64,000 nt of DNA, taken from positions 186,001 through 250,000 of the forward strand of contig CALMNL010000005.1 in assembly GCA_937868765.1 (NCBI GenBank), given 5' to 3'. The position numbers and the translations under genes are program-made. This document shows positions 1 through 64,000 of this stretch, piece after piece. This DNA comes from an uncultured Desulfatitalea sp. (lineage in GTDB: Bacteria > Desulfobacterota > Desulfobacteria > Desulfobacterales > Desulfosarcinaceae). The notes beneath the pieces were generated by a model. It was not told the DNA's origin. It made no database searches and saw only the letters and a program-made list of their open reading frames with translations. Numbering within the stretch: position 1 is the stretch's first letter; the number at the start of each line of letters is the position of its first letter.

Positions 1-684
1 CGCTACGAATTTGCCGTCGGTCCCGGCAAGACTGAAGCCGTAGAAGGGCGCCACACCTACGTGGACTACTATGCCAACGACGGCATCAAAATTCCCAGTG
101 CGCTGCAGATCACGCGCAACTATGCCAACGCCGCCAAGGCCATCGGCGGCGAGACGGTGTATGAATTCGAGGATGGCGGTTCACAGTTCCTGACCCTCAA
201 GGTCGTCAAGGAGAATGTAGAGGCCTGGGCCGCAGTGGAGGCCGCCGGCAATGGCATGTACAAGATCCATGTGATCGAGAAGGAGTTAATGCGCCAGGAT
301 GTGCAAGCCAACGCCGAAAGCCTGGCCGGCAGCATCCGCGCCTCCGGCAGGGCCGCTGTGTACGGCATTTACTTCGACACCGGCAGATCCGAGATCAAAC
401 CGGCCTCGGAACAGGCCATCGGCGAGATCGCCAAGCTGCTCAAAAGCGACCCCGGTCTGAAGCTTTACGTAGTCGGCCACACCGACAACGTGGGCGCCTT
501 CGACTACAACGTCAAACTCTCCCAGTCTCGGGCTGCGGCCGTGGTCGGCGCCCTGACCGGCAAGCACGGCATCGCCCCCGCCCGCCTGACACCCTTCGGT
601 GCCGGACCCACGGCACCGGTGGCGGCCAATACCAGCGAGGAAGGGCGCGCCAAGAACCGGCGCGTGGAACTCGTGGCGCAATAG
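1..684 (+). CDS. OmpA-family outer-membrane/periplasmic protein, 5' end cut off
   Basis: The reading frame is open from base 1, so the true start lies left of the window. The last ~110 residues form an OmpA/MotB-type peptidoglycan-binding domain: a YFDTG..EIKP strand, then the VVGHTDNVG motif and the SQSRA and AKNRRVEL motifs that contact diaminopimelate in this family. The upstream part (DYYANDGIKIPS, ...GGETVYEFEDGG) resembles the region that precedes the OmpA domain in periplasmic proteins with a DUF4892-like first half; that part is a weaker call. Expected role: tethering the outer membrane to peptidoglycan. It is followed by two secreted proteins on the same strand. Confidence 0.85.
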   Translation, partial: RYEFAVGPGKTEAVEGRHTYVDYYANDGIKIPSALQITRNYANAAKAIGGETVYEFEDGGSQFLTLKVVKENVEAWAAVEAAGNGMYKIHVIEKELMRQDVQANAESLAGSIRASGRAAVYGIYFDTGRSEIKPASEQAIGEIAKLLKSDPGLKLYVVGHTDNVGAFDYNVKLSQSRAAAVVGALTGKHGIAPARLTPFGAGPTAPVAANTSEEGRAKNRRVELVAQ

Positions 685-801
685 TCTGAAATCTAATACT
701 TGCCTTCGGCACGCTGCTTCGCCGCATTATGGGAGTGCGGCCGAAGGGGCCGGCTGCCGCTTTGACTGCGGCACCGCTGCTTCCCGGAAAGGAGTCGATC
801 G

Positions 802-1593
802 ATGTTCTACCGCCACTGCTTGTACTGCCTTTTGTGCCTGACTGCCTGGCTGCCCGTTTGCGGCTGGGCGGATCCACTATGTGTGCCGCAGGGTAGCGTC
901 CCCGAACTGCCGGATAATCCCTCCCACGGATGGCTCACCCGCCAGGATGCCGATCAGACCAGAGCCTATCTCCAGCAGTTCGCCGCCGGCGAGAGCCGCT
1001 GGGAGGGCGGGGCGCTGATCGTCCGCTGCGAAATCGAAGGCTCGGAGTCCAACGATATGACCGTGGCCCATGTGGAAAGCGCCGGCCCGCCCATGCCCGG
1101 AGTGGGTTTCGACAAGAAGTATTTCACCGACCTGGCCCAGCGCACGGGCCATACGGATCAGGAAGCCGATGTGTTGTACAACAAATACACGCGGCTCCAG
1201 GGCGTCTACTTCCGGCAGGTCCCCGATGGCCAGGGAGGCTTTATGAGCGAGGGGCAGGCGATATTCGACCGGCACAAGGCCCAGGCGCCGAGTGCTCCCG
1301 CACCCCCCTCGGCCGGCGAGCGGCAGAGCAAAGAAATGCAGGCCAAGGCCCTTAAAGAAAAGATCAAGGCCGCCCAGGCGAGAGGCGACATGCAGGAGAT
1401 GATGCGCCTGGCGGCCGAGGCTCAGCAACTCAATGCCCCCATGATGGCGCAGGCTGAACGGATCAACCAGGGCGCCGCCGACGAGCAGTGGCGCATGCTG
1501 GAAAACGCATACGGCGAGTTGGCGCAGGCCGCCTACCGCGTGCGCGTTACGCCAGCCTTTTCCGCCTGCCTGCAGTGCAGTTGGTCCGAATAG
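802..1593 (+). CDS. Secreted protein of unknown function
   Basis: 263 residues. The start is supported by a GGAAAGGAG ribosome site about 8 bases upstream. The N-terminus is a signal peptide (hydrophobic CLYCLLCLTAWLPVCGWA, cleavage likely after GWA). The middle carries no motif I recognise. Residues ~170-210 are alanine/lysine/glutamine-rich and likely helical (KEMQAKALKEKIKAAQARGD). Cysteines near both ends could form disulfides in the periplasm. It lies 12 bases before the next secreted protein, so the two are probably co-transcribed. I cannot assign a function. Confidence 0.7.
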   Translation: MFYRHCLYCLLCLTAWLPVCGWADPLCVPQGSVPELPDNPSHGWLTRQDADQTRAYLQQFAAGESRWEGGALIVRCEIEGSESNDMTVAHVESAGPPMPGVGFDKKYFTDLAQRTGHTDQEADVLYNKYTRLQGVYFRQVPDGQGGFMSEGQAIFDRHKAQAPSAPAPPSAGERQSKEMQAKALKEKIKAAQARGDMQEMMRLAAEAQQLNAPMMAQAERINQGAADEQWRMLENAYGELAQAAYRVRVTPAFSACLQCSWSE

Positions 1594-1605
1594 ACATCCG
1601 GGGGC

Positions 1606-3681
1606 GTGCCCATGTCCTATAGAACCGTATTGATGACTTTCGTTCTGATTTTGTTACAAATACAGGGGCCAGGCGCGGTGAACGCCTTGGCGCGAGAGGC
1701 AGAACGCTTTAACCGCATCGAAATCTGGCGGCTGCATGTGATGTGGCGCTGCATCCACCACGACAGCCAGGTCCGGGACCACCCGGCCAGCGACACTATC
1801 GAGGAACTCACCCAGAAAGGCGAGCTGAGCGGAACGGTGGATTTCAAACTGGTCAAGGCCAGGGACAGCAATGCCAATTTCTATCAATGGGAGACGCCGG
1901 ACGAAGAGAAGCCCGCCGGCCAGATCGCATTTGCCGCGGAAAACATGTCCAAATCCAAAAACAAGCGCACCGGCAAGTCAAGCTGGTTCAAGATGGCGGC
2001 CAACGCGGCCGGCATCGGCGACGGCGGCGCCCGACTCACCATCGACGCCCGCGCCGCAACGTTTCGGGTGGGTGGGTATGCGTCATCGGCCCAGGGGCAA
2101 TACGAACAGAGCACCAGCATGGGGCCGGCGGCGCGCGCGCCCATGGGGATCAACCTCTCGACGGGAAACGGCGATTGGGAGGGCGATTTGCCACGACAGG
2201 GCCTGACCATCTCCGGCGGCACCCGTCAGGTCACCTGCAATGCCCCCATCGTTCTCGCCGGACGCCCCATGGATGTGTCATGGACCCTCGAACCCTGGAA
2301 AGAGGAAGATCTGCCCGAAGTGTGGGTCGAGCCGCCGGGGGATTTCGTCCAGTGGATTCCCCAAGGCAACTGGCAGCAGCCCGACCGGCCGGGCAACACC
2401 GTGACGGTCTACATCCGGGTGCATGAAAAGGGGGACCGCGCCAAGCCCGCCAAAGCCAAACTCCAGTTTGCCCTGCCCAGCACCTCCGAAGAGAAGGGGG
2501 TGTGCCTCAACTGGCCGGCCGGCGCCGCGAAAAGCAGGGGGCTGCGTCTGCGTCAGGAGGACCAGGAGGACCCCCGCATCCGGGTCAAGGACGATACCCA
2601 TGCCGAAACCAGCGGTGAGGTCGAGGATGTGACCGTCGTGGTAAGCGCCTTCGACTACGGCGCCTGGGGCACCCTGCAGGTGAGCGGCCAAAAGGACGGT
2701 CAAAACCTGCCCGTCAATGTGCAGGGCAAAGCGACGCCGGACTTGATCATCCCCCTGGACGAGGACGGCAACCGCATCGCCGACGCCTGGGAGCAAAAAG
2801 AGGGAGTGCAGGGCTATCCGGCCACCTGGGATGGGGCCGAAGTGGCGGGGCAAACGGCCAAAGGCGACGGCCTGGAACTCTACGCCAAATATCGCGGGCT
2901 GCTGGTGCTGGAAGCCGGTGCGCGCATCCACAAGCGACTGCCCCCCAAGGAGAAATGCCATTTCGTCATCGATCCTACCGATGTGTTCGATTTCGAGCGC
3001 TGGTATCGCGCCTCCGGCATCCGCGCCTACCGGATCGACGACGCCCTCGCCCGGGAGCGGCGCGTGGATTTCAACGGCCCGGCCGCCCGTTCGGGCACCG
3101 GCAAGTACGCGGTCAAGTTGGAAATGATTCCAGGCATCATCGAGCCCGATCCCTGGCCGGGGGACGCCAATGCTGGGAACAATCCCTATCAGTATGCCTA
3201 CACCGCCGGCAGTACGCCCCGCGACGCCGAGCGTTGCCGCCTGTTCCCGGATCGGGTCCAAGGCATGATCGGCCGGGTGATTTCCAAGATGCGCAATGCA
3301 CTCGATCATCCCGGGGCGCCGGAGAACGCCGGGGAGCTGGCGGTCCTGGACAGCCTGGGCCGGCCCAGGGCGCAGATCAGGGCCCGCCTGGAGACCATCG
3401 ATGCCGCCGAACTCAAGCGCCTGACCCAGAAGATGATGGTGCTGAGCGCCATCCACGAGATGGGCCACGCTTGCGGCGTCACCGGCCATCTGAACGCCGA
3501 AGGAAAGGAGGACGAAGAGCTGGGGCGCTCGCCCCGATGCCCCATGAACTACCTGAACCAGCGCGAACGCCGGCTTTTCATTCTGGACGGTGCTCTGGGC
3601 GGCGACGGCCGCTTCTGCGAGGCCGCCCCCGACCAGTGTTGGACGCAGTTGAACGTCACATCCGAAGGACCGGCGGAGTGA
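1606..3681 (+). CDS. Large secreted protein with a metzincin-like zinc site
   Basis: 691 residues from a GTG at 1606; an ATG at 1612 (MSYRTVLM) is an equally good start. It has a signal peptide with a hydrophobic stretch ending near NALA. Around residues 617-628 it carries HEMGHACGVTGH, close to the metzincin zinc-binding signature HExxHxxGxxH but with the third histidine one residue late. A PMNYLN segment ~25 residues on could serve as a Met-turn. Near residue 385 an acidic DEDGNRIADAWE segment resembles thrombospondin-type-3 calcium loops. Most of the rest is unrecognised. I infer a periplasmic or exported metalloprotease-like protein; catalysis is not proven because of the altered spacing. 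Confidence 0.65.
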   Translation: MPMSYRTVLMTFVLILLQIQGPGAVNALAREAERFNRIEIWRLHVMWRCIHHDSQVRDHPASDTIEELTQKGELSGTVDFKLVKARDSNANFYQWETPDEEKPAGQIAFAAENMSKSKNKRTGKSSWFKMAANAAGIGDGGARLTIDARAATFRVGGYASSAQGQYEQSTSMGPAARAPMGINLSTGNGDWEGDLPRQGLTISGGTRQVTCNAPIVLAGRPMDVSWTLEPWKEEDLPEVWVEPPGDFVQWIPQGNWQQPDRPGNTVTVYIRVHEKGDRAKPAKAKLQFALPSTSEEKGVCLNWPAGAAKSRGLRLRQEDQEDPRIRVKDDTHAETSGEVEDVTVVVSAFDYGAWGTLQVSGQKDGQNLPVNVQGKATPDLIIPLDEDGNRIADAWEQKEGVQGYPATWDGAEVAGQTAKGDGLELYAKYRGLLVLEAGARIHKRLPPKEKCHFVIDPTDVFDFERWYRASGIRAYRIDDALARERRVDFNGPAARSGTGKYAVKLEMIPGIIEPDPWPGDANAGNNPYQYAYTAGSTPRDAERCRLFPDRVQGMIGRVISKMRNALDHPGAPENAGELAVLDSLGRPRAQIRARLETIDAAELKRLTQKMMVLSAIHEMGHACGVTGHLNAEGKEDEELGRSPRCPMNYLNQRERRLFILDGALGGDGRFCEAAPDQCWTQLNVTSEGPAE

Positions 3682-3721
3682 GCGACCGCGTTCGCGCTCG
3701 AGATCTGCATGAAACCGAACG

Positions 3722-5194
3722 TCAACGGACCAGCGGCAGATCGCAGCACCCCTTGGCCGGCAGCAGGGTTTCCCCCATGAGGTAGAGGTCCACCTCCCGG
3801 GCCGCCTCGCGGCCTTCGCTGATGGCCCAGACGATGAGGGACTGGCCCCGGTGGGCGTCGCCGACGCAGAAGATGCCGGGGGCGCTGGTCATGTAATGGC
3901 TGTCGGTCTGGATGGCGCCCTGGGAGGCGATCGCCAGGTTCAGCTGCCGGGCGATGGTGTTGGTCTCGGGACCGCTGTAGCCGATGGCGATGAGCACCAG
4001 GTCCGCCGGCCAGCGCTTTTCGGTGCCGGGCCGCTCGACGATTTTTGGGGGGGCGTTGGGCTGGGGCGTCAGGTCGATCTCCACGGTGACCAACCCCTTG
4101 ACCCGACCGTGGTCGCCGAGGAACGCCTTGGTCAGGATGCTCCAGTGGCGCTCGCCGCCCTCTTCGTGGGAGCTGCTGGTGCGCAGGCGCATGGGGTAGT
4201 AGGGCCAGGGCTGGTGTTCGGGCCGGCCGGCCGGCGGCATGGCCACGGCTTCGAAGTTGACCACCGACCTGGCCTTCTGGCGCAGGCTGGTGCCGATGCA
4301 GTCGCTGCCCGTGTCGCCGCCGCCGATGACGATCACATCCTTGCCCTGGGCGCTGATGGGGCTGATGCCCAGGGCCGCCAGATCGTCGCCGGCCGAAAGG
4401 CGGTTCTGGCGGGTGAGAAAATCCATGGCGAAGTGGATGCCGCCCAGCTCCCGGCCCGGCAGGGGCAGATCCCGGGGCACCGTGGCGCCCAGGCAGAGCG
4501 CCACGGCGTCGAAGGCCCGCAGCTCTTCCCGGCCGAAGGTCAGCCCGACATGGGCATTGGTGCGGAATTCGATTCCCTCGGCTGCCATGATCTTCAACCG
4601 CCGGTCGATGACGTGCTTTTCCATTTTGAAATCCGGGATGCCATAGCGCAGCAGGCCGCCGATGCGGTCGGCGCGCTCGAAGACCGTCACCTTGTGCCCG
4701 GCGCGGTTGAGCTGCTGGGCGCAGGCCAGGCCCGAAGGCCCGGAGCCCACCACGGCCACGCGCTTGCCCGTGCGCTGTTGGGGCGGCTGGGGTTGAATCC
4801 AGCCCTGGGCAAAGGCGTGCTCGATGATCTCCTTTTCGATCTGCTCGATGGTCACGGCCGGTTCGTTGATCGAGAGCACGCAGGCCTCTTCACAAGGCGC
4901 CGGGCAGAGGCGGCCGGTGAACTCGGGGAAGTTGTTGGTGGCCAGCAGCCGCTCGACGGCTTCGCGCCAGCGGTCCTTGTAGACCGCGTCGTTCCACTCG
5001 GGAATCAGGTTGCCCAGGGGGCAGCCCGAGATGCAGGTGGGCACGCCGCAATCCATGCAGCGGGCAGCCTGCTGGACGAGCTTCTCCCGGGGGAATGGCT
5101 GGTAGATTTCACGGAAGTCTTCCACCCGCTCTTCCACCGGCCGCCGCTTGGGCAGCTCGCGGGTGTGTTCTTTGAATCCTGTGGGTTTACCCAT
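3722..5194 (-). CDS. gltD: Glutamate synthase, small (beta) subunit
   Basis: 490 residues, normal for GltD. It takes electrons from NAD(P)H through FAD and iron-sulfur clusters to the large subunit, which makes two glutamates from glutamine and 2-oxoglutarate. The N-terminus has the cysteine-rich Fer4_20 domain ([16 protein letters not shown], then CPAPCEEAC). The FAD site follows as [14 protein letters not shown], then a second dinucleotide fold with [13 protein letters not shown], and a C-terminal [16 protein letters not shown] flavin-binding stretch. It lies 120 bases downstream of gltB on the same strand, the usual operon order. A G7 run occurs inside the coding sequence near 4047. Confidence 0.97.
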
Positions 5195-5314
5195 GGGGCA
5201 CCTTCATCTTATGTTTCATTGGGTACAATCTGTTATTGATAGCACGCTGGCAGGCGTATTCGGCGGCAGCTTTGTGGCACGTCCGCCGCAGGACCTCAGG
5301 GCTGCTTATTTTTC

Positions 5315-8300
5315 TCATTCCACCTGATCCTGGCTCAGCAGCGCCCGCTTGTAATCCACCGGCATGATCTTCACGAACCTGGGCCGAAGTTCTTCCCAGT
5401 TGTCGAGTACCCGCCGGGCCACCGGGCTCTGGGTGTACTCCCAGTGCCGCCGGATCATGGCCTGCACGTCAGCCGTCTCCTTCTCTTCTTCCAGGGCTTC
5501 CAACGCCACCATCTCCAGGTTGCAGCGGTGCTGGGCGAAATCGCCGATCTCGTCCAGCACATAGGCGATGCCGCCGCTCATGCCGGCCCCGGCGTTGCGG
5601 CCGGTGGGGCCCAGGATCACCACCCGGCCGCCGGTCATGTATTCGCAGGCATGGTCGCCGGTGCCTTCCACCACGGCACAGACGCCGCTGTTGCGCACGC
5701 AGAAGCGTTCACCCGCCTTGCCCCGGATGTAGGCTTCCCCGCCGGTGGCGCCGTAGAAGGCCACGTTGCCGATGATCACATTCTCTTCGGCCGCGAAGGT
5801 GGCCGCCAGTGGCGGCCGGATGATCAGCTTCGCACCGGACAGACCCTTGCCGAAGTAGTCGTTGGCATCTCCGTGGATGACGGCGGTCAAGCCCCGGGCG
5901 GCGAAGGCGAAGAAGCTCTGGCCCGCCGCCCCCTGGCAGTGCAGGCGGATGGTGTCGTCGGGCAGCCCAGCTTCGCCGTAGCGCCGGGCGATCTCGCTGC
6001 TCAGGCGCGTGCCCACGGTGCGGTGCACGTTGCCCAGTTTGACCTGGATCTCCACCGGCTGCTTCTTCTCGATGGCCGGCGCGGCGGCGGCGCGAATGAC
6101 CTCGTCCACACTCTCGTCCACCGGCTGGGCCTGGATGTCGCCGCAGTGGTCCATGATGTGCACCGGGGTGCGTGCCCGCTGGACCACGTCGGAAAGATCC
6201 ACTCCCTGGGCCTTCCAGTGGTCCACGGCCGGGGCGAACGCCAGGCGGTCGGCCTTGCCCACCATCTCGGCCACCCTCCGGAACCCCAGACGGGCCATGA
6301 TCAGCCGCAACTCTTCGGCGATGAAGCGCATCATGGTGATCACGCTTTCGGGCCGGCCGGCGAATTTCTTGCGCAATTCGGGGTCCTGGGTGGCGATGCC
6401 CACCGGGCAGGTGTTCAGGTGGCACACGCGCATCATGATGCACCCCAAAGCCACCAGGGAGAGGGTGCCGAAGCCGAACTCCTCGGCGCCGAGCAAACAG
6501 GCGATGGCCACGTCCCGGCCGGTTTTGAGCTGGCCGTCGCACTCGAGCACGGCCCGCCTGCGCAGGCCGTTGAGCACCAGGGTCTGGTGGGCTTCGGGCA
6601 GCCCCAGCTCCCAGGGCACGCCCGAATAGCGGATCGAGCCCTGGGGCGCGGCGCCGGTGCCGCCGGTGTCGCCGCTGATCAGGACGCAGTCGGCGCCGCC
6701 CTTGACCACGCCGGCGGCGATGGTGCCGACACCCACGGTGGAGACCAGCTTGACGCTGATGCGCGCCTGGGCGTTGGCCCGCTTGAGATCGAAGATCAAC
6801 TGGGAGAGATCCTCGATGGAGTAGATATCATGGTGCGGCGGCGGCGAGATCAGGCCCACATAGGGCGTGCTGCGGCGCGTCTTGGCGATCCAGGGGTAGA
6901 CTTTGAAACCCGGCAATTGGCCGCCTTCGCCGGGCTTGGCGCCCTGGGCCATTTTGATCTGGATCTCCCGGGCGCTGGCGAGGTAGGCGGCGGTGACGCC
7001 GAAGCGGCCCGAGGCTACCTGCTTGATGGCGCTGTTGCGAACGTCGCCGTTGGGATCGGGGGTGAAGCGGTCGGCGTCCTCGCCGCCCTCGCCGCTGTTG
7101 CTGCGGCCGCCCATGCGGTTCATGGCGATGGCCAGGGTTTCGTGGGCCTCCTTGCTGATCGAACCGTAGGACATGGCGCCGGTCTTGAAACGCTTGACGA
7201 TTTCGGTCCAGGGTTCGACCTCTTCCAGGGGCACCGGCTTGTCCCAGGGTTTGAAGTCGATGAGGCCGCGCAGCAATCCTTCGCCGCGGTTCTGTTGGTC
7301 CACCCCGGCGGAGAATTCCTGCCAGCTTTTCCAATCTTCTTTGTAGATGGCCTGGCGGAAGCGGGCCAGCATGACGGGGTTGTACTGATGGGCTTCCCCG
7401 TCCCGGCGCCATTTGTAGCGGCCGCCGGACGGCAGCAATTGGGCACCGGTGCGCTCCGGGGCCTTGAAGGCCCGGTCGTGGCGCGTCTGGACTTCGGCGG
7501 CCAGGGCCGCCAGGTCGGCGCCGCCGATGCGCGTGGCCGTATCGGTGAAGAAGCGGTCCACCAGCTCAGGATTGAGCCCCAGGCATTCGAAGATCTGGGC
7601 CCCCTGGTAGCTTTGCAGGGTGGAGATGCCGATCTTGGACATCACCTTGAGGATGGCCCCTTCCAGGGCATGAATGTAGTTGGGGATGGCCTGGGCCTGT
7701 TCTTCCAGGGCGATTTCCCCAGAAGCCACGAGATCGGTGATCGCCTCATAGGCCAGGTAGGGGCAGACGGCGCCGGCGCCGAAACCCAGCAGGCAGCAGA
7801 TGTGGTGGGTCTCGCGCGGTTCGGCGCTCTCCACCACCAGGCTGCAGCGGGAGCGCAGCCCCTGGCGAATCAGGTGATGGTGCACGGCCGCTACCGCCAG
7901 CAGGGCCGGCACGGGCGCGCGCCGGGCATCCGCAGTCCGGTCGGAGAGAATCAGGACGGTGGCGCCGTCTTCCACCGCTTTGGCGCCCTGCCGGCAGAGC
8001 CGTTCCAGGGCTTCCTCGAGGCCTTCACCGCCTGAACCGGCCGCAAAGCCGCACTGCAGGGTGACCGCGCGCAGGCCAGGGCGATCCAGTTCCCGTAACA
8101 GGGACATATGGCCGTTGGTCAGGATGGGGCTTTCCAGCTTGAGGCGGCGGCAGTGCTCCGGCGACTCTTCCAGCAGGCTGCCTTCACCACCCAGATAGGC
8201 GTTCAGGGAGGTCACAAGCGCCTCGCGGATAGCATCCAGGGGCGGGTTGGTCACCTGGGCGAAGAGCTGTTTGAAGTAGTCGTAGAGTAACCGCGATTTG

Positions 8301-9868
8301 CGCGACAGGATGGCCGGCGGGATGTCGTCGCCCATGGAGCCCACGGCCTCCTTGCCTTCCCGGACCATGGGCGGTAGCAGCATTTTGAGGTCTTCCTGGG
8401 TGTAGCCGAAGAGCAGCCGTTTCTGCCAGGGTGTCATGGCCGGTCCGGGGGTCGCTTCCAACGCCGTGTTTTTCCGGTCTTCTTTCTCCAACATGGCCAG
8501 GGTGACCAGGTTCTCGTCGAGCCACTGGCGGTAGGGTTGCCGCCCGCTCACGGCCGCTTTGATCTCTTCGTCCTCGATGATCCGGCCGGCCGCGAGGTCG
8601 GCCAGGAACATGCGGCCGGGCTGCAAACGCCCTTTTTGAAGTACCCGCTCGGGGGCGATGGGCAGCACGCCGGTTTCCGAAGCCAGCACCACCAGACCGT
8701 CGCGGGTGACCGTGTAGCGCGAGGGGCGCAGGCCGTTACGGTCCAGCACGGCGCCGATGAGCCGGCCGTCGCTGAAGGGCACGGTGGCCGGCCCGTCCCA
8801 GGGCTCCATGCTGCAGGCGTGGTATTCATAAAAGGCGCGCTTGGTGTCGGGCATGGTGTCGTGGTGCTGCCACGCTTCGGGGATGAGCATCATGATGCAG
8901 TGGGGCAGCGATCGACCGCTGTGGTAGAGCAGTTCCACCACGCTGTCCAGGGCCGCCGAATCGCTCGATCCGGGCCGCACGATGGGCAGCAGTTTGCCGA
9001 TGTGCTTGCCGAACTTGGCGGCGCCGAAGCGCGCTTCCCGGGATTTGAGCCAGTTGAGGTTGCCGCGCAATGAATTGATTTCGCCGTTGTGGGCGATAAA
9101 GCGGAAGGGGTGGGCCAGGGCCCAGGCCGGAAAGGTGTTGGTGCTGTAGCGCTGATGCACCATGGCCAGGGCACTCTCCATCTCCGGTTCGCTCAGGTCG
9201 CTGAAGTAGCCTTTGAGCTGGTGGGCCACGAACATGCCTTTGTAGATCAAGGTGCGGCTGGAGAGGCTGGGGATGTGGAAATAGCCGCCCTGGGCCAGGC
9301 CGGCCTGGGCCACGACCTTTTCGGCCTGACGCCGGATCAGGTAGAGCACCCGCTCGAAGTGATCCTGGTCCTCGAGCTGCCTGGACCGTCCGATGAATAC
9401 CTGATGTATTTCGGGTTCGACGTGACGCGACAGGGGGCCCAGCACATCGCTCTTCACCGGGATCTTACGCCAGCCGAGCACGGTCTGGCCCTCGAGCCGC
9501 ACCATCTTTTCCAGGGTCTGTTTGCAGCGTTCCTGCTGCTGGATATCCGGGGGCAGGAACACCAGGCCGGCGGCATAGTGCCCCGGCCCGGGCAGGTCGA
9601 TGCCCTCGGCCTTGCAGGCGGCGCGCAGAAATCGGTCGGGCATCTGCAGCATGATGCCGGCGCCGTCGCCGGTATCCGCATCGCAGGCATAGGCCCCGCG
9701 ATGGGAAAGGTTCAGCAGGATCTGCAGCCCCTGTTCGACGATATCGTGGGAGGGCGTACCATTGAGGCGGCAGACGAAGCCCACGCCGCAGGCGTCGTGC
9801 TCGAAACGCGGGTCGTACAAACCTGCGGCCGGGGGCGCACCAGGGAAGGGAAAGGCATCGGAAGTCAT
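5315..9868 (-). CDS. gltB: Glutamate synthase, large (alpha) subunit
   Basis: 1517 residues from the ATG at 9868, which has GAGAGGA six bases upstream; the longer open frame to 9961 lacks such a site. The protein releases ammonia from glutamine and channels it to 2-oxoglutarate. Cys27 in HDACGVGF is the expected N-terminal nucleophile after removal of a short propeptide, starting the class II glutamine amidotransferase domain. The central and FMN-binding synthase domains follow (RRSTPYVGLISPPPHHD, GADCVLISGDTGGTG). The 3Fe-4S ligands appear as C-x5-C-x4-C in CIMMRVCHLNTC. The C-terminal GXGXG-type beta-helix domain ends the protein. It forms an operon with gltD. Confidence 0.97.
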   Translation of the reverse strand: MTSDAFPFPGAPPAAGLYDPRFEHDACGVGFVCRLNGTPSHDIVEQGLQILLNLSHRGAYACDADTGDGAGIMLQMPDRFLRAACKAEGIDLPGPGHYAAGLVFLPPDIQQQERCKQTLEKMVRLEGQTVLGWRKIPVKSDVLGPLSRHVEPEIHQVFIGRSRQLEDQDHFERVLYLIRRQAEKVVAQAGLAQGGYFHIPSLSSRTLIYKGMFVAHQLKGYFSDLSEPEMESALAMVHQRYSTNTFPAWALAHPFRFIAHNGEINSLRGNLNWLKSREARFGAAKFGKHIGKLLPIVRPGSSDSAALDSVVELLYHSGRSLPHCIMMLIPEAWQHHDTMPDTKRAFYEYHACSMEPWDGPATVPFSDGRLIGAVLDRNGLRPSRYTVTRDGLVVLASETGVLPIAPERVLQKGRLQPGRMFLADLAAGRIIEDEEIKAAVSGRQPYRQWLDENLVTLAMLEKEDRKNTALEATPGPAMTPWQKRLLFGYTQEDLKMLLPPMVREGKEAVGSMGDDIPPAILSRKSRLLYDYFKQLFAQVTNPPLDAIREALVTSLNAYLGGEGSLLEESPEHCRRLKLESPILTNGHMSLLRELDRPGLRAVTLQCGFAAGSGGEGLEEALERLCRQGAKAVEDGATVLILSDRTADARRAPVPALLAVAAVHHHLIRQGLRSRCSLVVESAEPRETHHICCLLGFGAGAVCPYLAYEAITDLVASGEIALEEQAQAIPNYIHALEGAILKVMSKIGISTLQSYQGAQIFECLGLNPELVDRFFTDTATRIGGADLAALAAEVQTRHDRAFKAPERTGAQLLPSGGRYKWRRDGEAHQYNPVMLARFRQAIYKEDWKSWQEFSAGVDQQNRGEGLLRGLIDFKPWDKPVPLEEVEPWTEIVKRFKTGAMSYGSISKEAHETLAIAMNRMGGRSNSGEGGEDADRFTPDPNGDVRNSAIKQVASGRFGVTAAYLASAREIQIKMAQGAKPGEGGQLPGFKVYPWIAKTRRSTPYVGLISPPPHHDIYSIEDLSQLIFDLKRANAQARISVKLVSTVGVGTIAAGVVKGGADCVLISGDTGGTGAAPQGSIRYSGVPWELGLPEAHQTLVLNGLRRRAVLECDGQLKTGRDVAIACLLGAEEFGFGTLSLVALGCIMMRVCHLNTCPVGIATQDPELRKKFAGRPESVITMMRFIAEELRLIMARLGFRRVAEMVGKADRLAFAPAVDHWKAQGVDLSDVVQRARTPVHIMDHCGDIQAQPVDESVDEVIRAAAAPAIEKKQPVEIQVKLGNVHRTVGTRLSSEIARRYGEAGLPDDTIRLHCQGAAGQSFFAFAARGLTAVIHGDANDYFGKGLSGAKLIIRPPLAATFAAEENVIIGNVAFYGATGGEAYIRGKAGERFCVRNSGVCAVVEGTGDHACEYMTGGRVVILGPTGRNAGAGMSGGIAYVLDEIGDFAQHRCNLEMVALEALEEEKETADVQAMIRRHWEYTQSPVARRVLDNWEELRPRFVKIMPVDYKRALLSQDQVE

Positions 9869-9991
9869 CAGCATTCCTCTCGGATCAGGCAGCCAAACGG
9901 CCTGCCTGCAAGACACATCAGGCCATGCGCGGCACGCCGCCCATGGCCTGATACGACCCAATGAAAGCGTCCTGTGAAGGGCGCCGTCGGC

Positions 9992-10732
9992 CTAATCCAT
10001 CTGCAGGTCGTCCGGCAGATCGGCATTGGTATAGACCTTTTGCACGTCGTCCAGATCCTCCAGGGCCTCGATCAAACGGACCAGGCGCTGGGCGGTCTCG
10101 CCCTCCACCGGCGTCATGTTCTGGGGCACCATGGTCACCTCTGCGGCCACATGGACAATGCCTTTGGCTTCGATGGCGGCCTTGACCTCTTCGAAGGTGT
10201 CGGGATCGGCTATGATTTCGAAGCTGTCGCCGTCGTCGCGCACATCCTCGGCCCCGGCCTCCAGGGCCACTTCCATGAGCGTGTCTTCGGCCACGGCGCT
10301 CTTTTCCACCACCATGTAGCCCTTTTTCTTGAACATCCAGGCCACGCAGCCGCTTTCGCCCATATTGCCGCCGTGTTTGGCCAGGGCATGGCGGATCTCG
10401 GAAACGGCGCGGTTCTTGTTGTCGGCCAACGAGTCGATGAGCACGGCCACCCCGCCCGGTCCGTAACCTTCGTAGGTGGACTCTTCGTAGTTGACTCCTT
10501 CCAATTCACCGGTGCCTTTTTTGATGGCCCGTTCGATGTTGTCCTTGGGCATATTCTCGGCCTTGGCTTCCATGACGGCGGCCCGCAGACGGGGGTTGGA
10601 ATTGATGTCGCCGCTGCCGGTGCGCGCCGCCACGGTGATCTCCTTGATCAGCTTGGTGAAGATCTTGCCGCGCCGGGCGTCGGCCGCGCCTTTTTTGTGT
10701 TTGATATTGGCCCATTTGCTGTGCCCTGACAT
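9992..10732 (-). CDS. YebC/PmpR family protein (TACO1-like)
   Basis: 246 residues, the family's usual length. The start [19 protein letters not shown] and the following [12 protein letters not shown] are the classic YebC signature. Members act as DNA-binding regulators (PmpR) or as translation factors that relieve ribosome stalling at proline stretches (reported for YebC and mitochondrial TACO1). Which role applies here cannot be told from sequence. It starts 9 bases after the rlmE stop, so the two are co-transcribed, and lies just upstream of gltB. Confidence 0.95.
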
Positions 10733-10741
10733 AGGTTCCTC

Positions 10742-11347
10742 CTAATGTTTGCCCAGGCCGATGATAAAAATCTCCCGGCTGGCTTTCCGACTGCTTTGGG
10801 GTTTGAAAATATCCATACGGTCGAACCGCATTTTAACCTGATCGCAAAACGTTTTGAAGTCTTCGCCCTGAAATATTTTGCAGACGAAGTGGCCGCCGGT
10901 GAGCAACAGAGCGTCGGCGACCTCCAGGGCCGCCTGGCACAGCTGGAACGACCGGGCCGCATCGCCGCCTTTGTCCCCGGTGGTGGCCGGTGCCATGTCG
11001 CTGAGCACCACCTGAAAGCCACCACCCAGGGCTGCATCGGCCGCCTGGCGCAGTTCGTACACATCGCCGACCACGGTGCGCACGTTGGCCGGCATGGGCT
11101 CGGTGACCGGCGTGCGGTCCACACCGACGAGGCTTCCGGCCGGACCGGTCTGCTGGGCCGCGAAAAGCAACCATGATCCCGGCGCGCATCCCAGGTCCAG
11201 GACGCGGTCGCCGCGGGCGATGATACGGTGCTTTTTCTGGATTTCGGCCAGCTTGAAAACAGACCGGGCCGGATAGTGCTCCTTCTGGGCCTGACGCGTG
11301 TAATGGTCCTGCCACTGGTTCGATTTTGCGCCTTTTTTTCGATTCAT
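10742..11347 (-). CDS. rlmE: 23S rRNA 2'-O-ribose methyltransferase RlmE (FtsJ)
   Basis: 201 residues. It methylates the 2'-OH of U2552 (E. coli numbering) in the large ribosomal subunit using S-adenosylmethionine. The SAM-binding motif VLDLGCAPGSW is clear, followed by VLSDMAP. The K-D-K-E tetrad of this family is consistent with K in RSVFKL, D in LSDMA, K in FVCKIF and E near the C-terminus. It sits 30 bases downstream of radA and 9 bases upstream of yebC, all on the same strand. Confidence 0.95.
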   Translation of the reverse strand: MNRKKGAKSNQWQDHYTRQAQKEHYPARSVFKLAEIQKKHRIIARGDRVLDLGCAPGSWLLFAAQQTGPAGSLVGVDRTPVTEPMPANVRTVVGDVYELRQAADAALGGGFQVVLSDMAPATTGDKGGDAARSFQLCQAALEVADALLLTGGHFVCKIFQGEDFKTFCDQVKMRFDRMDIFKPQSSRKASREIFIIGLGKH

Positions 11348-11377
11348 AATATTGCTGCGGTGTTAAGTCAAATTCAT

Positions 11378-12751
11378 TTAAAACAGGGCTTCCATCGCCG
11401 CTTCCACATTCCCCACCCCCACCAGGGTGATCTGCGCGGGCGCCTCCATGCGCTTGAGACTGCCCTTGGGCGCGATGCAGCGTTGGAAACCCATCTTGCG
11501 CGCTTCGATCAGGCGCGCTTCGATATTGCCGATGGCCCGCACTTCGCCCGCCAGGCCCACCTCGCCCAGCACCAGCGTATCGCCGGCCACCGGCTTATCG
11601 AGAAAGCTCGAGGCGATGGCGGCCAGCACTGCCAGGTCCACCGAAGGCTCTTCGATTTTAACGCCCCCGGCCACGTTGAGGAAGATGTCGTGGCCGATCA
11701 ACTGCATGCCCAGCTTCTTTTCCATTACCGCTACGAGTAACGCCACCCGTTGGGGATCGAGCCCCAGCACCGTGCGTCTGGCCGTGCCCAGATTGGAGCC
11801 GCTGGCCAGGGCCTGCAGTTCCACCAGGATGGGCCGCGTGCCCTCCATGGCGGCGGTGACCACCGATCCGGCCGCGTTGTCCGGGCGCTCGGAGAGAAAG
11901 ACCGCCGACGGGTTGGGCACCTCGGCCAGGCCGCCGGATTGCATTTCGAACACGCCGATCTCGTTGGTGGAGCCGAAGCGGTTCTTCACGGCCCGCAGGA
12001 TGCGGAACACGTGATTGCGGTCGCCCTCGAAATAGAGCACCGTATCGACCATGTGCTCGAGCAATTTGGGCCCGGCGATGGCGCCGTCCTTGGTCACATG
12101 GCCCACCAGCAGGGTGGGGATCCCCGACTTTTTGGCGTTGAGCATCAGGCGCATGGCCGAGTCGCGCACCTGGCTGACGCTGCCCGGGGCGGAGGTCAGG
12201 TCAGTGCTGTACATGGTCTGGATCGAGTCGATGACCAGCACGTCGGGCCGGTGTTCGTCCACCATGCCCAGGATGGCGTCCAGGTCGATCTCCGAGACCA
12301 CCAGCAGGCCCGGGGCGCCGGCCGAAAGCCGCCGGCTGCGCAGGCGCAGCTGCTGTACAGACTCCTCGCCCGACACGTAGAGCACCGTGTGGCCGCCGGC
12401 TGCCATGCCGTGCAGGGCCTGGAGCATCAGCGTCGATTTGCCGATGCCCGGGTCTCCGCCGATGAGGATCAGTGAACCGGCCACCAGACCGCCGCCCAGC
12501 ACCCGGTCCAACTCGGCGATGCGGGTGGAGAAGCGCGCCTGATCCTCCAGTGCCACTGCATCGATGGGGACCGGTTTGGGCTTGAGGGTATCGACCAGGC
12601 CGCGCAAGGGCCCGCTTTTGTCTGCTGCGGCGATGGTTTCTTCGGCGAAACAGTCCCACTGCCCGCACTCCGGGCACTTACCCAGCCACTTGGGCGATTG
12701 ATAGCCGCATGCCTGGCAACTGAACAATGTTTTGGTGCTGCGTTTGGCCAT
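11378..12751 (-). CDS. radA: DNA repair protein RadA
   Basis: 457 residues, full length. RadA is a RecA-like helicase that processes recombination intermediates. Four-cysteine zinc finger at the N-terminus (CQACGYQSPKWLGKCPECG), then the RecA-fold ATPase with Walker A GGDPGIGKST, Walker B VLVIDSIQT and the RadA-specific KNRFGST motif. The C-terminal ~150 residues are the Lon-like domain (NVAGGVKIEEPSVDLAVLAA). First gene of the leftward row radA-rlmE-yebC-gltB-gltD. Confidence 0.97.
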   Translation of the reverse strand: MAKRSTKTLFSCQACGYQSPKWLGKCPECGQWDCFAEETIAAADKSGPLRGLVDTLKPKPVPIDAVALEDQARFSTRIAELDRVLGGGLVAGSLILIGGDPGIGKSTLMLQALHGMAAGGHTVLYVSGEESVQQLRLRSRRLSAGAPGLLVVSEIDLDAILGMVDEHRPDVLVIDSIQTMYSTDLTSAPGSVSQVRDSAMRLMLNAKKSGIPTLLVGHVTKDGAIAGPKLLEHMVDTVLYFEGDRNHVFRILRAVKNRFGSTNEIGVFEMQSGGLAEVPNPSAVFLSERPDNAAGSVVTAAMEGTRPILVELQALASGSNLGTARRTVLGLDPQRVALLVAVMEKKLGMQLIGHDIFLNVAGGVKIEEPSVDLAVLAAIASSFLDKPVAGDTLVLGEVGLAGEVRAIGNIEARLIEARKMGFQRCIAPKGSLKRMEAPAQITLVGVGNVEAAMEALF

Positions 12752-12846
12752 GGGTGCCTCTCTGGGATGGGCGACGGCATTGAATTAGATGGAGAGCGCG
12801 ACCTTAGACGGCAGGTACCACCTTGACGTCATTACCATTTGACACT

Positions 12847-12872
12847 GCGCACCATACCATGTCATGGTGCGC
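12847..12872. repeat. Inverted repeat in the radA/transglycosylase divergent region
   Basis: GCGCACCAT at 12847-12855 is repeated in perfect inverted form as ATGGTGCGC at 12864-12872, with an 8-base spacer. It lies between the divergent radA and transglycosylase genes and no T-run follows, so an operator is more likely than a terminator. The regulator is unknown. Confidence 0.5.
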
Positions 12873-12943
12873 CTATCAAGCCGGTCCTGGCCGGCGCATG
12901 TAATGATAACAATGCCTTCAAGGCCATGAATAGAGATTGCGAC

Positions 12944-13831
12944 ATGAAGAATTCATGCCATTCGTCCGGGGTACTCCGCATCTCGGCGGCGGTGGTGCTG
13001 TGCCTGGCGATTTTCTGCGCCCCCGCGCGGGCCCAGGTCACGCCTCCCGATCTGTTTAAATCCCTGCAGAAACGGCTCATCGCCGACGGATTCGATCCCC
13101 AGCGCATCGAGCAAATTTACCAGCATGACGACGTGTATTTCGAGACCCAGGGCGTGGCGGCCTATTTTCAGCACAATGAGGCCACCTTGGATTACGATAA
13201 ATTCACCAGTGCCGGCTACATTCGAGATGCCCAGGCCTATATGCAGACCCACGCCGATGCCCTGAAACGGGCCGAACAGAAATTCGGGGTCGATCCCCGC
13301 GCCATCACCGCCATCATCCTGGTCGAGACCAAATTCGGTCGCTACCTGGGCAAAAGTTCGATTCTCAATACCCTCTCCACCATGGCGGCCCTGAGCGAAG
13401 CCCGGCCCAGGGAATTTTTATGGGAACGTCTGCCCGCCGAGCGCCGCTTCACCCGTCTGGAATACGACCGCAAGGCCGATGCCAAAGCCGACTGGGCCTA
13501 CAAAGAGCTCAAAGCGTTCTTGACTTATACCTCCCTGCACGGCATCGACCCGCCGTCGGTGGTGGGTTCCTATGCCGGCGCCCTGGGCATCGCACAGTTC
13601 ATGCCCAGCAACATTCTGGCCTTCGGGCAGGACGGCAACGGCGACGGCCGCATCAACCTGTTCGAAGACGCCGACGCCATCTTCAGCATCGCCAGCTACC
13701 TTCAGAACTACGGCTGGAAGCCGGGCATCGGCCGGGGGCAGGCCGGCAAGGTGATCTATCACTACAATCACAGCAGGTATTATGTGGAGGCTGTCCTCAA
13801 GATCATGGACCTGCTGAAAGGACAGGCTTGA
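12944..13831 (+). CDS. Lytic murein transglycosylase, MltB/SLT_2 type
   Basis: About 295 residues from the ATG at 12944, chosen because it places a clean signal peptide (MKNSCHSSGVLRIS...APARA) at the N-terminus; an in-frame ATG at 12926 is an alternative. The enzyme cleaves the glycan strand of peptidoglycan with formation of 1,6-anhydro-MurNAc. The catalytic glutamate is expected in ILVETKFGRY. The downstream PPSVVGSYAGALGIAQFMPSN and DGRINLFEDADAIFSIASYL are typical SLT_2 blocks. No lipobox is evident, so it is probably periplasmic. Its stop overlaps the next start by one base (TGATG). Confidence 0.92.
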   Translation: MKNSCHSSGVLRISAAVVLCLAIFCAPARAQVTPPDLFKSLQKRLIADGFDPQRIEQIYQHDDVYFETQGVAAYFQHNEATLDYDKFTSAGYIRDAQAYMQTHADALKRAEQKFGVDPRAITAIILVETKFGRYLGKSSILNTLSTMAALSEARPREFLWERLPAERRFTRLEYDRKADAKADWAYKELKAFLTYTSLHGIDPPSVVGSYAGALGIAQFMPSNILAFGQDGNGDGRINLFEDADAIFSIASYLQNYGWKPGIGRGQAGKVIYHYNHSRYYVEAVLKIMDLLKGQA

Positions 13832-14034
13832 TGGGCGCCGCCGAATTTATCGTGCTGACCGGCATCGGTTTTTACCTGATTACCTGCTGGGCCATCTTCG
13901 ACATCGCCCGCAAGGATTTCGGCGGTATCGAAAAGAAGGCCGCCTGGGCTTTCGTGGCCCTGATCCCGTTTCTGGGCCCCATCATCTACATTGTCATCGG
14001 GTTCCGCAAGGGAACCAGGAGGGCCGTTCCATGA
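13831..14034 (+). CDS. Small membrane protein, PLDc_N (phospholipase D nuclease N-terminal-like) domain
   Basis: 67 residues with two membrane helices (EFIVLTGIGFYLITCWAIFDIA and AAWAFVALIPFLGPIIYIVIGF) and a basic tail. The pattern W-A-x-x-D-I-A ... W-x-x-x-x-L-I-P-x-x-G-P-I-I-Y-x-x-I-G matches the stand-alone PLDc_N family. It is only a membrane anchor module here, with no phospholipase part. The start overlaps the transglycosylase stop (TGATG), so it is translationally coupled. Confidence 0.8.
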   Translation: MGAAEFIVLTGIGFYLITCWAIFDIARKDFGGIEKKAAWAFVALIPFLGPIIYIVIGFRKGTRRAVP

Positions 14035-14057
14035 ACTTCCCCCCCGGGCAAATGGTG

Positions 14058-14084
14058 TTGACAAACCAGCGGCTTTTCTATAAT
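14058..14084 (+). promoter_or_regulatory. Promoter of tRNA-Glu
   Basis: TTGACA at 14058-14063 and TATAAT at 14079-14084, both perfect sigma-70 consensus, separated by a short 15-base spacer. A start site near 14091 would put the tRNA 5' end about 14 bases into the transcript. Confidence 0.75.
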
Positions 14085-14104
14085 TGAGCGCCTACCAGCG
14101 ATGT

Positions 14105-14179
14105 GGTCCCATCGTCTAACGGTTAGGACACTGGCCTCTCACGCCAGTAACAGGGGTTCGAATCCCCTTGGGATCACCA
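14105..14179 (+). tRNA. tRNA-Glu (anticodon CTC)
   Basis: 75 bases with encoded CCA at 14177-14179. The acceptor stem GGTCCCA/TGGGATC pairs with one G-T wobble. The anticodon stem CTGGC/GCCAG encloses the loop CTCTCAC, giving anticodon CTC, which reads GAG. The T-arm has GGGGTTCGAATCCCC. A consensus promoter stands just upstream and a terminator just downstream. Confidence 0.97.
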
Positions 14180-14189
14180 ATGAAAGAGC

Positions 14190-14225
14190 AAGGGCTTGGC
14201 CACAATAAATGGTCAGCCCTTTTTT
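14190..14225 (+). terminator. Rho-independent terminator after tRNA-Glu
   Basis: AAGGGCT-TGGCCA pairs with TGGTCA-GCCCTT around an AATAAA-type loop, followed by a run of six Ts. The remaining stretch to 14490 holds no gene I can support. Confidence 0.85.
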
Positions 14226-14490
14226 GTTTCCTGGGGCGCTTTGCCGATGCTTAGCGAGTCTAAGTCTTGACGCAGGCTGTCCAACAGGCTTTTTATTTGT
14301 CGCTGTGCAGTTTAAAAGGTGCTCGAATACGGCCACGTGAAAATGCCATTTCGTTTGGAAAATGCCGATGCTAATCCTTGGGACGGAAAAATATCCAGGA
14401 GAAGGATAATAAATTTCTGTAGCCGCCTTCCAATCAGTCGATAGCAGATTGGTACGGGCACGTTTTTCATTGAAAGGATCATTCGGAACC

Positions 14491-14847
14491 ATGGTCAAAT
14501 TCCAGAGAAATCTTCTCCCGGTCGAAAGGGAGTGTCGGCGGCACCCCAGATTTGAGTTCCACCTTCCGGTCAGCATCATCGGGATGAACGTGCAGGCCCG
14601 AATTTTGGATTTCAGCCTGGTAGGATTCTATATCCAGGTCGATGGCACCAGCTCTATCAGTGAAGGGCAGTTCTTGAGGTTGGCCCTGCGCTTCCCAGGT
14701 GAAAGAAACCTATCCATAATCAAAGTAAGGGTCGAGCGCATCGAAGCACAAGGCATCGGCTGCGCATTCGTCGATCTCGATCCAGCCACCCAGGCACTTA
14801 TCGAAAGGAATTTCGACATCTTCAGTGCAACCCTGCCGATCCAATAA
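14491..14847 (+). CDS. PilZ-domain protein
   Basis: 118 residues from the ATG at 14491. It carries the two cyclic-di-GMP contact motifs: RRHPRFE (RxxxR) near residue 16 and DFSLVGFYI (D/NxSxxG) near residue 43. PilZ proteins bind c-di-GMP and relay it to motility, adhesion or secretion targets. No second domain is present, so it is a stand-alone adaptor. Its target is unknown; the neighbours give no clue. Confidence 0.88.
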   Translation: MVKFQRNLLPVERECRRHPRFEFHLPVSIIGMNVQARILDFSLVGFYIQVDGTSSISEGQFLRLALRFPGERNLSIIKVRVERIEAQGIGCAFVDLDPATQALIERNFDIFSATLPIQ

Positions 14848-15153
14848 GACGTTTCAGGGGAGTTTAAGTCGCCCGACGCTCGCTGGAAGCGGACCTTCCT
14901 ATTTTGCAGCGATTGGCGCTTGCGAATCAGGCTTTTCCGAGACCGCTGAAAAAGATCTAAATCCCCTTCAACTCCTTGCCTGGCATGATGCCAGCGGGTG
15001 AGACCGGCTGTTGACATCGCAGAACATCAGTGTTCAAATGAGAACGTTGTTCGTATAAGGCCCCGGCGGCAAGCTCCTGAAAAGTCGTGTGCAGGACGGA
15101 CTGGCCATCCAAGACCCCGGCGGCAATGCCGCCACCAGCCAAGGGAGAATTCG
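14848..15153. other. Intergenic, no gene seen
   Basis: About 300 bases between the PilZ gene and the acyl-CoA dehydrogenase. The only recognisable element is the ribosome site AAGGGAG just before 15154. An open frame runs through from 14998 but the good ribosome site and homology begin at 15154. Confidence 0.5.
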
Positions 15154-16752
15154 ATGAGCTATCCCAATTCCAATAATCCTTACGGGTTCGGCCCCTTTCT
15201 CGAATGGCGGGAAAACTGCGATTTCTACGCCGAAGATCCGTTTGTCCAGAAAGCGGTTCAGGTATTCACCGGTGACCGGGCTGCCGCGGTGGATGCCGCC
15301 GCCCGCGCAATTTCCAGAAAGGTCTCGTTCCGGTGGCGCAAGATGGCCGAAACCATCGCCTGGCCGGATAAAAGACCCTGGGTGATGCATTACGACGGCC
15401 ACGGCAACCGCATCGACCGCATCGTGCGACCTCATGAAACGGAAGTGATGGAACAGGAGGTGTTCGGGGAGGCGCTGTTTTCCGCTAAGACCGATCCCTG
15501 GGAACGTTTCATCAAGATGTACCTTATCTACCAGAACGGCGAGGCATGCATTTCCTGCCCCGTGACCTGCACCGAAGGACTGGTGGCGGTGCTGGCGCGC
15601 TTTGCCGACACCCCTGAAATTCAGGCCATCCTGACCCACTGCAAGGAGGGCAGGGACGGGCGCTTCGGCATCGGCGCCCAGTACCTTTCGGAGATCCAGG
15701 GGGGTTCGGACGTCAGGGCCAATCTGCTCGAGGCACGGTTGGAGAATGGTCAATGGCGTCTTTACGGCACCAAGTTCTTCTGCTCAGCCACCCATGCCGA
15801 CTATGCCATGGTGACGGCCAAGCCAAAGGGTTCGGAAAAGGTGGGGCTCTTCGTGATGCCCTCCTGGTTGCCGGGCGATAAGGCGCGGGAGAAGCGCAAC
15901 GGATTCACCATCGATCGTATCAAATGGAAGATGGGCACCAGCGAACTGCCTACAGCGGAAATGACCTTCAACGGTGCCCTGGCTTATCCGGTGGGGCCGC
16001 TGGATCGGGGGCTGGCCAACATGGTCGCCATCGTGCTTACCTATTCCCGTCTCACGGTGGGGCTCTCCGGTGCTGCCAGCATGATGCGCGCCTGGCGGGA
16101 GGCGGCCCGATATTGCGACTTTCGGGAAGCGTTCGGCCTTTCCATCGGACGCATGCCCATGGTGGTCGGGCAGCTCAAGACCATCGAAAAGGCGGCCAAA
16201 CGCACTCTGGCCGGCGCCTTCCGACTCCATGGCGAAATCCTGGCCCTGCCCGGCGGTCTTGCCCGGGAAACCGATGCCCGTGAATCCGAAGATTTGAAGC
16301 GGCGGCGGTTTCGGGTCCGGGAGCTGATCATGCTTCAGAAGATGGCCACCAGCTTCGATGCGCCCGATGTCTTGCGTCTGGCCATGAGCCTTTTCGGCGG
16401 GCACGGCGTAATGGAGGATTTTTCCTCCTTGCCCCGGCTATATCGGGATGCGGCGGTAAACGAGCTGTGGGAGGGCCCGCGCAACGTGCTGCTGGCCCAG
16501 GTTCACCGGGATCTTCTGGGTGCCGCGGCCTGGTATGCGCCGGAGCGCTTCGCCGCCGACATCCTTGCCGGTGGGCCGGAAGATCTGGTAACGGCGCTTT
16601 GCCGGGAGATCGTCGAAATTCTTTCCGGCACCGACCTTTTTGAGATGAGCCCCGCTGCCGTTGAGGCCTGCGCACGCTGGGATCGCTTCTGCCACCGGCT
16701 TTACCACGCCTATCAGGATGTGGCCATGGCCATGGTGGCGGCGCAGGCTTGA
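15154..16752 (+). CDS. Acyl-CoA dehydrogenase family protein, AidB-like
   Basis: 532 residues from the ATG at 15154, preceded by AAGGGAG. Length and motifs fit the long AidB branch of the FAD-dependent acyl-CoA dehydrogenases rather than the ~380-residue enzymes. The FAD/substrate loop reads QYLSEIQGGSDVRAN, then WRLYGTKFFCSAT, and the C-terminal half has LFGGHGVMEDF and NELWEGPRNVLL, typical of AidB-like proteins. Some relatives act in DNA-alkylation response and others in fatty or aromatic acyl-CoA metabolism; the substrate is not predictable. The TetR regulator 81 bases downstream probably controls it. Confidence 0.88.
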   Translation: MSYPNSNNPYGFGPFLEWRENCDFYAEDPFVQKAVQVFTGDRAAAVDAAARAISRKVSFRWRKMAETIAWPDKRPWVMHYDGHGNRIDRIVRPHETEVMEQEVFGEALFSAKTDPWERFIKMYLIYQNGEACISCPVTCTEGLVAVLARFADTPEIQAILTHCKEGRDGRFGIGAQYLSEIQGGSDVRANLLEARLENGQWRLYGTKFFCSATHADYAMVTAKPKGSEKVGLFVMPSWLPGDKAREKRNGFTIDRIKWKMGTSELPTAEMTFNGALAYPVGPLDRGLANMVAIVLTYSRLTVGLSGAASMMRAWREAARYCDFREAFGLSIGRMPMVVGQLKTIEKAAKRTLAGAFRLHGEILALPGGLARETDARESEDLKRRRFRVRELIMLQKMATSFDAPDVLRLAMSLFGGHGVMEDFSSLPRLYRDAAVNELWEGPRNVLLAQVHRDLLGAAAWYAPERFAADILAGGPEDLVTALCREIVEILSGTDLFEMSPAAVEACARWDRFCHRLYHAYQDVAMAMVAAQA

Positions 16753-16833
16753 GTTAAGCAGGGGCCAGGCTTATTGGCTTGCAGAGTCCTGACTCCCGCA
16801 CTCCAGGATAAAAAAATCAGAGCAGGCACGATC

Positions 16834-17457
16834 ATGGCTATCAGCGCCACCACATTTGCCCAACAGAGAAAGCAGGAACGCAGGGAGCGTCAGAATATCA
16901 TTCTGAGCGCCGCCGAACGGGTTTACAGCCGCAAACCGTTCGAGACGGTCAGCATGCGGGATATCGCCAAGGAGGCAGGCATCGCGGTCTCCTCTCTATA
17001 CCGGTACTTCCCCGACCAGCAGGGCCTCTTCGTGGAAGCCTTCGTGGAAGGGACACGCAGGATCATCGTGCGCATGGATGCACGCATTTCAAATGGCGAG
17101 ATCACGGATCTGAAGGCTTTCGGCCTCGAATTCATCTCTTTTCTGACCGAAAACGATCACTACTTCCGCATGATGACCCACTTCATGCTCGACGGTTGCC
17201 TGGGCGCAAAACCCCTTGAAAAGCTCAACGAAGCCGCCCGCTCGGTGCTTGACCTGTTTGAGCGGGTCCTTGACCGTTGCGGGCTGGACGCTGACCGGCG
17301 CCTGCTGGCCCCCACCTATTTCGCGGCCCTGAACGGCATCCTCATCTCTTTCCGCAATTACCCGGGGCGCGATAGCGCCGAAGTACGCCGCCACATGGAA
17401 CATATTGCTGCGATCATGGCCGAAGCCCTGGAGGGGTATAGCCGGCGCGGGGCGTGA
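16834..17457 (+). CDS. TetR/AcrR-family transcriptional regulator
   Basis: 207 residues from the ATG at 16834. The N-terminal ~60 residues hold the TetR helix-turn-helix (IILSAAERVYSRKPFETVSMRDIAKEAGIAVSSLYRYFPDQQGLF). The C-terminal ligand domain is variable and gives no ligand hint. Position directly after the AidB-like dehydrogenase on the same strand suggests it senses an acyl-CoA or fatty acid and represses that gene. That is inference from context. Confidence 0.92.
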   Translation: MAISATTFAQQRKQERRERQNIILSAAERVYSRKPFETVSMRDIAKEAGIAVSSLYRYFPDQQGLFVEAFVEGTRRIIVRMDARISNGEITDLKAFGLEFISFLTENDHYFRMMTHFMLDGCLGAKPLEKLNEAARSVLDLFERVLDRCGLDADRRLLAPTYFAALNGILISFRNYPGRDSAEVRRHMEHIAAIMAEALEGYSRRGA

Positions 17458-17543
17458 AGGCAACGGCACCGGGGTACTCCAGAGGATGGCAACGTTCCGG
17501 CAAGCATGCCGCGGCCTGTGTCTGGTTGTTGAACAACAGCAAA

Positions 17544-18929
17544 CTAGAATTTGAAGCGCAACCGGAAGGATAGGTCTTCCAAGAGGCGGTCCGCGCCGTC
17601 CAGGGCCTCCTCGTCTTCAAACGCGGCGCGGTAGGCATGGGTGCCGGTGAGCGAGAGGTCGAACGCGTCGGAGAGCCGATAGCGCAACCCGATGGAAAAA
17701 TCCAGGGTCTGCCAATCCGGTGTCAGCTCCAGCGGCCGGTTGAATATGTCGTGCCGGTTCTGGGCATGAGCTCCCATCATAAAGGCGATATGGGAAGAGG
17801 GCAGGGCCAGCCAGGTTTCCAGTCCCAGTGTTTGGGTTTTATCTTTCAGGCCCGTCGCTTCATTGCGCGTGGAAATCTGCGTCACTGAGGGAACCAGGTG
17901 GAAGCCTTCCCACGGCAACGGCGAGAAGACAGTGGCCAGGCGGAATCCGCTGAGCGAATCATCCAAATAGTAGGGGACCGGCTGCAGAGCGAGCAAATCC
18001 GGCATTTGCGGACCCGGGGCGGTCTCGGCCAGGGCGTGGGCATAAAACCCGGTCAGCCTGAATTCGGGCCATTCGTTGAACTTGAAGCCGCCCTCCAGGT
18101 AGCTGACACCCCGGGTGGAATCGCCGGAAAAAGCCGAACCGAGGGCCAACTCGGTGAAGGTATCACCAAATTCGGCGTCGGCATCAGGTGCTGTATCGTA
18201 TCCGATTTGCAGCCCCTTAACCCGCTTGGTGAGCATCCAGCGGGATTTCCAGTAGTTGTCATCCAGTCGGGAAATGGTCACGCCTTCGGACCGCGCCGCA
18301 TGCAGGAAATAGCCGCCGGTCAGATAAATGCCCACATGGTTGACATGTTTGCGGCGGGGGCCGAAGAAAAGCAGGTCGCCGGTTTCGATCTGGTCGCCGG
18401 TAACGTTTTCCATCTCGTTCAATCGGCTTTGCTCGAAGGAGCTGCGGGGCAGATTGATGTCGAAGACATCGGCGTAGACCTTCTGGACCAGGGCCGAGCA
18501 GTCGATGCCGTTCTTGCCGGTGCCGCCCATGCGGTAGCGCAATCCGAAATATTGCCTGATTTCATTTTCAAGGCGTTCGGGCAATGCGTCCGAGAATTCG
18601 CTGGTGATGCTTTCGGCCTTGGCCTTGGTCTTATTGCTGATCAGCGGCTTGGCCTTGGATGTCTTTTTCCGGGAAGCCTTTTTCGTTTTGGGAACCGCCG
18701 CATTTTTGATTTTTTTATCAGAGGAAGATTTGGCCGTTTGAGAGGCACCCTGCGTCACGGGCGCGGCCTTTTGATTTGGCGCTGCTGTTGCGGTGGCGGC
18801 AATTTGAAATAAAAAGAATAGGCTCAGGAACAGGGCCGTAATCGTGCCGGCAAAACGCGCAGGTCGTTTCAGGGTTTCGGTTTCAGGCAGTGTTGGGCAA
18901 TTGGCGGTGCGCAAGTTCCGTATCGTCAA
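17544..18929 (-). CDS. NlpC/P60 cell-wall hydrolase with a C-terminal beta-barrel-like region
   Basis: 461 residues. A hydrophobic segment (residues ~28-50, ending ATATAA) acts as signal or anchor. A lysine/alanine-rich linker runs to ~105. The NlpC/P60 cysteine-peptidase domain follows, with Cys144 in GIDCSALVQ, His198 in NHVGIYL and His210 in GYFLHAAR as the expected catalytic triad; it would cut peptide stems of peptidoglycan. From ~240 to the end the sequence switches to alternating amphipathic strands and finishes LSFRLRFKF with a terminal Phe, as in outer-membrane beta-barrels. This combination is unusual. The barrel call rests on strand pattern only. Confidence 0.85.
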   Translation of the reverse strand: MTIRNLRTANCPTLPETETLKRPARFAGTITALFLSLFFLFQIAATATAAPNQKAAPVTQGASQTAKSSSDKKIKNAAVPKTKKASRKKTSKAKPLISNKTKAKAESITSEFSDALPERLENEIRQYFGLRYRMGGTGKNGIDCSALVQKVYADVFDINLPRSSFEQSRLNEMENVTGDQIETGDLLFFGPRRKHVNHVGIYLTGGYFLHAARSEGVTISRLDDNYWKSRWMLTKRVKGLQIGYDTAPDADAEFGDTFTELALGSAFSGDSTRGVSYLEGGFKFNEWPEFRLTGFYAHALAETAPGPQMPDLLALQPVPYYLDDSLSGFRLATVFSPLPWEGFHLVPSVTQISTRNEATGLKDKTQTLGLETWLALPSSHIAFMMGAHAQNRHDIFNRPLELTPDWQTLDFSIGLRYRLSDAFDLSLTGTHAYRAAFEDEEALDGADRLLEDLSFRLRFKF

Positions 18930-19335
18930 TCTTCAATTGTGTTTAATGTGCCGGCGGACGCTGTCCCCTCCATAATTTTGCTGACTCAATTGGGTTTTCG
19001 CGATCTGCGAAGAACGGCTGATCGGCGGTTGCCGGGGTCTGGTCCGTCAATCCAGCTTGCTTTAGACCTGTCCTTAGACTTTCTCCTACGCTGGTGTCAA
19101 GAGCTTTTATGCATCACGTGCGGCTCTAATGGGGGCTGTTCTCGCAGACCCTTTACAGGCGGCCTTCTGCGGAGCATCCGGATTATAAATCATTATGGCA
19201 AAGGCAGATTTCCTGCTCAGTCGCAGGCCGTCCACGTCCACCCCACCACCACCGTCCTCCACTGCACCGTTTCCAACTGTTTCCCCGCCCCTTCCATAAT
19301 TGGCGCAGCCGGCGGAGGTATTGAAGGTGCGCCGA
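18930..19335. other. Intergenic, no gene seen
   Basis: About 400 bases between the NlpC/P60 start and the potD stop. I find no gene or RNA. It should hold the promoter of the NlpC/P60 gene (leftward) and the end of the pot operon. Confidence 0.45.
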
Positions 19336-20367
19336 CTAGTTGCCGGTTTTGAGACTGGTCCAGCAGGTTTCGTACTGACGCTCTATTTTGCCCAGGTCGG
19401 TTTCGAATTCGCCCCGCGCCAGGCTGGCCTCGTCGGGATAGACGATGGGATTGGCACGCACCTCGGCCGGCAGCAGGTCCATGGCCTTGAGGTTCGGGGA
19501 GGAGTAACCCATTTCGGTACAGATGGAAACCGCGATTTTGGGCCGCAGGATAAAGTCGATGAAGCGATGGGCGCTGGCGATGTTCTCGGCGCCTTTGGGG
19601 ATGCACAGACTGTCGAGCCACAGGCCGAAGCCTTCGGGCGGGTAGATATAGCGAATCTTTGGGTTTTCGCCGTTGGCGATGTATGCTTCGCCGTTGTAGA
19701 GCACCGCCACTTGCACCTCGTTGTTGAGCAGGGCCTGTTTGGGCGAATCGGAGTCGAACACGCGCACGTTGGCCATGAGCGGTTTCAGCAGTTCGCACGC
19801 TTTCTGGATATGGGCCGGGTCGGTGTCGTTCCAGGAATAGCCCAAGCGCTTGAGCCCCAGGCCCAGCACCGAACGCTGGTCGTTGGGCAAAAGCAGCTTG
19901 CCTTTGATTTCCGGTTTCCACAGGTCGGCAAGCGACGCGACCTTGGCTGCCACCGGATCGGCAGTGTTGACGGCGATGGCCGTGGAGCCCCACATATAGG
20001 GCACGCTGTAGGTGTTGCCCGGGTCAAAGGGCTGGTCGAGCATTTTGGGGTTGAGGTTGCCCATGTTGCTCAGCTGTTTTTTGTCCAGGGGCAGCAGCAA
20101 TCCTTCCTTGCGCATGCGCGACACGAAGTCGGTGGACGGTACGATGAGGTCGTAGCCTTTTCGCGTCATTTTCACCTTGGCGTACATGGCCTCGTTGCTG
20201 TCATAGGTGGCGAGTACTACCTTGATGCCGGTCTCGGCGGTGAACTGCTCGAGGACCGTTTCGGGAATATATTCGGACCAGCAGTAGACATACAGCTTCT
20301 TCTCGGCGGCCCAGGCCGAACCGGCCAACCACAGCAGCACCAGCATGGAGAGAATTGTTCGTTTCAT
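19336..20367 (-). CDS. potD: Spermidine/putrescine ABC transporter, periplasmic binding protein
   Basis: 343 residues from the ATG at 20367, which begins a signal peptide (MKRTILSMLVLLWLAGSAWA). The mature protein starts KKLYVYCWSEYIPE, the usual PotD/PotF opening, and contains GYDLIVPSTDFVSRM and YSVPYMWGSTAIAVN, typical of the polyamine-binding cleft. It captures polyamines and delivers them to PotBC. Its ATG overlaps the potC stop (ATGA). It is the last gene of the leftward potA-B-C-D operon. Confidence 0.95.
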   Translation of the reverse strand: MKRTILSMLVLLWLAGSAWAAEKKLYVYCWSEYIPETVLEQFTAETGIKVVLATYDSNEAMYAKVKMTRKGYDLIVPSTDFVSRMRKEGLLLPLDKKQLSNMGNLNPKMLDQPFDPGNTYSVPYMWGSTAIAVNTADPVAAKVASLADLWKPEIKGKLLLPNDQRSVLGLGLKRLGYSWNDTDPAHIQKACELLKPLMANVRVFDSDSPKQALLNNEVQVAVLYNGEAYIANGENPKIRYIYPPEGFGLWLDSLCIPKGAENIASAHRFIDFILRPKIAVSICTEMGYSSPNLKAMDLLPAEVRANPIVYPDEASLARGEFETDLGKIERQYETCWTSLKTGN

Positions 20368-21131
20368 TTTTGCTCCTTGAGCAGCCACTGCGTCGTCACA
20401 ACGGCAACGGCGGTTATGAGAATCATCGCGGCGCACAACGCGTTGATCTCGGGTTTGAGCCCCAGGCGCACCATGGAGTAAATGCGCAGGGGCAGCACTT
20501 CGAAGGTCGGACCGGTGGTGAAGAAGGCGATGATGACATCGTCCAGGGAGAGGGTGAAGCTCATGAACCAGCCGGCCAGCACGGCGGGCATGGTCATGGG
20601 CAGCATGATATGGCGCCACACCTCCAATTCGCCGGCGCCCAGATCCCGGGCGGCCTCGACCACATGGGGGTCGAAGCCTTGCAGCCGGCCATGCACGGTG
20701 ATGGCCACGAAAGGCATGCACAGGGTCACATGGGCCATGAGCAGGGTCCAGAAACCCAGGGGCAGGCTCAGGGCGATGAAGAGCACCAGCAGCGAAATGC
20801 CGATGACGATGTCCGGTGACATCATCATGACAAAAAGCACGGCGTGGATCGCCTTGCGGCCCACGAAGCGCCAGCGGTGGATGGCCAGGGCCGTGACCGT
20901 GCCGATGAAACAGGCCACCGTGGCCGACACCGCGGCGATGGTCAGCGAGTGCAGAGCGGCCTGGATCAGGCTGGCGTCATGGATCAGCGCGTCGTACCAG
21001 TGCAGGGTGAAGCCTTTCCACTGCATGGAAAAGCGCGAAGCGTTGAACGAGTAAACCACCATCACCACCAGCGGCAGGTAGAGAAAGGCATAGACCAGGG
21101 CGGCGTATGTGAATTTGAGATAACGCCTCAT
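20364..21131 (-). CDS. potC: Spermidine/putrescine ABC transporter permease
   Basis: 255 residues from the ATG at 21131. Several membrane helices and the permease EAA loop (VEAARDLGAGELEVWRHIMLP) that docks on the ATPase. The GFTLHWYDALIHD segment after the first helix is PotC/PotI-like. It overlaps potB and potD by ATGA at both ends, so translation is coupled. Confidence 0.95.
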   Translation of the reverse strand: MRRYLKFTYAALVYAFLYLPLVVMVVYSFNASRFSMQWKGFTLHWYDALIHDASLIQAALHSLTIAAVSATVACFIGTVTALAIHRWRFVGRKAIHAVLFVMMMSPDIVIGISLLVLFIALSLPLGFWTLLMAHVTLCMPFVAITVHGRLQGFDPHVVEAARDLGAGELEVWRHIMLPMTMPAVLAGWFMSFTLSLDDVIIAFFTTGPTFEVLPLRIYSMVRLGLKPEINALCAAMILITAVAVVTTQWLLKEQK

Positions 21132-21982
21132 ATCCACTCCCTGCGCGACAGGCGGACGTTGCTCTTCCAGTAAAGCAGCAGCATCAGGCCCATCACCAGC
21201 GTCATGGCCACGCTGGCCGCCGATCCGAAGGGCCAGTTGCGGCTGGTGAGAAACTGGTCGCGGATGAAATTGCCCAACAGCATGCCCTTGGCCCCGCCCA
21301 GCACGTCGGGCACATAAAACATGCCCAGCGCCGGCAGGAACACCAGCATGCATCCCGAGACGATGCCCGGCATGGTGAGGGGCACGATCACCCGGGCAAA
21401 GGTCCTGGCCGGTGTGGCGCCCAGATCCCGGGCCGCCTCCACATAGCGCTGATCCAGGCGTTCCAGGGCCGCATAGAGCGGCAGCACCATGAACGGCAGC
21501 AGGGCGTAGACCAGGCCGGCCAGCACCGCTCCGGACGAGTACATCATGGGCAGCGGTGCATCGATGAGCCCCATGGCCAGCAGCAGGCGATTGACGATGC
21601 CGTTGGCGTTGAGAATGGCAATCATGGCATAGGTGCGTACCAGGGAGTTGGTCCAGAAGGGAATCACCACCAACAGCAGCAGCGCGTTGCGCCAAGGCGC
21701 TCGGGTACGTGCCAGGATGGCGGCAAAAGGATAACCGCACACCAGGCAGATGAGCGTCACGCCGCCGGCCAGCCACAGCGAAGAGAGCATGATGCGGCCG
21801 TAGGCCGGCTCCAGCAGGCGCAGGTAGTTGTGCAGGGAAAAGCCGGGTTCCACGAAGGTCGTGCCGCTGGCGCGGCCGAAACTGGCCAACAGCACCAGCA
21901 GATTGGGCCCGAAGGCGAAAAGCGCCATCCAGGCCAGGATGGCCGTGACCACGAGGCGGCGGAAAAATCGGCTATCCTTCAT
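21128..21982 (-). CDS. potB: Spermidine/putrescine ABC transporter permease
   Basis: 284 residues from the ATG at 21982 (MKDSRFFRRL). It has a first helix followed by a periplasmic segment (FSLHNYLRLLEP) and the permease loop VEAARDLGATPARTFARVIVPL. It overlaps potA by 11 bases and potC by 4. Upstream in-frame codons to 22183 lie inside potA and are not used. Confidence 0.95.
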   Translation of the reverse strand: MKDSRFFRRLVVTAILAWMALFAFGPNLLVLLASFGRASGTTFVEPGFSLHNYLRLLEPAYGRIMLSSLWLAGGVTLICLVCGYPFAAILARTRAPWRNALLLLVVIPFWTNSLVRTYAMIAILNANGIVNRLLLAMGLIDAPLPMMYSSGAVLAGLVYALLPFMVLPLYAALERLDQRYVEAARDLGATPARTFARVIVPLTMPGIVSGCMLVFLPALGMFYVPDVLGGAKGMLLGNFIRDQFLTSRNWPFGSAASVAMTLVMGLMLLLYWKSNVRLSRREWI

Positions 21983-23099
21983 GGGGCAGCAGCACCTCCC
22001 AGCCTTCGATCCAGCTGACCGCCACCCGGTCCCCCGGCCGGAAATAGACGGTGGCGTCCTCGGCATTGAAAAACTCGGTGGCGATGATGGGGCGTCCGTT
22101 GTCCAGCACGACGGCCACATCGTAGGTGGCCCCTTTGTAAATGGTCTCCTGGACCGTGCCGGTAAAGTAGCCGCCGTCGGCAAAGCTGTTTTTCAGCGCG
22201 GGGTTCTCGGCCAGGTCCTTGAGCGTCTCCACCCGCAGGTCCTCGGGTCGCAACAGGACATGCACCCGGTCACCCCTGGTGAATTTGCGGTTGGATTTGA
22301 CGCGCACGTTCAACTGGTCGATGCGCAGCACGACCCGCTCGCCTTCCACCTGGTCCACCTGACCGTCCAGCAGATTGATCTCGCCCACGAAGCGGGCCAC
22401 ATAAAGGTTGCGCGGCTGCTCATAAACTTCGCTGGGGGGACCGGCCTGCTCGATGCGGCCGGCGTTGAGCACCACCACCCGGTCGGACATGGAAAAGGCC
22501 TCCTCCTGATCATGGGTGACCAGGATGAAGGTGATGCCCAGGCGTCGCTGCAGGTGTTTGAGATCCATCTGCATCTGCTTGCGCAAACGGTAATCCAGAG
22601 CCGAAAGCGGCTCGTCCAGCAGCAGCACCAGGGGTCGGTTGACGATGGCCCGGGCCACGGCCACGCGCTGCTGCTGGCCGCCCGAAAGCTGATGGGGCCG
22701 CCGACCTTCGAAACCGATCAATTGCACCAGGTTGAGCGCCTCGTTCACGCGCTGCCGGATTTCATCCTTTTCATGGCCGCGCATGCGCAGGCCGAAAGCC
22801 ACGTTGTCGAAGACCGTCATATGGGGAAACAAGGCGTAGCTCTGGAAGACGGTGTTGACTTCACGCTGCTCGGGGGGCAATCCGGCCACGTTCCGGCCGT
22901 TGAGTTGAATGTGACCCGCCGTCACCGGCTCGAAGCCCGCGATGAGCCGCAGCAGGGTGGTTTTGCCGCAGCCCGAAGGCCCCAGAATGGTGACAAATTC
23001 CCCGTTGAAAATCTCCAGGTCGATATCCACCAGGGCGTCCTGGTCACCATAGCGCTTGCACACTTGTTGTAAGCGTACCAGGGGCGCGGAACCGTTCAT
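21972..23099 (-). CDS. potA: Spermidine/putrescine ABC transporter, ATP-binding protein
   Basis: 375 residues from the ATG at 23099. Walker A GPSGCGKTTLLR, the signature LSGGQQQRVAVARA, Walker B LLLDEPLSALD and the H-loop VTHDQEE are all intact. The C-terminal ~140 residues form the TOBE/OB regulatory domain found in PotA. It powers polyamine uptake with PotB, PotC and PotD and is first in the operon. Confidence 0.96.
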   Translation of the reverse strand: MNGSAPLVRLQQVCKRYGDQDALVDIDLEIFNGEFVTILGPSGCGKTTLLRLIAGFEPVTAGHIQLNGRNVAGLPPEQREVNTVFQSYALFPHMTVFDNVAFGLRMRGHEKDEIRQRVNEALNLVQLIGFEGRRPHQLSGGQQQRVAVARAIVNRPLVLLLDEPLSALDYRLRKQMQMDLKHLQRRLGITFILVTHDQEEAFSMSDRVVVLNAGRIEQAGPPSEVYEQPRNLYVARFVGEINLLDGQVDQVEGERVVLRIDQLNVRVKSNRKFTRGDRVHVLLRPEDLRVETLKDLAENPALKNSFADGGYFTGTVQETIYKGATYDVAVVLDNGRPIIATEFFNAEDATVYFRPGDRVAVSWIEGWEVLLPHEG

Positions 23100-23451
23100 A
23101 CGGTATTGTATCCTCAGGGAGCCATTATTTTGAACCGACCGCGGCCAGGCAGGGGCCATGGCCTGAACAGCCAGCCTTTATGGGGCAATGATCCGCAAGT
23201 CAAGGGGATTTCTTGACACTCTCCGGGTTGACAGGCAAGGGCGTGTCTCGGTAGAGCGTAAGGTGCCGACTCTCCAGCCGGGTCGAGGGCCCGGTCCGAA
23301 GGGTGGCATTGGAAGGGTGCCTGCTGTTCGGTCAGGGGCCCCAAAGGGCAGTGCTTCCCCGGCACCGGAGACGTGGAGGCTACTATAAAGAGGATCATGC
23401 GCAGTCAAAAGCCCCGGGTTTGATGGCGGCTGCAATGAAAGGCGGTGCGCG
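23100..23451. other. Divergent intergenic region upstream of potA
   Basis: About 350 bases between potA (leftward) and the small zinc-ribbon gene (rightward). Two TTGACA hexamers occur on the + strand near 23212 and 23228, but I could not pair either with a convincing -10 box. No gene seen. Confidence 0.4.
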
Positions 23452-23811
23452 ATGAAATGCGAAATTTGTCAAAGTGTCATAACGGAAGGGGACGAGAAAA
23501 CCCACTTGGGCAGGATTCTGTGCGAAGATTGCTACATGGAGGCACGTTCTCCCGTGAAGACCTGTGATCCATGGGCCGTCCACAGCGCAAAAACTTTTGA
23601 AAATGGGGGGGCCGTGGCCCTGACGCCGGTGCAGTCGGAGATCCTGGCCGTGCTGAAGCGCACTGGTGGGTTAGAGCCTGCCGGATTGTTGGGCCAGTTG
23701 AACACCGCGATCTCCATGAGCCAGTTGGAGCGTGAGTTCGCTGCTCTGCGGCACATGGAGAAGGTGCGTGCCGAAAAGCGCGGGGAGCGTGTTTTCTGGC
23801 GGCTGTGGTAG
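23452..23811 (+). CDS. Small protein with a four-cysteine zinc ribbon and winged-helix-like tail
   Basis: 119 residues. The N-terminus has two CxxC pairs 18 residues apart (CEICQ and CEDCY), a LIM/zinc-ribbon-like arrangement. The C-terminal ~60 residues (LTPVQSEILAVLKRTGG ... LEREFAALRHMEKVRAEKRGERVFWRLW) read like a winged helix with a final wing. I infer a DNA-binding or adaptor protein; no exact family recognised. Confidence 0.7.
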   Translation: MKCEICQSVITEGDEKTHLGRILCEDCYMEARSPVKTCDPWAVHSAKTFENGGAVALTPVQSEILAVLKRTGGLEPAGLLGQLNTAISMSQLEREFAALRHMEKVRAEKRGERVFWRLW

Positions 23812-23982
23812 CGGCGTTCCTTTGCAATCGGGACGGGAATACATAGCGGTTGCAAGAAAGATAGGCTTGCGCTAAGTTTGCCGTCGGCATCGCGGGCATG
23901 GGCAACCATGACGGTTTATCTTTGAATTGGCGCGTTTTTCCCGTGCGGCCCTGAAAAATGAACGAGCGAAGAGGTAGTTTGC

Positions 23983-24783
23983 ATGCATCTTGGAAACATA
24001 AGACGACTGATTGCCGGCACCGAAAGGTGTGCGATGATCTGCGTCCTTTCAGCGCTGCTGCTGACCGTTGGTTGCGTGGCCACCGACAGAGCCGTCGGCC
24101 AGGCGTCCGCCGGTTCGGTAAAACCGGAAAACCGCGACCGGGATTACATCATGGCGGAAAACAGTCAGTTGAAAAAACGTCTGTCCCTGGTTGAACGGGA
24201 AAACGATGTGATCAATCAGGAAAATTCGCAGTACAAGAAGAAAGTACAACAACTGACCGCCACCAATGAAAAATTGAGCGCCGACTTATCCAGCCTGAAT
24301 GAAAAGTACGGCATGGACATGGCCCAGAGCGAAGAGCAGATCACCAACCTGACCGACAAGTACAACCGGCTCGAAGCCGATACCACCCGCCGCTACGATG
24401 AATTGACCCAGCGGTACAATACCTTGGAACTCAAGCGCAACCAGGAAGTCAAGGAGCTTAACCACCAGATCGTCGCCCAAAAGAACGCGTTCAGCCAGGA
24501 ACGCGAGGAACTCAAGCAGCAGGCCGCCAAAAAAGAGTTCGAGCTGCGCGACGAGATCGCAGGTCTCAAAAAGAATATTAAAGAGCAGGAGACGCAACTG
24601 GCGGCATTGAATAGCGCCAACAGCGAGATGACCCAAAAGATCGAGGATCTTTCCGCCCGGCTGGAGGCTTCCCAGTCGGCCAAACAGCAAACCGATGCCG
24701 AAATCGCCCAACTCAAGGCGGCCAACGCCGATTTGCAGCAAAAACTGCAAAGCCTTTCCGGCGCTTTCGTCATTAAGAATTAA
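23983..24783 (+). CDS. Coiled-coil lipoprotein
   Basis: 266 residues. A hydrophobic segment ends in LLTVGC, a good lipobox, so the mature protein should be lipidated at Cys31. From ~residue 50 to 255 it is one long coiled coil rich in Q, E, K and N heptads (MAENSQLKKRLSLVERENDVIN...), with few prolines or glycines. Such proteins often act as spacers or scaffolds in the periplasm. It precedes the nucleotidase-like gene by 97 bases on the same strand and may share its transcript. Function unknown. Confidence 0.75.
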   Translation: MHLGNIRRLIAGTERCAMICVLSALLLTVGCVATDRAVGQASAGSVKPENRDRDYIMAENSQLKKRLSLVERENDVINQENSQYKKKVQQLTATNEKLSADLSSLNEKYGMDMAQSEEQITNLTDKYNRLEADTTRRYDELTQRYNTLELKRNQEVKELNHQIVAQKNAFSQEREELKQQAAKKEFELRDEIAGLKKNIKEQETQLAALNSANSEMTQKIEDLSARLEASQSAKQQTDAEIAQLKAANADLQQKLQSLSGAFVIKN

Positions 24784-24880
24784 CAATCCTGATTTTAAAC
24801 CAATTCCGTATCCTCATCCATCAGGGTGCCTGGTACATGGTTTAACCGCCAATCCAAATTAGCGCACAAACAGGAACCGT

Positions 24881-27040
24881 ATGCACAGGAACCATCTGGT
24901 CTCGAAAATCGCGGTCGTTCTCTTCCGGATCTTTTTACTCTGCGGAATTCCCCTTGCTGCCTTCGCCGAGGCCCATGCCGAGATACCGATCAGGCTGATC
25001 CTCACCTCCAATATCCAGGGGAAATCCTTCTTGAAAATTGAAAACCAGGAACAGGTCGACCCCCTGCTGGTGCTGTCCCAGAATATTCTGGCGGAGAGGA
25101 AGGCCGGGGCCGATCTCTACCTGGACATGGGCAATGCCTTTTATCCCGGATTGCTTTCCAAATACAGCTCCGGCGCCATCATGATGGACTTCTTCGATGC
25201 CATGGGATGCAGGGCGACCCTGGTTTCCTCCAAGGATATGCACATCGGGCTGGACAATCTGAGTTTTCTGCAGAAGAGAAGCAATGTACTGTTGCTTTCC
25301 GCCAACATCGTCCGGCCCGAGGGGCCGGCCTTTAAGCCCTATTTTGTGGCGGAGATCCGGGGAACGCGCATCGCTTTCGTGGGGCTCTCCTCTAAAAGTC
25401 TCGGTTTCGATATCGCCGAGAAAAACCTTTACGAGGTCACCATCAAGGATGAACAGGCCGCTCTCGACCCGGTGATCAAGGAGATTGCAGCTGGCGGTGT
25501 CCATTACATCGTCCTGCTTTCGGGCTTGGCTCTCGGGGACACGTTGAAGATGATGGAGGCTTTTCCCGGGATCGACCTGGCCCTTTGCGGCGGCGACTAT
25601 ACCGGTGCCCTGTATGCGGGCAAGGCCTCCCGGGTGGACCTGGTGGACGGTCGCACCATCGCCATGCTCGATGATCGTTTCGACTACTTCACGGTCGATC
25701 TCCTGCTGGGTAACAAAGTCCAGTTCCAGGCCATGCGGCCGCGCAAAGCGCTACCGCTGCCCACCGCAACTGCAAGCAGCGTTTATCAGGAATGGCTCCA
25801 GCGCCTGACCTTGTGGAAACGCAAATATCTGGCGGAACAGAACCAGACCCTGGCCAGAATCGAAGAGAAGACTTGGGTTCTGGACGACATTCGCCTGACG
25901 CAGCTTATGCGTGACCGGTTCAACAGCGAACTGGCGGTGGTGGAGAAAAACACCATAAACGCTTTCCCGATCACCAGCGACGTGCGCAAATCGGATTTCA
26001 TGCGCATGGTCAACCTGGATTACAATGTCTTTACCTTTCATCTGAAAGGGGATCAGCTGAAAACCCTCAACGACACGAGCGGCGACCTGGTGGTCACCGG
26101 ATTTACCTTCGGAAAAACATTGGGCGTTCAAGGCTATCCCCTGGAATCCAAACGCAAGTACCGGGTGGCGGCTACGCAGTCGGCCTTCGAAAAGATCCAG
26201 CGTCTGCTGGGCACGGAACTCAAGTACACCAACAGCTGGTCGACCGTCACCGACCTGCTGGTGTCAGACATCGAAAACGACCGGGTCCTGCTGCGTTCCG
26301 ACTATACCTACCTGGAACGGCGCTTCAGAACCCTGGTCGATGTGTATCTGGCCAACTTCGTCACCTCGGTGGATGTGGATCGTGATCCAAACGTGGAAAC
26401 ACCGGTGGACCAGCCTTCCAAGACCTATGACAAATGGGGCTTGGAAGATCGCATCGATCTGACCTTTTATAACGAGAAACACCGTTTCATCATTACGCCC
26501 TATATCTATTATGTCAGCCAGGACGACGATTATCTCCAGAATTTGCTGCGCGGCACCCTCCTGTACGAGTACAATCTCGACGAAAACTGGCGGCCGTATA
26601 ATAAATTCCAGACCGATACGGTGGTGCGCGCCGTGGATGGGCTGCGCCCCGTGCTCATCCGCGAAACGGCGGGTATCGCCTATTTCAGAACCTATCTGGA
26701 CAGCAAACTGGGTTTTGGTTTCGACAAGAAGGTCAGCGATCCGTCCGAAGAGGCCGACTATGGCCTCGAGTTCATCCTCAACATCAGCTACCCGTTCCTG
26801 AAATATTTCACTTATGATTTTAACTTCGACAACTTCGTGTCGTTGGAGAACAACGATGGCGGCCGTTGGGGCCTTCGCAGCGAGATCGACAACGGTATCT
26901 CGGCCAAGGTCAACGATTACCTGAGTTTTTCCCTGCGGTACAAATATTTCTATTTCTTCGACGACGACATAGACGAAGAGTATCAGAGCTCACAGATCCT
27001 CACCACCCTGAACGTGACAACGCAATGGAAGATCTGGTGA
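24881..27040 (+). CDS. Degenerate 5'-nucleotidase-like (metallophosphatase-fold) protein with outer-membrane barrel-like C-terminus
   Basis: 719 residues with a signal peptide (cleavage near FAEA). Residues ~28-290 follow the UshA-type metallophosphatase domain plan, but the metal-binding motifs look lost: the usual DxHG position reads LTSNIQG, the GD position reads DMGNAF, and the GNHEFD position reads SSKDMHIG. A 5'-nucleotidase C-terminal-like segment follows (to ~470). The last ~230 residues are alternating aromatic strands (YIYYVSQDD, YFTYDFNFDNFVSL, LSFSLRYKYFYFFDDD) ending TTQWKIW, typical of an outer-membrane barrel with a C-terminal aromatic. I infer a non-catalytic binding domain on a barrel. 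Confidence 0.7.
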   Translation: MHRNHLVSKIAVVLFRIFLLCGIPLAAFAEAHAEIPIRLILTSNIQGKSFLKIENQEQVDPLLVLSQNILAERKAGADLYLDMGNAFYPGLLSKYSSGAIMMDFFDAMGCRATLVSSKDMHIGLDNLSFLQKRSNVLLLSANIVRPEGPAFKPYFVAEIRGTRIAFVGLSSKSLGFDIAEKNLYEVTIKDEQAALDPVIKEIAAGGVHYIVLLSGLALGDTLKMMEAFPGIDLALCGGDYTGALYAGKASRVDLVDGRTIAMLDDRFDYFTVDLLLGNKVQFQAMRPRKALPLPTATASSVYQEWLQRLTLWKRKYLAEQNQTLARIEEKTWVLDDIRLTQLMRDRFNSELAVVEKNTINAFPITSDVRKSDFMRMVNLDYNVFTFHLKGDQLKTLNDTSGDLVVTGFTFGKTLGVQGYPLESKRKYRVAATQSAFEKIQRLLGTELKYTNSWSTVTDLLVSDIENDRVLLRSDYTYLERRFRTLVDVYLANFVTSVDVDRDPNVETPVDQPSKTYDKWGLEDRIDLTFYNEKHRFIITPYIYYVSQDDDYLQNLLRGTLLYEYNLDENWRPYNKFQTDTVVRAVDGLRPVLIRETAGIAYFRTYLDSKLGFGFDKKVSDPSEEADYGLEFILNISYPFLKYFTYDFNFDNFVSLENNDGGRWGLRSEIDNGISAKVNDYLSFSLRYKYFYFFDDDIDEEYQSSQILTTLNVTTQWKIW

Positions 27041-27151
27041 TGCCGACGGGCCGAGGCATTAACATCCAGTTTGACCCCTGAGAAGTACTGCGAGGGTCCA
27101 AAGCGCCGGCCCCGGGCGGGACTCGAACCTGATGACCGTTTGCGCGTCGGA

Positions 27152-28141
27152 CTACCAGCGAAACATGGCGCCGCCCCAGGTCAACCCGCCGCCGAAAACC
27201 GGCATGCTGATCAACTGTCCGCTGCGTACGCTGCCGTCACGAACGGCTTCGTCCAGCGCGATGGCACACGAGGCCGCCGAGATGTTGCCATACTTATGAA
27301 GGGTAAGGTAGAATTTCTCCATGGGGATATTCATGGTCTGGGAGATGTTCTGGAACATGCGGATGTTGGCCTGGTGGGGAATGAACCAGTCGATTTGATC
27401 CACCGGAATTCGGTTGTGTTCGGCCGCCTCCTTGATGGAATCCATGAAATAGCGCACGGCCACGCGGAAAATCATATTGCCTTCGATCATGATCAGGTGG
27501 TGTACGCCCTTGTCCACGCTGTGGTGGGTGATGGGCGTGGTTCGTGACCCCCCACCGGGAAGTTGCAGATTCTGGCCGTTGGCGCCGTCGCTGTGGATAT
27601 GGGTGGAAAGAAGTTCCGGACCGCTTTCGCCGATGCTCAAGACGGCGGCGCCGGCACCGTCGCCCCACAGGACGCAGGTGCCGCGGTCGTTCCAATCCAC
27701 CACTCGGGTCATCACTTCACCGCCCACCACCAGCGCCTTGCGGAAGGTTTTATTCTTGAGGAATTGTTCTGCGATGTTCAGGGCGAAAACGAAACCCGAG
27801 CACGCGGCGGTGACATCGAAGCTGACCGCCTGGGGTGCGTTCAGCTTGCCTTGGAGCCAATTGGCGCCCGAAGGACAGCAGGTATCGGGGGTGATGGTGG
27901 CCAGGATGATCAGGTCGATCTGCCCCGCCGCCATGTCGGCCATCTCCAGGGCCCGGCGTGCGGCTTCCAGGGCCATATCGGAGGTGGCCACCCGGGGGTC
28001 GGCGACGCGGCGTTGCCGCACCCCGGTGCGCTTGGCGATCCACTCATCCGAGGTGTCCAACCCGTTTCGAACCAGATCGTCATTGGTGACGATGTTGGGG
28101 GGCACATAGGAACCGGTTCCTAAGATTCTAATTGTTTCCAT
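27152..28141 (-). CDS. fabH: 3-oxoacyl-ACP synthase III (KAS III)
   Basis: 329 residues from the ATG at 28141 (METIRILGTGSYVP). It starts type II fatty acid synthesis by condensing an acyl-CoA with malonyl-ACP. The catalytic triad is present: Cys114 in TAACSGF, His in FIPHQANIRM and Asn in KYGNISAAS. The C-terminus GGGLTWGGAMFRW is the usual FabH ending. It stands apart from other fab genes, so an accessory FabH-like role is possible. Confidence 0.95.
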   Translation of the reverse strand: METIRILGTGSYVPPNIVTNDDLVRNGLDTSDEWIAKRTGVRQRRVADPRVATSDMALEAARRALEMADMAAGQIDLIILATITPDTCCPSGANWLQGKLNAPQAVSFDVTAACSGFVFALNIAEQFLKNKTFRKALVVGGEVMTRVVDWNDRGTCVLWGDGAGAAVLSIGESGPELLSTHIHSDGANGQNLQLPGGGSRTTPITHHSVDKGVHHLIMIEGNMIFRVAVRYFMDSIKEAAEHNRIPVDQIDWFIPHQANIRMFQNISQTMNIPMEKFYLTLHKYGNISAASCAIALDEAVRDGSVRSGQLISMPVFGGGLTWGGAMFRW

Positions 28142-28427
28142 TGCACTTTTCCGCTTTGAACTCTTCTTGAAAGGGAATTTTACTCCGAATACTTTTTGAA
28201 AAAGCATTCAAAATCTTACAACCGAATTCTATGTAAATCAGGATTTCGAATCCAGGAGGGCCCTGCATCTATGGGGTTTCGGTCAAGGCCCTCTTTAAAA
28301 TAGTTTTTGGAATACTGCAAGTGCCCAGGATGGCGCACACCCCACAGAGAGGGACGTGGATATTTCCGATGGCGGATCGGCGGCTGGAAATCGCGGTTCA
28401 GCCCGCAGCCTCTTTTCCAACAACCTG

Positions 28428-29636
28428 CTAAATCTTGATTTTAGCTTTGCGGATGAAAATATCGACCCCGATGCCGATGCCGAAGGCCCAGGCCATGTTG
28501 GGCACGGCCAGGGCGATGCCGCTGATGAGCAGGGCTACGAAGTACTCTTCGTTGGTCTTGAGGCTGCGGATCAGGGGGCAGAGCTCCAGACCGGCAAAGA
28601 TCAGGAGCACCCCCAGCACCGAGTTGGGAATCAGGGTGAGCAGGGTCATCCCCGCCTCGCCGAAGGCCAGGGCCAGCACCACGAAAACGGCGCCGATCAT
28701 CAAGGGTGCGCCGCCGGTACGGGCGCCAAAGCGATAGTGGGCCGCCAGGCCGCCGGTGCCGTGGCACATGGGCACCCCTCCGAACAGGCCGGTGGGTAGA
28801 TTGGCCAGGCCCATGGTCAGGGCGAATTTGCCGGCACGGGCCTTGCCCAGGCGCGGATCTTTGGGGAACAGGACGCTGCAGGTGTCGGCCGTGCCCACAC
28901 AAGCATTGCCCAGGGTCAGGGGAATCTGCGGCAGGATCAGCATGATGAAGGCGATCCACCAATCGTGGAGCGAGGGGGCGATGAGGTGTACCGGCGTGGG
29001 CCCGAAGGCCAGCGTTCGGCCGTCGAGTCCGCCCAGGGTCAGGCCGGCCAGAACCCCCACCCCCACGGCGGCGATGGCGGCCGGCAGCTTCTTGTTGTCC
29101 AGCAGCAACAGCACCAGAACGAAAACGACCACGCCCAGGATCAGGTTGATGTTGTGGTCGGCCCAACGGCCCATGGCTCCGGAGAGAAACAGGTTCTGGT
29201 CGGTGATGAGCTGGATGCCTTTGCGCAGGAAAACCAGGCCCAGGGCCAGCTGGATGCCGCGCACCACCGGCGCGGTGAAGAGTTTGGCCAGTTTGTCGAC
29301 CAGACCGGTCAAGGCCAGGAACAGCAGCAGTCCCCCGAAGATGACCCCTGCGGCGCCTATGACCGATTCGGTGATCTGGGCGGGATAGGCAATGGCGATG
29401 GCGCCCACCGCCTTGAGCGGCTGCACCGGCACCGGCAGCCGGTAGTAATATCCGGTAAGCAGGTAGAACAGGCCGAAGGAGAGGAACACCAGGGTGGGGC
29501 TCAGCTTGTTGATCAGGATCATGCCTACCACGATGGGCAAAAGCGTGCCCAGGTCTCCGAACGAACCGGCCAGTTCCACCCGGTCGAAACGAAAGCGCCG
29601 GCGTTCATCGATCCCCGAAAGTTCGGCTGGTTGCAT
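28428..29636 (-). CDS. MOT1-type molybdate/sulfate transporter
   Basis: 402 residues with about ten membrane helices. It resembles the MFS_MOT1 (SulP-related) family: FGDLGTLLPIV near the start, YYRLPVPVQPLKAVGAIAIA, PQIPLTLGNACVGTADT and GGVPMCHGTGGLAAHYRFGARTGG are the conserved blocks. In plants and bacteria these proteins carry molybdate. The start at 29636 has AGAGGTGAT just upstream. It is divergent from the TunR-type regulator, and a palindromic operator candidate lies 28-49 bases before its start, supporting control by molybdate or tungstate. Confidence 0.88.
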   Translation of the reverse strand: MQPAELSGIDERRRFRFDRVELAGSFGDLGTLLPIVVGMILINKLSPTLVFLSFGLFYLLTGYYYRLPVPVQPLKAVGAIAIAYPAQITESVIGAAGVIFGGLLLFLALTGLVDKLAKLFTAPVVRGIQLALGLVFLRKGIQLITDQNLFLSGAMGRWADHNINLILGVVVFVLVLLLLDNKKLPAAIAAVGVGVLAGLTLGGLDGRTLAFGPTPVHLIAPSLHDWWIAFIMLILPQIPLTLGNACVGTADTCSVLFPKDPRLGKARAGKFALTMGLANLPTGLFGGVPMCHGTGGLAAHYRFGARTGGAPLMIGAVFVVLALAFGEAGMTLLTLIPNSVLGVLLIFAGLELCPLIRSLKTNEEYFVALLISGIALAVPNMAWAFGIGIGVDIFIRKAKIKI

Positions 29637-29663
29637 CGATCACCTCTTGACATTGGTTACTAT

Positions 29664-29685
29664 CACGAATAAAAAAAAATTCGTG
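29664..29685. promoter_or_regulatory. Candidate TunR operator
   Basis: CACGAAT (29664-29670) and ATTCGTG (29679-29685) form a perfect inverted repeat around an all-A 8-base spacer. The layout, two arms around an 8-base centre, resembles a Xer recombination site, as expected for a regulator whose DNA-binding domain derives from XerC/D. It lies between the divergent transporter and tunR. Confidence 0.6.
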
Positions 29686-29778
29686 TAATATTTCACCATG
29701 CTTTAACCCAGGCTGCACCGGAAGTCAAGCAGCGGTTGCGCGGCCGGATTTCAATGCCGGCCGGTAAGGAGGATAGGG

Positions 29779-30840
29779 ATGAAGATGTCCGACGGGCACG
29801 CCCGGATCGTTTCGGCAGCCGATGCCGGCCGATGCCTGGACTCGGTTCAACTCAACCACCTCGAACAGGTTTTCCGGGCCTGGACCGAAGCCGCTTCCGG
29901 TCTCCAGCGCCGGCTTTCCCGCAAACGCGTCCTGTTGATCTTCTTGTTGATCCGTTACACAGGGGGCCGCCTCAACGAGGTCTTGCGCCTGGATTCCGCC
30001 GGCGACATCGATTTTTGCAGCCATGTGGTGCGCCTGCGCAAGTCCGGCGACGAAAAAGAAGCAGGGGCGGGCCGCGAGGTCCAGGTGCCGGAGGCTGTGA
30101 CCGGCGAAATTCAAGCCACTTTGGTCGACTTTGACCGCCATTATCCCCAAGGCGGGATCTTCAAAGTCGATCCGGCCCATGTGCGGCGCAAATTTTACGC
30201 CTGTGCCGAGGCGGCGGGCTATGCCCGCGAGTTGGGGACCCCCGAAGCCATCCGCAGGGCGCGAGCCGTGGAGTTGATGCAGGGCAACGTCCCTTTGCCG
30301 GTGGTGCAGAAGATTCTGGGCCACGCCACCCCCAATCTGGCGGCGGCCTATGTGGACTTTTCCCAAGAGGAGATCCGCCGGGTGGAGCGCTTTTACATCG
30401 AGCGCGAAAACCGACGCAAAACCAGCGCGCGCAATGCCTTCTACGGGAAGATCGATACGATCCAGCGCGGCGATGTGCAGGCCATGCTGGAAGTCGTCTC
30501 CGTGGAAGGCCGGCGCATCACCGCCCTCATCACCGGTTACAGTCTCGACAAACTCGGTCTCAGGGCCGGCATGTTGATCGTGGCCGAGGTAAAAGCCCCC
30601 TGGGTAACGCTGGTCAAATCGGCGTCCGAACCGGTCTGCACCGCCGAAAACCGACTGCGCGGAACCGTAGCGAGGATCGTCCGGGGCAAGCTGGTCACCG
30701 AAGTGGATGTGCGCGTTTCAGATACCATCGAGTTGTGCGCGATCATTACCGAAGCGGGTCGACGGCGGCTGGGTTTGAAAGAGAACGACGCGCTCTGGGC
30801 CATCTTCAGCGCCGCCGCCGTGGTGATCCATGCGGATTGA
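29779..30840 (+). CDS. tunR: TunR-family tungstate/molybdate-responsive regulator
   Basis: 353 residues, with AAGGAGGA upstream of the ATG. Residues ~45-215 are a tyrosine-recombinase fold (RYTGGRLNEVLRLD; ILGHATPNLAAAYVDF). Compared with XerC/D, the first Arg, second Arg, LGH His and terminal Tyr positions are kept, but the His of HxxR aligns with Glu (EAIRR). Two Mop/TOBE-type molbindin domains follow (SARNAFYGKIDTIQRGDVQ and AENRLRGTVARIVRGKLV). This Xer-plus-Mop layout defines TunR, described in sulfate reducers as a tungstate/molybdate-responsive regulator. It is divergent from the MOT1-type transporter, its likely target. Confidence 0.9.
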   Translation: MKMSDGHARIVSAADAGRCLDSVQLNHLEQVFRAWTEAASGLQRRLSRKRVLLIFLLIRYTGGRLNEVLRLDSAGDIDFCSHVVRLRKSGDEKEAGAGREVQVPEAVTGEIQATLVDFDRHYPQGGIFKVDPAHVRRKFYACAEAAGYARELGTPEAIRRARAVELMQGNVPLPVVQKILGHATPNLAAAYVDFSQEEIRRVERFYIERENRRKTSARNAFYGKIDTIQRGDVQAMLEVVSVEGRRITALITGYSLDKLGLRAGMLIVAEVKAPWVTLVKSASEPVCTAENRLRGTVARIVRGKLVTEVDVRVSDTIELCAIITEAGRRRLGLKENDALWAIFSAAAVVIHAD

Positions 30841-31002
30841 TAGGGTCCCGCCATTTTTCAAGACATGCGGGGCGTCCGGAGGGGCCGCTCCCCTCTTGGC
30901 GGTTCGTGAAATCCTGTTGCCACCAATCCCCCTCCAAATATATAACCTTCCCATCCAAAGGTCTGGATCATTTTGTATTCTAACATCTTAGGGGAGTGAA
31001 CC

Positions 31003-31818
31003 GTGATGACACCGCGCCTGAAGTACCTTGTGTTGTTCTGCTCGATCATGTTCGGCGGCTGGATCGCCGTTGCGCTGGCTCAGGATTCCATGGCGGCGTT
31101 TGGCCTGAAGGTCGATGAGCTGGAAAAGTACATGGTTGAATCCCTGGCCAACGGGTATATTCCCGCCTATCCGGACAAGAAAGTGTTCAAAGCGGCTTCG
31201 CCCGCGGTCCGAGCCGCATTTGTCCGAAATACGCTGAACTGGTTCAAATCCTATACCGAGACCGACGCTTTCAAGAAGGACTATGCCCAGCAGCGGGCCT
31301 CCGCCAAGCCCGCCCCGCCCAAAGCCTCCACCGCGGACGAGAAGTATGCCGCCCAATTGGCCGAACAGCGCCAGGGTCTGGAAAAGATGAGGCAGGAAGT
31401 CGCCCAGATGCCGCCTGACATGCAGAAGCAGATGCAGCCGGTATTGAAGCAGATGGAAGCCGAAATGGAGAAGCAGGCCAAAGACCCGAAGATGGTCGAG
31501 TTAATGAAACAGGGCTATGAACAGGAGAACGTCTCCGAGCAGGAGAGCTACCAGAACCAGATGGCCACCTGGGAGAACAAATACCCCGAAAACCCGAAAG
31601 TGCTCATCGCCTCGCGTTTGCATCAATTCATGGACGTGAGCCAGAGCGTCGACTTCGACGCCCGGATGGTTCAAAAAGGCAAACTCATGAAGTTTGCTGA
31701 TCCCCAATACGAAAGCCAGACCAGCGAGTGGAAGCTCTGCTACCGCGCAGGCCGGGAACCGGTGCAGGCGGCCCGCGCCTTAGTCGGTGAATGGCTGGCG
31801 CAGCTCGAAAAGGAGTAG
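31003..31818 (+). CDS. Secreted protein of unknown function
   Basis: 271 residues; GTG at 31003 or ATG at 31006, both served by GGGGAG. Signal peptide ends near VALA. The middle (residues ~95-190) is a charged, methionine- and glutamine-rich helical segment (KMRQEVAQMPPDMQKQMQPVLKQ) with likely coiled coil. The C-terminus carries a single cysteine in EWKLCYRAG. No recognised domain. It stands alone between tunR and the convergent pncB. Confidence 0.7.
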   Translation: MMTPRLKYLVLFCSIMFGGWIAVALAQDSMAAFGLKVDELEKYMVESLANGYIPAYPDKKVFKAASPAVRAAFVRNTLNWFKSYTETDAFKKDYAQQRASAKPAPPKASTADEKYAAQLAEQRQGLEKMRQEVAQMPPDMQKQMQPVLKQMEAEMEKQAKDPKMVELMKQGYEQENVSEQESYQNQMATWENKYPENPKVLIASRLHQFMDVSQSVDFDARMVQKGKLMKFADPQYESQTSEWKLCYRAGREPVQAARALVGEWLAQLEKE

Positions 31819-31902
31819 CGCCCCGCGCTTTTGCAGGACCGGACGATGGAGGCGCTTGGCACCAGGGTATGAAGAACGCCCGCGTTTGTCCCAGCCGCCC
31901 GC

Positions 31903-33306
31903 TCACTTCCGGAATTGTTCGATCAGCCCGTCCCGCAGCGTTTTCAGCCGGCTGCTGATGCCCACCTTGTAGATGTGGGGATTCTCGAAACGCTTGTACT
32001 CCTCGGGCAGCAGGGCCAACCGCTCGCGGCAGTACCGGGCGGTCTGGGGCAGGGAGGGCGGATCGTAGGCGGTCCGGCCGCTTGTCATCACCCGGTGCAG
32101 TTGCGGTTCCAGCCGGAACCCGGCCAGGGCGAAGGATTGATGGGGGGTGAAGGCATGGTGCATCCGGGCGATATTCTCTTCATCGTCCAGGGATACGGCA
32201 TCGGCGCCTGCAAAGAGACCTTGTGCGTCCACAGCCCGCCACACCTGCTTGCGGTCGGGCAGGGTGATCTTGGAGACATTCTCGGAGAGCTTGATCACCG
32301 GCCGGCCGTCGGCATGCGCCAGCTTGTACACGCCATCCAGGGCCGCATCCGGCTGGCCCGTGACCAGGGCGGTGCCCACGCCGAACACATCGATGGGCGC
32401 CCCCTGTTGCTTGAGGCTGCGGATTACATATTCGTCCAGCTGGTTGGAGGCCGCGATCTTGACGTACGGCAGCCCCGCTTCGTTCAGCATGGCCCGGCTC
32501 TTTTTGGCGAGATAGGCGAGGTCTCCGCTGTCCAGCCGGATGGCTTTGAGGCGTTGGCCGCGTTTTTCCATCTCCCGGGCCACCATGATGGCGTTGGGCA
32601 CTCCGCTGTGCAAGGTGTCATAGGTATCCACCAGCAGCACGCAATCGTCCGGCCGGGCTTGGGCGAAGCTGCGGAAAGCCGCCAGTTCTTCGTCATGGCA
32701 CTGGACATAGGCATGGGCCATGGTGCCGGAGGCCGGCAGGTGGTAGTCCCTGGCCGCGCGTGAATTGCTGGTGGCGTCGAAGCCGCCGACCATCGCAGCC
32801 CGGGAAGCGTGATAACCGCCCAGGCCCTGGGCCCGGCGCAGTCCGAAATCGATGAGCATCCCCTCTCCGGCCACCAGGCGCATGCGGCTGGCCTTGGTGG
32901 CGATCAGCGATTGGAAATTGAGAATGTTCAACAGCAGCGTTTCGATCATCTGGCCTTCGATCAGCGGCCCCTCGACCCTGAGCACGGGAGCCGTGGGAAA
33001 GACCAGCTCCCCTTCCGGGGGCGCATAGATCGAGCCCGTGAACCGGAAGGATTTCAGGTAGGCCAGATAGTCGGCATGGAAGCCCTGGGCCTTGAGAAAT
33101 TCCAGGTCCTGGGCGTCGAAGCGCAGATTCTCCAGGGCTTTCAACAGGTCGGGCAGGCCGGCAAAGACCGCATAACCGCCGCCGAAAGGGCTCTTGCGGA
33201 AGAAGTAATCGTAGACGCCCTGCTGATCCTTGCGCCCGCTCAGAAAATAGGCCTGCCCCATGGCGATTTCGTATTGGTCCGTATAAGTTCCCGTGATGTC
33301 GATCAT
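31903..33306 (-). CDS. pncB: Nicotinate phosphoribosyltransferase
   Basis: 467 residues. It makes nicotinate mononucleotide from nicotinate, PRPP and ATP in the NAD salvage route. Family blocks include TDQYEIAMGQAYF at the start, FGLRRAQGLGGYHASRAAMVGGFDATSN, GTMAHAYVQCH, IRLDSGDLAYLAKKSR and DVFGVGTALVTG. It lies 18 bases after the nicotinamidase gene on the same strand, so the two steps nicotinamide to nicotinate to NaMN are encoded as a unit. Confidence 0.96.
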   Translation of the reverse strand: MIDITGTYTDQYEIAMGQAYFLSGRKDQQGVYDYFFRKSPFGGGYAVFAGLPDLLKALENLRFDAQDLEFLKAQGFHADYLAYLKSFRFTGSIYAPPEGELVFPTAPVLRVEGPLIEGQMIETLLLNILNFQSLIATKASRMRLVAGEGMLIDFGLRRAQGLGGYHASRAAMVGGFDATSNSRAARDYHLPASGTMAHAYVQCHDEELAAFRSFAQARPDDCVLLVDTYDTLHSGVPNAIMVAREMEKRGQRLKAIRLDSGDLAYLAKKSRAMLNEAGLPYVKIAASNQLDEYVIRSLKQQGAPIDVFGVGTALVTGQPDAALDGVYKLAHADGRPVIKLSENVSKITLPDRKQVWRAVDAQGLFAGADAVSLDDEENIARMHHAFTPHQSFALAGFRLEPQLHRVMTSGRTAYDPPSLPQTARYCRERLALLPEEYKRFENPHIYKVGISSRLKTLRDGLIEQFRK

Positions 33307-33324
33307 GGCCGTCGAACTCCCCGG

Positions 33325-34011
33325 CTACTTCTGCTTGGCGCGGATATTCGCGGAATTCAGAAACTGGACGCCCTTGCTGCGCATGCTCTGATAGGCCTTT
33401 TCCAGCCCGTCCGGCGGCGCGCCCACGGGGCGGGTCAGGTCGCTGAGATAGAATACCTTGTATCCCTTGTCGGCCCCGTCCGCCGAGGTGAAATAGACGC
33501 AGTAATCCGCGGCCAGGCCGCAGACGAAGATCCGTTTGACCCCGCGACCGCGCAGATAGCCGTCCAAACCGGTTTCGGTCACCCGGTCGTTTTCCAGGAA
33601 TCCGGAATAGCTGTCGATTTTCCGGTGGTAGCCCTTGCGGATGACCGTTTCCGCGAACCGGGCCTGCAACCCCGGGTGGAATTCGGCGCCGGCGGTGGCC
33701 TGCACGCAGTGGTCCGGCCACAGCACCGGACCGATCCCCGATGCTTCGAAGGGATCGAAGGGATGCTTGCCCGGGTGACGGCTGGCAAAACTGTCGTGAT
33801 CCGCAGGGTGCCAGTCCTGGGTGAACACGATGGCCAGGTTGTGTTGCTCGAACAACGCCATCAGGGCGTTGACGGCGTCGATGATCGTGTCCCCGCCTTC
33901 GACGGCCAGGGCGCCGCCGGGCATGAAATCGTTCTGCATGTCCACCACGAGGAGCGCGTCCCCCTTCTGCAATTCCACCGAATCCAGATGTTCGACATTC
34001 ACAGCTGCCAC
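33325..34011 (-). CDS. pncA: Nicotinamidase
   Basis: 228 residues. It hydrolyses nicotinamide to nicotinate and ammonia. Expected catalytic residues are Asp in LLVVDMQNDF and Cys in GLAADYCVYFT; the metal-site Asp/His cluster is in TQDWHPADHDSF. Relatives also deamidate pyrazinamide. First gene of a two-gene operon with pncB. Confidence 0.93.
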   Translation of the reverse strand: MAAVNVEHLDSVELQKGDALLVVDMQNDFMPGGALAVEGGDTIIDAVNALMALFEQHNLAIVFTQDWHPADHDSFASRHPGKHPFDPFEASGIGPVLWPDHCVQATAGAEFHPGLQARFAETVIRKGYHRKIDSYSGFLENDRVTETGLDGYLRGRGVKRIFVCGLAADYCVYFTSADGADKGYKVFYLSDLTRPVGAPPDGLEKAYQSMRSKGVQFLNSANIRAKQK

Positions 34012-34153
34012 GATCTACCTCCTTGATGGTTGCGCCACCGGGGTGTCCATCCATCTATCGTATCCGAAATCCTAAGGCATTTCATGCCGATGGGTATGTC
34101 CAATTGTACGCCAGTTTACCGGAAATACAACCGGGTGCCGAAGCCTGACAAAA

Positions 34154-34978
34154 TCATTTCCAGAAAATTTTGGCCGGCTTGCGCTCCGGAAGCCGATGGT
34201 ACTTGAACTTGGGATATCCCAAGACCATCGGATAAAAATGGCTATGGCCCTCGGGCAGGCCGATCGCCGCCATCAGGGGTTTGGAATGTTTCAGGGCCCG
34301 GGCGATGAGCCCCAGCCAGCAGGTTCCCAGGCCGCCGGCGGTGGCCATGAGTTCGAAATAAGACAGGGCGATGGAGAGATCCACCATGCCGTTGTCATAT
34401 TTTCCCGGTGCCGAGGCAATCACGAGGCATGGCGCATTCTGGGTGATGGAATTGATCCCGGCGTCATAGGCGGCCACGATCATCGGAAAGTAGGGCGGCA
34501 GCGCACTGCCCGCTTCCGAGGCCAGCGCCGCTTTCATCCATGCGATGGTCAGGTCCGAAATGTTTTTCAATTTTTCCGTGCCCATGTGGACCGTCCAGGT
34601 GACCAGCTGGCTGTTCCCGCCGGTGGGCGCATAGCGGGCATGATCGATGAGAAATTGAACCGTCTCACGGTCCACCGGTTTGTTTTTAAACCGTCGGATG
34701 GATCTTCGGGTACGGAGAAACTGCGCCGCCTGCGCCTGGCTGATGGCCAGATCCTCTGCAATTTTCGGGCTCCTTTCCATGGGGATGGTTTCATGGTGGA
34801 GGGCATCGTGCGGGCAGACCGCCACGCAGTGACCGCACAGCAGGCACGCCTGGGCCCCCCGGGGGATCATCAGGGGCACGCTCTCCCTGTCCGCCTGTTT
34901 GATAATGCCGGCCGGGCATTCCTGGACGCACAGGCCATCTTTCTTGCATCGGGTCTCATCGATCCTGATCAGGGTCAT
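34154..34978 (-). CDS. Nitroreductase-family protein with N-terminal 2[4Fe-4S] ferredoxin domain
   Basis: 274 residues from the ATG at 34978, preceded by AAAGAGG. Two four-cysteine clusters are seen in residues ~8-60: CKKDGLCVQECP and CLLCGHCVAVCP. The FMN-binding nitroreductase domain follows (TRRSIRRFKNKPVD, YAPTGGNSQLVTW, GLGTCWLG). Such fused proteins are common in strict anaerobes and are thought to reduce flavin substrates with ferredoxin-type electrons; the substrate is unknown. Confidence 0.92.
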   Translation of the reverse strand: MTLIRIDETRCKKDGLCVQECPAGIIKQADRESVPLMIPRGAQACLLCGHCVAVCPHDALHHETIPMERSPKIAEDLAISQAQAAQFLRTRRSIRRFKNKPVDRETVQFLIDHARYAPTGGNSQLVTWTVHMGTEKLKNISDLTIAWMKAALASEAGSALPPYFPMIVAAYDAGINSITQNAPCLVIASAPGKYDNGMVDLSIALSYFELMATAGGLGTCWLGLIARALKHSKPLMAAIGLPEGHSHFYPMVLGYPKFKYHRLPERKPAKIFWK

Positions 34979-35419
34979 ATCCACCTCTTTCATTGTTTGG
35001 GTCCTCATTTCTGTTTCCCGTTCGAGTGCCAGCACTATAGCCTTCACGACCACATATTTCCAGTCTTAGGGGCAGCCGGCCGAACAGGGGGCGGTACCGC
35101 CGTCCCAGGCCCCGATGCCTGCCGGCGCACCGCATCTGCAATCGGCTCAATGCGCGCCGGAATCGATTTGATTTGACAGCCCGCCTTGTCCCGATGGAAA
35201 ATATGGGAAAAAATAAAGAATCAATCCTCCCCGCAGCACCGATGACGGCGAATCCAGTTGCCATCCAGCGGACCGACGCGCCCCACCTCTCTGGCTCGAT
35301 CTGCTTCCGGCGGCCCGGGTCTCTTCTTCGTTCGGAATAAAGGCTCTTCCCTGGCAAGACCAACGCGATGTCGGGTCCGTATATCCCTGGCAACCCCACC
35401 AGGCAGAAAGGAGGCCAAC
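34979..35419. other. Divergent intergenic region, no gene seen
   Basis: About 440 bases between the ferredoxin-nitroreductase (leftward) and the ABM-domain gene (rightward). Long open frames cross it on both strands but none has a family match or a ribosome site. An AAAGGAGG ribosome site lies at its right end. Confidence 0.45.
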
Positions 35420-35716
35420 ATGTCGGTAAAAGTCTTTATCCGTCGGAGGTTTCCCAGAGATTCCGAGAGAGAGCTCATGAACTGCATCCGCCAGATCCGC
35501 GAGGTGGTGCCCACCATGCCGGGCTATATCTCGGGCGAATATCTCAAAGCCATCAATGTCAATGATGAAATCACGACCATCAGCTCCTGGTTTTCCCTGG
35601 AGGATTGGCAGACCTGGATGGACAGCGAGGAGAGAAGAGCGATTCAGGCCAAGATCGATGCCCTGCCCGGGGTCACATCGGAGTACACCATCTACCGGGT
35701 GATCAAGACGCGGTAA
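35420..35716 (+). CDS. Antibiotic biosynthesis monooxygenase (ABM)-fold protein
   Basis: 98 residues from the ATG at 35420 with a near-perfect AAAGGAGG 5 bases upstream. The ferredoxin-like ABM pattern is seen: a first strand VKVFIRRRF, helix ELMNCIRQIREV, MPGYISGEYL strand, then ISSWFSLEDWQTWMDSEER. ABM proteins include heme-degrading enzymes and small quinol oxidases; many in anaerobes are unassigned. Function not predictable here. Confidence 0.8.
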   Translation: MSVKVFIRRRFPRDSERELMNCIRQIREVVPTMPGYISGEYLKAINVNDEITTISSWFSLEDWQTWMDSEERRAIQAKIDALPGVTSEYTIYRVIKTR

Positions 35717-35912
35717 AACAGCCAGCGGCGCGGCAATGCCAAGCGGAAACGAGACGCCCGGGCCAGCAGGGTCGCGCCGCCCGGCAGGCGTTGAACGGTC
35801 CCTTGACGCATGCGCCCGGACTGCCTTTTGTCGGGCAGGGCCGCGGGCACGGTTTTGCCATACCCGCGGGCGGCAGGATCTTGAGGCCGAGACCCTGAAA
35901 CAGGAGAATGCA

Positions 35913-36152
35913 ATGAAACGGTATCTGGAGTTCTTGTCGCTTGGAGTAGTTGTGGCAATGTTGAGTTTCATGACTGCTTTGGCCGGTGAACCTCAACTTC
36001 CCCTGCGCAAGGACGCAACCCAGACCGCCACCTTTGTCGTGACCACCGCCTGGGCCCACCCGCATCGTCACACCACCGTGGCAAGTTGCGATCGGTGGAG
36101 GGGTGCGTATTCTTCTGGAAATTGCGAAGCTCCTGCCGAAAAACTGGGTTAA
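35913..36152 (+). CDS. Small secreted protein of unknown function
   Basis: 79 residues from the ATG at 35913, preceded by AGGAG. The N-terminal 24 residues are a signal peptide (MKRYLEFLSLGVVVAMLSFMTALA). The mature part has HPHRH, which could bind metal, and two cysteines. It ends shortly before the next small gene. No family recognised. Confidence 0.6.
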   Translation: MKRYLEFLSLGVVVAMLSFMTALAGEPQLPLRKDATQTATFVVTTAWAHPHRHTTVASCDRWRGAYSSGNCEAPAEKLG

Positions 36153-36169
36153 AAAATGGGAGGCGAACC

Positions 36170-36463
36170 ATGGGTTATTTCCCCGTCGTGAATAGAAATC
36201 AAAAACAGATGGAAGGCATGCTGCACCGGGAACTGCCCAGAGCCTACATGGAGGATTTCTCTGTTATGGGCTTTCGGGTGGATGATTGCGAGCGAGCGAT
36301 AACTTTCTTGAAGGCGGCATCTTTTGATGTGAGGCATAGCCCAGACGGCACACAGGTGAAGATCGAGGATGCCGGCCGTATCGAGGCGGTGATTCAGGTG
36401 CTGCGCGCCAACGGGCAGGCCTGCGAGTTGACCGATGTGGCCCAGGGCATGTACCAGGGGTGA
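36170..36463 (+). CDS. Small ACT-like protein of unknown function
   Basis: 97 residues from the ATG at 36170, preceded by GGGAGG. The C-terminal 65 residues (FSVMGFRVDDCERAITFLKAASFDVRH ... RIEAVIQVLRANGQACELTDVA) have the strand-helix-strand-strand-helix order of small ACT-like ligand-sensing domains. That is a fold guess only. It lies 17 bases after the small secreted protein gene. Confidence 0.55.
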   Translation: MGYFPVVNRNQKQMEGMLHRELPRAYMEDFSVMGFRVDDCERAITFLKAASFDVRHSPDGTQVKIEDAGRIEAVIQVLRANGQACELTDVAQGMYQG

Positions 36464-36530
36464 TAGCCGCCTTGAAACCGCCGGGAGCGGTGAATGTCAA
36501 AAGCAGGAGAAATCTTCTTTATCGGGTGCT

Positions 36531-38354
36531 TCAGCCAGTCTCGATCTCCCGCCGAATGACGGCTTTGTCATAAGCCGAGATCACATCCTTGTCCCGAAGA
36601 ATGCCGATCACCTTTTTCCCGTTTTCCCCGCCGAGCACGGGAAGCTGGGAGATACCTATGTCGCCCATAATCTGAAGCGCCTTCAAAATACTGTCTTGCG
36701 GCGCGATTGTCTTCAGATTTGTCGTCGCAACATCTTTTGCAACGACCAGCCAGCAAAGCCCTTCTTCCTGCAAGAGCGGTCTGATATCTCTGAAGGAGAT
36801 AATTCCCGTCAGGTTTCTATTTTCGTCGAGCACATGCAGATAGGAGACATCTTCTTTTTTAAACGCCTCGAGCAAGTCCAGCAGTCGCATCCCTTCGGGA
36901 ACCGTCGGCGGATCCTTGAGCATGTATTGTTCGACTTCCATGGACCTCAGCAGGTTCTGTTCCATGCCGCCCGAGATGTCCACGCCCCTGCGCAGCAATT
37001 TGATGGTGTAGATCGAGCCCTTCTTCAGGGAAGAGGCCACCATGGTGCTGAGGATGCAGGTGATCATCATGGGAAGAATGATCTTATAATTGCTGCTCAA
37101 CTCAAAGATGATGATGATCGCGGTGATCGGCGCGTGAGTGGTTCCCGCGACCACCGCCCCCATCCCTACGAGGGCGTAGGCGGCCGGCGATGCAATCGTG
37201 CCTGGAAAATAGAGATTCGCAATCCAGCCGAAGAACCCTCCGGCCATGGCTCCGATGAAAAGCGAAGGCGCGAAAACGCCCCCCGATCCGCCGGATCCGA
37301 TGGTGATGGAGGTGGCCGCGATTTTCAAAAGCACCAGCGAGATCAAAAAGACCCCGGACAACCGGTTGAAGAGGGCCAGGTTGATGGCGCCGTACCCCAC
37401 CCCGAACACATGGGGAACCTTAATCAACAGAAGACCGAGCATCAGACCCCCGATGGCAGGCTTCAGCCATTGGGGCAACGGAAGGGCATCGAAGAGATCT
37501 TCCGACTTGTACAGGGTCGTAATGAACAAAATCGCCACGAGCCCGGCAAAGATGCCGAGGATGGGATAGAGGGCGAACTCCCACAGGGTTTTCAGATGAT
37601 AGGCGGGGATGCTGAAGGCAGGGAAGTCTCCGAAATAATGCCGGGAGATGGTCGTAGCCGTCACTGAAGAGAGAACCACCGGCGAAAAGGAGGCGATGCC
37701 GAAATCGCCCAGGAGAATTTCAAGGGCAAACAAAACGCCCGCGATGGGGGCATTGAAGGTGGCGGCGATGCCGGCGGCTGCGCCGCACCCCACCATGGTT
37801 TTCTGGTGCGCCCGGGCGACGTTGAATATCTGCGCGGCAGTCGAACCGAGAGAGGATCCGATCTGGACGATGGGACCTTCCCGCCCCACGGACCCGCCCG
37901 ATCCGATGCAGATGGCGGAAGCCAGAATCTTGGCCGCGGCGACCCGTTTGCGGATCCGGCCGTTTCGCAGGGCTACCGCTTCCATGACTTCCGGCACGCC
38001 ATGTCCCTTGGCCTCGCTGGCCGCATAGGTGACGATCAGCCCGACCACGAGCCCGCCGAGGGCGGGAATGCCGACGATCATATAGATGGGGAGCGTGTGC
38101 GCAAACGAGAGGATATCACCGGTATTTCTATAGAAAAGGTACTGGGCACCCTTGATCAGCAGGCGAAAGAGAACCGCCCCGTAGCCGCTCAAGACGCCGA
38201 TGAAGGCGGCGATGAGCAGGGTCAGCATGTGCTGGTCCAGATGGTAGCGTCTCAGGGCCTGCTTGATGGTCCGGCTTCGCGCGAGCAACATGAGCGGCCT
38301 CAATTCAGGGCTTGATGGTGAAATCGCCTCCCAGGCACGGGCTATCATGGCCAT
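36531..38354 (-). CDS. CLC-family chloride channel/transporter with CBS domains
   Basis: 607 residues; the ATGs at 38354 and 38348 are both possible starts. It has the CLC core with the selectivity and gate motifs GSGGSVGREGP (gating Glu) and FNAPIAGVLFALEILL, then GSGGSGGVFAPSL. At the position of the internal proton glutamate of E. coli ClcA the sequence has Ile (ALEIL versus IIEEM), which favours channel-like rather than 2Cl-/H+ exchange behaviour; this is inference. The last ~120 residues hold two CBS domains that may bind adenine nucleotides. Confidence 0.92.
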   Translation of the reverse strand: MAMIARAWEAISPSSPELRPLMLLARSRTIKQALRRYHLDQHMLTLLIAAFIGVLSGYGAVLFRLLIKGAQYLFYRNTGDILSFAHTLPIYMIVGIPALGGLVVGLIVTYAASEAKGHGVPEVMEAVALRNGRIRKRVAAAKILASAICIGSGGSVGREGPIVQIGSSLGSTAAQIFNVARAHQKTMVGCGAAAGIAATFNAPIAGVLFALEILLGDFGIASFSPVVLSSVTATTISRHYFGDFPAFSIPAYHLKTLWEFALYPILGIFAGLVAILFITTLYKSEDLFDALPLPQWLKPAIGGLMLGLLLIKVPHVFGVGYGAINLALFNRLSGVFLISLVLLKIAATSITIGSGGSGGVFAPSLFIGAMAGGFFGWIANLYFPGTIASPAAYALVGMGAVVAGTTHAPITAIIIIFELSSNYKIILPMMITCILSTMVASSLKKGSIYTIKLLRRGVDISGGMEQNLLRSMEVEQYMLKDPPTVPEGMRLLDLLEAFKKEDVSYLHVLDENRNLTGIISFRDIRPLLQEEGLCWLVVAKDVATTNLKTIAPQDSILKALQIMGDIGISQLPVLGGENGKKVIGILRDKDVISAYDKAVIRREIETG

Positions 38355-38620
38355 CGAACCGCCGATCGCTGTCCGTGGAACAATGCAATCTATTCACATG
38401 TAACCTTGAACGCGAGATATGTCAAAAAGATATAAAACCGCTTGTTTTCAGGTGGTTAAATCTTGGCAAGGAAGGAATGGCGGCCGTAAGGCCACCGCCT
38501 GTCCCGCTTTTCAGTAAAGGCGTGGGCCGTTTCCTTTTGGGAGAGCGCCGACTGTCGCCGCACCGCCTTGACCGTTTGTGGTAAGGCAGCATAGCCATTG
38601 GGCATCTCCCGCAGCTTGGA

Positions 38621-38998
38621 TCAGCCGCAGCAGGCCGGGGGCGACGTTCCGCTGGTGCCCGTCGCCGGTCCCGATTCAGGACCCTTTTCCCGCGCGTCTG
38701 GTACTTTTTCCGATGCCGAGACTCTCAGCGTCAGCCCTTTGAGGTCTTGAACCACTACCTCGTCACCAGGAAGCAGCTGTGAAGGACCCATCGCATCCCA
38801 TAGTTCACTTCCCACTTGAACTTTGCCGCTATCGCCATCCCATTTTTTTACAAGGCATTTTTTCCCGATCATACCTGATGGGCCGCCAGACGATTTGCGC
38901 TTGCGATATCGAATCATCCAGAACAGCGGCAGGATGAGATGCTCGATGATTTCGTAAACAACGATGCAGATGAATATCGTGATCAGCGCCGATTTCAT
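38621..38998 (-). CDS. NfeD-like membrane protein
   Basis: 125 residues. One N-terminal membrane helix (ALITIFICIVVYEIIEHLILPLFWMI), a basic stretch, then an OB-fold segment of NfeD type (GMIGKKCLVKKWDGDSGKVQVGSELWDAMG, LLPGDEVVVQDLKGLTLRV). The C-terminal tail is low complexity. NfeD proteins pair with membrane proteases or stomatins; none lies nearby. GAGGGC precedes the start. Confidence 0.75.
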   Translation of the reverse strand: MKSALITIFICIVVYEIIEHLILPLFWMIRYRKRKSSGGPSGMIGKKCLVKKWDGDSGKVQVGSELWDAMGPSQLLPGDEVVVQDLKGLTLRVSASEKVPDAREKGPESGPATGTSGTSPPACCG

Positions 38999-39079
38999 AA
39001 CGCCCTCAAGGACCCTGGGCTGTCCGGTTGCTTCAACACCATTTTGATTTGCATCAAAGAAAATAGCATGGATCTGTTG

Positions 39080-39646
39080 TCATTCAGGAATGGATACGGC
39101 ATCATCATCATATTCGCCCTTGGCCGCAGTTCGATGACAGGCGATACAATTGGATAAGGAGCCCACAGACTTTCGTTGGAATACTTCCGGCGCAATCTCA
39201 TGATGCTTCCTGCGAATATAAGGAATGTCGGTGATTCGCGCAGGTACCGAACCTCCCAGGCAGTTCATTATCTTTCCAGCCAGTTTGGCAGATGATTTAT
39301 CGGCGCCATTCGATGCCAGAAAACCACTGATCTCAGGCCGTGCACCCTCATCAAGATCCACCGTCTCTCCAAAATGATCGTCGGTGCCATCAAGAATTAT
39401 TTTCCACGATGCGGCCGGCAATAACTCCGGCTGATAGGCAAAATGGCAGGCCCCGCATTGGTCGGCATAGGTGGAATTGCTGACCGGCTTCAGGTTCCTG
39501 TAACCGGAATGATTGTCCTCCGTGTGTCTGCGCTCGCGCCGGTGATGCTTTTGGCCGTCATCGTCGGCGTTTAGGGTCGGTGCCAGGACAAACGAAACCA
39601 TTAACAACGATACCCACCCGATGGTTCTGAAGTAAGAAAGGTTCAC
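39080..39646 (-). CDS. Diheme cytochrome c
   Basis: 188 residues from a GTG at 39646, chosen because AAGGAG lies six bases upstream. A signal peptide ends near LNADD. There are exactly two heme attachment sites, CGACH (~residue 68) and CIACH (~residue 171), one near each end of the mature protein. The histidine-rich KHHRRERRH lies near the mature N-terminus. It fits the periplasmic diheme cytochrome c (Dhc) family. Electron partners are unknown. Confidence 0.9.
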   Translation of the reverse strand: MNLSYFRTIGWVSLLMVSFVLAPTLNADDDGQKHHRRERRHTEDNHSGYRNLKPVSNSTYADQCGACHFAYQPELLPAASWKIILDGTDDHFGETVDLDEGARPEISGFLASNGADKSSAKLAGKIMNCLGGSVPARITDIPYIRRKHHEIAPEVFQRKSVGSLSNCIACHRTAAKGEYDDDAVSIPE

Positions 39647-39687
39647 GGTCTGCTCCTTAACCCCCAACTTCTCTTAACTCATCGATA

Positions 39688-40029
39688 TTAAATAGTGAAA
39701 TCCAGTATAACCAGCTTTCCCACCAACCGGCCCAGAAAAGACAATTTCATCCAGGATTTCCAGATGCCAGACGAGGATAATCGGTTTGTAGAAGAACCTG
39801 ATACCAAAGGCAATAATTCAGCGATAGTCCGTATTCTGCGCACACCGTATGAAACGAAATTTACGTCCACCATATAACCTGCACAGCTGAAGAGGCGGTT
39901 GCGCCTCTGCGCGGTCGATCGCTTCACGGCTCCCAGGTTTTCCAGATGGCCGAGTGCCGTGTTGGCCGTGGTCGGAGTTAGGCCGGTCTTGTCGGCGATC
40001 CAGTCCGAAGTGGCGATGGGGTACTCCAT
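39688..40029 (-). pseudogene. Fic-family protein, C-terminal stub
   Basis: The first ~55 residues (SDWIADKTGLTPTTANTALGHLENLGAVKR, then RRNRLFSCAGYM) match the winged-helix end of Fic AMP-transferase-type proteins. The Fic catalytic domain (HPFxxGNGR) is absent upstream, and the frame then runs ~55 residues with no similarity. I read it as the remnant of a deleted fic gene. Confidence 0.6.
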
Positions 40030-40103
40030 TATTTAATCTTGACGGTGCATCCAAGGATAAGGATCGGGAAAGAGGGAAGCAGATGGATTTCCCGATCGAG
40101 AGA

Positions 40104-41351
40104 CTACTCCGCCCTGCCGGTCAACAGGCCCATGGCATCGAGCAACTGCCTGTCTTTGCTCTGCTGCAACTGCTGGGCCGTCATGCCGCGCTCTTCCAGC
40201 GGCGTGAGCGGGCTGACCCCGGCTGGCAGTGGCACCACCAGGTCGGGGGTGATGCCCTTGTGCCAGATGGTTTCCCCATCAGGCGTAAGCCATTCCCTGA
40301 TGGCCAGCAGCAGGGCCGATCCGTCAGAGAGCGGAAATTTCTGCAAAACCGTTCCCGTACCAAAGGTTTTGGTGCCGACAAGTCTGGCGCGTTGATGATC
40401 TTTGAGTGCGCCGGCCACGATTTCGGAAGCACTGGCGGTGCCGCCGTTCACCAGACAGACCATGGGAATATGCCGCGCCGCGCCGCCCTTTTCCACCGGG
40501 ATGTCCCTGAGCTGCCCTTTGGCGTCCTTCTCGAGCAGCACGTTTCCGCCTTGCAGGAACTGGCTGGCGGTGGAAACGGCATCGTCCAGCACGCCGCCCG
40601 GATTGTTGCGCAGGTCGAGCACGATTCCCTGCGACTTTTCGCGTTCGATCGCCTTCAAGGCTATAATGAGGCTTTGGGTGACCTTCTCGCTGAACGCCGA
40701 GATGCGCAGATGGTCGATGCGGGTGCCCGGCAATCGGATCCAGGTCACATTTTCAGCGGTAATATCGGCCCGCGTCAAGGTAGCCTCGCGCGTCAGGCTG
40801 GTTTGCGGATCGAGTAACAGCAGCCTCACGTTGGTTCCCACCGGTCCGGAGACCAGCTTGACCACCTGGAGCAGGCTGAGCCCGGCCACATTCTTGCCGT
40901 CGACGGCCAGAATGATTTCACCGGCCCGGACCCCCGCCTTTTGGGCCGGTGAATTGTCCAGGGGCGCAACAATCGTCACATGCCCGTCCTTCATTTTGAT
41001 TTCGATACCGATTCCTTTGTAGTGGCCTTTGGTGAATTCCTCCTCGCGTTTGATTTCCTCCGGAGTAAGAAAAGTGCTGTGGTCGATATCCCCGAGCGCA
41101 TCCACCATGCCGTTGATGGCGCCATATGTCATGGCGGTCGGTTGGACGGCCGTCCGATCGACATAGTGCGCCTCAATAGTATTCCATGCTTCGGCCATCA
41201 ATTCGAAATCGGATTTTGCAGAGGCGGGTATTTTACCTGAAGGGGTGCAAGCGGTGAACATTTGCCATAGGAGCAAGGCCGCGAAAACAGCCGGGGCGCT
41301 GGTCATAAACATGCTTCTGCCGGACACCAAACATTTTTTGCCTGCATTCAT
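40104..41351 (-). CDS. S41-family C-terminal processing protease with PDZ domain
   Basis: 415 residues from the ATG at 41351, preceded by AAAAGGA. An N-terminal hydrophobic segment ends MFTAC, a weak lipobox. A PDZ domain sits at ~residues 110-190 (GIGIEIKMKDGHVTIVAPLDNSPAQKAG). The S41 domain has the catalytic Ser in GGTASASEIVAGAL and Lys in GTKTFGTG. Relatives trim C-termini of periplasmic proteins. Longer in-frame codons to 41420 lack a ribosome site. Confidence 0.93.
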   Translation of the reverse strand: MNAGKKCLVSGRSMFMTSAPAVFAALLLWQMFTACTPSGKIPASAKSDFELMAEAWNTIEAHYVDRTAVQPTAMTYGAINGMVDALGDIDHSTFLTPEEIKREEEFTKGHYKGIGIEIKMKDGHVTIVAPLDNSPAQKAGVRAGEIILAVDGKNVAGLSLLQVVKLVSGPVGTNVRLLLLDPQTSLTREATLTRADITAENVTWIRLPGTRIDHLRISAFSEKVTQSLIIALKAIEREKSQGIVLDLRNNPGGVLDDAVSTASQFLQGGNVLLEKDAKGQLRDIPVEKGGAARHIPMVCLVNGGTASASEIVAGALKDHQRARLVGTKTFGTGTVLQKFPLSDGSALLLAIREWLTPDGETIWHKGITPDLVVPLPAGVSPLTPLEERGMTAQQLQQSKDRQLLDAMGLLTGRAE

Positions 41352-41620
41352 GTCGCCATCCTTTTCTAAATCGGCCGACTCACGCGTCTGAGGCCCCATC
41401 ACATCACGCCGAGAATCCACCCCTCAACCCGGGCTACAGGATACTCTCCGGGGAGCATCGGCGGCTTGAGGAAACCGACCCTCTTTAACTCCTTTTCACC
41501 ATCCAGAACGGCTTACGGGGATTGTTGTCGGGATGATCTGCTTTAGGCGCAGGAGTCTGTCTTCAGATGTCAGGGAATCTGACATTTCGCTTTTCGATTT
41601 AGTCCTCATATAAAACTCAA

Positions 41621-41797
41621 CTATTTCTTTGTCCGCCCCCCCAGCAGGGCATCCAGCGCCTCGATGACCACGCCCTCTAAAGTGCTGTCGTGTTCCTTCG
41701 CGTACCTTTGAATTCTTTCAGCCAGTCGGCAGGGGATGTTGATGATAATTTGCTCGGTTTCGTCAGAACATTTGATTGAATTGAGTTGGTTTGACAA
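41621..41797 (-). CDS. Ribbon-helix-helix (CopG-like) protein, TTG start
   Basis: 58 residues starting at a TTG (41797) that has GAGAGGA eight bases upstream, inside the end of the upstream gene. The pattern is strand EQIIINIP, helix CRLAERIQRYAKEHDS and helix LEGVVIEALDALLGG, a typical ribbon-helix-helix dimer. It follows the DUF2889 gene by 13 bases on the same strand. It could be an antitoxin or an autoregulator of the pair. No toxin partner of a known family is adjacent. The gene ends in a C7/G7 run. Confidence 0.7.
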   Translation of the reverse strand: MSNQLNSIKCSDETEQIIINIPCRLAERIQRYAKEHDSTLEGVVIEALDALLGGRTKK

Positions 41798-41810
41798 AAG
41801 TTAAATCCTC

Positions 41811-42350
41811 TCAGTCGATATCATTTTGGCCATCTGTAAGTGAACTCATCAGTGGCCCATCCGTGCGCCACACCCAGCAGGTGTTTTCCATCTTCTGCCC
41901 GACAATTCCTGGAGCCTTATATTTTCGATCCAGACCACTGAAAACCCCCTGGAACGCCGCTGGTGCCATAGCAGTCAGTAAAGCCACCAAATGAACACAT
42001 CCCTTAGCGCCACCAACAAGATTTTTCACCTTCGATGTGAACCCGGAAACGATTTGCATTCCCTTTATAGGCTCAAGGCATTTGATCGTTTCGATGCAAT
42101 ATTCATTCGGAAGCGTTGGCATCTCAACCTCGATATCCTCGATATGCAGGTCGAGCCCCTTCACCATCATCCTTATGATCATGTGGTGAATGGTTCCAGG
42201 GGATCGGAGCCCTACCGGTCCGAATGAATCGGCCAGGCGATCATCTTTCAAAACACCTTCGACGATGAAGGTATCATCGGAGCATTTGTAAGTGGCAAAT
42301 TGTATCTGTCGCGTGTGGATTTTTTGGGCTGCCGTTTTATCGAAACTCAT
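41811..42350 (-). CDS. DUF2889-family protein
   Basis: 179 residues with GGAG upstream. It has the DUF2889 layout: CSDDTFIVEGVLKDDR near the start, GTIHHMIIRMMVKGLDLHIEDIEVEMPT in the middle, and GGAKGCVHLVALLTAMAPAAFQG near the end. The family's biochemical role is unknown. A ribbon-helix-helix protein follows directly, which suggests regulation or a two-gene module. Confidence 0.8.
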   Translation of the reverse strand: MSFDKTAAQKIHTRQIQFATYKCSDDTFIVEGVLKDDRLADSFGPVGLRSPGTIHHMIIRMMVKGLDLHIEDIEVEMPTLPNEYCIETIKCLEPIKGMQIVSGFTSKVKNLVGGAKGCVHLVALLTAMAPAAFQGVFSGLDRKYKAPGIVGQKMENTCWVWRTDGPLMSSLTDGQNDID

Positions 42351-42493
42351 CCTGTAACTCCGGTCGCTTCAAACCTGCTTTATTCAGCCTTGGAACGCCC
42401 ATCGATTGAAATTTAATATCAGCTCTTTCAACTGTAGCACATTGGGTCCCATATCGTTGCATTAGATTTTTTGATCAACGGGCGGCCGTTTAG

Positions 42494-42871
42494 GTGTTAA
42501 GCGCTTTGACCGGGATATGTAAGCGTATTGGGACAAACGGGTTTACCGACAATCAGCTAATAGTTGCATCCCTTATGAACGGGGAACAGCTTCTGATGTT
42601 CCTGATGGAATACGGCATTGGTGTCCATCGCTCAACGCCCGATCTGTTTGAGATTGACGAAAAATTGGGGCAGGAGGCTGGATTGAAGAAGGACGAAAAG
42701 GTTCAAGGTCACGGGTTGGTTGCGAAGCACCTTAGGGATGCTGCTTGGTACCAGATATCAAATCGCAAATTTATGCACGAATCTGAGTGGCACCCTGTCT
42801 ACGCTGAAAGGCGGTGTGTTCCGACCGGCGAACGACCGGAACACACCCGAGGATGTGCTTGTTTAGGCTAG
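42494..42871 (+). pseudogene. Mrr-like restriction endonuclease, C-terminal remnant
   Basis: Residues ~22-55 (NQLIVASLMNGEQLLMFLMEYGIGV ... FEIDE) resemble the last part of Mrr-type restriction endonucleases (IVLIDGxxLxxLMxEYGxGV). The catalytic domain is absent upstream, and the rest shows no similarity. The 3' part contains a perfect hairpin that better serves the opposite-strand gene. A stub of a lost restriction gene is the likeliest reading. Confidence 0.4.
42813..42847 (-). terminator. Strong hairpin just past the rhodanese gene
   Basis: GGTGTGTTCCG (42813-42823) and CGGAACACACC (42837-42847) pair perfectly over 11 bases with a 13-base loop. It lies 21-56 bases downstream of the rhodanese stop on the minus strand. 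No T-run follows, so it may stabilise the 3' end rather than terminate on its own. Confidence 0.55.
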
Positions 42872-44040
42872 ACCGGTTCTTTGAGCACGAATGTGCCGTC
42901 CTTGTGGATGGTGAGTTCTCCATCCAGGTAGTAGACCTCTTTCAGCTCAGGACGTTTATCCTTGACCATGTAGTATGATTCGCCGCTGCGCGCGCCGGTG
43001 CCGCACACGAAGACGATCGGTTTATCCGCCGGGAGCGTCGAAATCTTCTTCTCCAGATCGTCGACCGGTATATTGATCGCCGTCTTCAACGCACCCTTGT
43101 CGTATTCATTCTTGTCGCGTACATCGATCAGCATGATTTGAGATGGGTCCTCGGCCAGGATTTTCTTGAATTGCGCCGGGTCGATGGTCCCTTCTGCTTT
43201 GCCGGCCTTGAAGCTGTTGGCCGTGGGCTTGGCCACGGGAGCCGCACCGGCAGCAGCCTTCGCGGTTACGGTCTCCGCACCGACCGCCGCCACCCACCCC
43301 GGATAACCTTCGGGATAGACTTTGACATTGGTGTATCCCAAGGCGATGGCTTTGGATGCGGACTTGCTGCTCAAAGGACATGCCAGCCCACCGCAATAGA
43401 AGACCAGCAGCTTATTCTTGTCTGCGGGCAGTTGGGCGGTGAGTTTGTCGAACTGGCTGTCGGAAATGGAGATGGCGCCGGGGATATGACCCTGGTCATA
43501 TTTTCCCTGCTTGGGCCGCGAATCGACCAGCACCATATCGGCCTTGGCATCGACCTGTTGTTTGACCCAATCGGTGGAAACGGCCGCAAAATTGCCGGGG
43601 ACTTTCATCCAGCCTGGAAAGCCGTCGGAGAATACCTTGACGTTGGTGTAGCCAAGGGCTTCCGCTTTGCGTGCCGATTTGTGGCTCAGGTCACAGGCCG
43701 GTCCTCCGCAATAGAAAATCAGCAGGGCATTTTTATCCACTGGCAGCATGTCCCGCATTTGCTCGAATTTGCTTTCGGGAATGCTGATCGCCATGGGAAT
43801 ATGCCCTTCATCGTACTTGGGACGCCGGGGGCGCGCATCGATCAGCATGACCCCCTCAGGCATGGGCGTCTGAACGTGCTGTTGAACGAAAGCAACGTCC
43901 ACGATGGCATGAAAGGGCCCAGCCTCCGACGCTGCCGGCTGGGTCGCCGGTGCGCTGGGGGTCGTGGTGCTGCACCCGGTCATAAAGACGAGCAACATGC
44001 CCAAGGCCGCTACGAAGTTAAAAGCCTGTCGCGTTCGCAT
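42868..44040 (-). CDS. Triple-rhodanese lipoprotein
   Basis: 390 residues. Signal peptide with lipobox FMTGC, so lipid-anchored at Cys23. Three rhodanese domains in tandem: the first and second are near-copies with YCGGPACDLSHKSA and YCGGLACPLSSKSA, the third has VCGTGARSGESYYM. Each keeps a cysteine at the active-loop start. An alanine-rich linker separates domains two and three. The role would be sulfur transfer or sensing outside the cytoplasm. It lies 45 bases after the heme-less cytochrome-like gene, and both have AAGGAGAAAAA ribosome sites. Confidence 0.9.
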   Translation of the reverse strand: MRTRQAFNFVAALGMLLVFMTGCSTTTPSAPATQPAASEAGPFHAIVDVAFVQQHVQTPMPEGVMLIDARPRRPKYDEGHIPMAISIPESKFEQMRDMLPVDKNALLIFYCGGPACDLSHKSARKAEALGYTNVKVFSDGFPGWMKVPGNFAAVSTDWVKQQVDAKADMVLVDSRPKQGKYDQGHIPGAISISDSQFDKLTAQLPADKNKLLVFYCGGLACPLSSKSASKAIALGYTNVKVYPEGYPGWVAAVGAETVTAKAAAGAAPVAKPTANSFKAGKAEGTIDPAQFKKILAEDPSQIMLIDVRDKNEYDKGALKTAINIPVDDLEKKISTLPADKPIVFVCGTGARSGESYYMVKDKRPELKEVYYLDGELTIHKDGTFVLKEPV

Positions 44041-44085
44041 GGTTTTTCTCCTTTTTCTGCCGCAAACCTGAAAATGTTTGATGGG

Positions 44086-44430
44086 TTACTTGCATTTGGC
44101 CGGGGTGGGAGAATCCGCTGCAAATTCCCACAGGTAGCTGTAGATATCGTTGAGATCTTCCGCTGTCAGTGCAGCCCATTCCTGATCGCAGCCGAACTGG
44201 GCAAAATCCTTGTTTGCAAAAACCTTGTCCCACTGTGCCCGGGTTTTGGCATCCGGGTTGACTGTCGGTTTGGGGGATTCCACAGCGCCGCGCGCCATGC
44301 AGGTCGAGTACACTTTACGATATGTATATTTGCCTTTGCGCGGATTACCTTTTTCCGAAGCCGTGGCGGGGCCGATAAAAACCAGGCCCAGCATCAGCGC
44401 AACAACCCCAATAACAAGACGTTTGATCAC
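44086..44430 (-). CDS. Cytochrome-c-like secreted protein without a heme motif
   Basis: 114 residues from a GTG at 44430, which has AAAGGAG seven bases upstream. Signal peptide ends GPATA. The mature protein has the general plan of a small cytochrome c (GKYTYRKVYSTCM, then a final LTAEDLNDIYSYLWEFA helix), but CxxCH is missing: the position reads CMARG. Cys44, Cys81 and Cys113 remain. It may have lost heme and gained disulfide or sulfur chemistry with the rhodanese lipoprotein downstream. The cytochrome link is inferred from the helix pattern. Confidence 0.65.
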   Translation of the reverse strand: MIKRLVIGVVALMLGLVFIGPATASEKGNPRKGKYTYRKVYSTCMARGAVESPKPTVNPDAKTRAQWDKVFANKDFAQFGCDQEWAALTAEDLNDIYSYLWEFAADSPTPAKCK

Positions 44431-45187
44431 CGTTTTTCTCCTTTTATGAATTCTCAATTCTTTCGTGTGGTGTTAACACGATAACTCCCGCACAGTGTTT
44501 GAGCAAAGGATATGCCAAGAGGCTGAGATGGATTAACCAGCTTGAAACAATTAGTTTTATCGCTTTTGCCAGGGTGCCTCGGCGCGGGAATCCAAAGACA
44601 ACATTAACAGGGAAGGTTGTCTGGCGGGAATGATGATATCCGCTGCGTTCCTGTGATTCCATTGAACTGGACGTCAGTGCTGCATTACTTCGAGCAAGGG
44701 GCGTGCCTCTTGCGAAGCTCCGCACAGGTCCATTTGACTGCCTGGCGAGCGCTTTGGATGGGTCGGCAGCAGGTGAATATGTATATTAACGACTGTTAAC
44801 AATTTAACAGTTCCCGATCGCGATAGGCGCGATGGAGGTGCTCTTTGCATTCATATATTTCCACGGCTTCCGAAGACCGACGCATGATTATCGTTCCAAA
44901 TATGATCCCGATGATTCCAAATAGCTTTTGTGCCTGATCGGATACCTTCCCAGAGTACCGATCTATTCTGAATCGCATCCGTTTGTGGGGCCAGGCCGTC
45001 CATTTGACCTTTCCCCAACTCAGACAAATATTTCAACATTGCCTCTGGCCTTTCTGGGCAATTGTTAAATGTTTCCAGAGAACACAATGGGCGGCAGCAT
45101 GAATTCCGCTTGGTGCCGCACCTGGGTATATAGGGGGCCATAGTGACCATTGCGAATCCGAAGCATGAAAAATGAAAGGAGATGGGC
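44431..45187. other. Low-information region, possible gene debris
   Basis: About 750 bases. Two overlapping minus-strand frames around 44796-45100 (one with LSELGKGQMDGLAPQTDAI, the next with KLFGIIGIIFGTIIMRR) look like pieces of one frameshifted gene, but I do not recognise the family. Otherwise nothing is supported. Confidence 0.3.
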
Positions 45188-45445
45188 ATGAGCAAGAATT
45201 CGACAAGTAAAGAGGGCCCGGGCGCCGACCGAGAACCCATCGTCGCCAGATGCTACACCACCTCGGCCGAAGGAAAAGTCATCAAGTGCCGCAAAGCAGA
45301 AGGCGAATATTGCTCGGTATTTGTGTCTCCAGCCGCCAAATGGCGATTGGGTGACTGCCCAATGGCCGATGAATTTCTCAGAACCAAATCACCGCAAAAA
45401 CCGGCCGCAAAAGTGAGAGTAGGGCAGCAGAAGCAAAGAAAATGA
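45188..45445 (+). CDS. PxxKW-family cysteine-rich small protein
   Basis: 85 residues from the ATG at 45188, with AAAGGAG seven bases upstream. The conserved stretch EGEYCSVFVSPAAKWRLGDC contains the P-x-x-K-W motif that names this family, flanked by cysteines. The family is common in Desulfobacterota and of unknown function. This copy has only four cysteines and a basic tail. Confidence 0.75.
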   Translation: MSKNSTSKEGPGADREPIVARCYTTSAEGKVIKCRKAEGEYCSVFVSPAAKWRLGDCPMADEFLRTKSPQKPAAKVRVGQQKQRK

Positions 45446-45653
45446 ATGTAGTTCTCTACGAAGCCAAGTTTTCGAAATATTGAGAAATGGGATCAATGTT
45501 CCGGGTATGAATAGGTCGCTTTTACCGGCTCATTGGCGGAATTTTAGTGCGCGGAAAAAGATTTTAGAGCGGAAATCGGACAGTTTGAATCTCCATCCCA
45601 AGTGAAGTTCGGAAAACATGACACTGCATCGATCAACGATTCGAATGGCTTTT

Positions 45654-45932
45654 TTAAGGGTTCAGCTTATCCCTTGATTACCCCGAGCACTTAAACGTCA
45701 CCACTTTCCGTGCGGACAGCATTAGAACCTATCCAGTCGCTGGGTTTCGTCCACGGCTCTGTCCCTTGCTCTTTCAGAATTTGCCGAACCCACTCACCAG
45801 GAGATCATCACCCCTCGCCAGGGTGCCTTTGATGATCTCAAGCATGCGCTCAATGATCTGGAATCTCCTCTTTTTGGGGAAACCATTCTGCTCGGCGATC
45901 ACTTAAACGAGTTGGGCTTTGGTCAGGGTCAT
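45654..45932 (-). pseudogene. ihfA: ihfA (integration host factor alpha) pseudogene
   Basis: Reading leftward from an ATG at 45932 gives MTLTKAQLV, then a 93-codon frame clearly homologous to IHF-alpha: GFPKKRRFQIIERMLEIIKG, VSGFGKF, then RGRNPATG (the DNA-bending loop) and RKVVTFKCSG. Four in-frame nonsense codons interrupt it, at codons 10 (TAA), 53 (TGA), 68 (TAG) and 85 (TAA). No indel is needed to keep the frame, and the length equals an intact gene. It must be dead unless stops are read through. Confidence 0.85.
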
Positions 45933-46358
45933 CGGAAACCTGCCTTCTTGGGGGATGGTTTAAGATATTATTTGGCACTTCGATCTATTTCGCTGGCCAC
46001 TTCAGCACCTCGAAAATTGGATTTGGCACAGGTCTGGGTAAAACAATAGTTCCAAGTCCATCTCCACCGCCGACCTCACAGAACCCACTAAGAGGAGCGA
46101 CCGACTATGGCCATCAACGATCTGTTTCAAGGAATCATGAAGAGTATCAAACAGTTTGCCGACGAGATCGCCGAACAGCGGCTGCAGTAAAAAATGCAGG
46201 AGTCCGGACGAGGTCCGGCGAATGGGAGGGAGAATGCGGAGAATATTGAGGCGTAAGAGAAGCGAGGTGTGACGAATTTCCCGAAAAGGGAGTGATCGGG
46301 GCGGGAGCGCCGACACCCTGAAAGCGGCATAAGTCGCTGACAATGCGAAGAAAAACAA
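45933..46358. other. Intergenic between ihfA pseudogene and terminator
   Basis: Only one tiny frame has a ribosome site: ATG at 46107 after AAGAGGAGCG, giving a 27-residue peptide (MAINDLFQGIMKSIKQFADE...) that stops at 46190. It may be the start of a truncated gene. Nothing else is supported. Confidence 0.3.
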
Positions 46359-46405
46359 AACCCGCCCAATAACCGGACGCGGTTAGTGGGCGGGTTATCT
46401 TTTTT
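46359..46405. terminator. Bidirectional terminator on the chromosome side of the att site
   Basis: AACCCGCCCA (46359-46368) pairs with TGGGCGGGTT (46387-46396). After one mismatch TAACCG pairs with CGGTTA around a GACG loop. T-runs follow on both strands. Its place directly after the tmRNA 3'-end copy suggests it was the tmRNA terminator. Confidence 0.8.
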
Positions 46406-46409
46406 AAAT

Positions 46410-46423
46410 TGGTGGAGGCGGCG
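46410..46423 (-). other. Attachment-site remnant: 3' end of tmRNA (ssrA)
   Basis: On the minus strand the 14 bases CGCCGCCTCCACCA match the usual 3' end of bacterial tmRNA, a common integrase target. No other part of ssrA is present. GC content drops sharply on the right side, and the BREX operon begins ~350 bases further. A tRNA 3' end is a less likely alternative. Confidence 0.65.
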
Positions 46424-46771
46424 TCCATCATATTTCGCAAATAATATATTTTATTTCAAAATGTTAATTTATTTTATTTAAATAAATACCGTTAAAAATA
46501 CCGTCAATTGTCATTCGCTACAATGAATTAAACTTTTAGCTTTCTCCGCATGCCTGCATTTTTACACATTAACCCAAAATAAACCCTTAATCAGACAATT
46601 ATACGACTTCATCATGTGATTGATTTCATATTCAGTCACCACCAAACTCTTAAGGGTGATATTAATATAATGCTATTAAAAGCTTTGACAGCAACTGTCA
46701 ATAACTGTTAGTTTTGTACTTATTTTGAGGTGTGAGGTTGAGTTTTGCCTTGATATTGGAGGGTGCGTTTG
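46424..46771. promoter_or_regulatory. AT-rich leader of the BREX operon
   Basis: About 350 AT-rich bases with no gene. AAATACCGT occurs twice, at 46484 and 46496. A TATAAT box sits at 46666-46671 with a poor -35. A perfect palindrome TTGACAG-CAA-CTGTCAA follows at 46685-46701, a candidate operator for the HTH protein encoded next. Confidence 0.55.
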
Positions 46772-46978
46772 ATGACAGAAAAACCAGGCGATGTCCTAAC
46801 CATTGAGGAGCTGGCCGTCTACCTGAAGGTCCCGAAATCGACGCTTTACAAACTCGTTCGAGAAGGCAAGATCCCCTCCCAAAAGATCGGCCGTCACTGG
46901 CGATTCCGAAAAGGAGCCATTGATCATTGGCTCGAGGAAACGCGGGTGACTGAGCCCGGATCAGGAGGAGATCGCTAA
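46772..46978 (+). CDS. Small excisionase-type HTH protein leading the BREX operon
   Basis: 68 residues from the ATG at 46772, with GGAGG nine bases upstream; the frame opens at a GTG nine bases earlier. The sequence LTIEELAVYLKVPKSTLYKLVREGKIPSQKIGRHWRFRKGAIDHWL is the classic HTH_17/excisionase fold. It overlaps brxF by one base (TAATG). Likely a regulator of the BREX operon; a role in element excision is possible because the att site is only ~350 bases away. Confidence 0.85.
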   Translation: MTEKPGDVLTIEELAVYLKVPKSTLYKLVREGKIPSQKIGRHWRFRKGAIDHWLEETRVTEPGSGGDR

Positions 46979-47454
46979 TGGCGGAACCTCTCGCCGATAG
47001 AGTCTTAAAGAGAGTCGAACAGGCTGCTGAGTTGTACCACCGCCTCGTCATACTTGTGGCTCCGGCTGGTGGAGGCAAGACTGCAGCGTTTCAGGACATT
47101 CACGAGCGAACGGCGGCTCCGCTGATCAATGTCAACCTCGAGCTGTCACGGCGCATGCTCGATCTCACTGAGCGCCAGCGGGCATTGCAGTTGCCCCGCC
47201 TTCTCTCGGAGATTGTCGTCGCAGCCGCAACTGACATGGTCTTGCTGGACAACGTCGAGGTCCTCTTTGACATCTCTCTAAAACATGATCCAGTGCGGCT
47301 CCTGCAGGGGCTCTCACGGAATAAGACGGTGGTTGCGGCCTGGAGCGGCTCCATCAACGGCGAAAACATTGTTTATGCGACGCCGGATCATCCCGAATAC
47401 AGACGTTATCCCGTACGAGATTTCCTGGTAGTGAACTCGGAGGCTATTACATGA
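46978..47454 (+). CDS. brxF: BREX type 3 protein BrxF
   Basis: 158 residues, a small P-loop ATPase: Walker A APAGGGKT near residue 34 and Walker B VLLDNVE near residue 90. Small size and position directly before a BrxC of ~1200 residues are diagnostic of type 3 BREX. GGAGGAG lies just upstream of the ATG. It overlaps the HTH gene by one base, and its stop overlaps a 13-codon bridging ORF. Confidence 0.88.
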
Positions 47455-47492
47455 AAATACAGAACGAAAGCGCAGGGGGGCAGACGCGATGA
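47451..47492 (+). CDS. 13-codon bridging ORF between brxF and brxC
   Basis: ATG at 47451 overlaps the brxF stop as ATGA. The frame [13 protein letters not shown] ends in TGA at 47490-47492, which overlaps the brxC ATG at 47489 as ATGA again. It would carry ribosomes from one gene into the next. Expression as a peptide is unproven. Confidence 0.4.
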
Positions 47493-50400
47493 AATACGGA
47501 GAGTTGATTCAGTTCGAGCCTATCGAGTCTGTTGTGCAATTGAGAGACGCCGACGAGGCCACTGCAGCCCGCCAACTGGTTCAGACTTATGTCATCTCCG
47601 AGGAGATGGCCGATAAGCTGGTAAACCTTGTTGTTCCTCAGCTCCAGTTCGATCAGCCCATGGATAATAAGGGCTTGTTGGTCGTTGGTAATTACGGCAC
47701 CGGTAAGTCTCACCTCATGTCCGTAATCTCCGCCCTGGCCGAAAACGGCGATCTCGCGGTACATTTGAACGACAAGCGTGTGTCCAGCGCCGCGGGCAAA
47801 ATCAGCGGGCGCTTCAAGGTGGTTAGAACAGAGATTGGCGCAACCACCATGACTTTGCGCGACATCCTGGTGGCCGAATTGGAAGAGCACCTTGCTGCGA
47901 TGGGCGTGGCCTATTCGTTCCCGGCCGCAGACAAGGTCCCCAACAACAAGCGCGCCTTCGAAGAAATGATGACCGCATTCTACCAGGAGTATCCCGATCA
48001 CGGTCTGCTCCTGGTAGTGGATGAGCTGCTCGATTACCTGCGCACACGCAAGGATCAGGAACTGATCCTCGACCTCAACTTTCTGCGTGAGATCGGAGAG
48101 GTTTGCAAGGACCTGCGCTTTCGCTTCATCGCCGGAGTTCAGGAAGCCATCTTCGATAGTCCGCGTTTTTCCTTCGTAGCCGACAGCATCCGTCGGGTTA
48201 AGGATCGCTTCGAGCAAATCCTCATCGCCCGAAGGGATGTTAAGTTCGTGGTGGCCGAGCGTCTACTCAAGAAAACTACCGACCAGCAGGTGAAAATCCG
48301 GGAGTACCTCACCCCGTTCGCCAAGTTCTATGGTAGGATGAATGAGCGCATGGACGAGTTCGTGGGCCTCTTTCCCGTGCATCCAGACTATATAGATACA
48401 TTTGAACGGGTCACAGCGGTTGAAAAACGCGAGGTGCTCAAGACCTTGTCACTGGCCATGAAGAAGCTACTCGGCCAGGACGTACCTGACAACCGGCCCG
48501 GGGTTATAGCCTATGACAGCTACTGGACCGCTCTGCGTGAGAACCCGTCCTTCCGCGCCGTGCCGGACATCAAGGCAGTCATCGACTGCAGCCAGGTGCT
48601 CGAATCTCGCATCCAGCAGGCCTTTACTCGCCCTGCATACAAACCAATGGCTTTGCAGCTTATCCATGCGTTGTCGGTCCATCGCCTGACGACGGGGGAC
48701 ATTTACGCCTCCTTGGGAGCGACAGCGGAGGAACTGCGCGACGGCTTATGCCTCTTTCAACCGGGGATCGAGGAGTTGGGCGGCGATCCGGCCGACGATC
48801 TGCTCTCCCAGGTTGAGACCGTCCTGCGGGAAATACACAAAACCGTCAGCGGGCAGTTCATCTCTACAAATCCCGACAACCGCCAGTATTATTTGGACCT
48901 AAAGAAGACCGACGATTTCGACGCACTGATCGAGAAGCGGGCAGAAAGCCTCGATTCTTCACAGCTCGACCGCTACTACTACGAGGCGCTCCGACGGGTT
49001 ATGGAATGTACCGATCAAACCTATGTGACAGGCTACAAGATATGGCAGCACGAGCTCGAATGGCTGGAGCGCAAGGCCGCCCGCCAGGGATACCTTTTCT
49101 TCGGTGCTCCTAACGAACGATCCACAGCAGTGCCGCCGAGGGATTTCTATCTCTACTTCATCCAACCTTTTGACGCACCGCATTTCAAGGACGAGAAAAA
49201 GCCCGACGAGCTTTTCCTCCGCCTGGCAAATATTGATGAGGAGTTCCGCGCCGCACTACGTAATTACGCGGCGGCCCTCGATTTGGCAGCTGCCGCTTCC
49301 GGTCATGCTAAGTCCACCTATGAATCCAAGGCGTCCAACTTCCTGCGCGACCTCGTACAGTGGCTCCAAAAAAACATGACCACAGCTTTTGAGGTCACCT
49401 ACCATGGGCGCTCTAAGTCGCTCACCGAATGGGCTAAGGGGAAATCCATTCGCGAGCTTTCCGGCATCGGTTCCCATGAGCGCATTAATTTTCGCGATTT
49501 GGTGAACACCATCGCAGGTATATGCCTCGAGACCAGATTCCAGGACCAGGCGCCCGAATATCCGTTCTTTTCAGTGTTGATTACTGGCGCCAACCGGGCC
49601 CAGGCAGCTCAAGACACGCTTCGCGCTATCGCCGGACAGAACCGCACCAAACAAGCCACTGCGGTGTTGGACGCGCTGGAGCTGCTCGACGGTGACCGAC
49701 TCGACCCATACCGCTCCAAATACGCCAAGCATATTCTCGGCGTAGCCCAAAAAAAGGGCCATGGGCAGGTAGTAAACCGTTCCGAACTGATTCAGGATGT
49801 TCTCGGCGTGGAGTACCTCGCACCACAATCCCTCCGGTTGGAGCCCGAATGGGCCGTAGTGGTGTTGGCTTCGTTGGTCTATGCCGGCGAGGCGGCTCTC
49901 TCCATCCCGGGAAAAAAGTTCGATGCCACGGGTCTGCCGCATCTGGCCGGGACAGGCATTGACGAGCTGGTAAAGTTCAAGCACATCGAACGGCCCAAGG
50001 ACTGGAACCTTCCAGCGCTCAAGGCGCTTTTTGAACTGCTCGGGCTCACGCCGGGCATGGCCCAACTGGTAACCCAGGGCAAGGATGAACCTGTCCAGGA
50101 GCTGCAAAAAGCCGTCACAGTCGTAGTGGAGAAACTGGTGCTCGCGCAGCAGAGCCTTCAGACCGGACTGTTCTTCTGGGGTCGTGGGCTCCAAGCTGAG
50201 GAAGAGGTCAAGAAGGTCCGCACCAAATTGGACGAGACCAAGACTTTCCTCGAATCCCTACAAGCATACACCACGACCGGAAAGCTCAAAAATTTCCGTT
50301 ATGACACCTCAGAGGTGACCGCTCATCGGAGTGGGCTCAAATCCCTTGATGAAATCAAATCGCTTGAGGAATTGGTGGTGGACCTCGGGTCCACGGCATC

Positions 50401-51217
50401 ATACCTATCCACCGCCGAAGCGGTGCTGCCCACTGGCCACGAGTGGATCGACAAGATGAAAGCGGCACGGGAGGAGATCCTCGCCCAGATCAGCGATCCG
50501 GCCAAAAGGAGTGCGGCCACCTTCCGCCAGCAGACCCAGCGCAGGCTCGGCGAGCTTAAGAAGACCTACCTCCTGGCCTACCTCTCCATGCACGCCAAGG
50601 CGCGTCTTGGTGTAAATGAGGACAAGCGCAAGGCCCAACTTATGGGTGATGAGCGGCTCAAGGGTCTACAGAAGCTCTCAACCATCGATCTGATGCCGCG
50701 CCAGCACCTCTCAGATTTCCAGAACCGGCTCGCGGGATTGAAGAGCTGTTTTGCGCTCACCGAGCAGGAACTGCAGGCCTCGCCGGTCTGCCCCCATTGC
50801 AACTTTAAGCCGGGCTCAGAACCGCCCACGGCTCCTGCGGCGACAATGCTGGACTCCCTGGACGTCGGGCTCGATAAGATGGTCGAGAATTGGACCCAGA
50901 CGCTGCTCACCAACCTCGAAGACCCGACCACGAAGGGGAACCTGAGTCTGCTCATGCCAGGACCGCACAAATTGGTGGATGGCTTCATCAAGAAACGAAC
51001 CCTGCCCGACGACCTTGATCAGGATTTCATTCACGCCTTGCAGGAGGTGCTTTCCGGGCTGACCAAGGTTCCGGTCAAGATCGGAGACCTCCGCGACGCC
51101 TTGCTCGCAGGGGGTTCGCCGGTGACACCAGCGGAGTTGAGAAAGCGGTTCGATGAATACCTGGACGGACTGACCAAGGGCAAGGAGCCCGGCAAAGTCC
51201 GGATCGTATTGGAGTAA
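47489..51217 (+). CDS. brxC: BREX protein BrxC (DUF6079, large P-loop ATPase)
   Basis: 1242 residues, the normal size for BrxC/PglY. Walker A is [14 protein letters not shown] near residue 65 and a Walker B-like [12 protein letters not shown] near residue 172. The C-terminal ~450 residues are largely helical with coiled-coil stretches, and CPHCN near residue 1108 may bind zinc. BrxC is required for phage defence and methylation in studied BREX systems. It stops 4 bases before the next gene. Confidence 0.93.
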
Positions 51218-51221
51218 CACC

Positions 51222-53042
51222 GTGGATCATGAAGAATTGATAGCCCGGCTCAACAAATATGAATGGAATGATGTTGAGTTCAAAAAGGCTCAGCGTGGCG
51301 TACCAGAAGATGTATACGAAAGCGTTTCTGCTTTTGCCAATACATCAGGCGGCTATCTGGTATTCGGTGTTCAGGACAATCGCGGATCATTCGAAATCGT
51401 TGGTGTAATTGAAGTCGACAAGGTTCAGAACGATTTTCTGAGTTGCCTTCGCGCCGGAAACAAGTTTAACTGCGCGATATCTGTTCAAGAGAGTGCATTG
51501 GAGCACGAAGGAAAAACGCTATTGGTGTTCCATGTGCCTGAGGCGCGCCGAAAAGATAAACCGATTTATCTGCAGGGAGATATTAGAAAATCCTACATCC
51601 GACGAGGAGGCGGCGATGAGCGATGCAGTGGGCCTGAGATCGAGCGCTTTCTTCGCGATGCAGCGGAAACCACCTATGACAACGAAGTCATGTCCGGCCT
51701 GAATGCTGAGGATTTTTTTGACCAACCCTCGGTCACATGGTATCGCCGGGTGCTTCAAGAGAAACAGGCCAATCGACATGCCGATCTAAGCGATGTGGAG
51801 TTCCTCAACGAATGGGGCCTCGTTGTCGAATCAGATCAAGATCTTAAGCCAACCCGCGCCGCAGTTTTGCTTTTTGGCAAAGCTCGCATTTTGCGAAGCT
51901 TACTTCCTCGCGGTGTGGTCGATTACCAACGGATCGATTTGCCGTTCGACCAATGGTCACCGGAACATCGCTGGAGTGACCGTGTGGTACTGGAAGAGAA
52001 TATCATTCAAGCTTGGCAAGTGTTGGTCGAGAAATATTTCCGTCTTTCAGAGAGGCCCTTCTCAGTCGATGCCGCTACCTTGCGCCGACATGATGACCCA
52101 CCAGACTACATTTCCTTCCGAGAAGCTTCCATAAACCTGCTCATCCATCAGGATTTTGGTGATCAAACCAGAAAACCGGTCATCAAAATATTCGCAGACC
52201 GCACGGTGTTTTGGAATCCTGGAGACGCGTTCGTCAATGTGGATCAACTATTAGACCCAATCGAAAAGGAAGTGCGCAACCCTGCCATTGTTGCGGCTTT
52301 TCGACGGATCGGTCTGAGTGACCAAGCAGGCACAGGGGTTCGTTCCATTTTTGGTAATTGGCGACAATTGGGATTCGTTCCTCCACTTATAAGCAACGAC
52401 AAGGGAGAAAAAACATTCGAAATCACCTTGCTTAAGGAAACGCTGCTCACTGAGGAGCAACGACTTTTTCAAGCCCAATTGGGCGTGCGGCTCTCCGACC
52501 AGGAAGCAGCCGTCTTTGCTTACGCCTGCCGCGCAGGTTCGGTCGGTATCACAGATGCCAAAGCGGTAATGGGGCGCGGGGAGCGAGAAGCCGGCCAGGT
52601 TTTAGATCACCTTGTCACTCAAACTCTCCTGGCGGTGTTAGAACCCAGCGTACGATGGGGACTTGCACCCCATCTCCAGGATCGCTTCACTCAAAGCGAC
52701 CAAATGGCAAACAAAACGGAGAGCTTGGTCACTAACCAACCTACCGAACAGCCTGGAAGCTTGGTCACTCCGAGACTGACCAAGCTGACCGAGCATCAGC
52801 GGAAAATTATGTTCCTTTGCGAGATACCACGGAGCCAGGCAGACCTCATGAAGGCGCTTGGCTTGTCCCATCGCACCTTTTTCAAGCGCACTCATTTGGA
52901 CCCTCTGATAAAGGCGAATCTGGTCCGCATGACGCACCCCGAAGAGCCGAACCATCCCAATCAGGCCTATGTCGTCACAGAAGCCGGGCTCAGCCTTCTC
53001 GCGTCCTGGAAAACGAACTCTAAGCCCAGAGGCAAACCATGA
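51222..53042 (+). CDS. AlbA_2 / GHKL-type ATP-binding protein embedded in BREX
   Basis: 606 residues from a GTG at 51222. Residues ~10-130 form the Schlafen AlbA_2 domain (EFKKAQRGVPEDVYESVSAFANTSGGYLVFGV). Residues ~300-400 form the HATPase_c_4 region (SFREASINLLIHQDFGD, IFADRTVFWNPGDAF, RNPAIVAAFRRIGL, GTGVRSIFGNW). The C-terminus has winged-helix-like modules with LVT repeats. Such proteins act as regulators or effectors and recur in defence islands. It is not a core type 3 BREX component, so it is an inserted accessory gene. Its stop overlaps a 30-codon ORF by ATGA. Confidence 0.85.
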   Translation: MDHEELIARLNKYEWNDVEFKKAQRGVPEDVYESVSAFANTSGGYLVFGVQDNRGSFEIVGVIEVDKVQNDFLSCLRAGNKFNCAISVQESALEHEGKTLLVFHVPEARRKDKPIYLQGDIRKSYIRRGGGDERCSGPEIERFLRDAAETTYDNEVMSGLNAEDFFDQPSVTWYRRVLQEKQANRHADLSDVEFLNEWGLVVESDQDLKPTRAAVLLFGKARILRSLLPRGVVDYQRIDLPFDQWSPEHRWSDRVVLEENIIQAWQVLVEKYFRLSERPFSVDAATLRRHDDPPDYISFREASINLLIHQDFGDQTRKPVIKIFADRTVFWNPGDAFVNVDQLLDPIEKEVRNPAIVAAFRRIGLSDQAGTGVRSIFGNWRQLGFVPPLISNDKGEKTFEITLLKETLLTEEQRLFQAQLGVRLSDQEAAVFAYACRAGSVGITDAKAVMGRGEREAGQVLDHLVTQTLLAVLEPSVRWGLAPHLQDRFTQSDQMANKTESLVTNQPTEQPGSLVTPRLTKLTEHQRKIMFLCEIPRSQADLMKALGLSHRTFFKRTHLDPLIKANLVRMTHPEEPNHPNQAYVVTEAGLSLLASWKTNSKPRGKP

Positions 53043-53131
53043 CCGACCTTTCCGCTCAAATTAATACGAGCACTGCACAAGATGGCGAATGTGACGAGAA
53101 GTTGGTCACTAAACACATTCACAGAAAATGA
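53039..53131 (+). CDS. 30-codon bridging ORF between the AlbA_2 gene and pglX
   Basis: ATG at 53039 overlaps the upstream stop (ATGA) and the TGA at 53129-53131 overlaps the first pglX ATG at 53128. The peptide (MTDLSAQINTSTAQDGE...) contains KLVTK, echoing the SLVTN and SLVTP repeats at the end of the AlbA_2 protein. It may be a shed repeat of that gene kept for translational coupling. Confidence 0.4.
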   Translation: MTDLSAQINTSTAQDGECDEKLVTKHIHRK

Positions 53132-55971
53132 GGAAGTTCATGACAAAGCATGACCACAGGACACAGATTTCAATATTTCCGGAAAAGGGTGAGCAATCTA
53201 TGGGGCCGGTGGAATGCCTCGGAATGAGGTTTATGAACGACGAAAAACGGCGCAACTATTTCCTCGGTATTCTACAGGAGAAGCTGGGGGACCACGAATT
53301 CCGCAAAGCTGATGGATTCCCCATTGGCTCCGACAAGGACATTTTGGCGCTGTCAGATCCGCCTTACTATACTGCCTGTCCAAACCCATTCATTGAGGAG
53401 TTTATTAAGCATTATGGCAAGGCCTACGATCCGATGAAGCCATACAGCCGCGAGCCTTTCGCCGCAGATGTGAGCGAAGGTAAGAACGATCCGATTTACA
53501 ACGCCCATTCATACCATACCAAAGTGCCGCACAAAGCCATCATGCGGTACATCCTGCACTACACCGAGCCGGGAGATGTGGTATTCGATGGTTTTTGTGG
53601 TACTGGGATGATGGGTGTCGCAGCTCAACTGTGCGGGGATAAGGCGGTGGTCGAATCTTTGGGCTACATGGTGAATAAAGACGGAACCATTCTTCAGCAC
53701 GAAACAGACGAGAACGGTAAGTCAATTTGGAAGCCGTTCTCAAAACTTGGCTCACGCCGGGCCGTGCTCAATGATCTTTCTCCGGCGGCTACTTTCATCG
53801 CTTATAACTACAACATACCGGTGGATGCACCGGCGTTTAAGAGGGAGGCAAAGCGCATCCTAAAGGAAGTCGAAGATGAATGCGGCTGGATGTACCACAC
53901 GTTGCATTCTGACGGTAAGACTGAATGCAAAATTAATTATGCGATATGGTCAGATGTATTTGTCTGCCCAGAATGTGCAGGTGAGCTCGTTTTTTGGGAT
54001 GTTGCGGTAGATAAAGATAATGGATTGGTTCGCTCGGAATTTAGTTGTCCGAGCTGCCACGCCATACTGACAAAACGGTCACTTGACCGAGCTTTTATTA
54101 CATTCAGTGACGTTGGCCTTGGAACACCGACAAGACAAGCCAAGCAAGTCCCTGTACTGTACAACTATAACTTTTTAAAACGCTCCTATATGAAAACCTT
54201 GGGGCCCTTTGACTTAAAATTGTTGGAAAAGATCAATGCCATCACTTCAGAAGAATGGTTTCCATCTGCACGGATGCCTGAGGGTGACGAATCTCGTAGA
54301 AATGACGACGCTGGAATTACACATACTCATCATTTTTATACAAAACGAAATAGACTAACCCTGGCCAAGTTTTTTTCCAAGTGCTCTTCGCATTTATGCA
54401 AATGGCTCGTTACTGGAACAATGCAGCGTGCTTCTAAGCAACACCAAATTGCGATTTCACGGATTGGAGGTCCCAAAGCAGGAGAGGGGGGGGCTACTGC
54501 TGGACATAGAAGAGGAACCCTGTATATTCCCTCCAATCAAGTGGAATTTAGTCCCTTTTCCCTCATTTCGGAAAGACTCAAAATGTCATTGAAGACGGCA
54601 AATAGGCCATGGGCAAGTAATAGAGAGTTCGCCATCGAGACAGCCTCCGTCACACAAACGCGCATCGGTGATAATGAAGTTGACTACGTATTCACCGATC
54701 CACCATTTGGTGGGAATATCATGTATTCAGAATTGAATTTCATATGGGAATCAATTTTACGGGTCAGGACAAATTCAGAAAAAGAAGCTATAACGAACAA
54801 AACCCAAAAGAAGATGCTGCTTGATTATCAAGATCTCATGTACAGATGTTTCGGTGAATATTTTCGAGTTCTAAAGCCAGGTAGATGGATGACCGTAGAG
54901 TTTCATAATTCGCAAAATGCAGTCTGGTCGTCTATTCAAGAATCTCTTCAAAAAGCAGGCTTTGTTGTAGCAGATGTTCGAATATTGGACAAAAAAATAA
55001 AGACCCATACACAAAGAACTGCTGGCGGATCTGTCAATAAGGATTTGGCGATAACGGCATATAAACCCAACGGCGGACTTGAGGAACGCTTCAAGCTTGA
55101 AGCTGGCACTGAAGAAGGCGTTTGGGATTTCATCCGCACTCACCTGAATCAGCTCCCAGTTTTTGTCTCCAAAGACGGACAAGCCGAAGTTATCGCTGAG
55201 CGCCAAAATTACTTGCTCTTCGATCGCATGGTAGCTTTCCACGTCCAGCGTGGTGTGACAGTCCCGCTATCAGCAGCGGAATTTTATACTGGACTTGTTC
55301 AGAGGTTTTCTGAGAGAGATGGTATGTTTTTTCTCTCCGACCAGGTCGCTGAATACGATAAGAAGCGTATGAAGGTCCGCGAGGTTTTGCAGCTTGAGCT
55401 ATTTGTTACTGATGAATCATCGGCTATCCAATGGCTCAAACAGCAGCTCGTTAAGAAGCCACAAACCTTCCAGGAGCTTCACCCACAGTTCCTCAAAGAG
55501 ATCGGCGGCTGGCAGAAACATGAAAAGCCATTAGAACTTTCACAGCTCCTTGATGACACCTTCTTATGCTACGATGGCAAGGGAGAGGTGCCGAGCCAGA
55601 TTCACAGCTATCTATCCACAAACTATAAGGAACTGCGTAATCTGCCAAAGGATGCTCTGGAACTCCAGAATAAGGGGAAAAATCGTTGGTTTGTGCCCGA
55701 TCCGAACAAGGCTGGCGATATGGAGAAGAAACGGGAGAAGGCTCTACTCAAGGAGTTCGAGGAATACAGGACTTCCAGCCAAAAGCGTCTGAAAGTGTTC
55801 CGTCTCGAGGCCGTCCGCGCCGGATTCAAAAAAGCATGGCAAGAAAAATCAAATGAGGGATACCGAACCATTATTGAGGTAGCCAGGAAAATACCCGAGA
55901 ATGTCCTCCAGGAAGACCCAAAACTCCTAATGTGGTATGACCAAGCTCTCACACGAACTGGAGAAGAGTGA
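53128..55971 (+). CDS. pglX: BREX type 3 adenine-specific DNA methyltransferase PglXI
   Basis: 947 residues; a second start at 53140 has GAGGAAG upstream. SAM-binding motif FDGFCGTGMMG lies near residue 155. Two DPP(Y/F) motifs exist: SDPPYY near residue 76 and FTDPPFGGN near 523. A four-cysteine zinc ribbon (CPECAGEL ... CPSCHAIL) lies between. This fits the COG1743/DUF1156-type PglXI. It marks host DNA for BREX. The centre (about 53890-55120) is AT-richer than both ends. A G8 tract at 54486-54493 invites frameshift slippage. Confidence 0.9.
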   Translation: MRKFMTKHDHRTQISIFPEKGEQSMGPVECLGMRFMNDEKRRNYFLGILQEKLGDHEFRKADGFPIGSDKDILALSDPPYYTACPNPFIEEFIKHYGKAYDPMKPYSREPFAADVSEGKNDPIYNAHSYHTKVPHKAIMRYILHYTEPGDVVFDGFCGTGMMGVAAQLCGDKAVVESLGYMVNKDGTILQHETDENGKSIWKPFSKLGSRRAVLNDLSPAATFIAYNYNIPVDAPAFKREAKRILKEVEDECGWMYHTLHSDGKTECKINYAIWSDVFVCPECAGELVFWDVAVDKDNGLVRSEFSCPSCHAILTKRSLDRAFITFSDVGLGTPTRQAKQVPVLYNYNFLKRSYMKTLGPFDLKLLEKINAITSEEWFPSARMPEGDESRRNDDAGITHTHHFYTKRNRLTLAKFFSKCSSHLCKWLVTGTMQRASKQHQIAISRIGGPKAGEGGATAGHRRGTLYIPSNQVEFSPFSLISERLKMSLKTANRPWASNREFAIETASVTQTRIGDNEVDYVFTDPPFGGNIMYSELNFIWESILRVRTNSEKEAITNKTQKKMLLDYQDLMYRCFGEYFRVLKPGRWMTVEFHNSQNAVWSSIQESLQKAGFVVADVRILDKKIKTHTQRTAGGSVNKDLAITAYKPNGGLEERFKLEAGTEEGVWDFIRTHLNQLPVFVSKDGQAEVIAERQNYLLFDRMVAFHVQRGVTVPLSAAEFYTGLVQRFSERDGMFFLSDQVAEYDKKRMKVREVLQLELFVTDESSAIQWLKQQLVKKPQTFQELHPQFLKEIGGWQKHEKPLELSQLLDDTFLCYDGKGEVPSQIHSYLSTNYKELRNLPKDALELQNKGKNRWFVPDPNKAGDMEKKREKALLKEFEEYRTSSQKRLKVFRLEAVRAGFKKAWQEKSNEGYRTIIEVARKIPENVLQEDPKLLMWYDQALTRTGEE
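54486..54493 (+). repeat. G8 homopolymer tract inside pglX
   Basis: Eight Gs within codons for Glu-Gly-Gly-Ala. Loss of one G gives a TGA after about 33 codons; gain of one gives a TAG within about six codons. Either would end PglX near residue 460-490, before the DPPF motif. Confidence 0.8.
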
Positions 55972-56666
55972 TGCCAGAGAGATGGATTCACAAAGACCTT
56001 ACTCATAAGGTAGAAGATATCCTTTCTCAGGCCGACGCATACCACATAAAATATTATGCATCAGAAACGTTCAGCGGCCCATCTTTATATTTCCACCGTC
56101 GTGCTCTTGCAGATCAGGATATAAGTTGGACGGAAAAAATAGAATTAATTTATGCCGTGTTGGCATCTTGGGGTATGCATCGTATGGGGGCGAAAGGCTC
56201 AAAGATGCAGCGATTTGTTGATTTTGAAAAGAGCATCACTTCTGTGCGAACTGATATCGATATGTTAGGACAAAAAGAGCTCAACGCTCTCACCAAATCT
56301 GATTGGGATGCCATCGAAAGAGTATTTAAGGGCATTAAAGTCATGGCAAGCGGGGCTACAATCGTTGGGAACTCAAAAGTCATGGCGCACATTCTACCGA
56401 AGATAGTTGCGCCTGTTGATCGGGAGTATACTCTCAATTACCTGTTTGGTAACAAGATGTTTCAAAATGGCCTTGAGCGAGAATGGAAATTAATGCGCAA
56501 GATCCTATTGGACTTCTACCATCCCATTGCAACAGATAGAAAATTCCAGGACAAAGCCAAGGTCTGGATTGCTGACGAAGACTGCTTTCAATGGGATACA
56601 TCGATTTTGAAAGTTGTTGATAACTTGGTTATTGGTGCGGTGCGAAAGATAAACGATGCAGATTGA
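55971..56666 (+). CDS. Protein of unknown function embedded in BREX
   Basis: 231 residues from the ATG at 55971 (GTG at 55968 also possible); GGAG lies upstream and the ATG overlaps the pglX stop (TGATG). Notable stretches are YAVLASWGMHRMGAKGSKM and SKVMAHILPKIVAPVDREYTLNYLFGN, which recur in a widespread uncharacterised family. The helical layout loosely recalls HhH-type DNA glycosylases, but no catalytic Lys/Asp pair is evident. It is not a core BREX gene. It is AT-richer than brxH and overlaps it by 11 bases. Confidence 0.75.
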   Translation: MPERWIHKDLTHKVEDILSQADAYHIKYYASETFSGPSLYFHRRALADQDISWTEKIELIYAVLASWGMHRMGAKGSKMQRFVDFEKSITSVRTDIDMLGQKELNALTKSDWDAIERVFKGIKVMASGATIVGNSKVMAHILPKIVAPVDREYTLNYLFGNKMFQNGLEREWKLMRKILLDFYHPIATDRKFQDKAKVWIADEDCFQWDTSILKVVDNLVIGAVRKINDAD

Positions 56667-59496
56667 TGCGAATAGCTGGTACTACAGCCCGGACCATGGG
56701 CAGCTCTGTCAGGTTATCGAAGTTCAGACGCTTTGGAGTGAAACGACATGCCGTATCTGGCTGCCCGGGCGCGACTCTGTGGTCCGAATACACGCCTCCC
56801 GGCTCAAACCCATTGAGAGTGCTCGTACCAGCTCGCCGGATAATATTGCCTACATTGCTGCCGCCGCGCGTGTGGCCGACGCTCTGACTCAGGACGTCCT
56901 GCTCGCGCCTATCGAGTCCTCCGTCATCCCGCTTCCGCACCAGATCCGGGCCCTGTCCCGCGCCATCAGCAACGACCGGGTGCGCTATCTCCTGGCGGAC
57001 GAGGTCGGCCTGGGCAAGACCATCGAGGCCGGACTCATCCTGCGGGAGCTCAAGCTTCGTGGGCTGGTCAAGCGGACGCTCGTCATTGCCCCGAAAGGAC
57101 TGGTGAACCAGTGGGTCAGCGAGATGCGATTTCATTTCGGAGAGACCTTCCAGCTCGTGCTCCCCGAGGATATCAAGACCCTGAAAAGGATTGCACCGTC
57201 CTCCGGCCCAGAAAACGGGAACCACAATCCAGAAGCGCTGCCCGCCAATACATGGCAGATGTTCTCTCAAGTGGTTGTGCCGATGGATTCGGTCAAGCCT
57301 CTGGACAAGCGCCGCGGCTGGAGCGCGGCCCAGGTGGGCGAGCACAACCGCGAGCGATTTGAGGACCTGATCTCCGCCGGCTGGGACCTGGTCATCGTGG
57401 ACGAAGCGCACCGTCTCGGCGGCAGCACCGATCAAGTAGCCCGATTCAAGTTGGGCCAGGGCCTGGCCGAGGCTGCGCCATATTTCCTCCTGCTCTCGGC
57501 CACACCGCATCAGGGAAAGACCGACGCTTTTCATCGGCTGGTTTCCCTGATCGACGCCCAGGAGTTCCCGGACGTCGGCAGCGTGACCCGCGAGCGGGTT
57601 CAGCCGCATGTCATCCGCACCGAGAAACGCCGAGCCATCGATGCCGATGGGAAACCCCTGTTCAAACCGAGGCGCACGCAGCTTGGCCCGGTCTCCTGGG
57701 AAGAGCGGCACCGCAATCAGCAGCACCTCTACGAGGCGGTCACCGAATACGTGAGGGAAGGCTACAACCAGGCCATGCGTGATAAGCGGAGCTACATCGG
57801 CTTCCTGATGATCCTGATGCAGCGCCTGGTGGTCTCCAGCACGAGCGCCATTCGCACTACGCTTGAAAGGCGGCTCGAGGTGCTCGTCGCGCCCCAGGAA
57901 CAACTGACTCTGTTTCCACTCATCTCCGAAGAGGAATGGGCGGACCTGGACGGCCAGGAGCAGATCGATGTGCTGCTCCGCACCCGCCTCAAGGCGCTCA
58001 AGAACGAGCGGGCCGAGGTCAAGTTGCTATTAGAGGCCGCGGCCCGCTGCGAGCAGATTGGCCCGGACGCTAAGGCCGAGGCGCTGCTCGACTGGCTCTA
58101 TCGCCTCCAGTCCGAGGAGAGCGATCCGGAGCTCAAGGCGCTCGTGTTCACCGAGTTCGTTCCCACCCAGGAAATGTTGCGTCGATTCCTGACCGAGCGC
58201 GGGTTCTCGGTTGTGTGCCTCAACGGCTCCATGGACCTGGAAGAACGTAAGCGAGTCCAGGAGGACTTCGCCAAGGATGTTCGCATTCTCATCTCTACTG
58301 ACGCCGGCGGGGAGGGATTGAACCTCCAGTTCTGCCACGTGGTGATCAATTACGACATCCCCTGGAATCCGATGCGCCTCGAACAACGGATCGGCCGGGT
58401 AGATCGTATCGGCCAGGCCCATGCGGTTCGTGCGGTCAACTTCGTCTTCGAAGGCTCGGTCGAACATCGGGTCCGTGAGGTGCTGGAGCAGAAGCTCGCC
58501 GTCATTTTCGAGGATTTCGGCATCGATAAGACCGGCGACGTCCTCGACTCGGCCCAGGCGGGTCACATGTTCGACGAGATGTATGTCGAGGCGATCCTCA
58601 ATCCCGAAAAGGTGGAGGAATCCGTGGAGAACGTGGTCGCCCGCTTGCAGGAGCAGGCCCGCGAGGCGCGCACGACCGCATCCGTGCTCGGCGCGATTAC
58701 CGACCTGGAGCCTGGCGAAGCCCAGCGGCTGTTGACTCACCCCTTGCCCCATTGGGTCGAGCGCATGACCGTGAGCTACCTGAAGGCGCATGGCGGCCAG
58801 GCCGAGAAAAGAAGCCAGAGCTGGAACCTCACTTGGCCCGACGGCGAGACCTACGAGAATGTGGTCTTCACCGGCAAGGAAGCCGAGAGGCGTCCGGCCG
58901 CCCGGCATCTTACTCTTGAAGAGCCGAAGGTCCGCGGACTGGCCATGCGGCTCCCCCGTTTTGCGCCGGGCCAGCCGGTCCCCATCGTGTCGATCCCAGG
59001 TCTCTCAGAGGAAGTTCAGGGCGTCTGGTCTTTGTGGCGGATCGCGATTGCCACCATGGAGTGGAACCGTCGACGGATCATGCCTCTTTTCTTATCTGAC
59101 AACGGCATGGTCTATATGCCGACGGCCAGACACGTGTGGAATCACCTTCTCGCGGCAAACACAAAGGTCCGATCCGTTCTTGACGTCGAGGTATCCCAAT
59201 CCGCTTTCGAAAAGCTGCAAAACGCCGCGGAGGAACACGGGAAACCTATCTACGAAGCGCTCCTGCAGGAGCACCGGGGCCGCATCGCACGCGAGCGTGA
59301 GAAGGCCGACTACGCCTTCGCCGCGCGCCGTAAGACCGTCGAGCGGATCGGCCTGCCCCAGGTCCGTAACTATCGACTGAACCTCCTCTCGCAGGAGGAG
59401 CGAAGCTTCCAGGAGCAGCTCGATCAGAAGGCCCATGCCTATCCCGAAATGGTGCCGCTGCTTGTGATTCGGGTGGAGGGCGGTGTTCATGAGTAG
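56656..59496 (+). CDS. brxHII: BREX type 3 helicase BrxHII (SNF2-like)
   Basis: 946 residues. Superfamily 2 motifs in order: LLADEVGLGKTIEAGLIL (I), VIAPKGLVNQW (Ia), VIVDEAHRL (II, DEAH), LLLSATPHQGKT (III), LVFTEFVPTQEM (IV), ILISTDAGGEGLNLQ (V) and QRIGRVDRIGQ (VI). The C-terminal ~300 residues carry a long helical tail. It matches the BrxHII slot of type 3 BREX, a predicted DNA translocase or helicase. It overlaps the gene before by 11 bases and pglZ by 8. Confidence 0.92.
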   Translation: MQIDANSWYYSPDHGQLCQVIEVQTLWSETTCRIWLPGRDSVVRIHASRLKPIESARTSSPDNIAYIAAAARVADALTQDVLLAPIESSVIPLPHQIRALSRAISNDRVRYLLADEVGLGKTIEAGLILRELKLRGLVKRTLVIAPKGLVNQWVSEMRFHFGETFQLVLPEDIKTLKRIAPSSGPENGNHNPEALPANTWQMFSQVVVPMDSVKPLDKRRGWSAAQVGEHNRERFEDLISAGWDLVIVDEAHRLGGSTDQVARFKLGQGLAEAAPYFLLLSATPHQGKTDAFHRLVSLIDAQEFPDVGSVTRERVQPHVIRTEKRRAIDADGKPLFKPRRTQLGPVSWEERHRNQQHLYEAVTEYVREGYNQAMRDKRSYIGFLMILMQRLVVSSTSAIRTTLERRLEVLVAPQEQLTLFPLISEEEWADLDGQEQIDVLLRTRLKALKNERAEVKLLLEAAARCEQIGPDAKAEALLDWLYRLQSEESDPELKALVFTEFVPTQEMLRRFLTERGFSVVCLNGSMDLEERKRVQEDFAKDVRILISTDAGGEGLNLQFCHVVINYDIPWNPMRLEQRIGRVDRIGQAHAVRAVNFVFEGSVEHRVREVLEQKLAVIFEDFGIDKTGDVLDSAQAGHMFDEMYVEAILNPEKVEESVENVVARLQEQAREARTTASVLGAITDLEPGEAQRLLTHPLPHWVERMTVSYLKAHGGQAEKRSQSWNLTWPDGETYENVVFTGKEAERRPAARHLTLEEPKVRGLAMRLPRFAPGQPVPIVSIPGLSEEVQGVWSLWRIAIATMEWNRRRIMPLFLSDNGMVYMPTARHVWNHLLAANTKVRSVLDVEVSQSAFEKLQNAAEEHGKPIYEALLQEHRGRIAREREKADYAFAARRKTVERIGLPQVRNYRLNLLSQEERSFQEQLDQKAHAYPEMVPLLVIRVEGGVHE

Positions 59497-61495
59497 CTGG
59501 CGCGATCAAATCCTGAAGGAATTTACCCCGAAGGTCGCCCGACTCACCCTGGTGGCCGATCCGGACGGACTCCTCCTCGAAGAAGGGATTCTCGAAGGCA
59601 TCCGCGAGCGCGGATTCGAGCTGATCCCGTTTGAGGACCACATCGCATTCCGTTATGCCTACGAGTCGAAGTTCCGCTCCCGCTGGGACCGCGGCGAGCA
59701 CACGGATCTGGTCGTCGTATTGCGTTCCCAAGCAAGCGACCTCAGCGGATTGCCTTATGATCTGCTCCAGGCCGGTCGCAGACTTTCCTTCAACCTTGGT
59801 GACATCTTCCCGAACCTGAGTTACCCGGTTGTGTCCGCCCTGGATCGCGGGGACCTCGATGCCTTATATGAGGCGCAGAAGAGACATGCTCCCGGTCAGT
59901 TGGGCGACAACGCCACCAAGGAGTTCGTCCTCCGGCACGTCTTTGAAATCGCGCCCGAACTGGTCAAACAGCCATCGGACCTCTTGCGGGTGCTGCTGCG
60001 CCGTCACTACCGCGGCCAAAGAATCCCTGCTGACCTCGACGGACGGTTCATCCTGCTTCTGCGCCAAAGTAACGTCTTCGACGACTGGCCACTTGAGACG
60101 CTGGTAGCGGACAGAGAAGCCTTCTTCACGTTCCTGCAAGAGCGCTGGCCGATCTTCCTTGACCGTGAAGCAGCCAAAGGGACATCCGGTGTACGTGAGG
60201 ACGAGAAGCCCTATGGTCTATCCATTAAGGGACCTATCGAACTTCCTTTCGGCCACCATGACATCCGGGTCTACATCGATAACCTGTTCGTCGAGGGGTT
60301 GCTGCACTCAGTTCCACACGAGCATGTGAACACCTTGTCCAAGACCTGGGTAGGCATCGGCGTTCGAACCGCTCCCATCGAAGACAGGTCCCGTCGCCTG
60401 GGTAAGCTCATCGACAGCCTGGAGGCATCCATTCCGGCCGAGGACGCGAAGCACACGGACTGGTTCCACTTTGCCCGCGGATGGGCGGAGACGATCCTGC
60501 TGGCGAACGATCAGGCCGAAGCGATTTCCGAACCGACGGGCGAGCGCATCAAGAACTTGCAGGCACAGATGGATGCCGGTTTCGCAGGTTGGCTCTTCAA
60601 GCGGTATGCCGGGCTTGTCAACCTGCCACCGGTGCCTCCGGTCATGTTGCATCACCTCCCGCGGTTTCTTGCCCGCCAAATGGGAGAAGACCACACCGCC
60701 AAGATCGCACTGATCGTGGTGGACGGCCTTGCCTTGGACCAATGGCTGGTGGTCCGCGAAGCACTTGCCACAAAACAGCCCGGGCTGCGATTCCGGGAGC
60801 AGGCGGTCTTTGCCTGGATACCATCGCTTACCTCCGTTTCGCGCCAAGCGACCTTCGCCGGCAGGGCCCCCATCTTTTTCCCGAACAGCATCCAGACAAC
60901 AGACAGAGAACCGGCACTCTGGGCGCAGTTCTGGGCGGACCATGGTTACACAACCAATCAGGTGGTCTATATCAAGGGGTTGGGTGATGGTAGCCTGGAA
61001 TCTGTGTCGGAGGCGATCTCTCACCCGCAGACAAGAATCGCCGGGCTCGTCATTGACAAGGTCGACAAGATCATGCACGGGATGGAAATGGGCACAGCCG
61101 GGATGCACAATCAGGTAGGTCAGTGGGCTAAGCAGCCTTATCTGAGCGCCCTTCTTGATCTGCTCTTTGAGCGTGGATTCCGGGTCTGCCTGACCTCCGA
61201 TCATGGCAACATCGAAGCTACAGGTTGTGGCCGTCCTTTGGAAGGAGTTGTCGCAGACCTACGTGGTGAACGCGTCCGCGTTTATCCAGACTTGTCCCTC
61301 CGCAGCAAAGTGAAAGAACGGTTTCCAACTGCACTTGAATGGGGTTCCATTGGCCTTCCTGAGGACTACGTTGCTCTTTTGGCACCTTCCCGGCAGGCCT
61401 TTATTCAAAACACGCAACACAGTGTAAGTCACGGCGGGATTTCTCTCGAAGAGCTCATCGTCCCTCTGATCCAGATCGAAAGGAGGGGCGAATGA
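59489..61495 (+). CDS. pglZ: BREX protein PglZ (alkaline-phosphatase superfamily)
   Basis: 668 residues from the ATG at 59489, preceded by GGAGG. The PglZ domain lies in the second half: IALIVVDGLALDQW near residue 408, LTSDHGN near residue 567 and HSVSHGGISLEELIVPL at the end. These are metal-binding and fold motifs of the phosphatase superfamily. PglZ is the marker shared by all BREX types. It overlaps brxA by ATGA. Confidence 0.94.
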   Translation: MSSWRDQILKEFTPKVARLTLVADPDGLLLEEGILEGIRERGFELIPFEDHIAFRYAYESKFRSRWDRGEHTDLVVVLRSQASDLSGLPYDLLQAGRRLSFNLGDIFPNLSYPVVSALDRGDLDALYEAQKRHAPGQLGDNATKEFVLRHVFEIAPELVKQPSDLLRVLLRRHYRGQRIPADLDGRFILLLRQSNVFDDWPLETLVADREAFFTFLQERWPIFLDREAAKGTSGVREDEKPYGLSIKGPIELPFGHHDIRVYIDNLFVEGLLHSVPHEHVNTLSKTWVGIGVRTAPIEDRSRRLGKLIDSLEASIPAEDAKHTDWFHFARGWAETILLANDQAEAISEPTGERIKNLQAQMDAGFAGWLFKRYAGLVNLPPVPPVMLHHLPRFLARQMGEDHTAKIALIVVDGLALDQWLVVREALATKQPGLRFREQAVFAWIPSLTSVSRQATFAGRAPIFFPNSIQTTDREPALWAQFWADHGYTTNQVVYIKGLGDGSLESVSEAISHPQTRIAGLVIDKVDKIMHGMEMGTAGMHNQVGQWAKQPYLSALLDLLFERGFRVCLTSDHGNIEATGCGRPLEGVVADLRGERVRVYPDLSLRSKVKERFPTALEWGSIGLPEDYVALLAPSRQAFIQNTQHSVSHGGISLEELIVPLIQIERRGE

Positions 61496-62241
61496 CACGC
61501 AGAACCGATCAAATCGGATTCAGCCAACGAGTGCGCCTGGAATGGCTTGAACGAACAGCCAACATGGTCCTGGCGGGTAATGACAAAAGCGTGATCAGTG
61601 AGGCCCTGCAGGAACTTCTGAAGGACAAGGTCTCCGTGGGGGGACAGGCCGAGCGCGGCAACCGTGAAAAGATCATCACGATTCTTTTGAAAACATGGCT
61701 GACGGTTCCGGGAGAAATCCAGGCCCTGCGCGACGACGGATTGGATATGCTCCAGCGTGTTCCTCGATCCAATCATCTGGCGATCCATTGGGGCATGGTG
61801 ACCGCTGCCTATCCGTTCTGGTCGGGCGTTGCCACACAGGCCGGTCGTCTTCTGAGACTTCAAGGCTCGGCTGCCGCTGCCCATGTCCAGCGCCGGGTCC
61901 GCGAGCAATATGGTGAGCGGGAGACTGTCTCACGCGCAGCGCGCCGAGTGCTGCGCTCATTCTTGGACTGGGGCGTACTGCAGGAGACTGGGTCAAAGGG
62001 TATCTACACCTCCGGGACAACTCTCTCCGTTGAGGACCCGCGACTAATTGCTTGGCTGACTGAAGCCGCCCTCCATGCCCGCGCCAATGACTCGGCCCCA
62101 CTCAGGGACCTTCTTGACAGCCCGAGCTTCTTCCCTTTCCGCATCAAATCTATTCACGCTGAGAGCATTAGAGCTGTTTCCCATAGGCTGGATATTCTCC
62201 GCCACGGTATGGATGATGATCTCATAATGCTCCGTAAATGA
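61492..62241 (+). CDS. brxA: BREX protein BrxA (DUF1819)
   Basis: 249 residues; last gene of the operon as in type 3 BREX. It is a small helical protein with winged-helix-like features (RRVLRSFLDWGVLQETGSKGIY). A BrxA-family protein has been shown to bind DNA. The ATG overlaps the pglZ stop. It converges on the next gene, with 76 AT-rich bases between. Confidence 0.85.
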   Translation: MTRRTDQIGFSQRVRLEWLERTANMVLAGNDKSVISEALQELLKDKVSVGGQAERGNREKIITILLKTWLTVPGEIQALRDDGLDMLQRVPRSNHLAIHWGMVTAAYPFWSGVATQAGRLLRLQGSAAAAHVQRRVREQYGERETVSRAARRVLRSFLDWGVLQETGSKGIYTSGTTLSVEDPRLIAWLTEAALHARANDSAPLRDLLDSPSFFPFRIKSIHAESIRAVSHRLDILRHGMDDDLIMLRK

Positions 62242-62317
62242 ATGGCATAAATGAGTTAAGTGCAATCAATTGCAATTTGCAAATTGCGAAATATTGGTGC
62301 GATTACACAACTCGTAA

Positions 62318-62941
62318 TTACTCAAACTCATTGATATCAGCTTTGGCCAAAATGCCTAAAGCCTTTTGAGTCGCGATTGCGATTTGTCGCTGCTTCTCGA
62401 TATCTGCAAGAAATTCTTGAACGTGGGTATCCGGTTCGAAATCCTCATTGTTATTATAACTAACTGTATTTTTAGATAAATTAATCAATCCAGCTTTTAT
62501 TTGAAATTCCCCGACCGATACATAAATCCTCCAGAGCAGCTTCAACTCTCTTGTTACCTCTGTCAGTAGATCATCCTTTTCTTCTTCAATGAGCAAACAT
62601 TTTTTCAGTCGGGCCTGTTGAATGGCAATCAAGTTGCTCAACGCCGATGCAATGTTACGCTGTTCAGAAAAAGCCCTATCCGCTTTTGCAACGTTGGTTG
62701 CAAACTTCAATTCTTGAAGACGCTTAATTTTAGGCATGATCGTCTCGTGCTGGAAGTTTCTAATATTTGCTGCAAGCGACTCCAATTTAATCTCTTTATA
62801 GTACCCTTCTGATTGAAGCAGTTTCGCCAAAGCTCTTGATGACATTCCACGGATGATCTGGTGTTCGAACTCATAGTATCTTGGAAGCCCGAGCTCTTCC
62901 ATAAAGGAATTGTATTTCTTGAGTTTGATAGTCACAGCCAT
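62318..62941 (-). CDS. Protein of unknown function on the integrated element
   Basis: 207 residues from the ATG at 62941, which has GGGAG nine bases upstream; the frame is open to a weaker ATG at 63028. The N-terminal half (EELGLPRYYEFEHQIIRGMSSRALAKLLQSEGYY) looks like a helix-turn-helix. The rest is helical with charged, coiled-coil-like stretches (AFSEQRNIASALSNLIAIQQARLKKCLLIEEEKDDL). Codon use is AT-rich, unlike the BREX genes. It lies downstream of the RepA-like gene on the same strand. Confidence 0.65.
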   Translation of the reverse strand: MAVTIKLKKYNSFMEELGLPRYYEFEHQIIRGMSSRALAKLLQSEGYYKEIKLESLAANIRNFQHETIMPKIKRLQELKFATNVAKADRAFSEQRNIASALSNLIAIQQARLKKCLLIEEEKDDLLTEVTRELKLLWRIYVSVGEFQIKAGLINLSKNTVSYNNNEDFEPDTHVQEFLADIEKQRQIAIATQKALGILAKADINEFE

Positions 62942-63071
62942 GTAATCACTCCCAGCGCTAATAGATTTTGAATAACTTGCTGTTTCTACGGCGAATCTAA
63001 TATCCAATAGCCAAAGAGCGAAGGCCATTCTTGTATTGGACCTACGCCCATTGAGTTGCGTTTGTTGATTG

Positions 63072-63096
63072 ATATCCCCCCTAAAGGGGGGGATAT
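63072..63096. repeat. Perfect hairpin upstream of the unknown gene
   Basis: ATATCCCCCC (63072-63081) and GGGGGGATAT (63087-63096) pair over 10 bases around TAAAG. No T-run follows. It lies between the RepA-like gene and the unknown gene, so an operator or weak terminator is possible. Confidence 0.5.
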
Positions 63097-63236
63097 ATCA
63101 ACTTCGGCATGGTTGATGTTATTAGTTGAGGGGCAACCTTACGGATCAATATAATATTATGAGATTTTTTCTCTTTGGTTGCTATAATGGGTTTCGATTC
63201 AACTCCTCTGGTTAGAGTTGACCCTCAACCGTCAGT

Positions 63237-64000
63237 TTACAGTTTTGAGAAAATATTGGTCACGTGGGACTTCCCTTGGGATGTGAGCTGCAAGGTATCC
63301 TTTGTAACAAATCCCAAATCTTCCAGCTTCTGTAATTCTTTGGAGACTGTTCCTTTGTTAATTTTCAAGTCTTCCACTATGCTTTTTTGGTTATTATAAT
63401 GCTTCTCGTTCAATGCTAATAAGATTTTTAATTGATTCGTATGTGGGACGTTGGAAGTGCTACTAATAAATTCGAGCCCAGATCCGGTCTCAATCAATAT
63501 GGAAATTGGTGAAAAAGGTATGGGCTTATCACCACGGCATTTTGTGAAAACCATTTGAAAAGCTGTGCTGTCATCGTGTTCTTCCTTTTTCTTCAGATCG
63601 ATAATGTAATCCATAATGTCCTCAATCCTGCTTGCTCCTCGGACCATCCCATTTTTGCCATCATGATGAACAACTACGATAGCAATACCCTTGTGACGGA
63701 GGTCCCTGAACCAACTAATCTGTTTGTCGAGGTCCGAGTTTGCATTTTCATCGCATCCGAATCTCAAACTGCTAAGGTTATCGAAAATTATTACTTCGGG
63801 CAAAATTTCGTTGATGAGTTCGTTAACCCTTTCCTGGCACGATAGTTCATTGATATTCAATGAGATATCATTTTTTGATAATAATTCCGACGAGAGCAGG
63901 TAAAGGTTTTCAGGGATACAGTCTCCGGCAAGCGCTCCAATACGAAACTGCAGATCATACAATCGCATTTCGCCGTCAATTAATAGCACCTTACCTTTGT
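63237..64000 (-). CDS. RepA-like RecA-fold ATPase, cut off by the window edge
   Basis: The frame is open to the window end (…KGKVLLIDGEM), so the Walker A part lies outside. VLLIDGEM matches the strand after the P-loop in RepA/AAA_25 helicases. Walker B is PEVIIFDNLSSL, then IAIVVVHHDGKNGMVRGASRIEDIMD. The C-terminus is a winged helix (LKILLALNEKHYNNQKSIVEDLKINKGTVSKEL). Such proteins replicate plasmids and integrative elements. AT-rich, consistent with the mobile element. Confidence 0.75.
   Translation of the reverse strand, partial: KGKVLLIDGEMRLYDLQFRIGALAGDCIPENLYLLSSELLSKNDISLNINELSCQERVNELINEILPEVIIFDNLSSLRFGCDENANSDLDKQISWFRDLRHKGIAIVVVHHDGKNGMVRGASRIEDIMDYIIDLKKKEEHDDSTAFQMVFTKCRGDKPIPFSPISILIETGSGLEFISSTSNVPHTNQLKILLALNEKHYNNQKSIVEDLKINKGTVSKELQKLEDLGFVTKDTLQLTSQGKSHVTNIFSKL

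Follow-up and report, generated by a model that had tools for sequence, protein, structure and literature searches.

A type 3 BREX operon at ssrA with cargo genes on both sides of pglX, one encoding a protein of predicted DNA-glycosylase-like fold

The window (the whole stretch of 64,000 nucleotides analysed) carries a complete type 3 BREX operon with an extra gene on each side of pglX, and in the loci that we sampled these two pglX-flanking junctions are cargo slots. Our preferred reading, to which we give a probability of about 0.5, is that of an ssrA-borne type 3 BREX system whose slots hold defence cargo, a Schlafen-type RNase-like protein on the left and, on the right, a protein predicted to be Ogg2-like and base-removing. 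Neither the slots nor the scars reported below were found described in the literature searched.

The operon and its carrier element

The operon contains, in this order, an HTH gene, brxF, brxC, a Schlafen-type gene, pglXI, a gene for a 231-residue protein, brxHII, pglZ and brxA. The features are the following.

46354..46408, no strand: block resembling a terminator, part of the host ssrA locus and lying just left of the island; similar block in same-genus loci
46409..46423, + strand: probable attL, repeating 15 bp from the 3' end of ssrA; second copy at L066 4290-4304
46772..46978 (ATG 46772; GTG 46763), + strand: small HTH_17 (excisionase/MerR-like) DNA-binding protein (PF12728, 1.2e-19; TIGR01764)
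46978..47454, + strand: brxF (PADLOC BrxF, 254 bits; NF033453, 192 bits)
47489..51217, + strand: brxC, DUF6079 (PF19557, 1906 bits; BrxC-PglY, 2075 bits)
51222..53042, + strand: Schlafen-type gene, left-slot cargo (PF04326, PF13749, PF21247)
53128..55971, + strand: pglXI (BrxXI) adenine methyltransferase (PADLOC PglXI, 1445 bits; DPPY motif visible)
55971..56666 (ATG; GTG 55968 gives 232 aa), + strand: gene for the 231-residue protein, right-slot cargo (predicted HhH-GPD/Ogg2-like fold)
56656..59496, + strand: brxHII, SNF2-type helicase (PADLOC model named BrxHI|BrxHII, 1584 bits)
59483..61495, + strand: pglZ, BREX-3 type (NF033449, 854 bits, cut-off 250; PF08665)
61492..62241, + strand: brxA (PADLOC BrxA, 347 bits)
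62318..63028, - strand: island gene, 236 aa (no match in Pfam)
63237..63998, - strand: island AAA_25 ATPase with winged helix, continuing past the window end (PF13481, 2.1e-13); presumably replication-type

The coordinates of all nine operon genes agree with the order, single strand and overlapping or nearly touching arrangement claimed in an earlier sequence-only reading. Four pairs overlap (pglX/231-residue gene, 231-residue gene/brxHII, brxHII/pglZ and pglZ/brxA); there are gaps of 4 bp between brxC and the Schlafen-type gene and of 34 bp between brxF and brxC, and the largest gap, 85 bp, lies upstream of pglX. No inner stops were seen in eight translations. The assignment to type 3 BREX, also made in that reading, was borne out by the HMM scores for BrxF, BrxC, PglXI, BrxHII, BrxA and a PglZ of the BREX-3 type, all encoded in one operon. 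When compared with type 3 BREX in the accessible text of PMC12839542, the window shares the six core genes in canonical order and with high HMM scores, but adds two pglX-flanking cargo genes and an ssrA-integrated carrier element. In the window's own genome, a PglZ-domain search gave a single match, the pglZ of this operon. The HTH_17 protein, which also matched MAD1 below cut-off, is probably the regulator of the operon.

The operon occupies most of an element of ~21 kb, located at the 3' end of ssrA, and the ends of this island are well supported. The second copy of the 15-bp att sequence corresponds to window-equivalent position 67789; in a repeat search, a 20-bp match within the island outranked it. 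As judged by eye, a similar terminator-like block adjoins the ssrA 3' end in four of the seven same-genus loci (L146, L147, L149 and L150). The empty-site reading depends on this block, because a blastn comparison of the left flanking sequence (40001-47000) with the seven loci matched the tmRNA alone.

Insert positions and scars in type 3 BREX loci

Inserts of at least 300 bp were present at 52 of the 63 junctions flanking pglX, compared with 6/111 at the other junctions, in a sample of 53 stretches (52 fetched plus the window) in which junctions were counted only if both facing gene ends were complete. The first draw yielded 23 genomes over the PglZ cut-off, and we used the 22 other than G000 together with G294, which is below the cut-off. 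From the 31 genomes of the second draw, 21 were used as 23 stretches, three were already in the sample, and seven were left out because the locus was fragmented or lay too close to the end of its contig. Two loci apiece came from four of the genomes. Small inserts that we take to be 23S-intervening-sequence-like and GxxExxY-like also occur at BREX junctions and were scored as inserts, including the brxHII-pglZ exceptions in L041 and L048. Pfam was run on chosen representatives among 99 insert reading frames; the Schlafen-type genes of L096 and L112 are absent from this list because their open frames begin inside brxC.

The operon had earlier been described as having two genes spliced in. The inserts are present, but this description understates the pattern, since most sampled relatives have inserts at the pglX-flanking junctions and few or none at the remaining three. 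The proposal that both genes are accessory modules of BREX is borne out, as each occupies a recurrent insert junction. Far from being absent from all related operons or lacking a conserved position, both recur at conserved junctions, the Schlafen-type gene at 12 of 31 brxC-pglX junctions and the 231-residue family at 2/32 pglX-brxHII junctions. They do so unequally, however, and do not form a matched pair. One mobile insertion bringing both genes was set aside, as their distributions differ, and so was an origin as frameshifted debris, as both genes are intact and conserved.

Four of the 32 right slots contain scars, in which the 5' end of brxHII is fused to the 3' end of pglX between successive cargos. 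These remnants are short (about 50-190 bp). The join points of the four loci differ, and for this reason we did not retain a mechanism of site-specific cassettes. Two loci, L052 and L109, have two complete pglX genes in tandem. The head pieces of the scars in L048 and L036 were seen by gene-end searches and were absent from the whole-gene search, and that of L100 is missing from the extra-gene list because it was labelled as a brxH piece. A pglZ-head match in L035 (E 2.4e-4) was not reproduced once gene starts were refined. The scars suggest that the right slot grew via fusion of pglX-cargo-brxHII units.

The cargo proteins of the two slots

The left cargo matches AlbA_2 (PF04326, 64.9 bits), HATPase_c_4 (PF13749, 48.4 bits) and PF21247 (46 bits), all above cut-off; the last we take to be a winged helix, as we also judged from the residues. 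AlbA_2, HATPase_c_4 and a C-terminal winged helix are thus united in one protein inside BREX, as expected of an accessory. In its E-x4-E-F-K motif, the spacing of E14 and E19 equals that of E205/E210 in SLFN13, two acids being matched, and Asp replaces the second acid in three distant Schlafen-type homologues (L036, L038 and L046). The architecture is the same as that of the Schlafen-type BREX accessory in PMC12839542, whose accessible text places proteins with Schlafen, minimal histidine kinase and wHTH parts, embedded in BREX in at least 1017 taxa, among auxiliary or backup effectors, and classes the combination of Schlafen, histidine-kinase-like ATPase and winged helix as an RNase effector. 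The left cargo is therefore an already known BREX accessory, a Schlafen-type RNase-like protein. This gene had been proposed to encode a regulator or an effector, and it is the effector that agrees with the printed classification.

The 231-residue protein belongs to a rare family without a name. A 72% identical copy is present in a Sedimentisphaerales MAG, at the same pglX-brxHII junction, and a scan of genome contigs with the protein gave two loci. No match was seen in a scan that covered 35 of the other 50 genomes with BREX-3 and lacked its own positive control, nor, in two further draws, in BREX-3 genomes over the PglZ cut-off other than G000. Plasmid and phage collections contained no relative at E <= 0.001. 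A plain scan of viral contigs also gave no relative, whereas in an alignment-based scan 5 of 16 homologues were on viral contigs; scanning the viral contigs for BrxHII returned nothing.

Two predicted models of the protein both rank 8-oxoguanine glycosylases (Ogg2; 3knt, 3fhg) first at modest Z, and Foldseek alone gave no significant match for these models. Like Ogg2, the protein has a K-x3-H-x-L ... D-R pattern. Lys137 is kept in 15/15 and Asp151 in 16/16 homologues (numbering of the 232-aa form P0005), and the two sit at the Ogg2 catalytic positions as matched by pattern, not by coordinates, with a spacing of 14 versus 18-19 in Ogg2. There is no detectable sequence similarity to Ogg2. None of the 11 members of alignment A3 matched PF00730 or PF22175 at E <= 1; phmmer with the protein and hmmsearch with A3 against PDB sequences each gave a single weak, chance-level match; Pfam, PHROGs, NCBIfam and PADLOC yielded nothing usable, one member touching DUF6308 at E 0.052; and hhalign against the Nth, MutY and Ogg groups found nothing (the sequence labelled 'alk' has an Nth-type motif). 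A role as regulator, proposed earlier alongside that of effector, was set aside as no DNA-binding family matched. We prefer to see in it a putative effector of predicted DNA-glycosylase-like fold, a look-alike of DNA-repair enzymes that may remove bases from phage DNA.

Proposed mechanism and alternative readings

We infer the glycosylase activity, its target base, the back-up role and the order of recombination steps in the following scheme. BREX would methylate host sites and block unmethylated phage DNA. The 231-residue protein, which would be made by translational coupling to pglX and brxHII, would excise a base that is modified in the phage (or protected in the host) and leave abasic sites or nicks; phages escaping BREX might then lose their template, with the Schlafen protein as a putative abortive back-up. 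Cargo would be gained through recombination bounded by pglX and brxHII, and in the right slot two pglX-cargo-brxHII units would fuse to leave a brxHII-head/pglX-tail scar. In its widest and more tentative form, BREX-3 would be a growing defence array, a constant core with two pglX-flanking bays, the right one extended by repeated scarring fusions, and one cargo would be a new, predicted Ogg2-like family of base-excision restriction effectors that would take modified or unprotected bases out of phage DNA.

Extra genes beside pglX are known from the type 1 BREX of Salmonella LT2, where an ATPase and a DUF4435 gene are inserted between pglX and pglZ (PMC9009780). That pair is dispensable for methylation; it differs from the present case in BREX type and in junction, and scars are not mentioned in the accessible part of that paper. 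The main text of PMC12839542, as far as accessible, catalogues nucleases among BREX auxiliary effectors and contains neither 'glycosylase' nor 'HhH', nor did we find in it an analysis of junction preference or scars. Brig1 is an anti-phage DNA glycosylase that targets modified-base phages evading other systems, and its homologues are often near BREX/Pgl genes (PMC11078745). The glycosylase idea is common to both proteins; the 231-residue protein is HhH-GPD/Ogg2-like by predicted fold and is encoded inside the operon. Restriction by base removal is likewise a feature of the PabI family, which combines it with AP lyase activity, but PabI has the HALFPIPE fold whereas the fold predicted here is all-helical (PMC10273834). 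If our reading holds, a loose observation of extra BREX effectors would become a rule on where (two slots beside pglX) and how they are added, with the scars preserving the order of addition. As slot occupants would be candidate effectors, the slots could also guide searches for defence genes not yet known, with the 231-residue family as the first test. A glycosylase within BREX would hint at how a methylation-based system handles phages whose modified bases mask BREX sites; such phages are discussed, in the context of Brig1 and defence islands, in PMC11078745.

Other readings of the scars and of the left cargo were weighed. The scars might be decayed remains of a one-off exchange, or of a cassette-like circular cargo intermediate with pglX-end/brxHII-start homology. 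A circle carrying a brxHII head and a pglX tail would yield the identical final order, and the shortness of the remnants fits; yet the differing join points are unlike a site-specific cassette, and the double pglX of L052 and L109 is expected from partial collapse of tandem units, which leaves this origin rather unlikely. That the left cargo is the operon regulator and not an RNase effector is unlikely too. AlbA_2/HATPase/winged-helix-type architectures also carry regulator annotations, and this protein has both the C-terminal winged helix and the HATPase_c_4 domain, but the spacing of its acidic pair fits the SLFN13 catalytic pair, although the second acid is Asp in the three distant homologues, and its architecture is grouped with BREX RNase effectors in the accessible text of PMC12839542.

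For the right cargo, it is doubtful that the glycosylase-like fold is non-cutting and serves to flip or sense modified or damaged bases (or to bind host DNA), guiding BREX or BrxHII. The modest Z of both models would allow this; N-terminal extensions in the homologues L053, L056/L059 and L127, winged-helix-like by eye, would be expected of a DNA reader, and the homologue in L129 lies immediately 5' of a BrxHII-like SNF2 helicase. However, neither L059 nor L127 gave a Pfam match when the whole protein with its extension was used, and the invariant Lys137 and Asp151, placed by pattern at Ogg2 catalytic positions, would be unneeded for binding alone. Less probable still is a passenger without a BREX role, an ordinary all-helical protein in a permissive junction. 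The rarity of the family in BREX-3, including the lack of matches over the PglZ cut-off outside G000, its homologues on viral contigs and the other small inserts at BREX junctions are in keeping with a passenger. Against it, the residues are conserved and the junction is identical in two distant genomes, where the gene starts directly behind the pglX stop (in L052, that of a pglX remnant), and more distant relatives adjoin two further restriction-type systems, one of the type I R-M kind and one made up of a DUF1156 methyltransferase and a helicase.

Two cargo slots beside pglX

The type 3 BREX operon is complete on the plus strand (window 46772–62241), and the gene order proposed by the sequence-only reading was borne out: HTH_17, brxF, brxC, a Schlafen-type gene, pglXI, a 231-aa gene, brxHII, pglZ and brxA. 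The HMM scores of the core genes are high and leave little doubt about their identities (BREX-3 PglZ, 854 bits with a cut-off of 250; DUF6079, 1906; PglXI, 1445; BrxHI/BrxHII, 1584; BrxA, 347; BrxF, 254). Adjacent genes overlap or almost touch; the 231-aa gene begins with an ATG that overlaps the pglX stop, and at its 3′ end it shares 11 bp with brxHII. Because of this close packing, both the Schlafen-type and the 231-aa genes are probably translated as members of the operon.

We compared the gene junctions in 53 stretches, namely the window and 52 fetched ones, including three plasmids of Alphaproteobacteria and the contig L052 from a Sedimentisphaerales MAG. A junction was counted only if both facing gene ends were complete, and an insert was defined as at least 300 bp. 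Inserts were observed at 24 of 31 brxC–pglX junctions (the left slot) and 28 of 32 pglX–brxHII junctions (the right slot), and at 0/20 brxF–brxC, 6/41 brxHII–pglZ and 0/50 pglZ–brxA junctions. Pooled, 52/63 junctions beside pglX carried inserts versus 6/111 elsewhere (Fisher p = 1.8e-26, a guide only, as the loci are non-independent and mostly from one phylum). In all three plasmids the right junction is empty (11 bp), and two of them (L094 and L096) have a Schlafen gene on the left side.

Among 19 chosen right-slot proteins, 15 had a Pfam match and four had none. The matches were to OLD-type AAA ATPases, AAA + subtilase, HATPase + PIN, GmrSD, DEAD helicase + DprA, SIR2, Mrr-STAND, AIPR, DUF3644 and DUF488, mostly kinds familiar from defence loci. 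The same-genus operon L112 carries in its left slot a Schlafen gene 52% identical to that of the window, and in its right slot a gene of the DUF3644 cluster instead. Its identities to the window are 85% for brxC, 87% for brxHII, 87% for brxA, 76% for pglZ, 72% for brxF and 63% for pglX; the segment from the Schlafen gene through the right cargo is thus the most variable, though not alone in varying.

Kept apart from these 19 proteins was a cluster at L108 4448–14091 (same-genus genome G395), between pglX and pglZ, where a Cas10-type palm domain occurs together with two RAMP proteins. This cluster resembles a type III CRISPR effector module lodged in a BREX-3 operon. We did not find brxHII between pglX and pglZ in L108, nor in the BREX-3-type loci L099, L106 and L116. 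Small reading frames were also seen at BREX gene junctions, brxHII–pglZ among them:

Cluster c1 (7 frames): L035, L041, L048, L101, L107, L115
Cluster c15 (2 frames): L042, L048

The c1 frames resemble 23S-intervening-sequence four-helix proteins, and those of c15 GxxExxY proteins.

Scars in the right slot

For each of the six core genes, we searched the 53 stretches with a whole-gene profile and with profiles of its initial and final 240 bases. Only pglX and brxHII gave pieces outside their own gene; a single pglZ-head match in an earlier gene-end search was absent on repeat. Extra pglX 3′ ends were present in 5 of the 32 complete pglX–brxHII junctions (L036, L043, L052, L100 and L111), and in all of these except L043 an extra brxHII head was joined to the extra pglX tail directly or within 16 bp. 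These scars always run brxHII head then pglX tail and lie between successive cargos. Aligned each to its own genes, their joins differ among loci:

L052: head ends at brxHII base 107; tail starts ~155 bases before the pglX end
L036: head ends at brxHII base 88; tail starts ~128 bases before the pglX end
L111: head ends at brxHII base 208; tail starts ~103 bases before the pglX end
L100: head ends at brxHII base 158; tail starts ~106 bases before the pglX end

In the L100 scar (10330–10588) the BrxHII N-terminus and the PglX C-terminus are fused in frame as an open stretch of ~85 codons that may even now be translated; the other three are broken.

On the simplest reading, two pglX–cargo–brxHII units would have become neighbours and the middle would then have been lost. 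A circular intermediate could leave the same product. Further displaced or duplicated parts were two whole pglX genes each in L052 and L109, lone brxHII heads in L035 and, in gene-end searches only, L048, a pglX tail piece in L114 with a deleted brxHII of which head and tail remain, and, in L108, a single internal piece of pglX located upstream of that gene. The pglX tail of L103 belongs to a gene truncated where its contig ends.

The left and right cargos

The left cargo has AlbA_2, HATPase_c_4 and a C-terminal, winged-helix Fic-like_C domain, and such genes occupy 12/31 brxC–pglX junctions and, once (L113), pglX–brxHII. It is an already known kind of BREX accessory: PMC12839542 describes Schlafen RNases that also carry a minimal histidine kinase and wHTH, closely linked to BREX and BREX-related loci in 1017 or more taxa. 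In the E-W-N-D-V-E-F-K segment of the left cargo, the five-residue spacing equals that of the E205/E210 pair of SLFN13 (PMC5862951).

For the 231-aa protein, sequence searches of Pfam, NCBIfam, PADLOC, PHROGs and PDB gave no usable match. We found 15 relatives, one a fragment. That of L052 is 72% identical and occupies the same junction, after a scar, adjoining brxC and brxHII pieces 89% and 87% identical to the window. Another (L129) has a DUF1156 methyltransferase and an SNF2/NOV_C helicase as neighbours, a third follows HsdS, a DUF4062/HATPase_c_4 gene and HsdR (L130), and five are on viral contigs; around the others no defence system was recognised. The family is rare, in 4/395 and 6/389 genomes (two draws, the window's own genome counted in both), and in 0/35 genomes searched of 50 other BREX-3 genomes, a search without its own positive control. 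On one viral contig (L071 8747–9640, minus strand) a homologue adjoins a gene whose product resembles, by eye, a Mug-type mismatch uracil glycosylase.

Effectors embedded in BREX (PMC12839542) and extra genes beside pglX of type 1 BREX (PMC9009780) have been described before, as has the anti-phage glycosylase Brig1, with homologues often near BREX genes (PMC11078745). In the open-access literature searched we found no paper on HhH-GPD together with BREX, nor any that combined helix-hairpin-helix and glycosylase with both phage defense and restriction-modification; among the matches listed (titles and abstract openings), none described type 3 BREX cargo slots or fusion scars. The core is ordinary and the left cargo known; the right cargo is unnamed, and for the slot-and-scar pattern no description was found in this literature.

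A probable integrative element at the ssrA 3′ end

The BREX operon is the main load of an apparent integrative element that occupies the ssrA 3′ end and shows these features:

Window 46409–46423: 15-bp copy of the tmRNA 3′ end, with the HTH gene ~350 bp to its right
L066 (stretch with the DNA right of the window) 4290–4304, window-equivalent 67789: second 15-bp end copy
L066 4291–4644, minus strand: tmRNA, just right of the window

The element, ~21.4 kb between the two copies, also encodes an AAA_25 ATPase, a primase-type TOPRIM protein and a tyrosine integrase. In 4 of 7 same-genus loci (L146, L147, L149 and L150), a terminator-like block that resembles the left flank of the window lies directly against ssrA, the arrangement expected of an empty site; the remainder of that flank had no match in the seven loci. 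A 20-bp repeat, 95% identical, lies just inside both island ends (L066 4158–4177 and window 46487–46506), perhaps as integrase arm sites. Left of the island, on the minus strand at window 45774–45940, a fragment resembles by eye the beginning of ihfA, an integration host factor gene.
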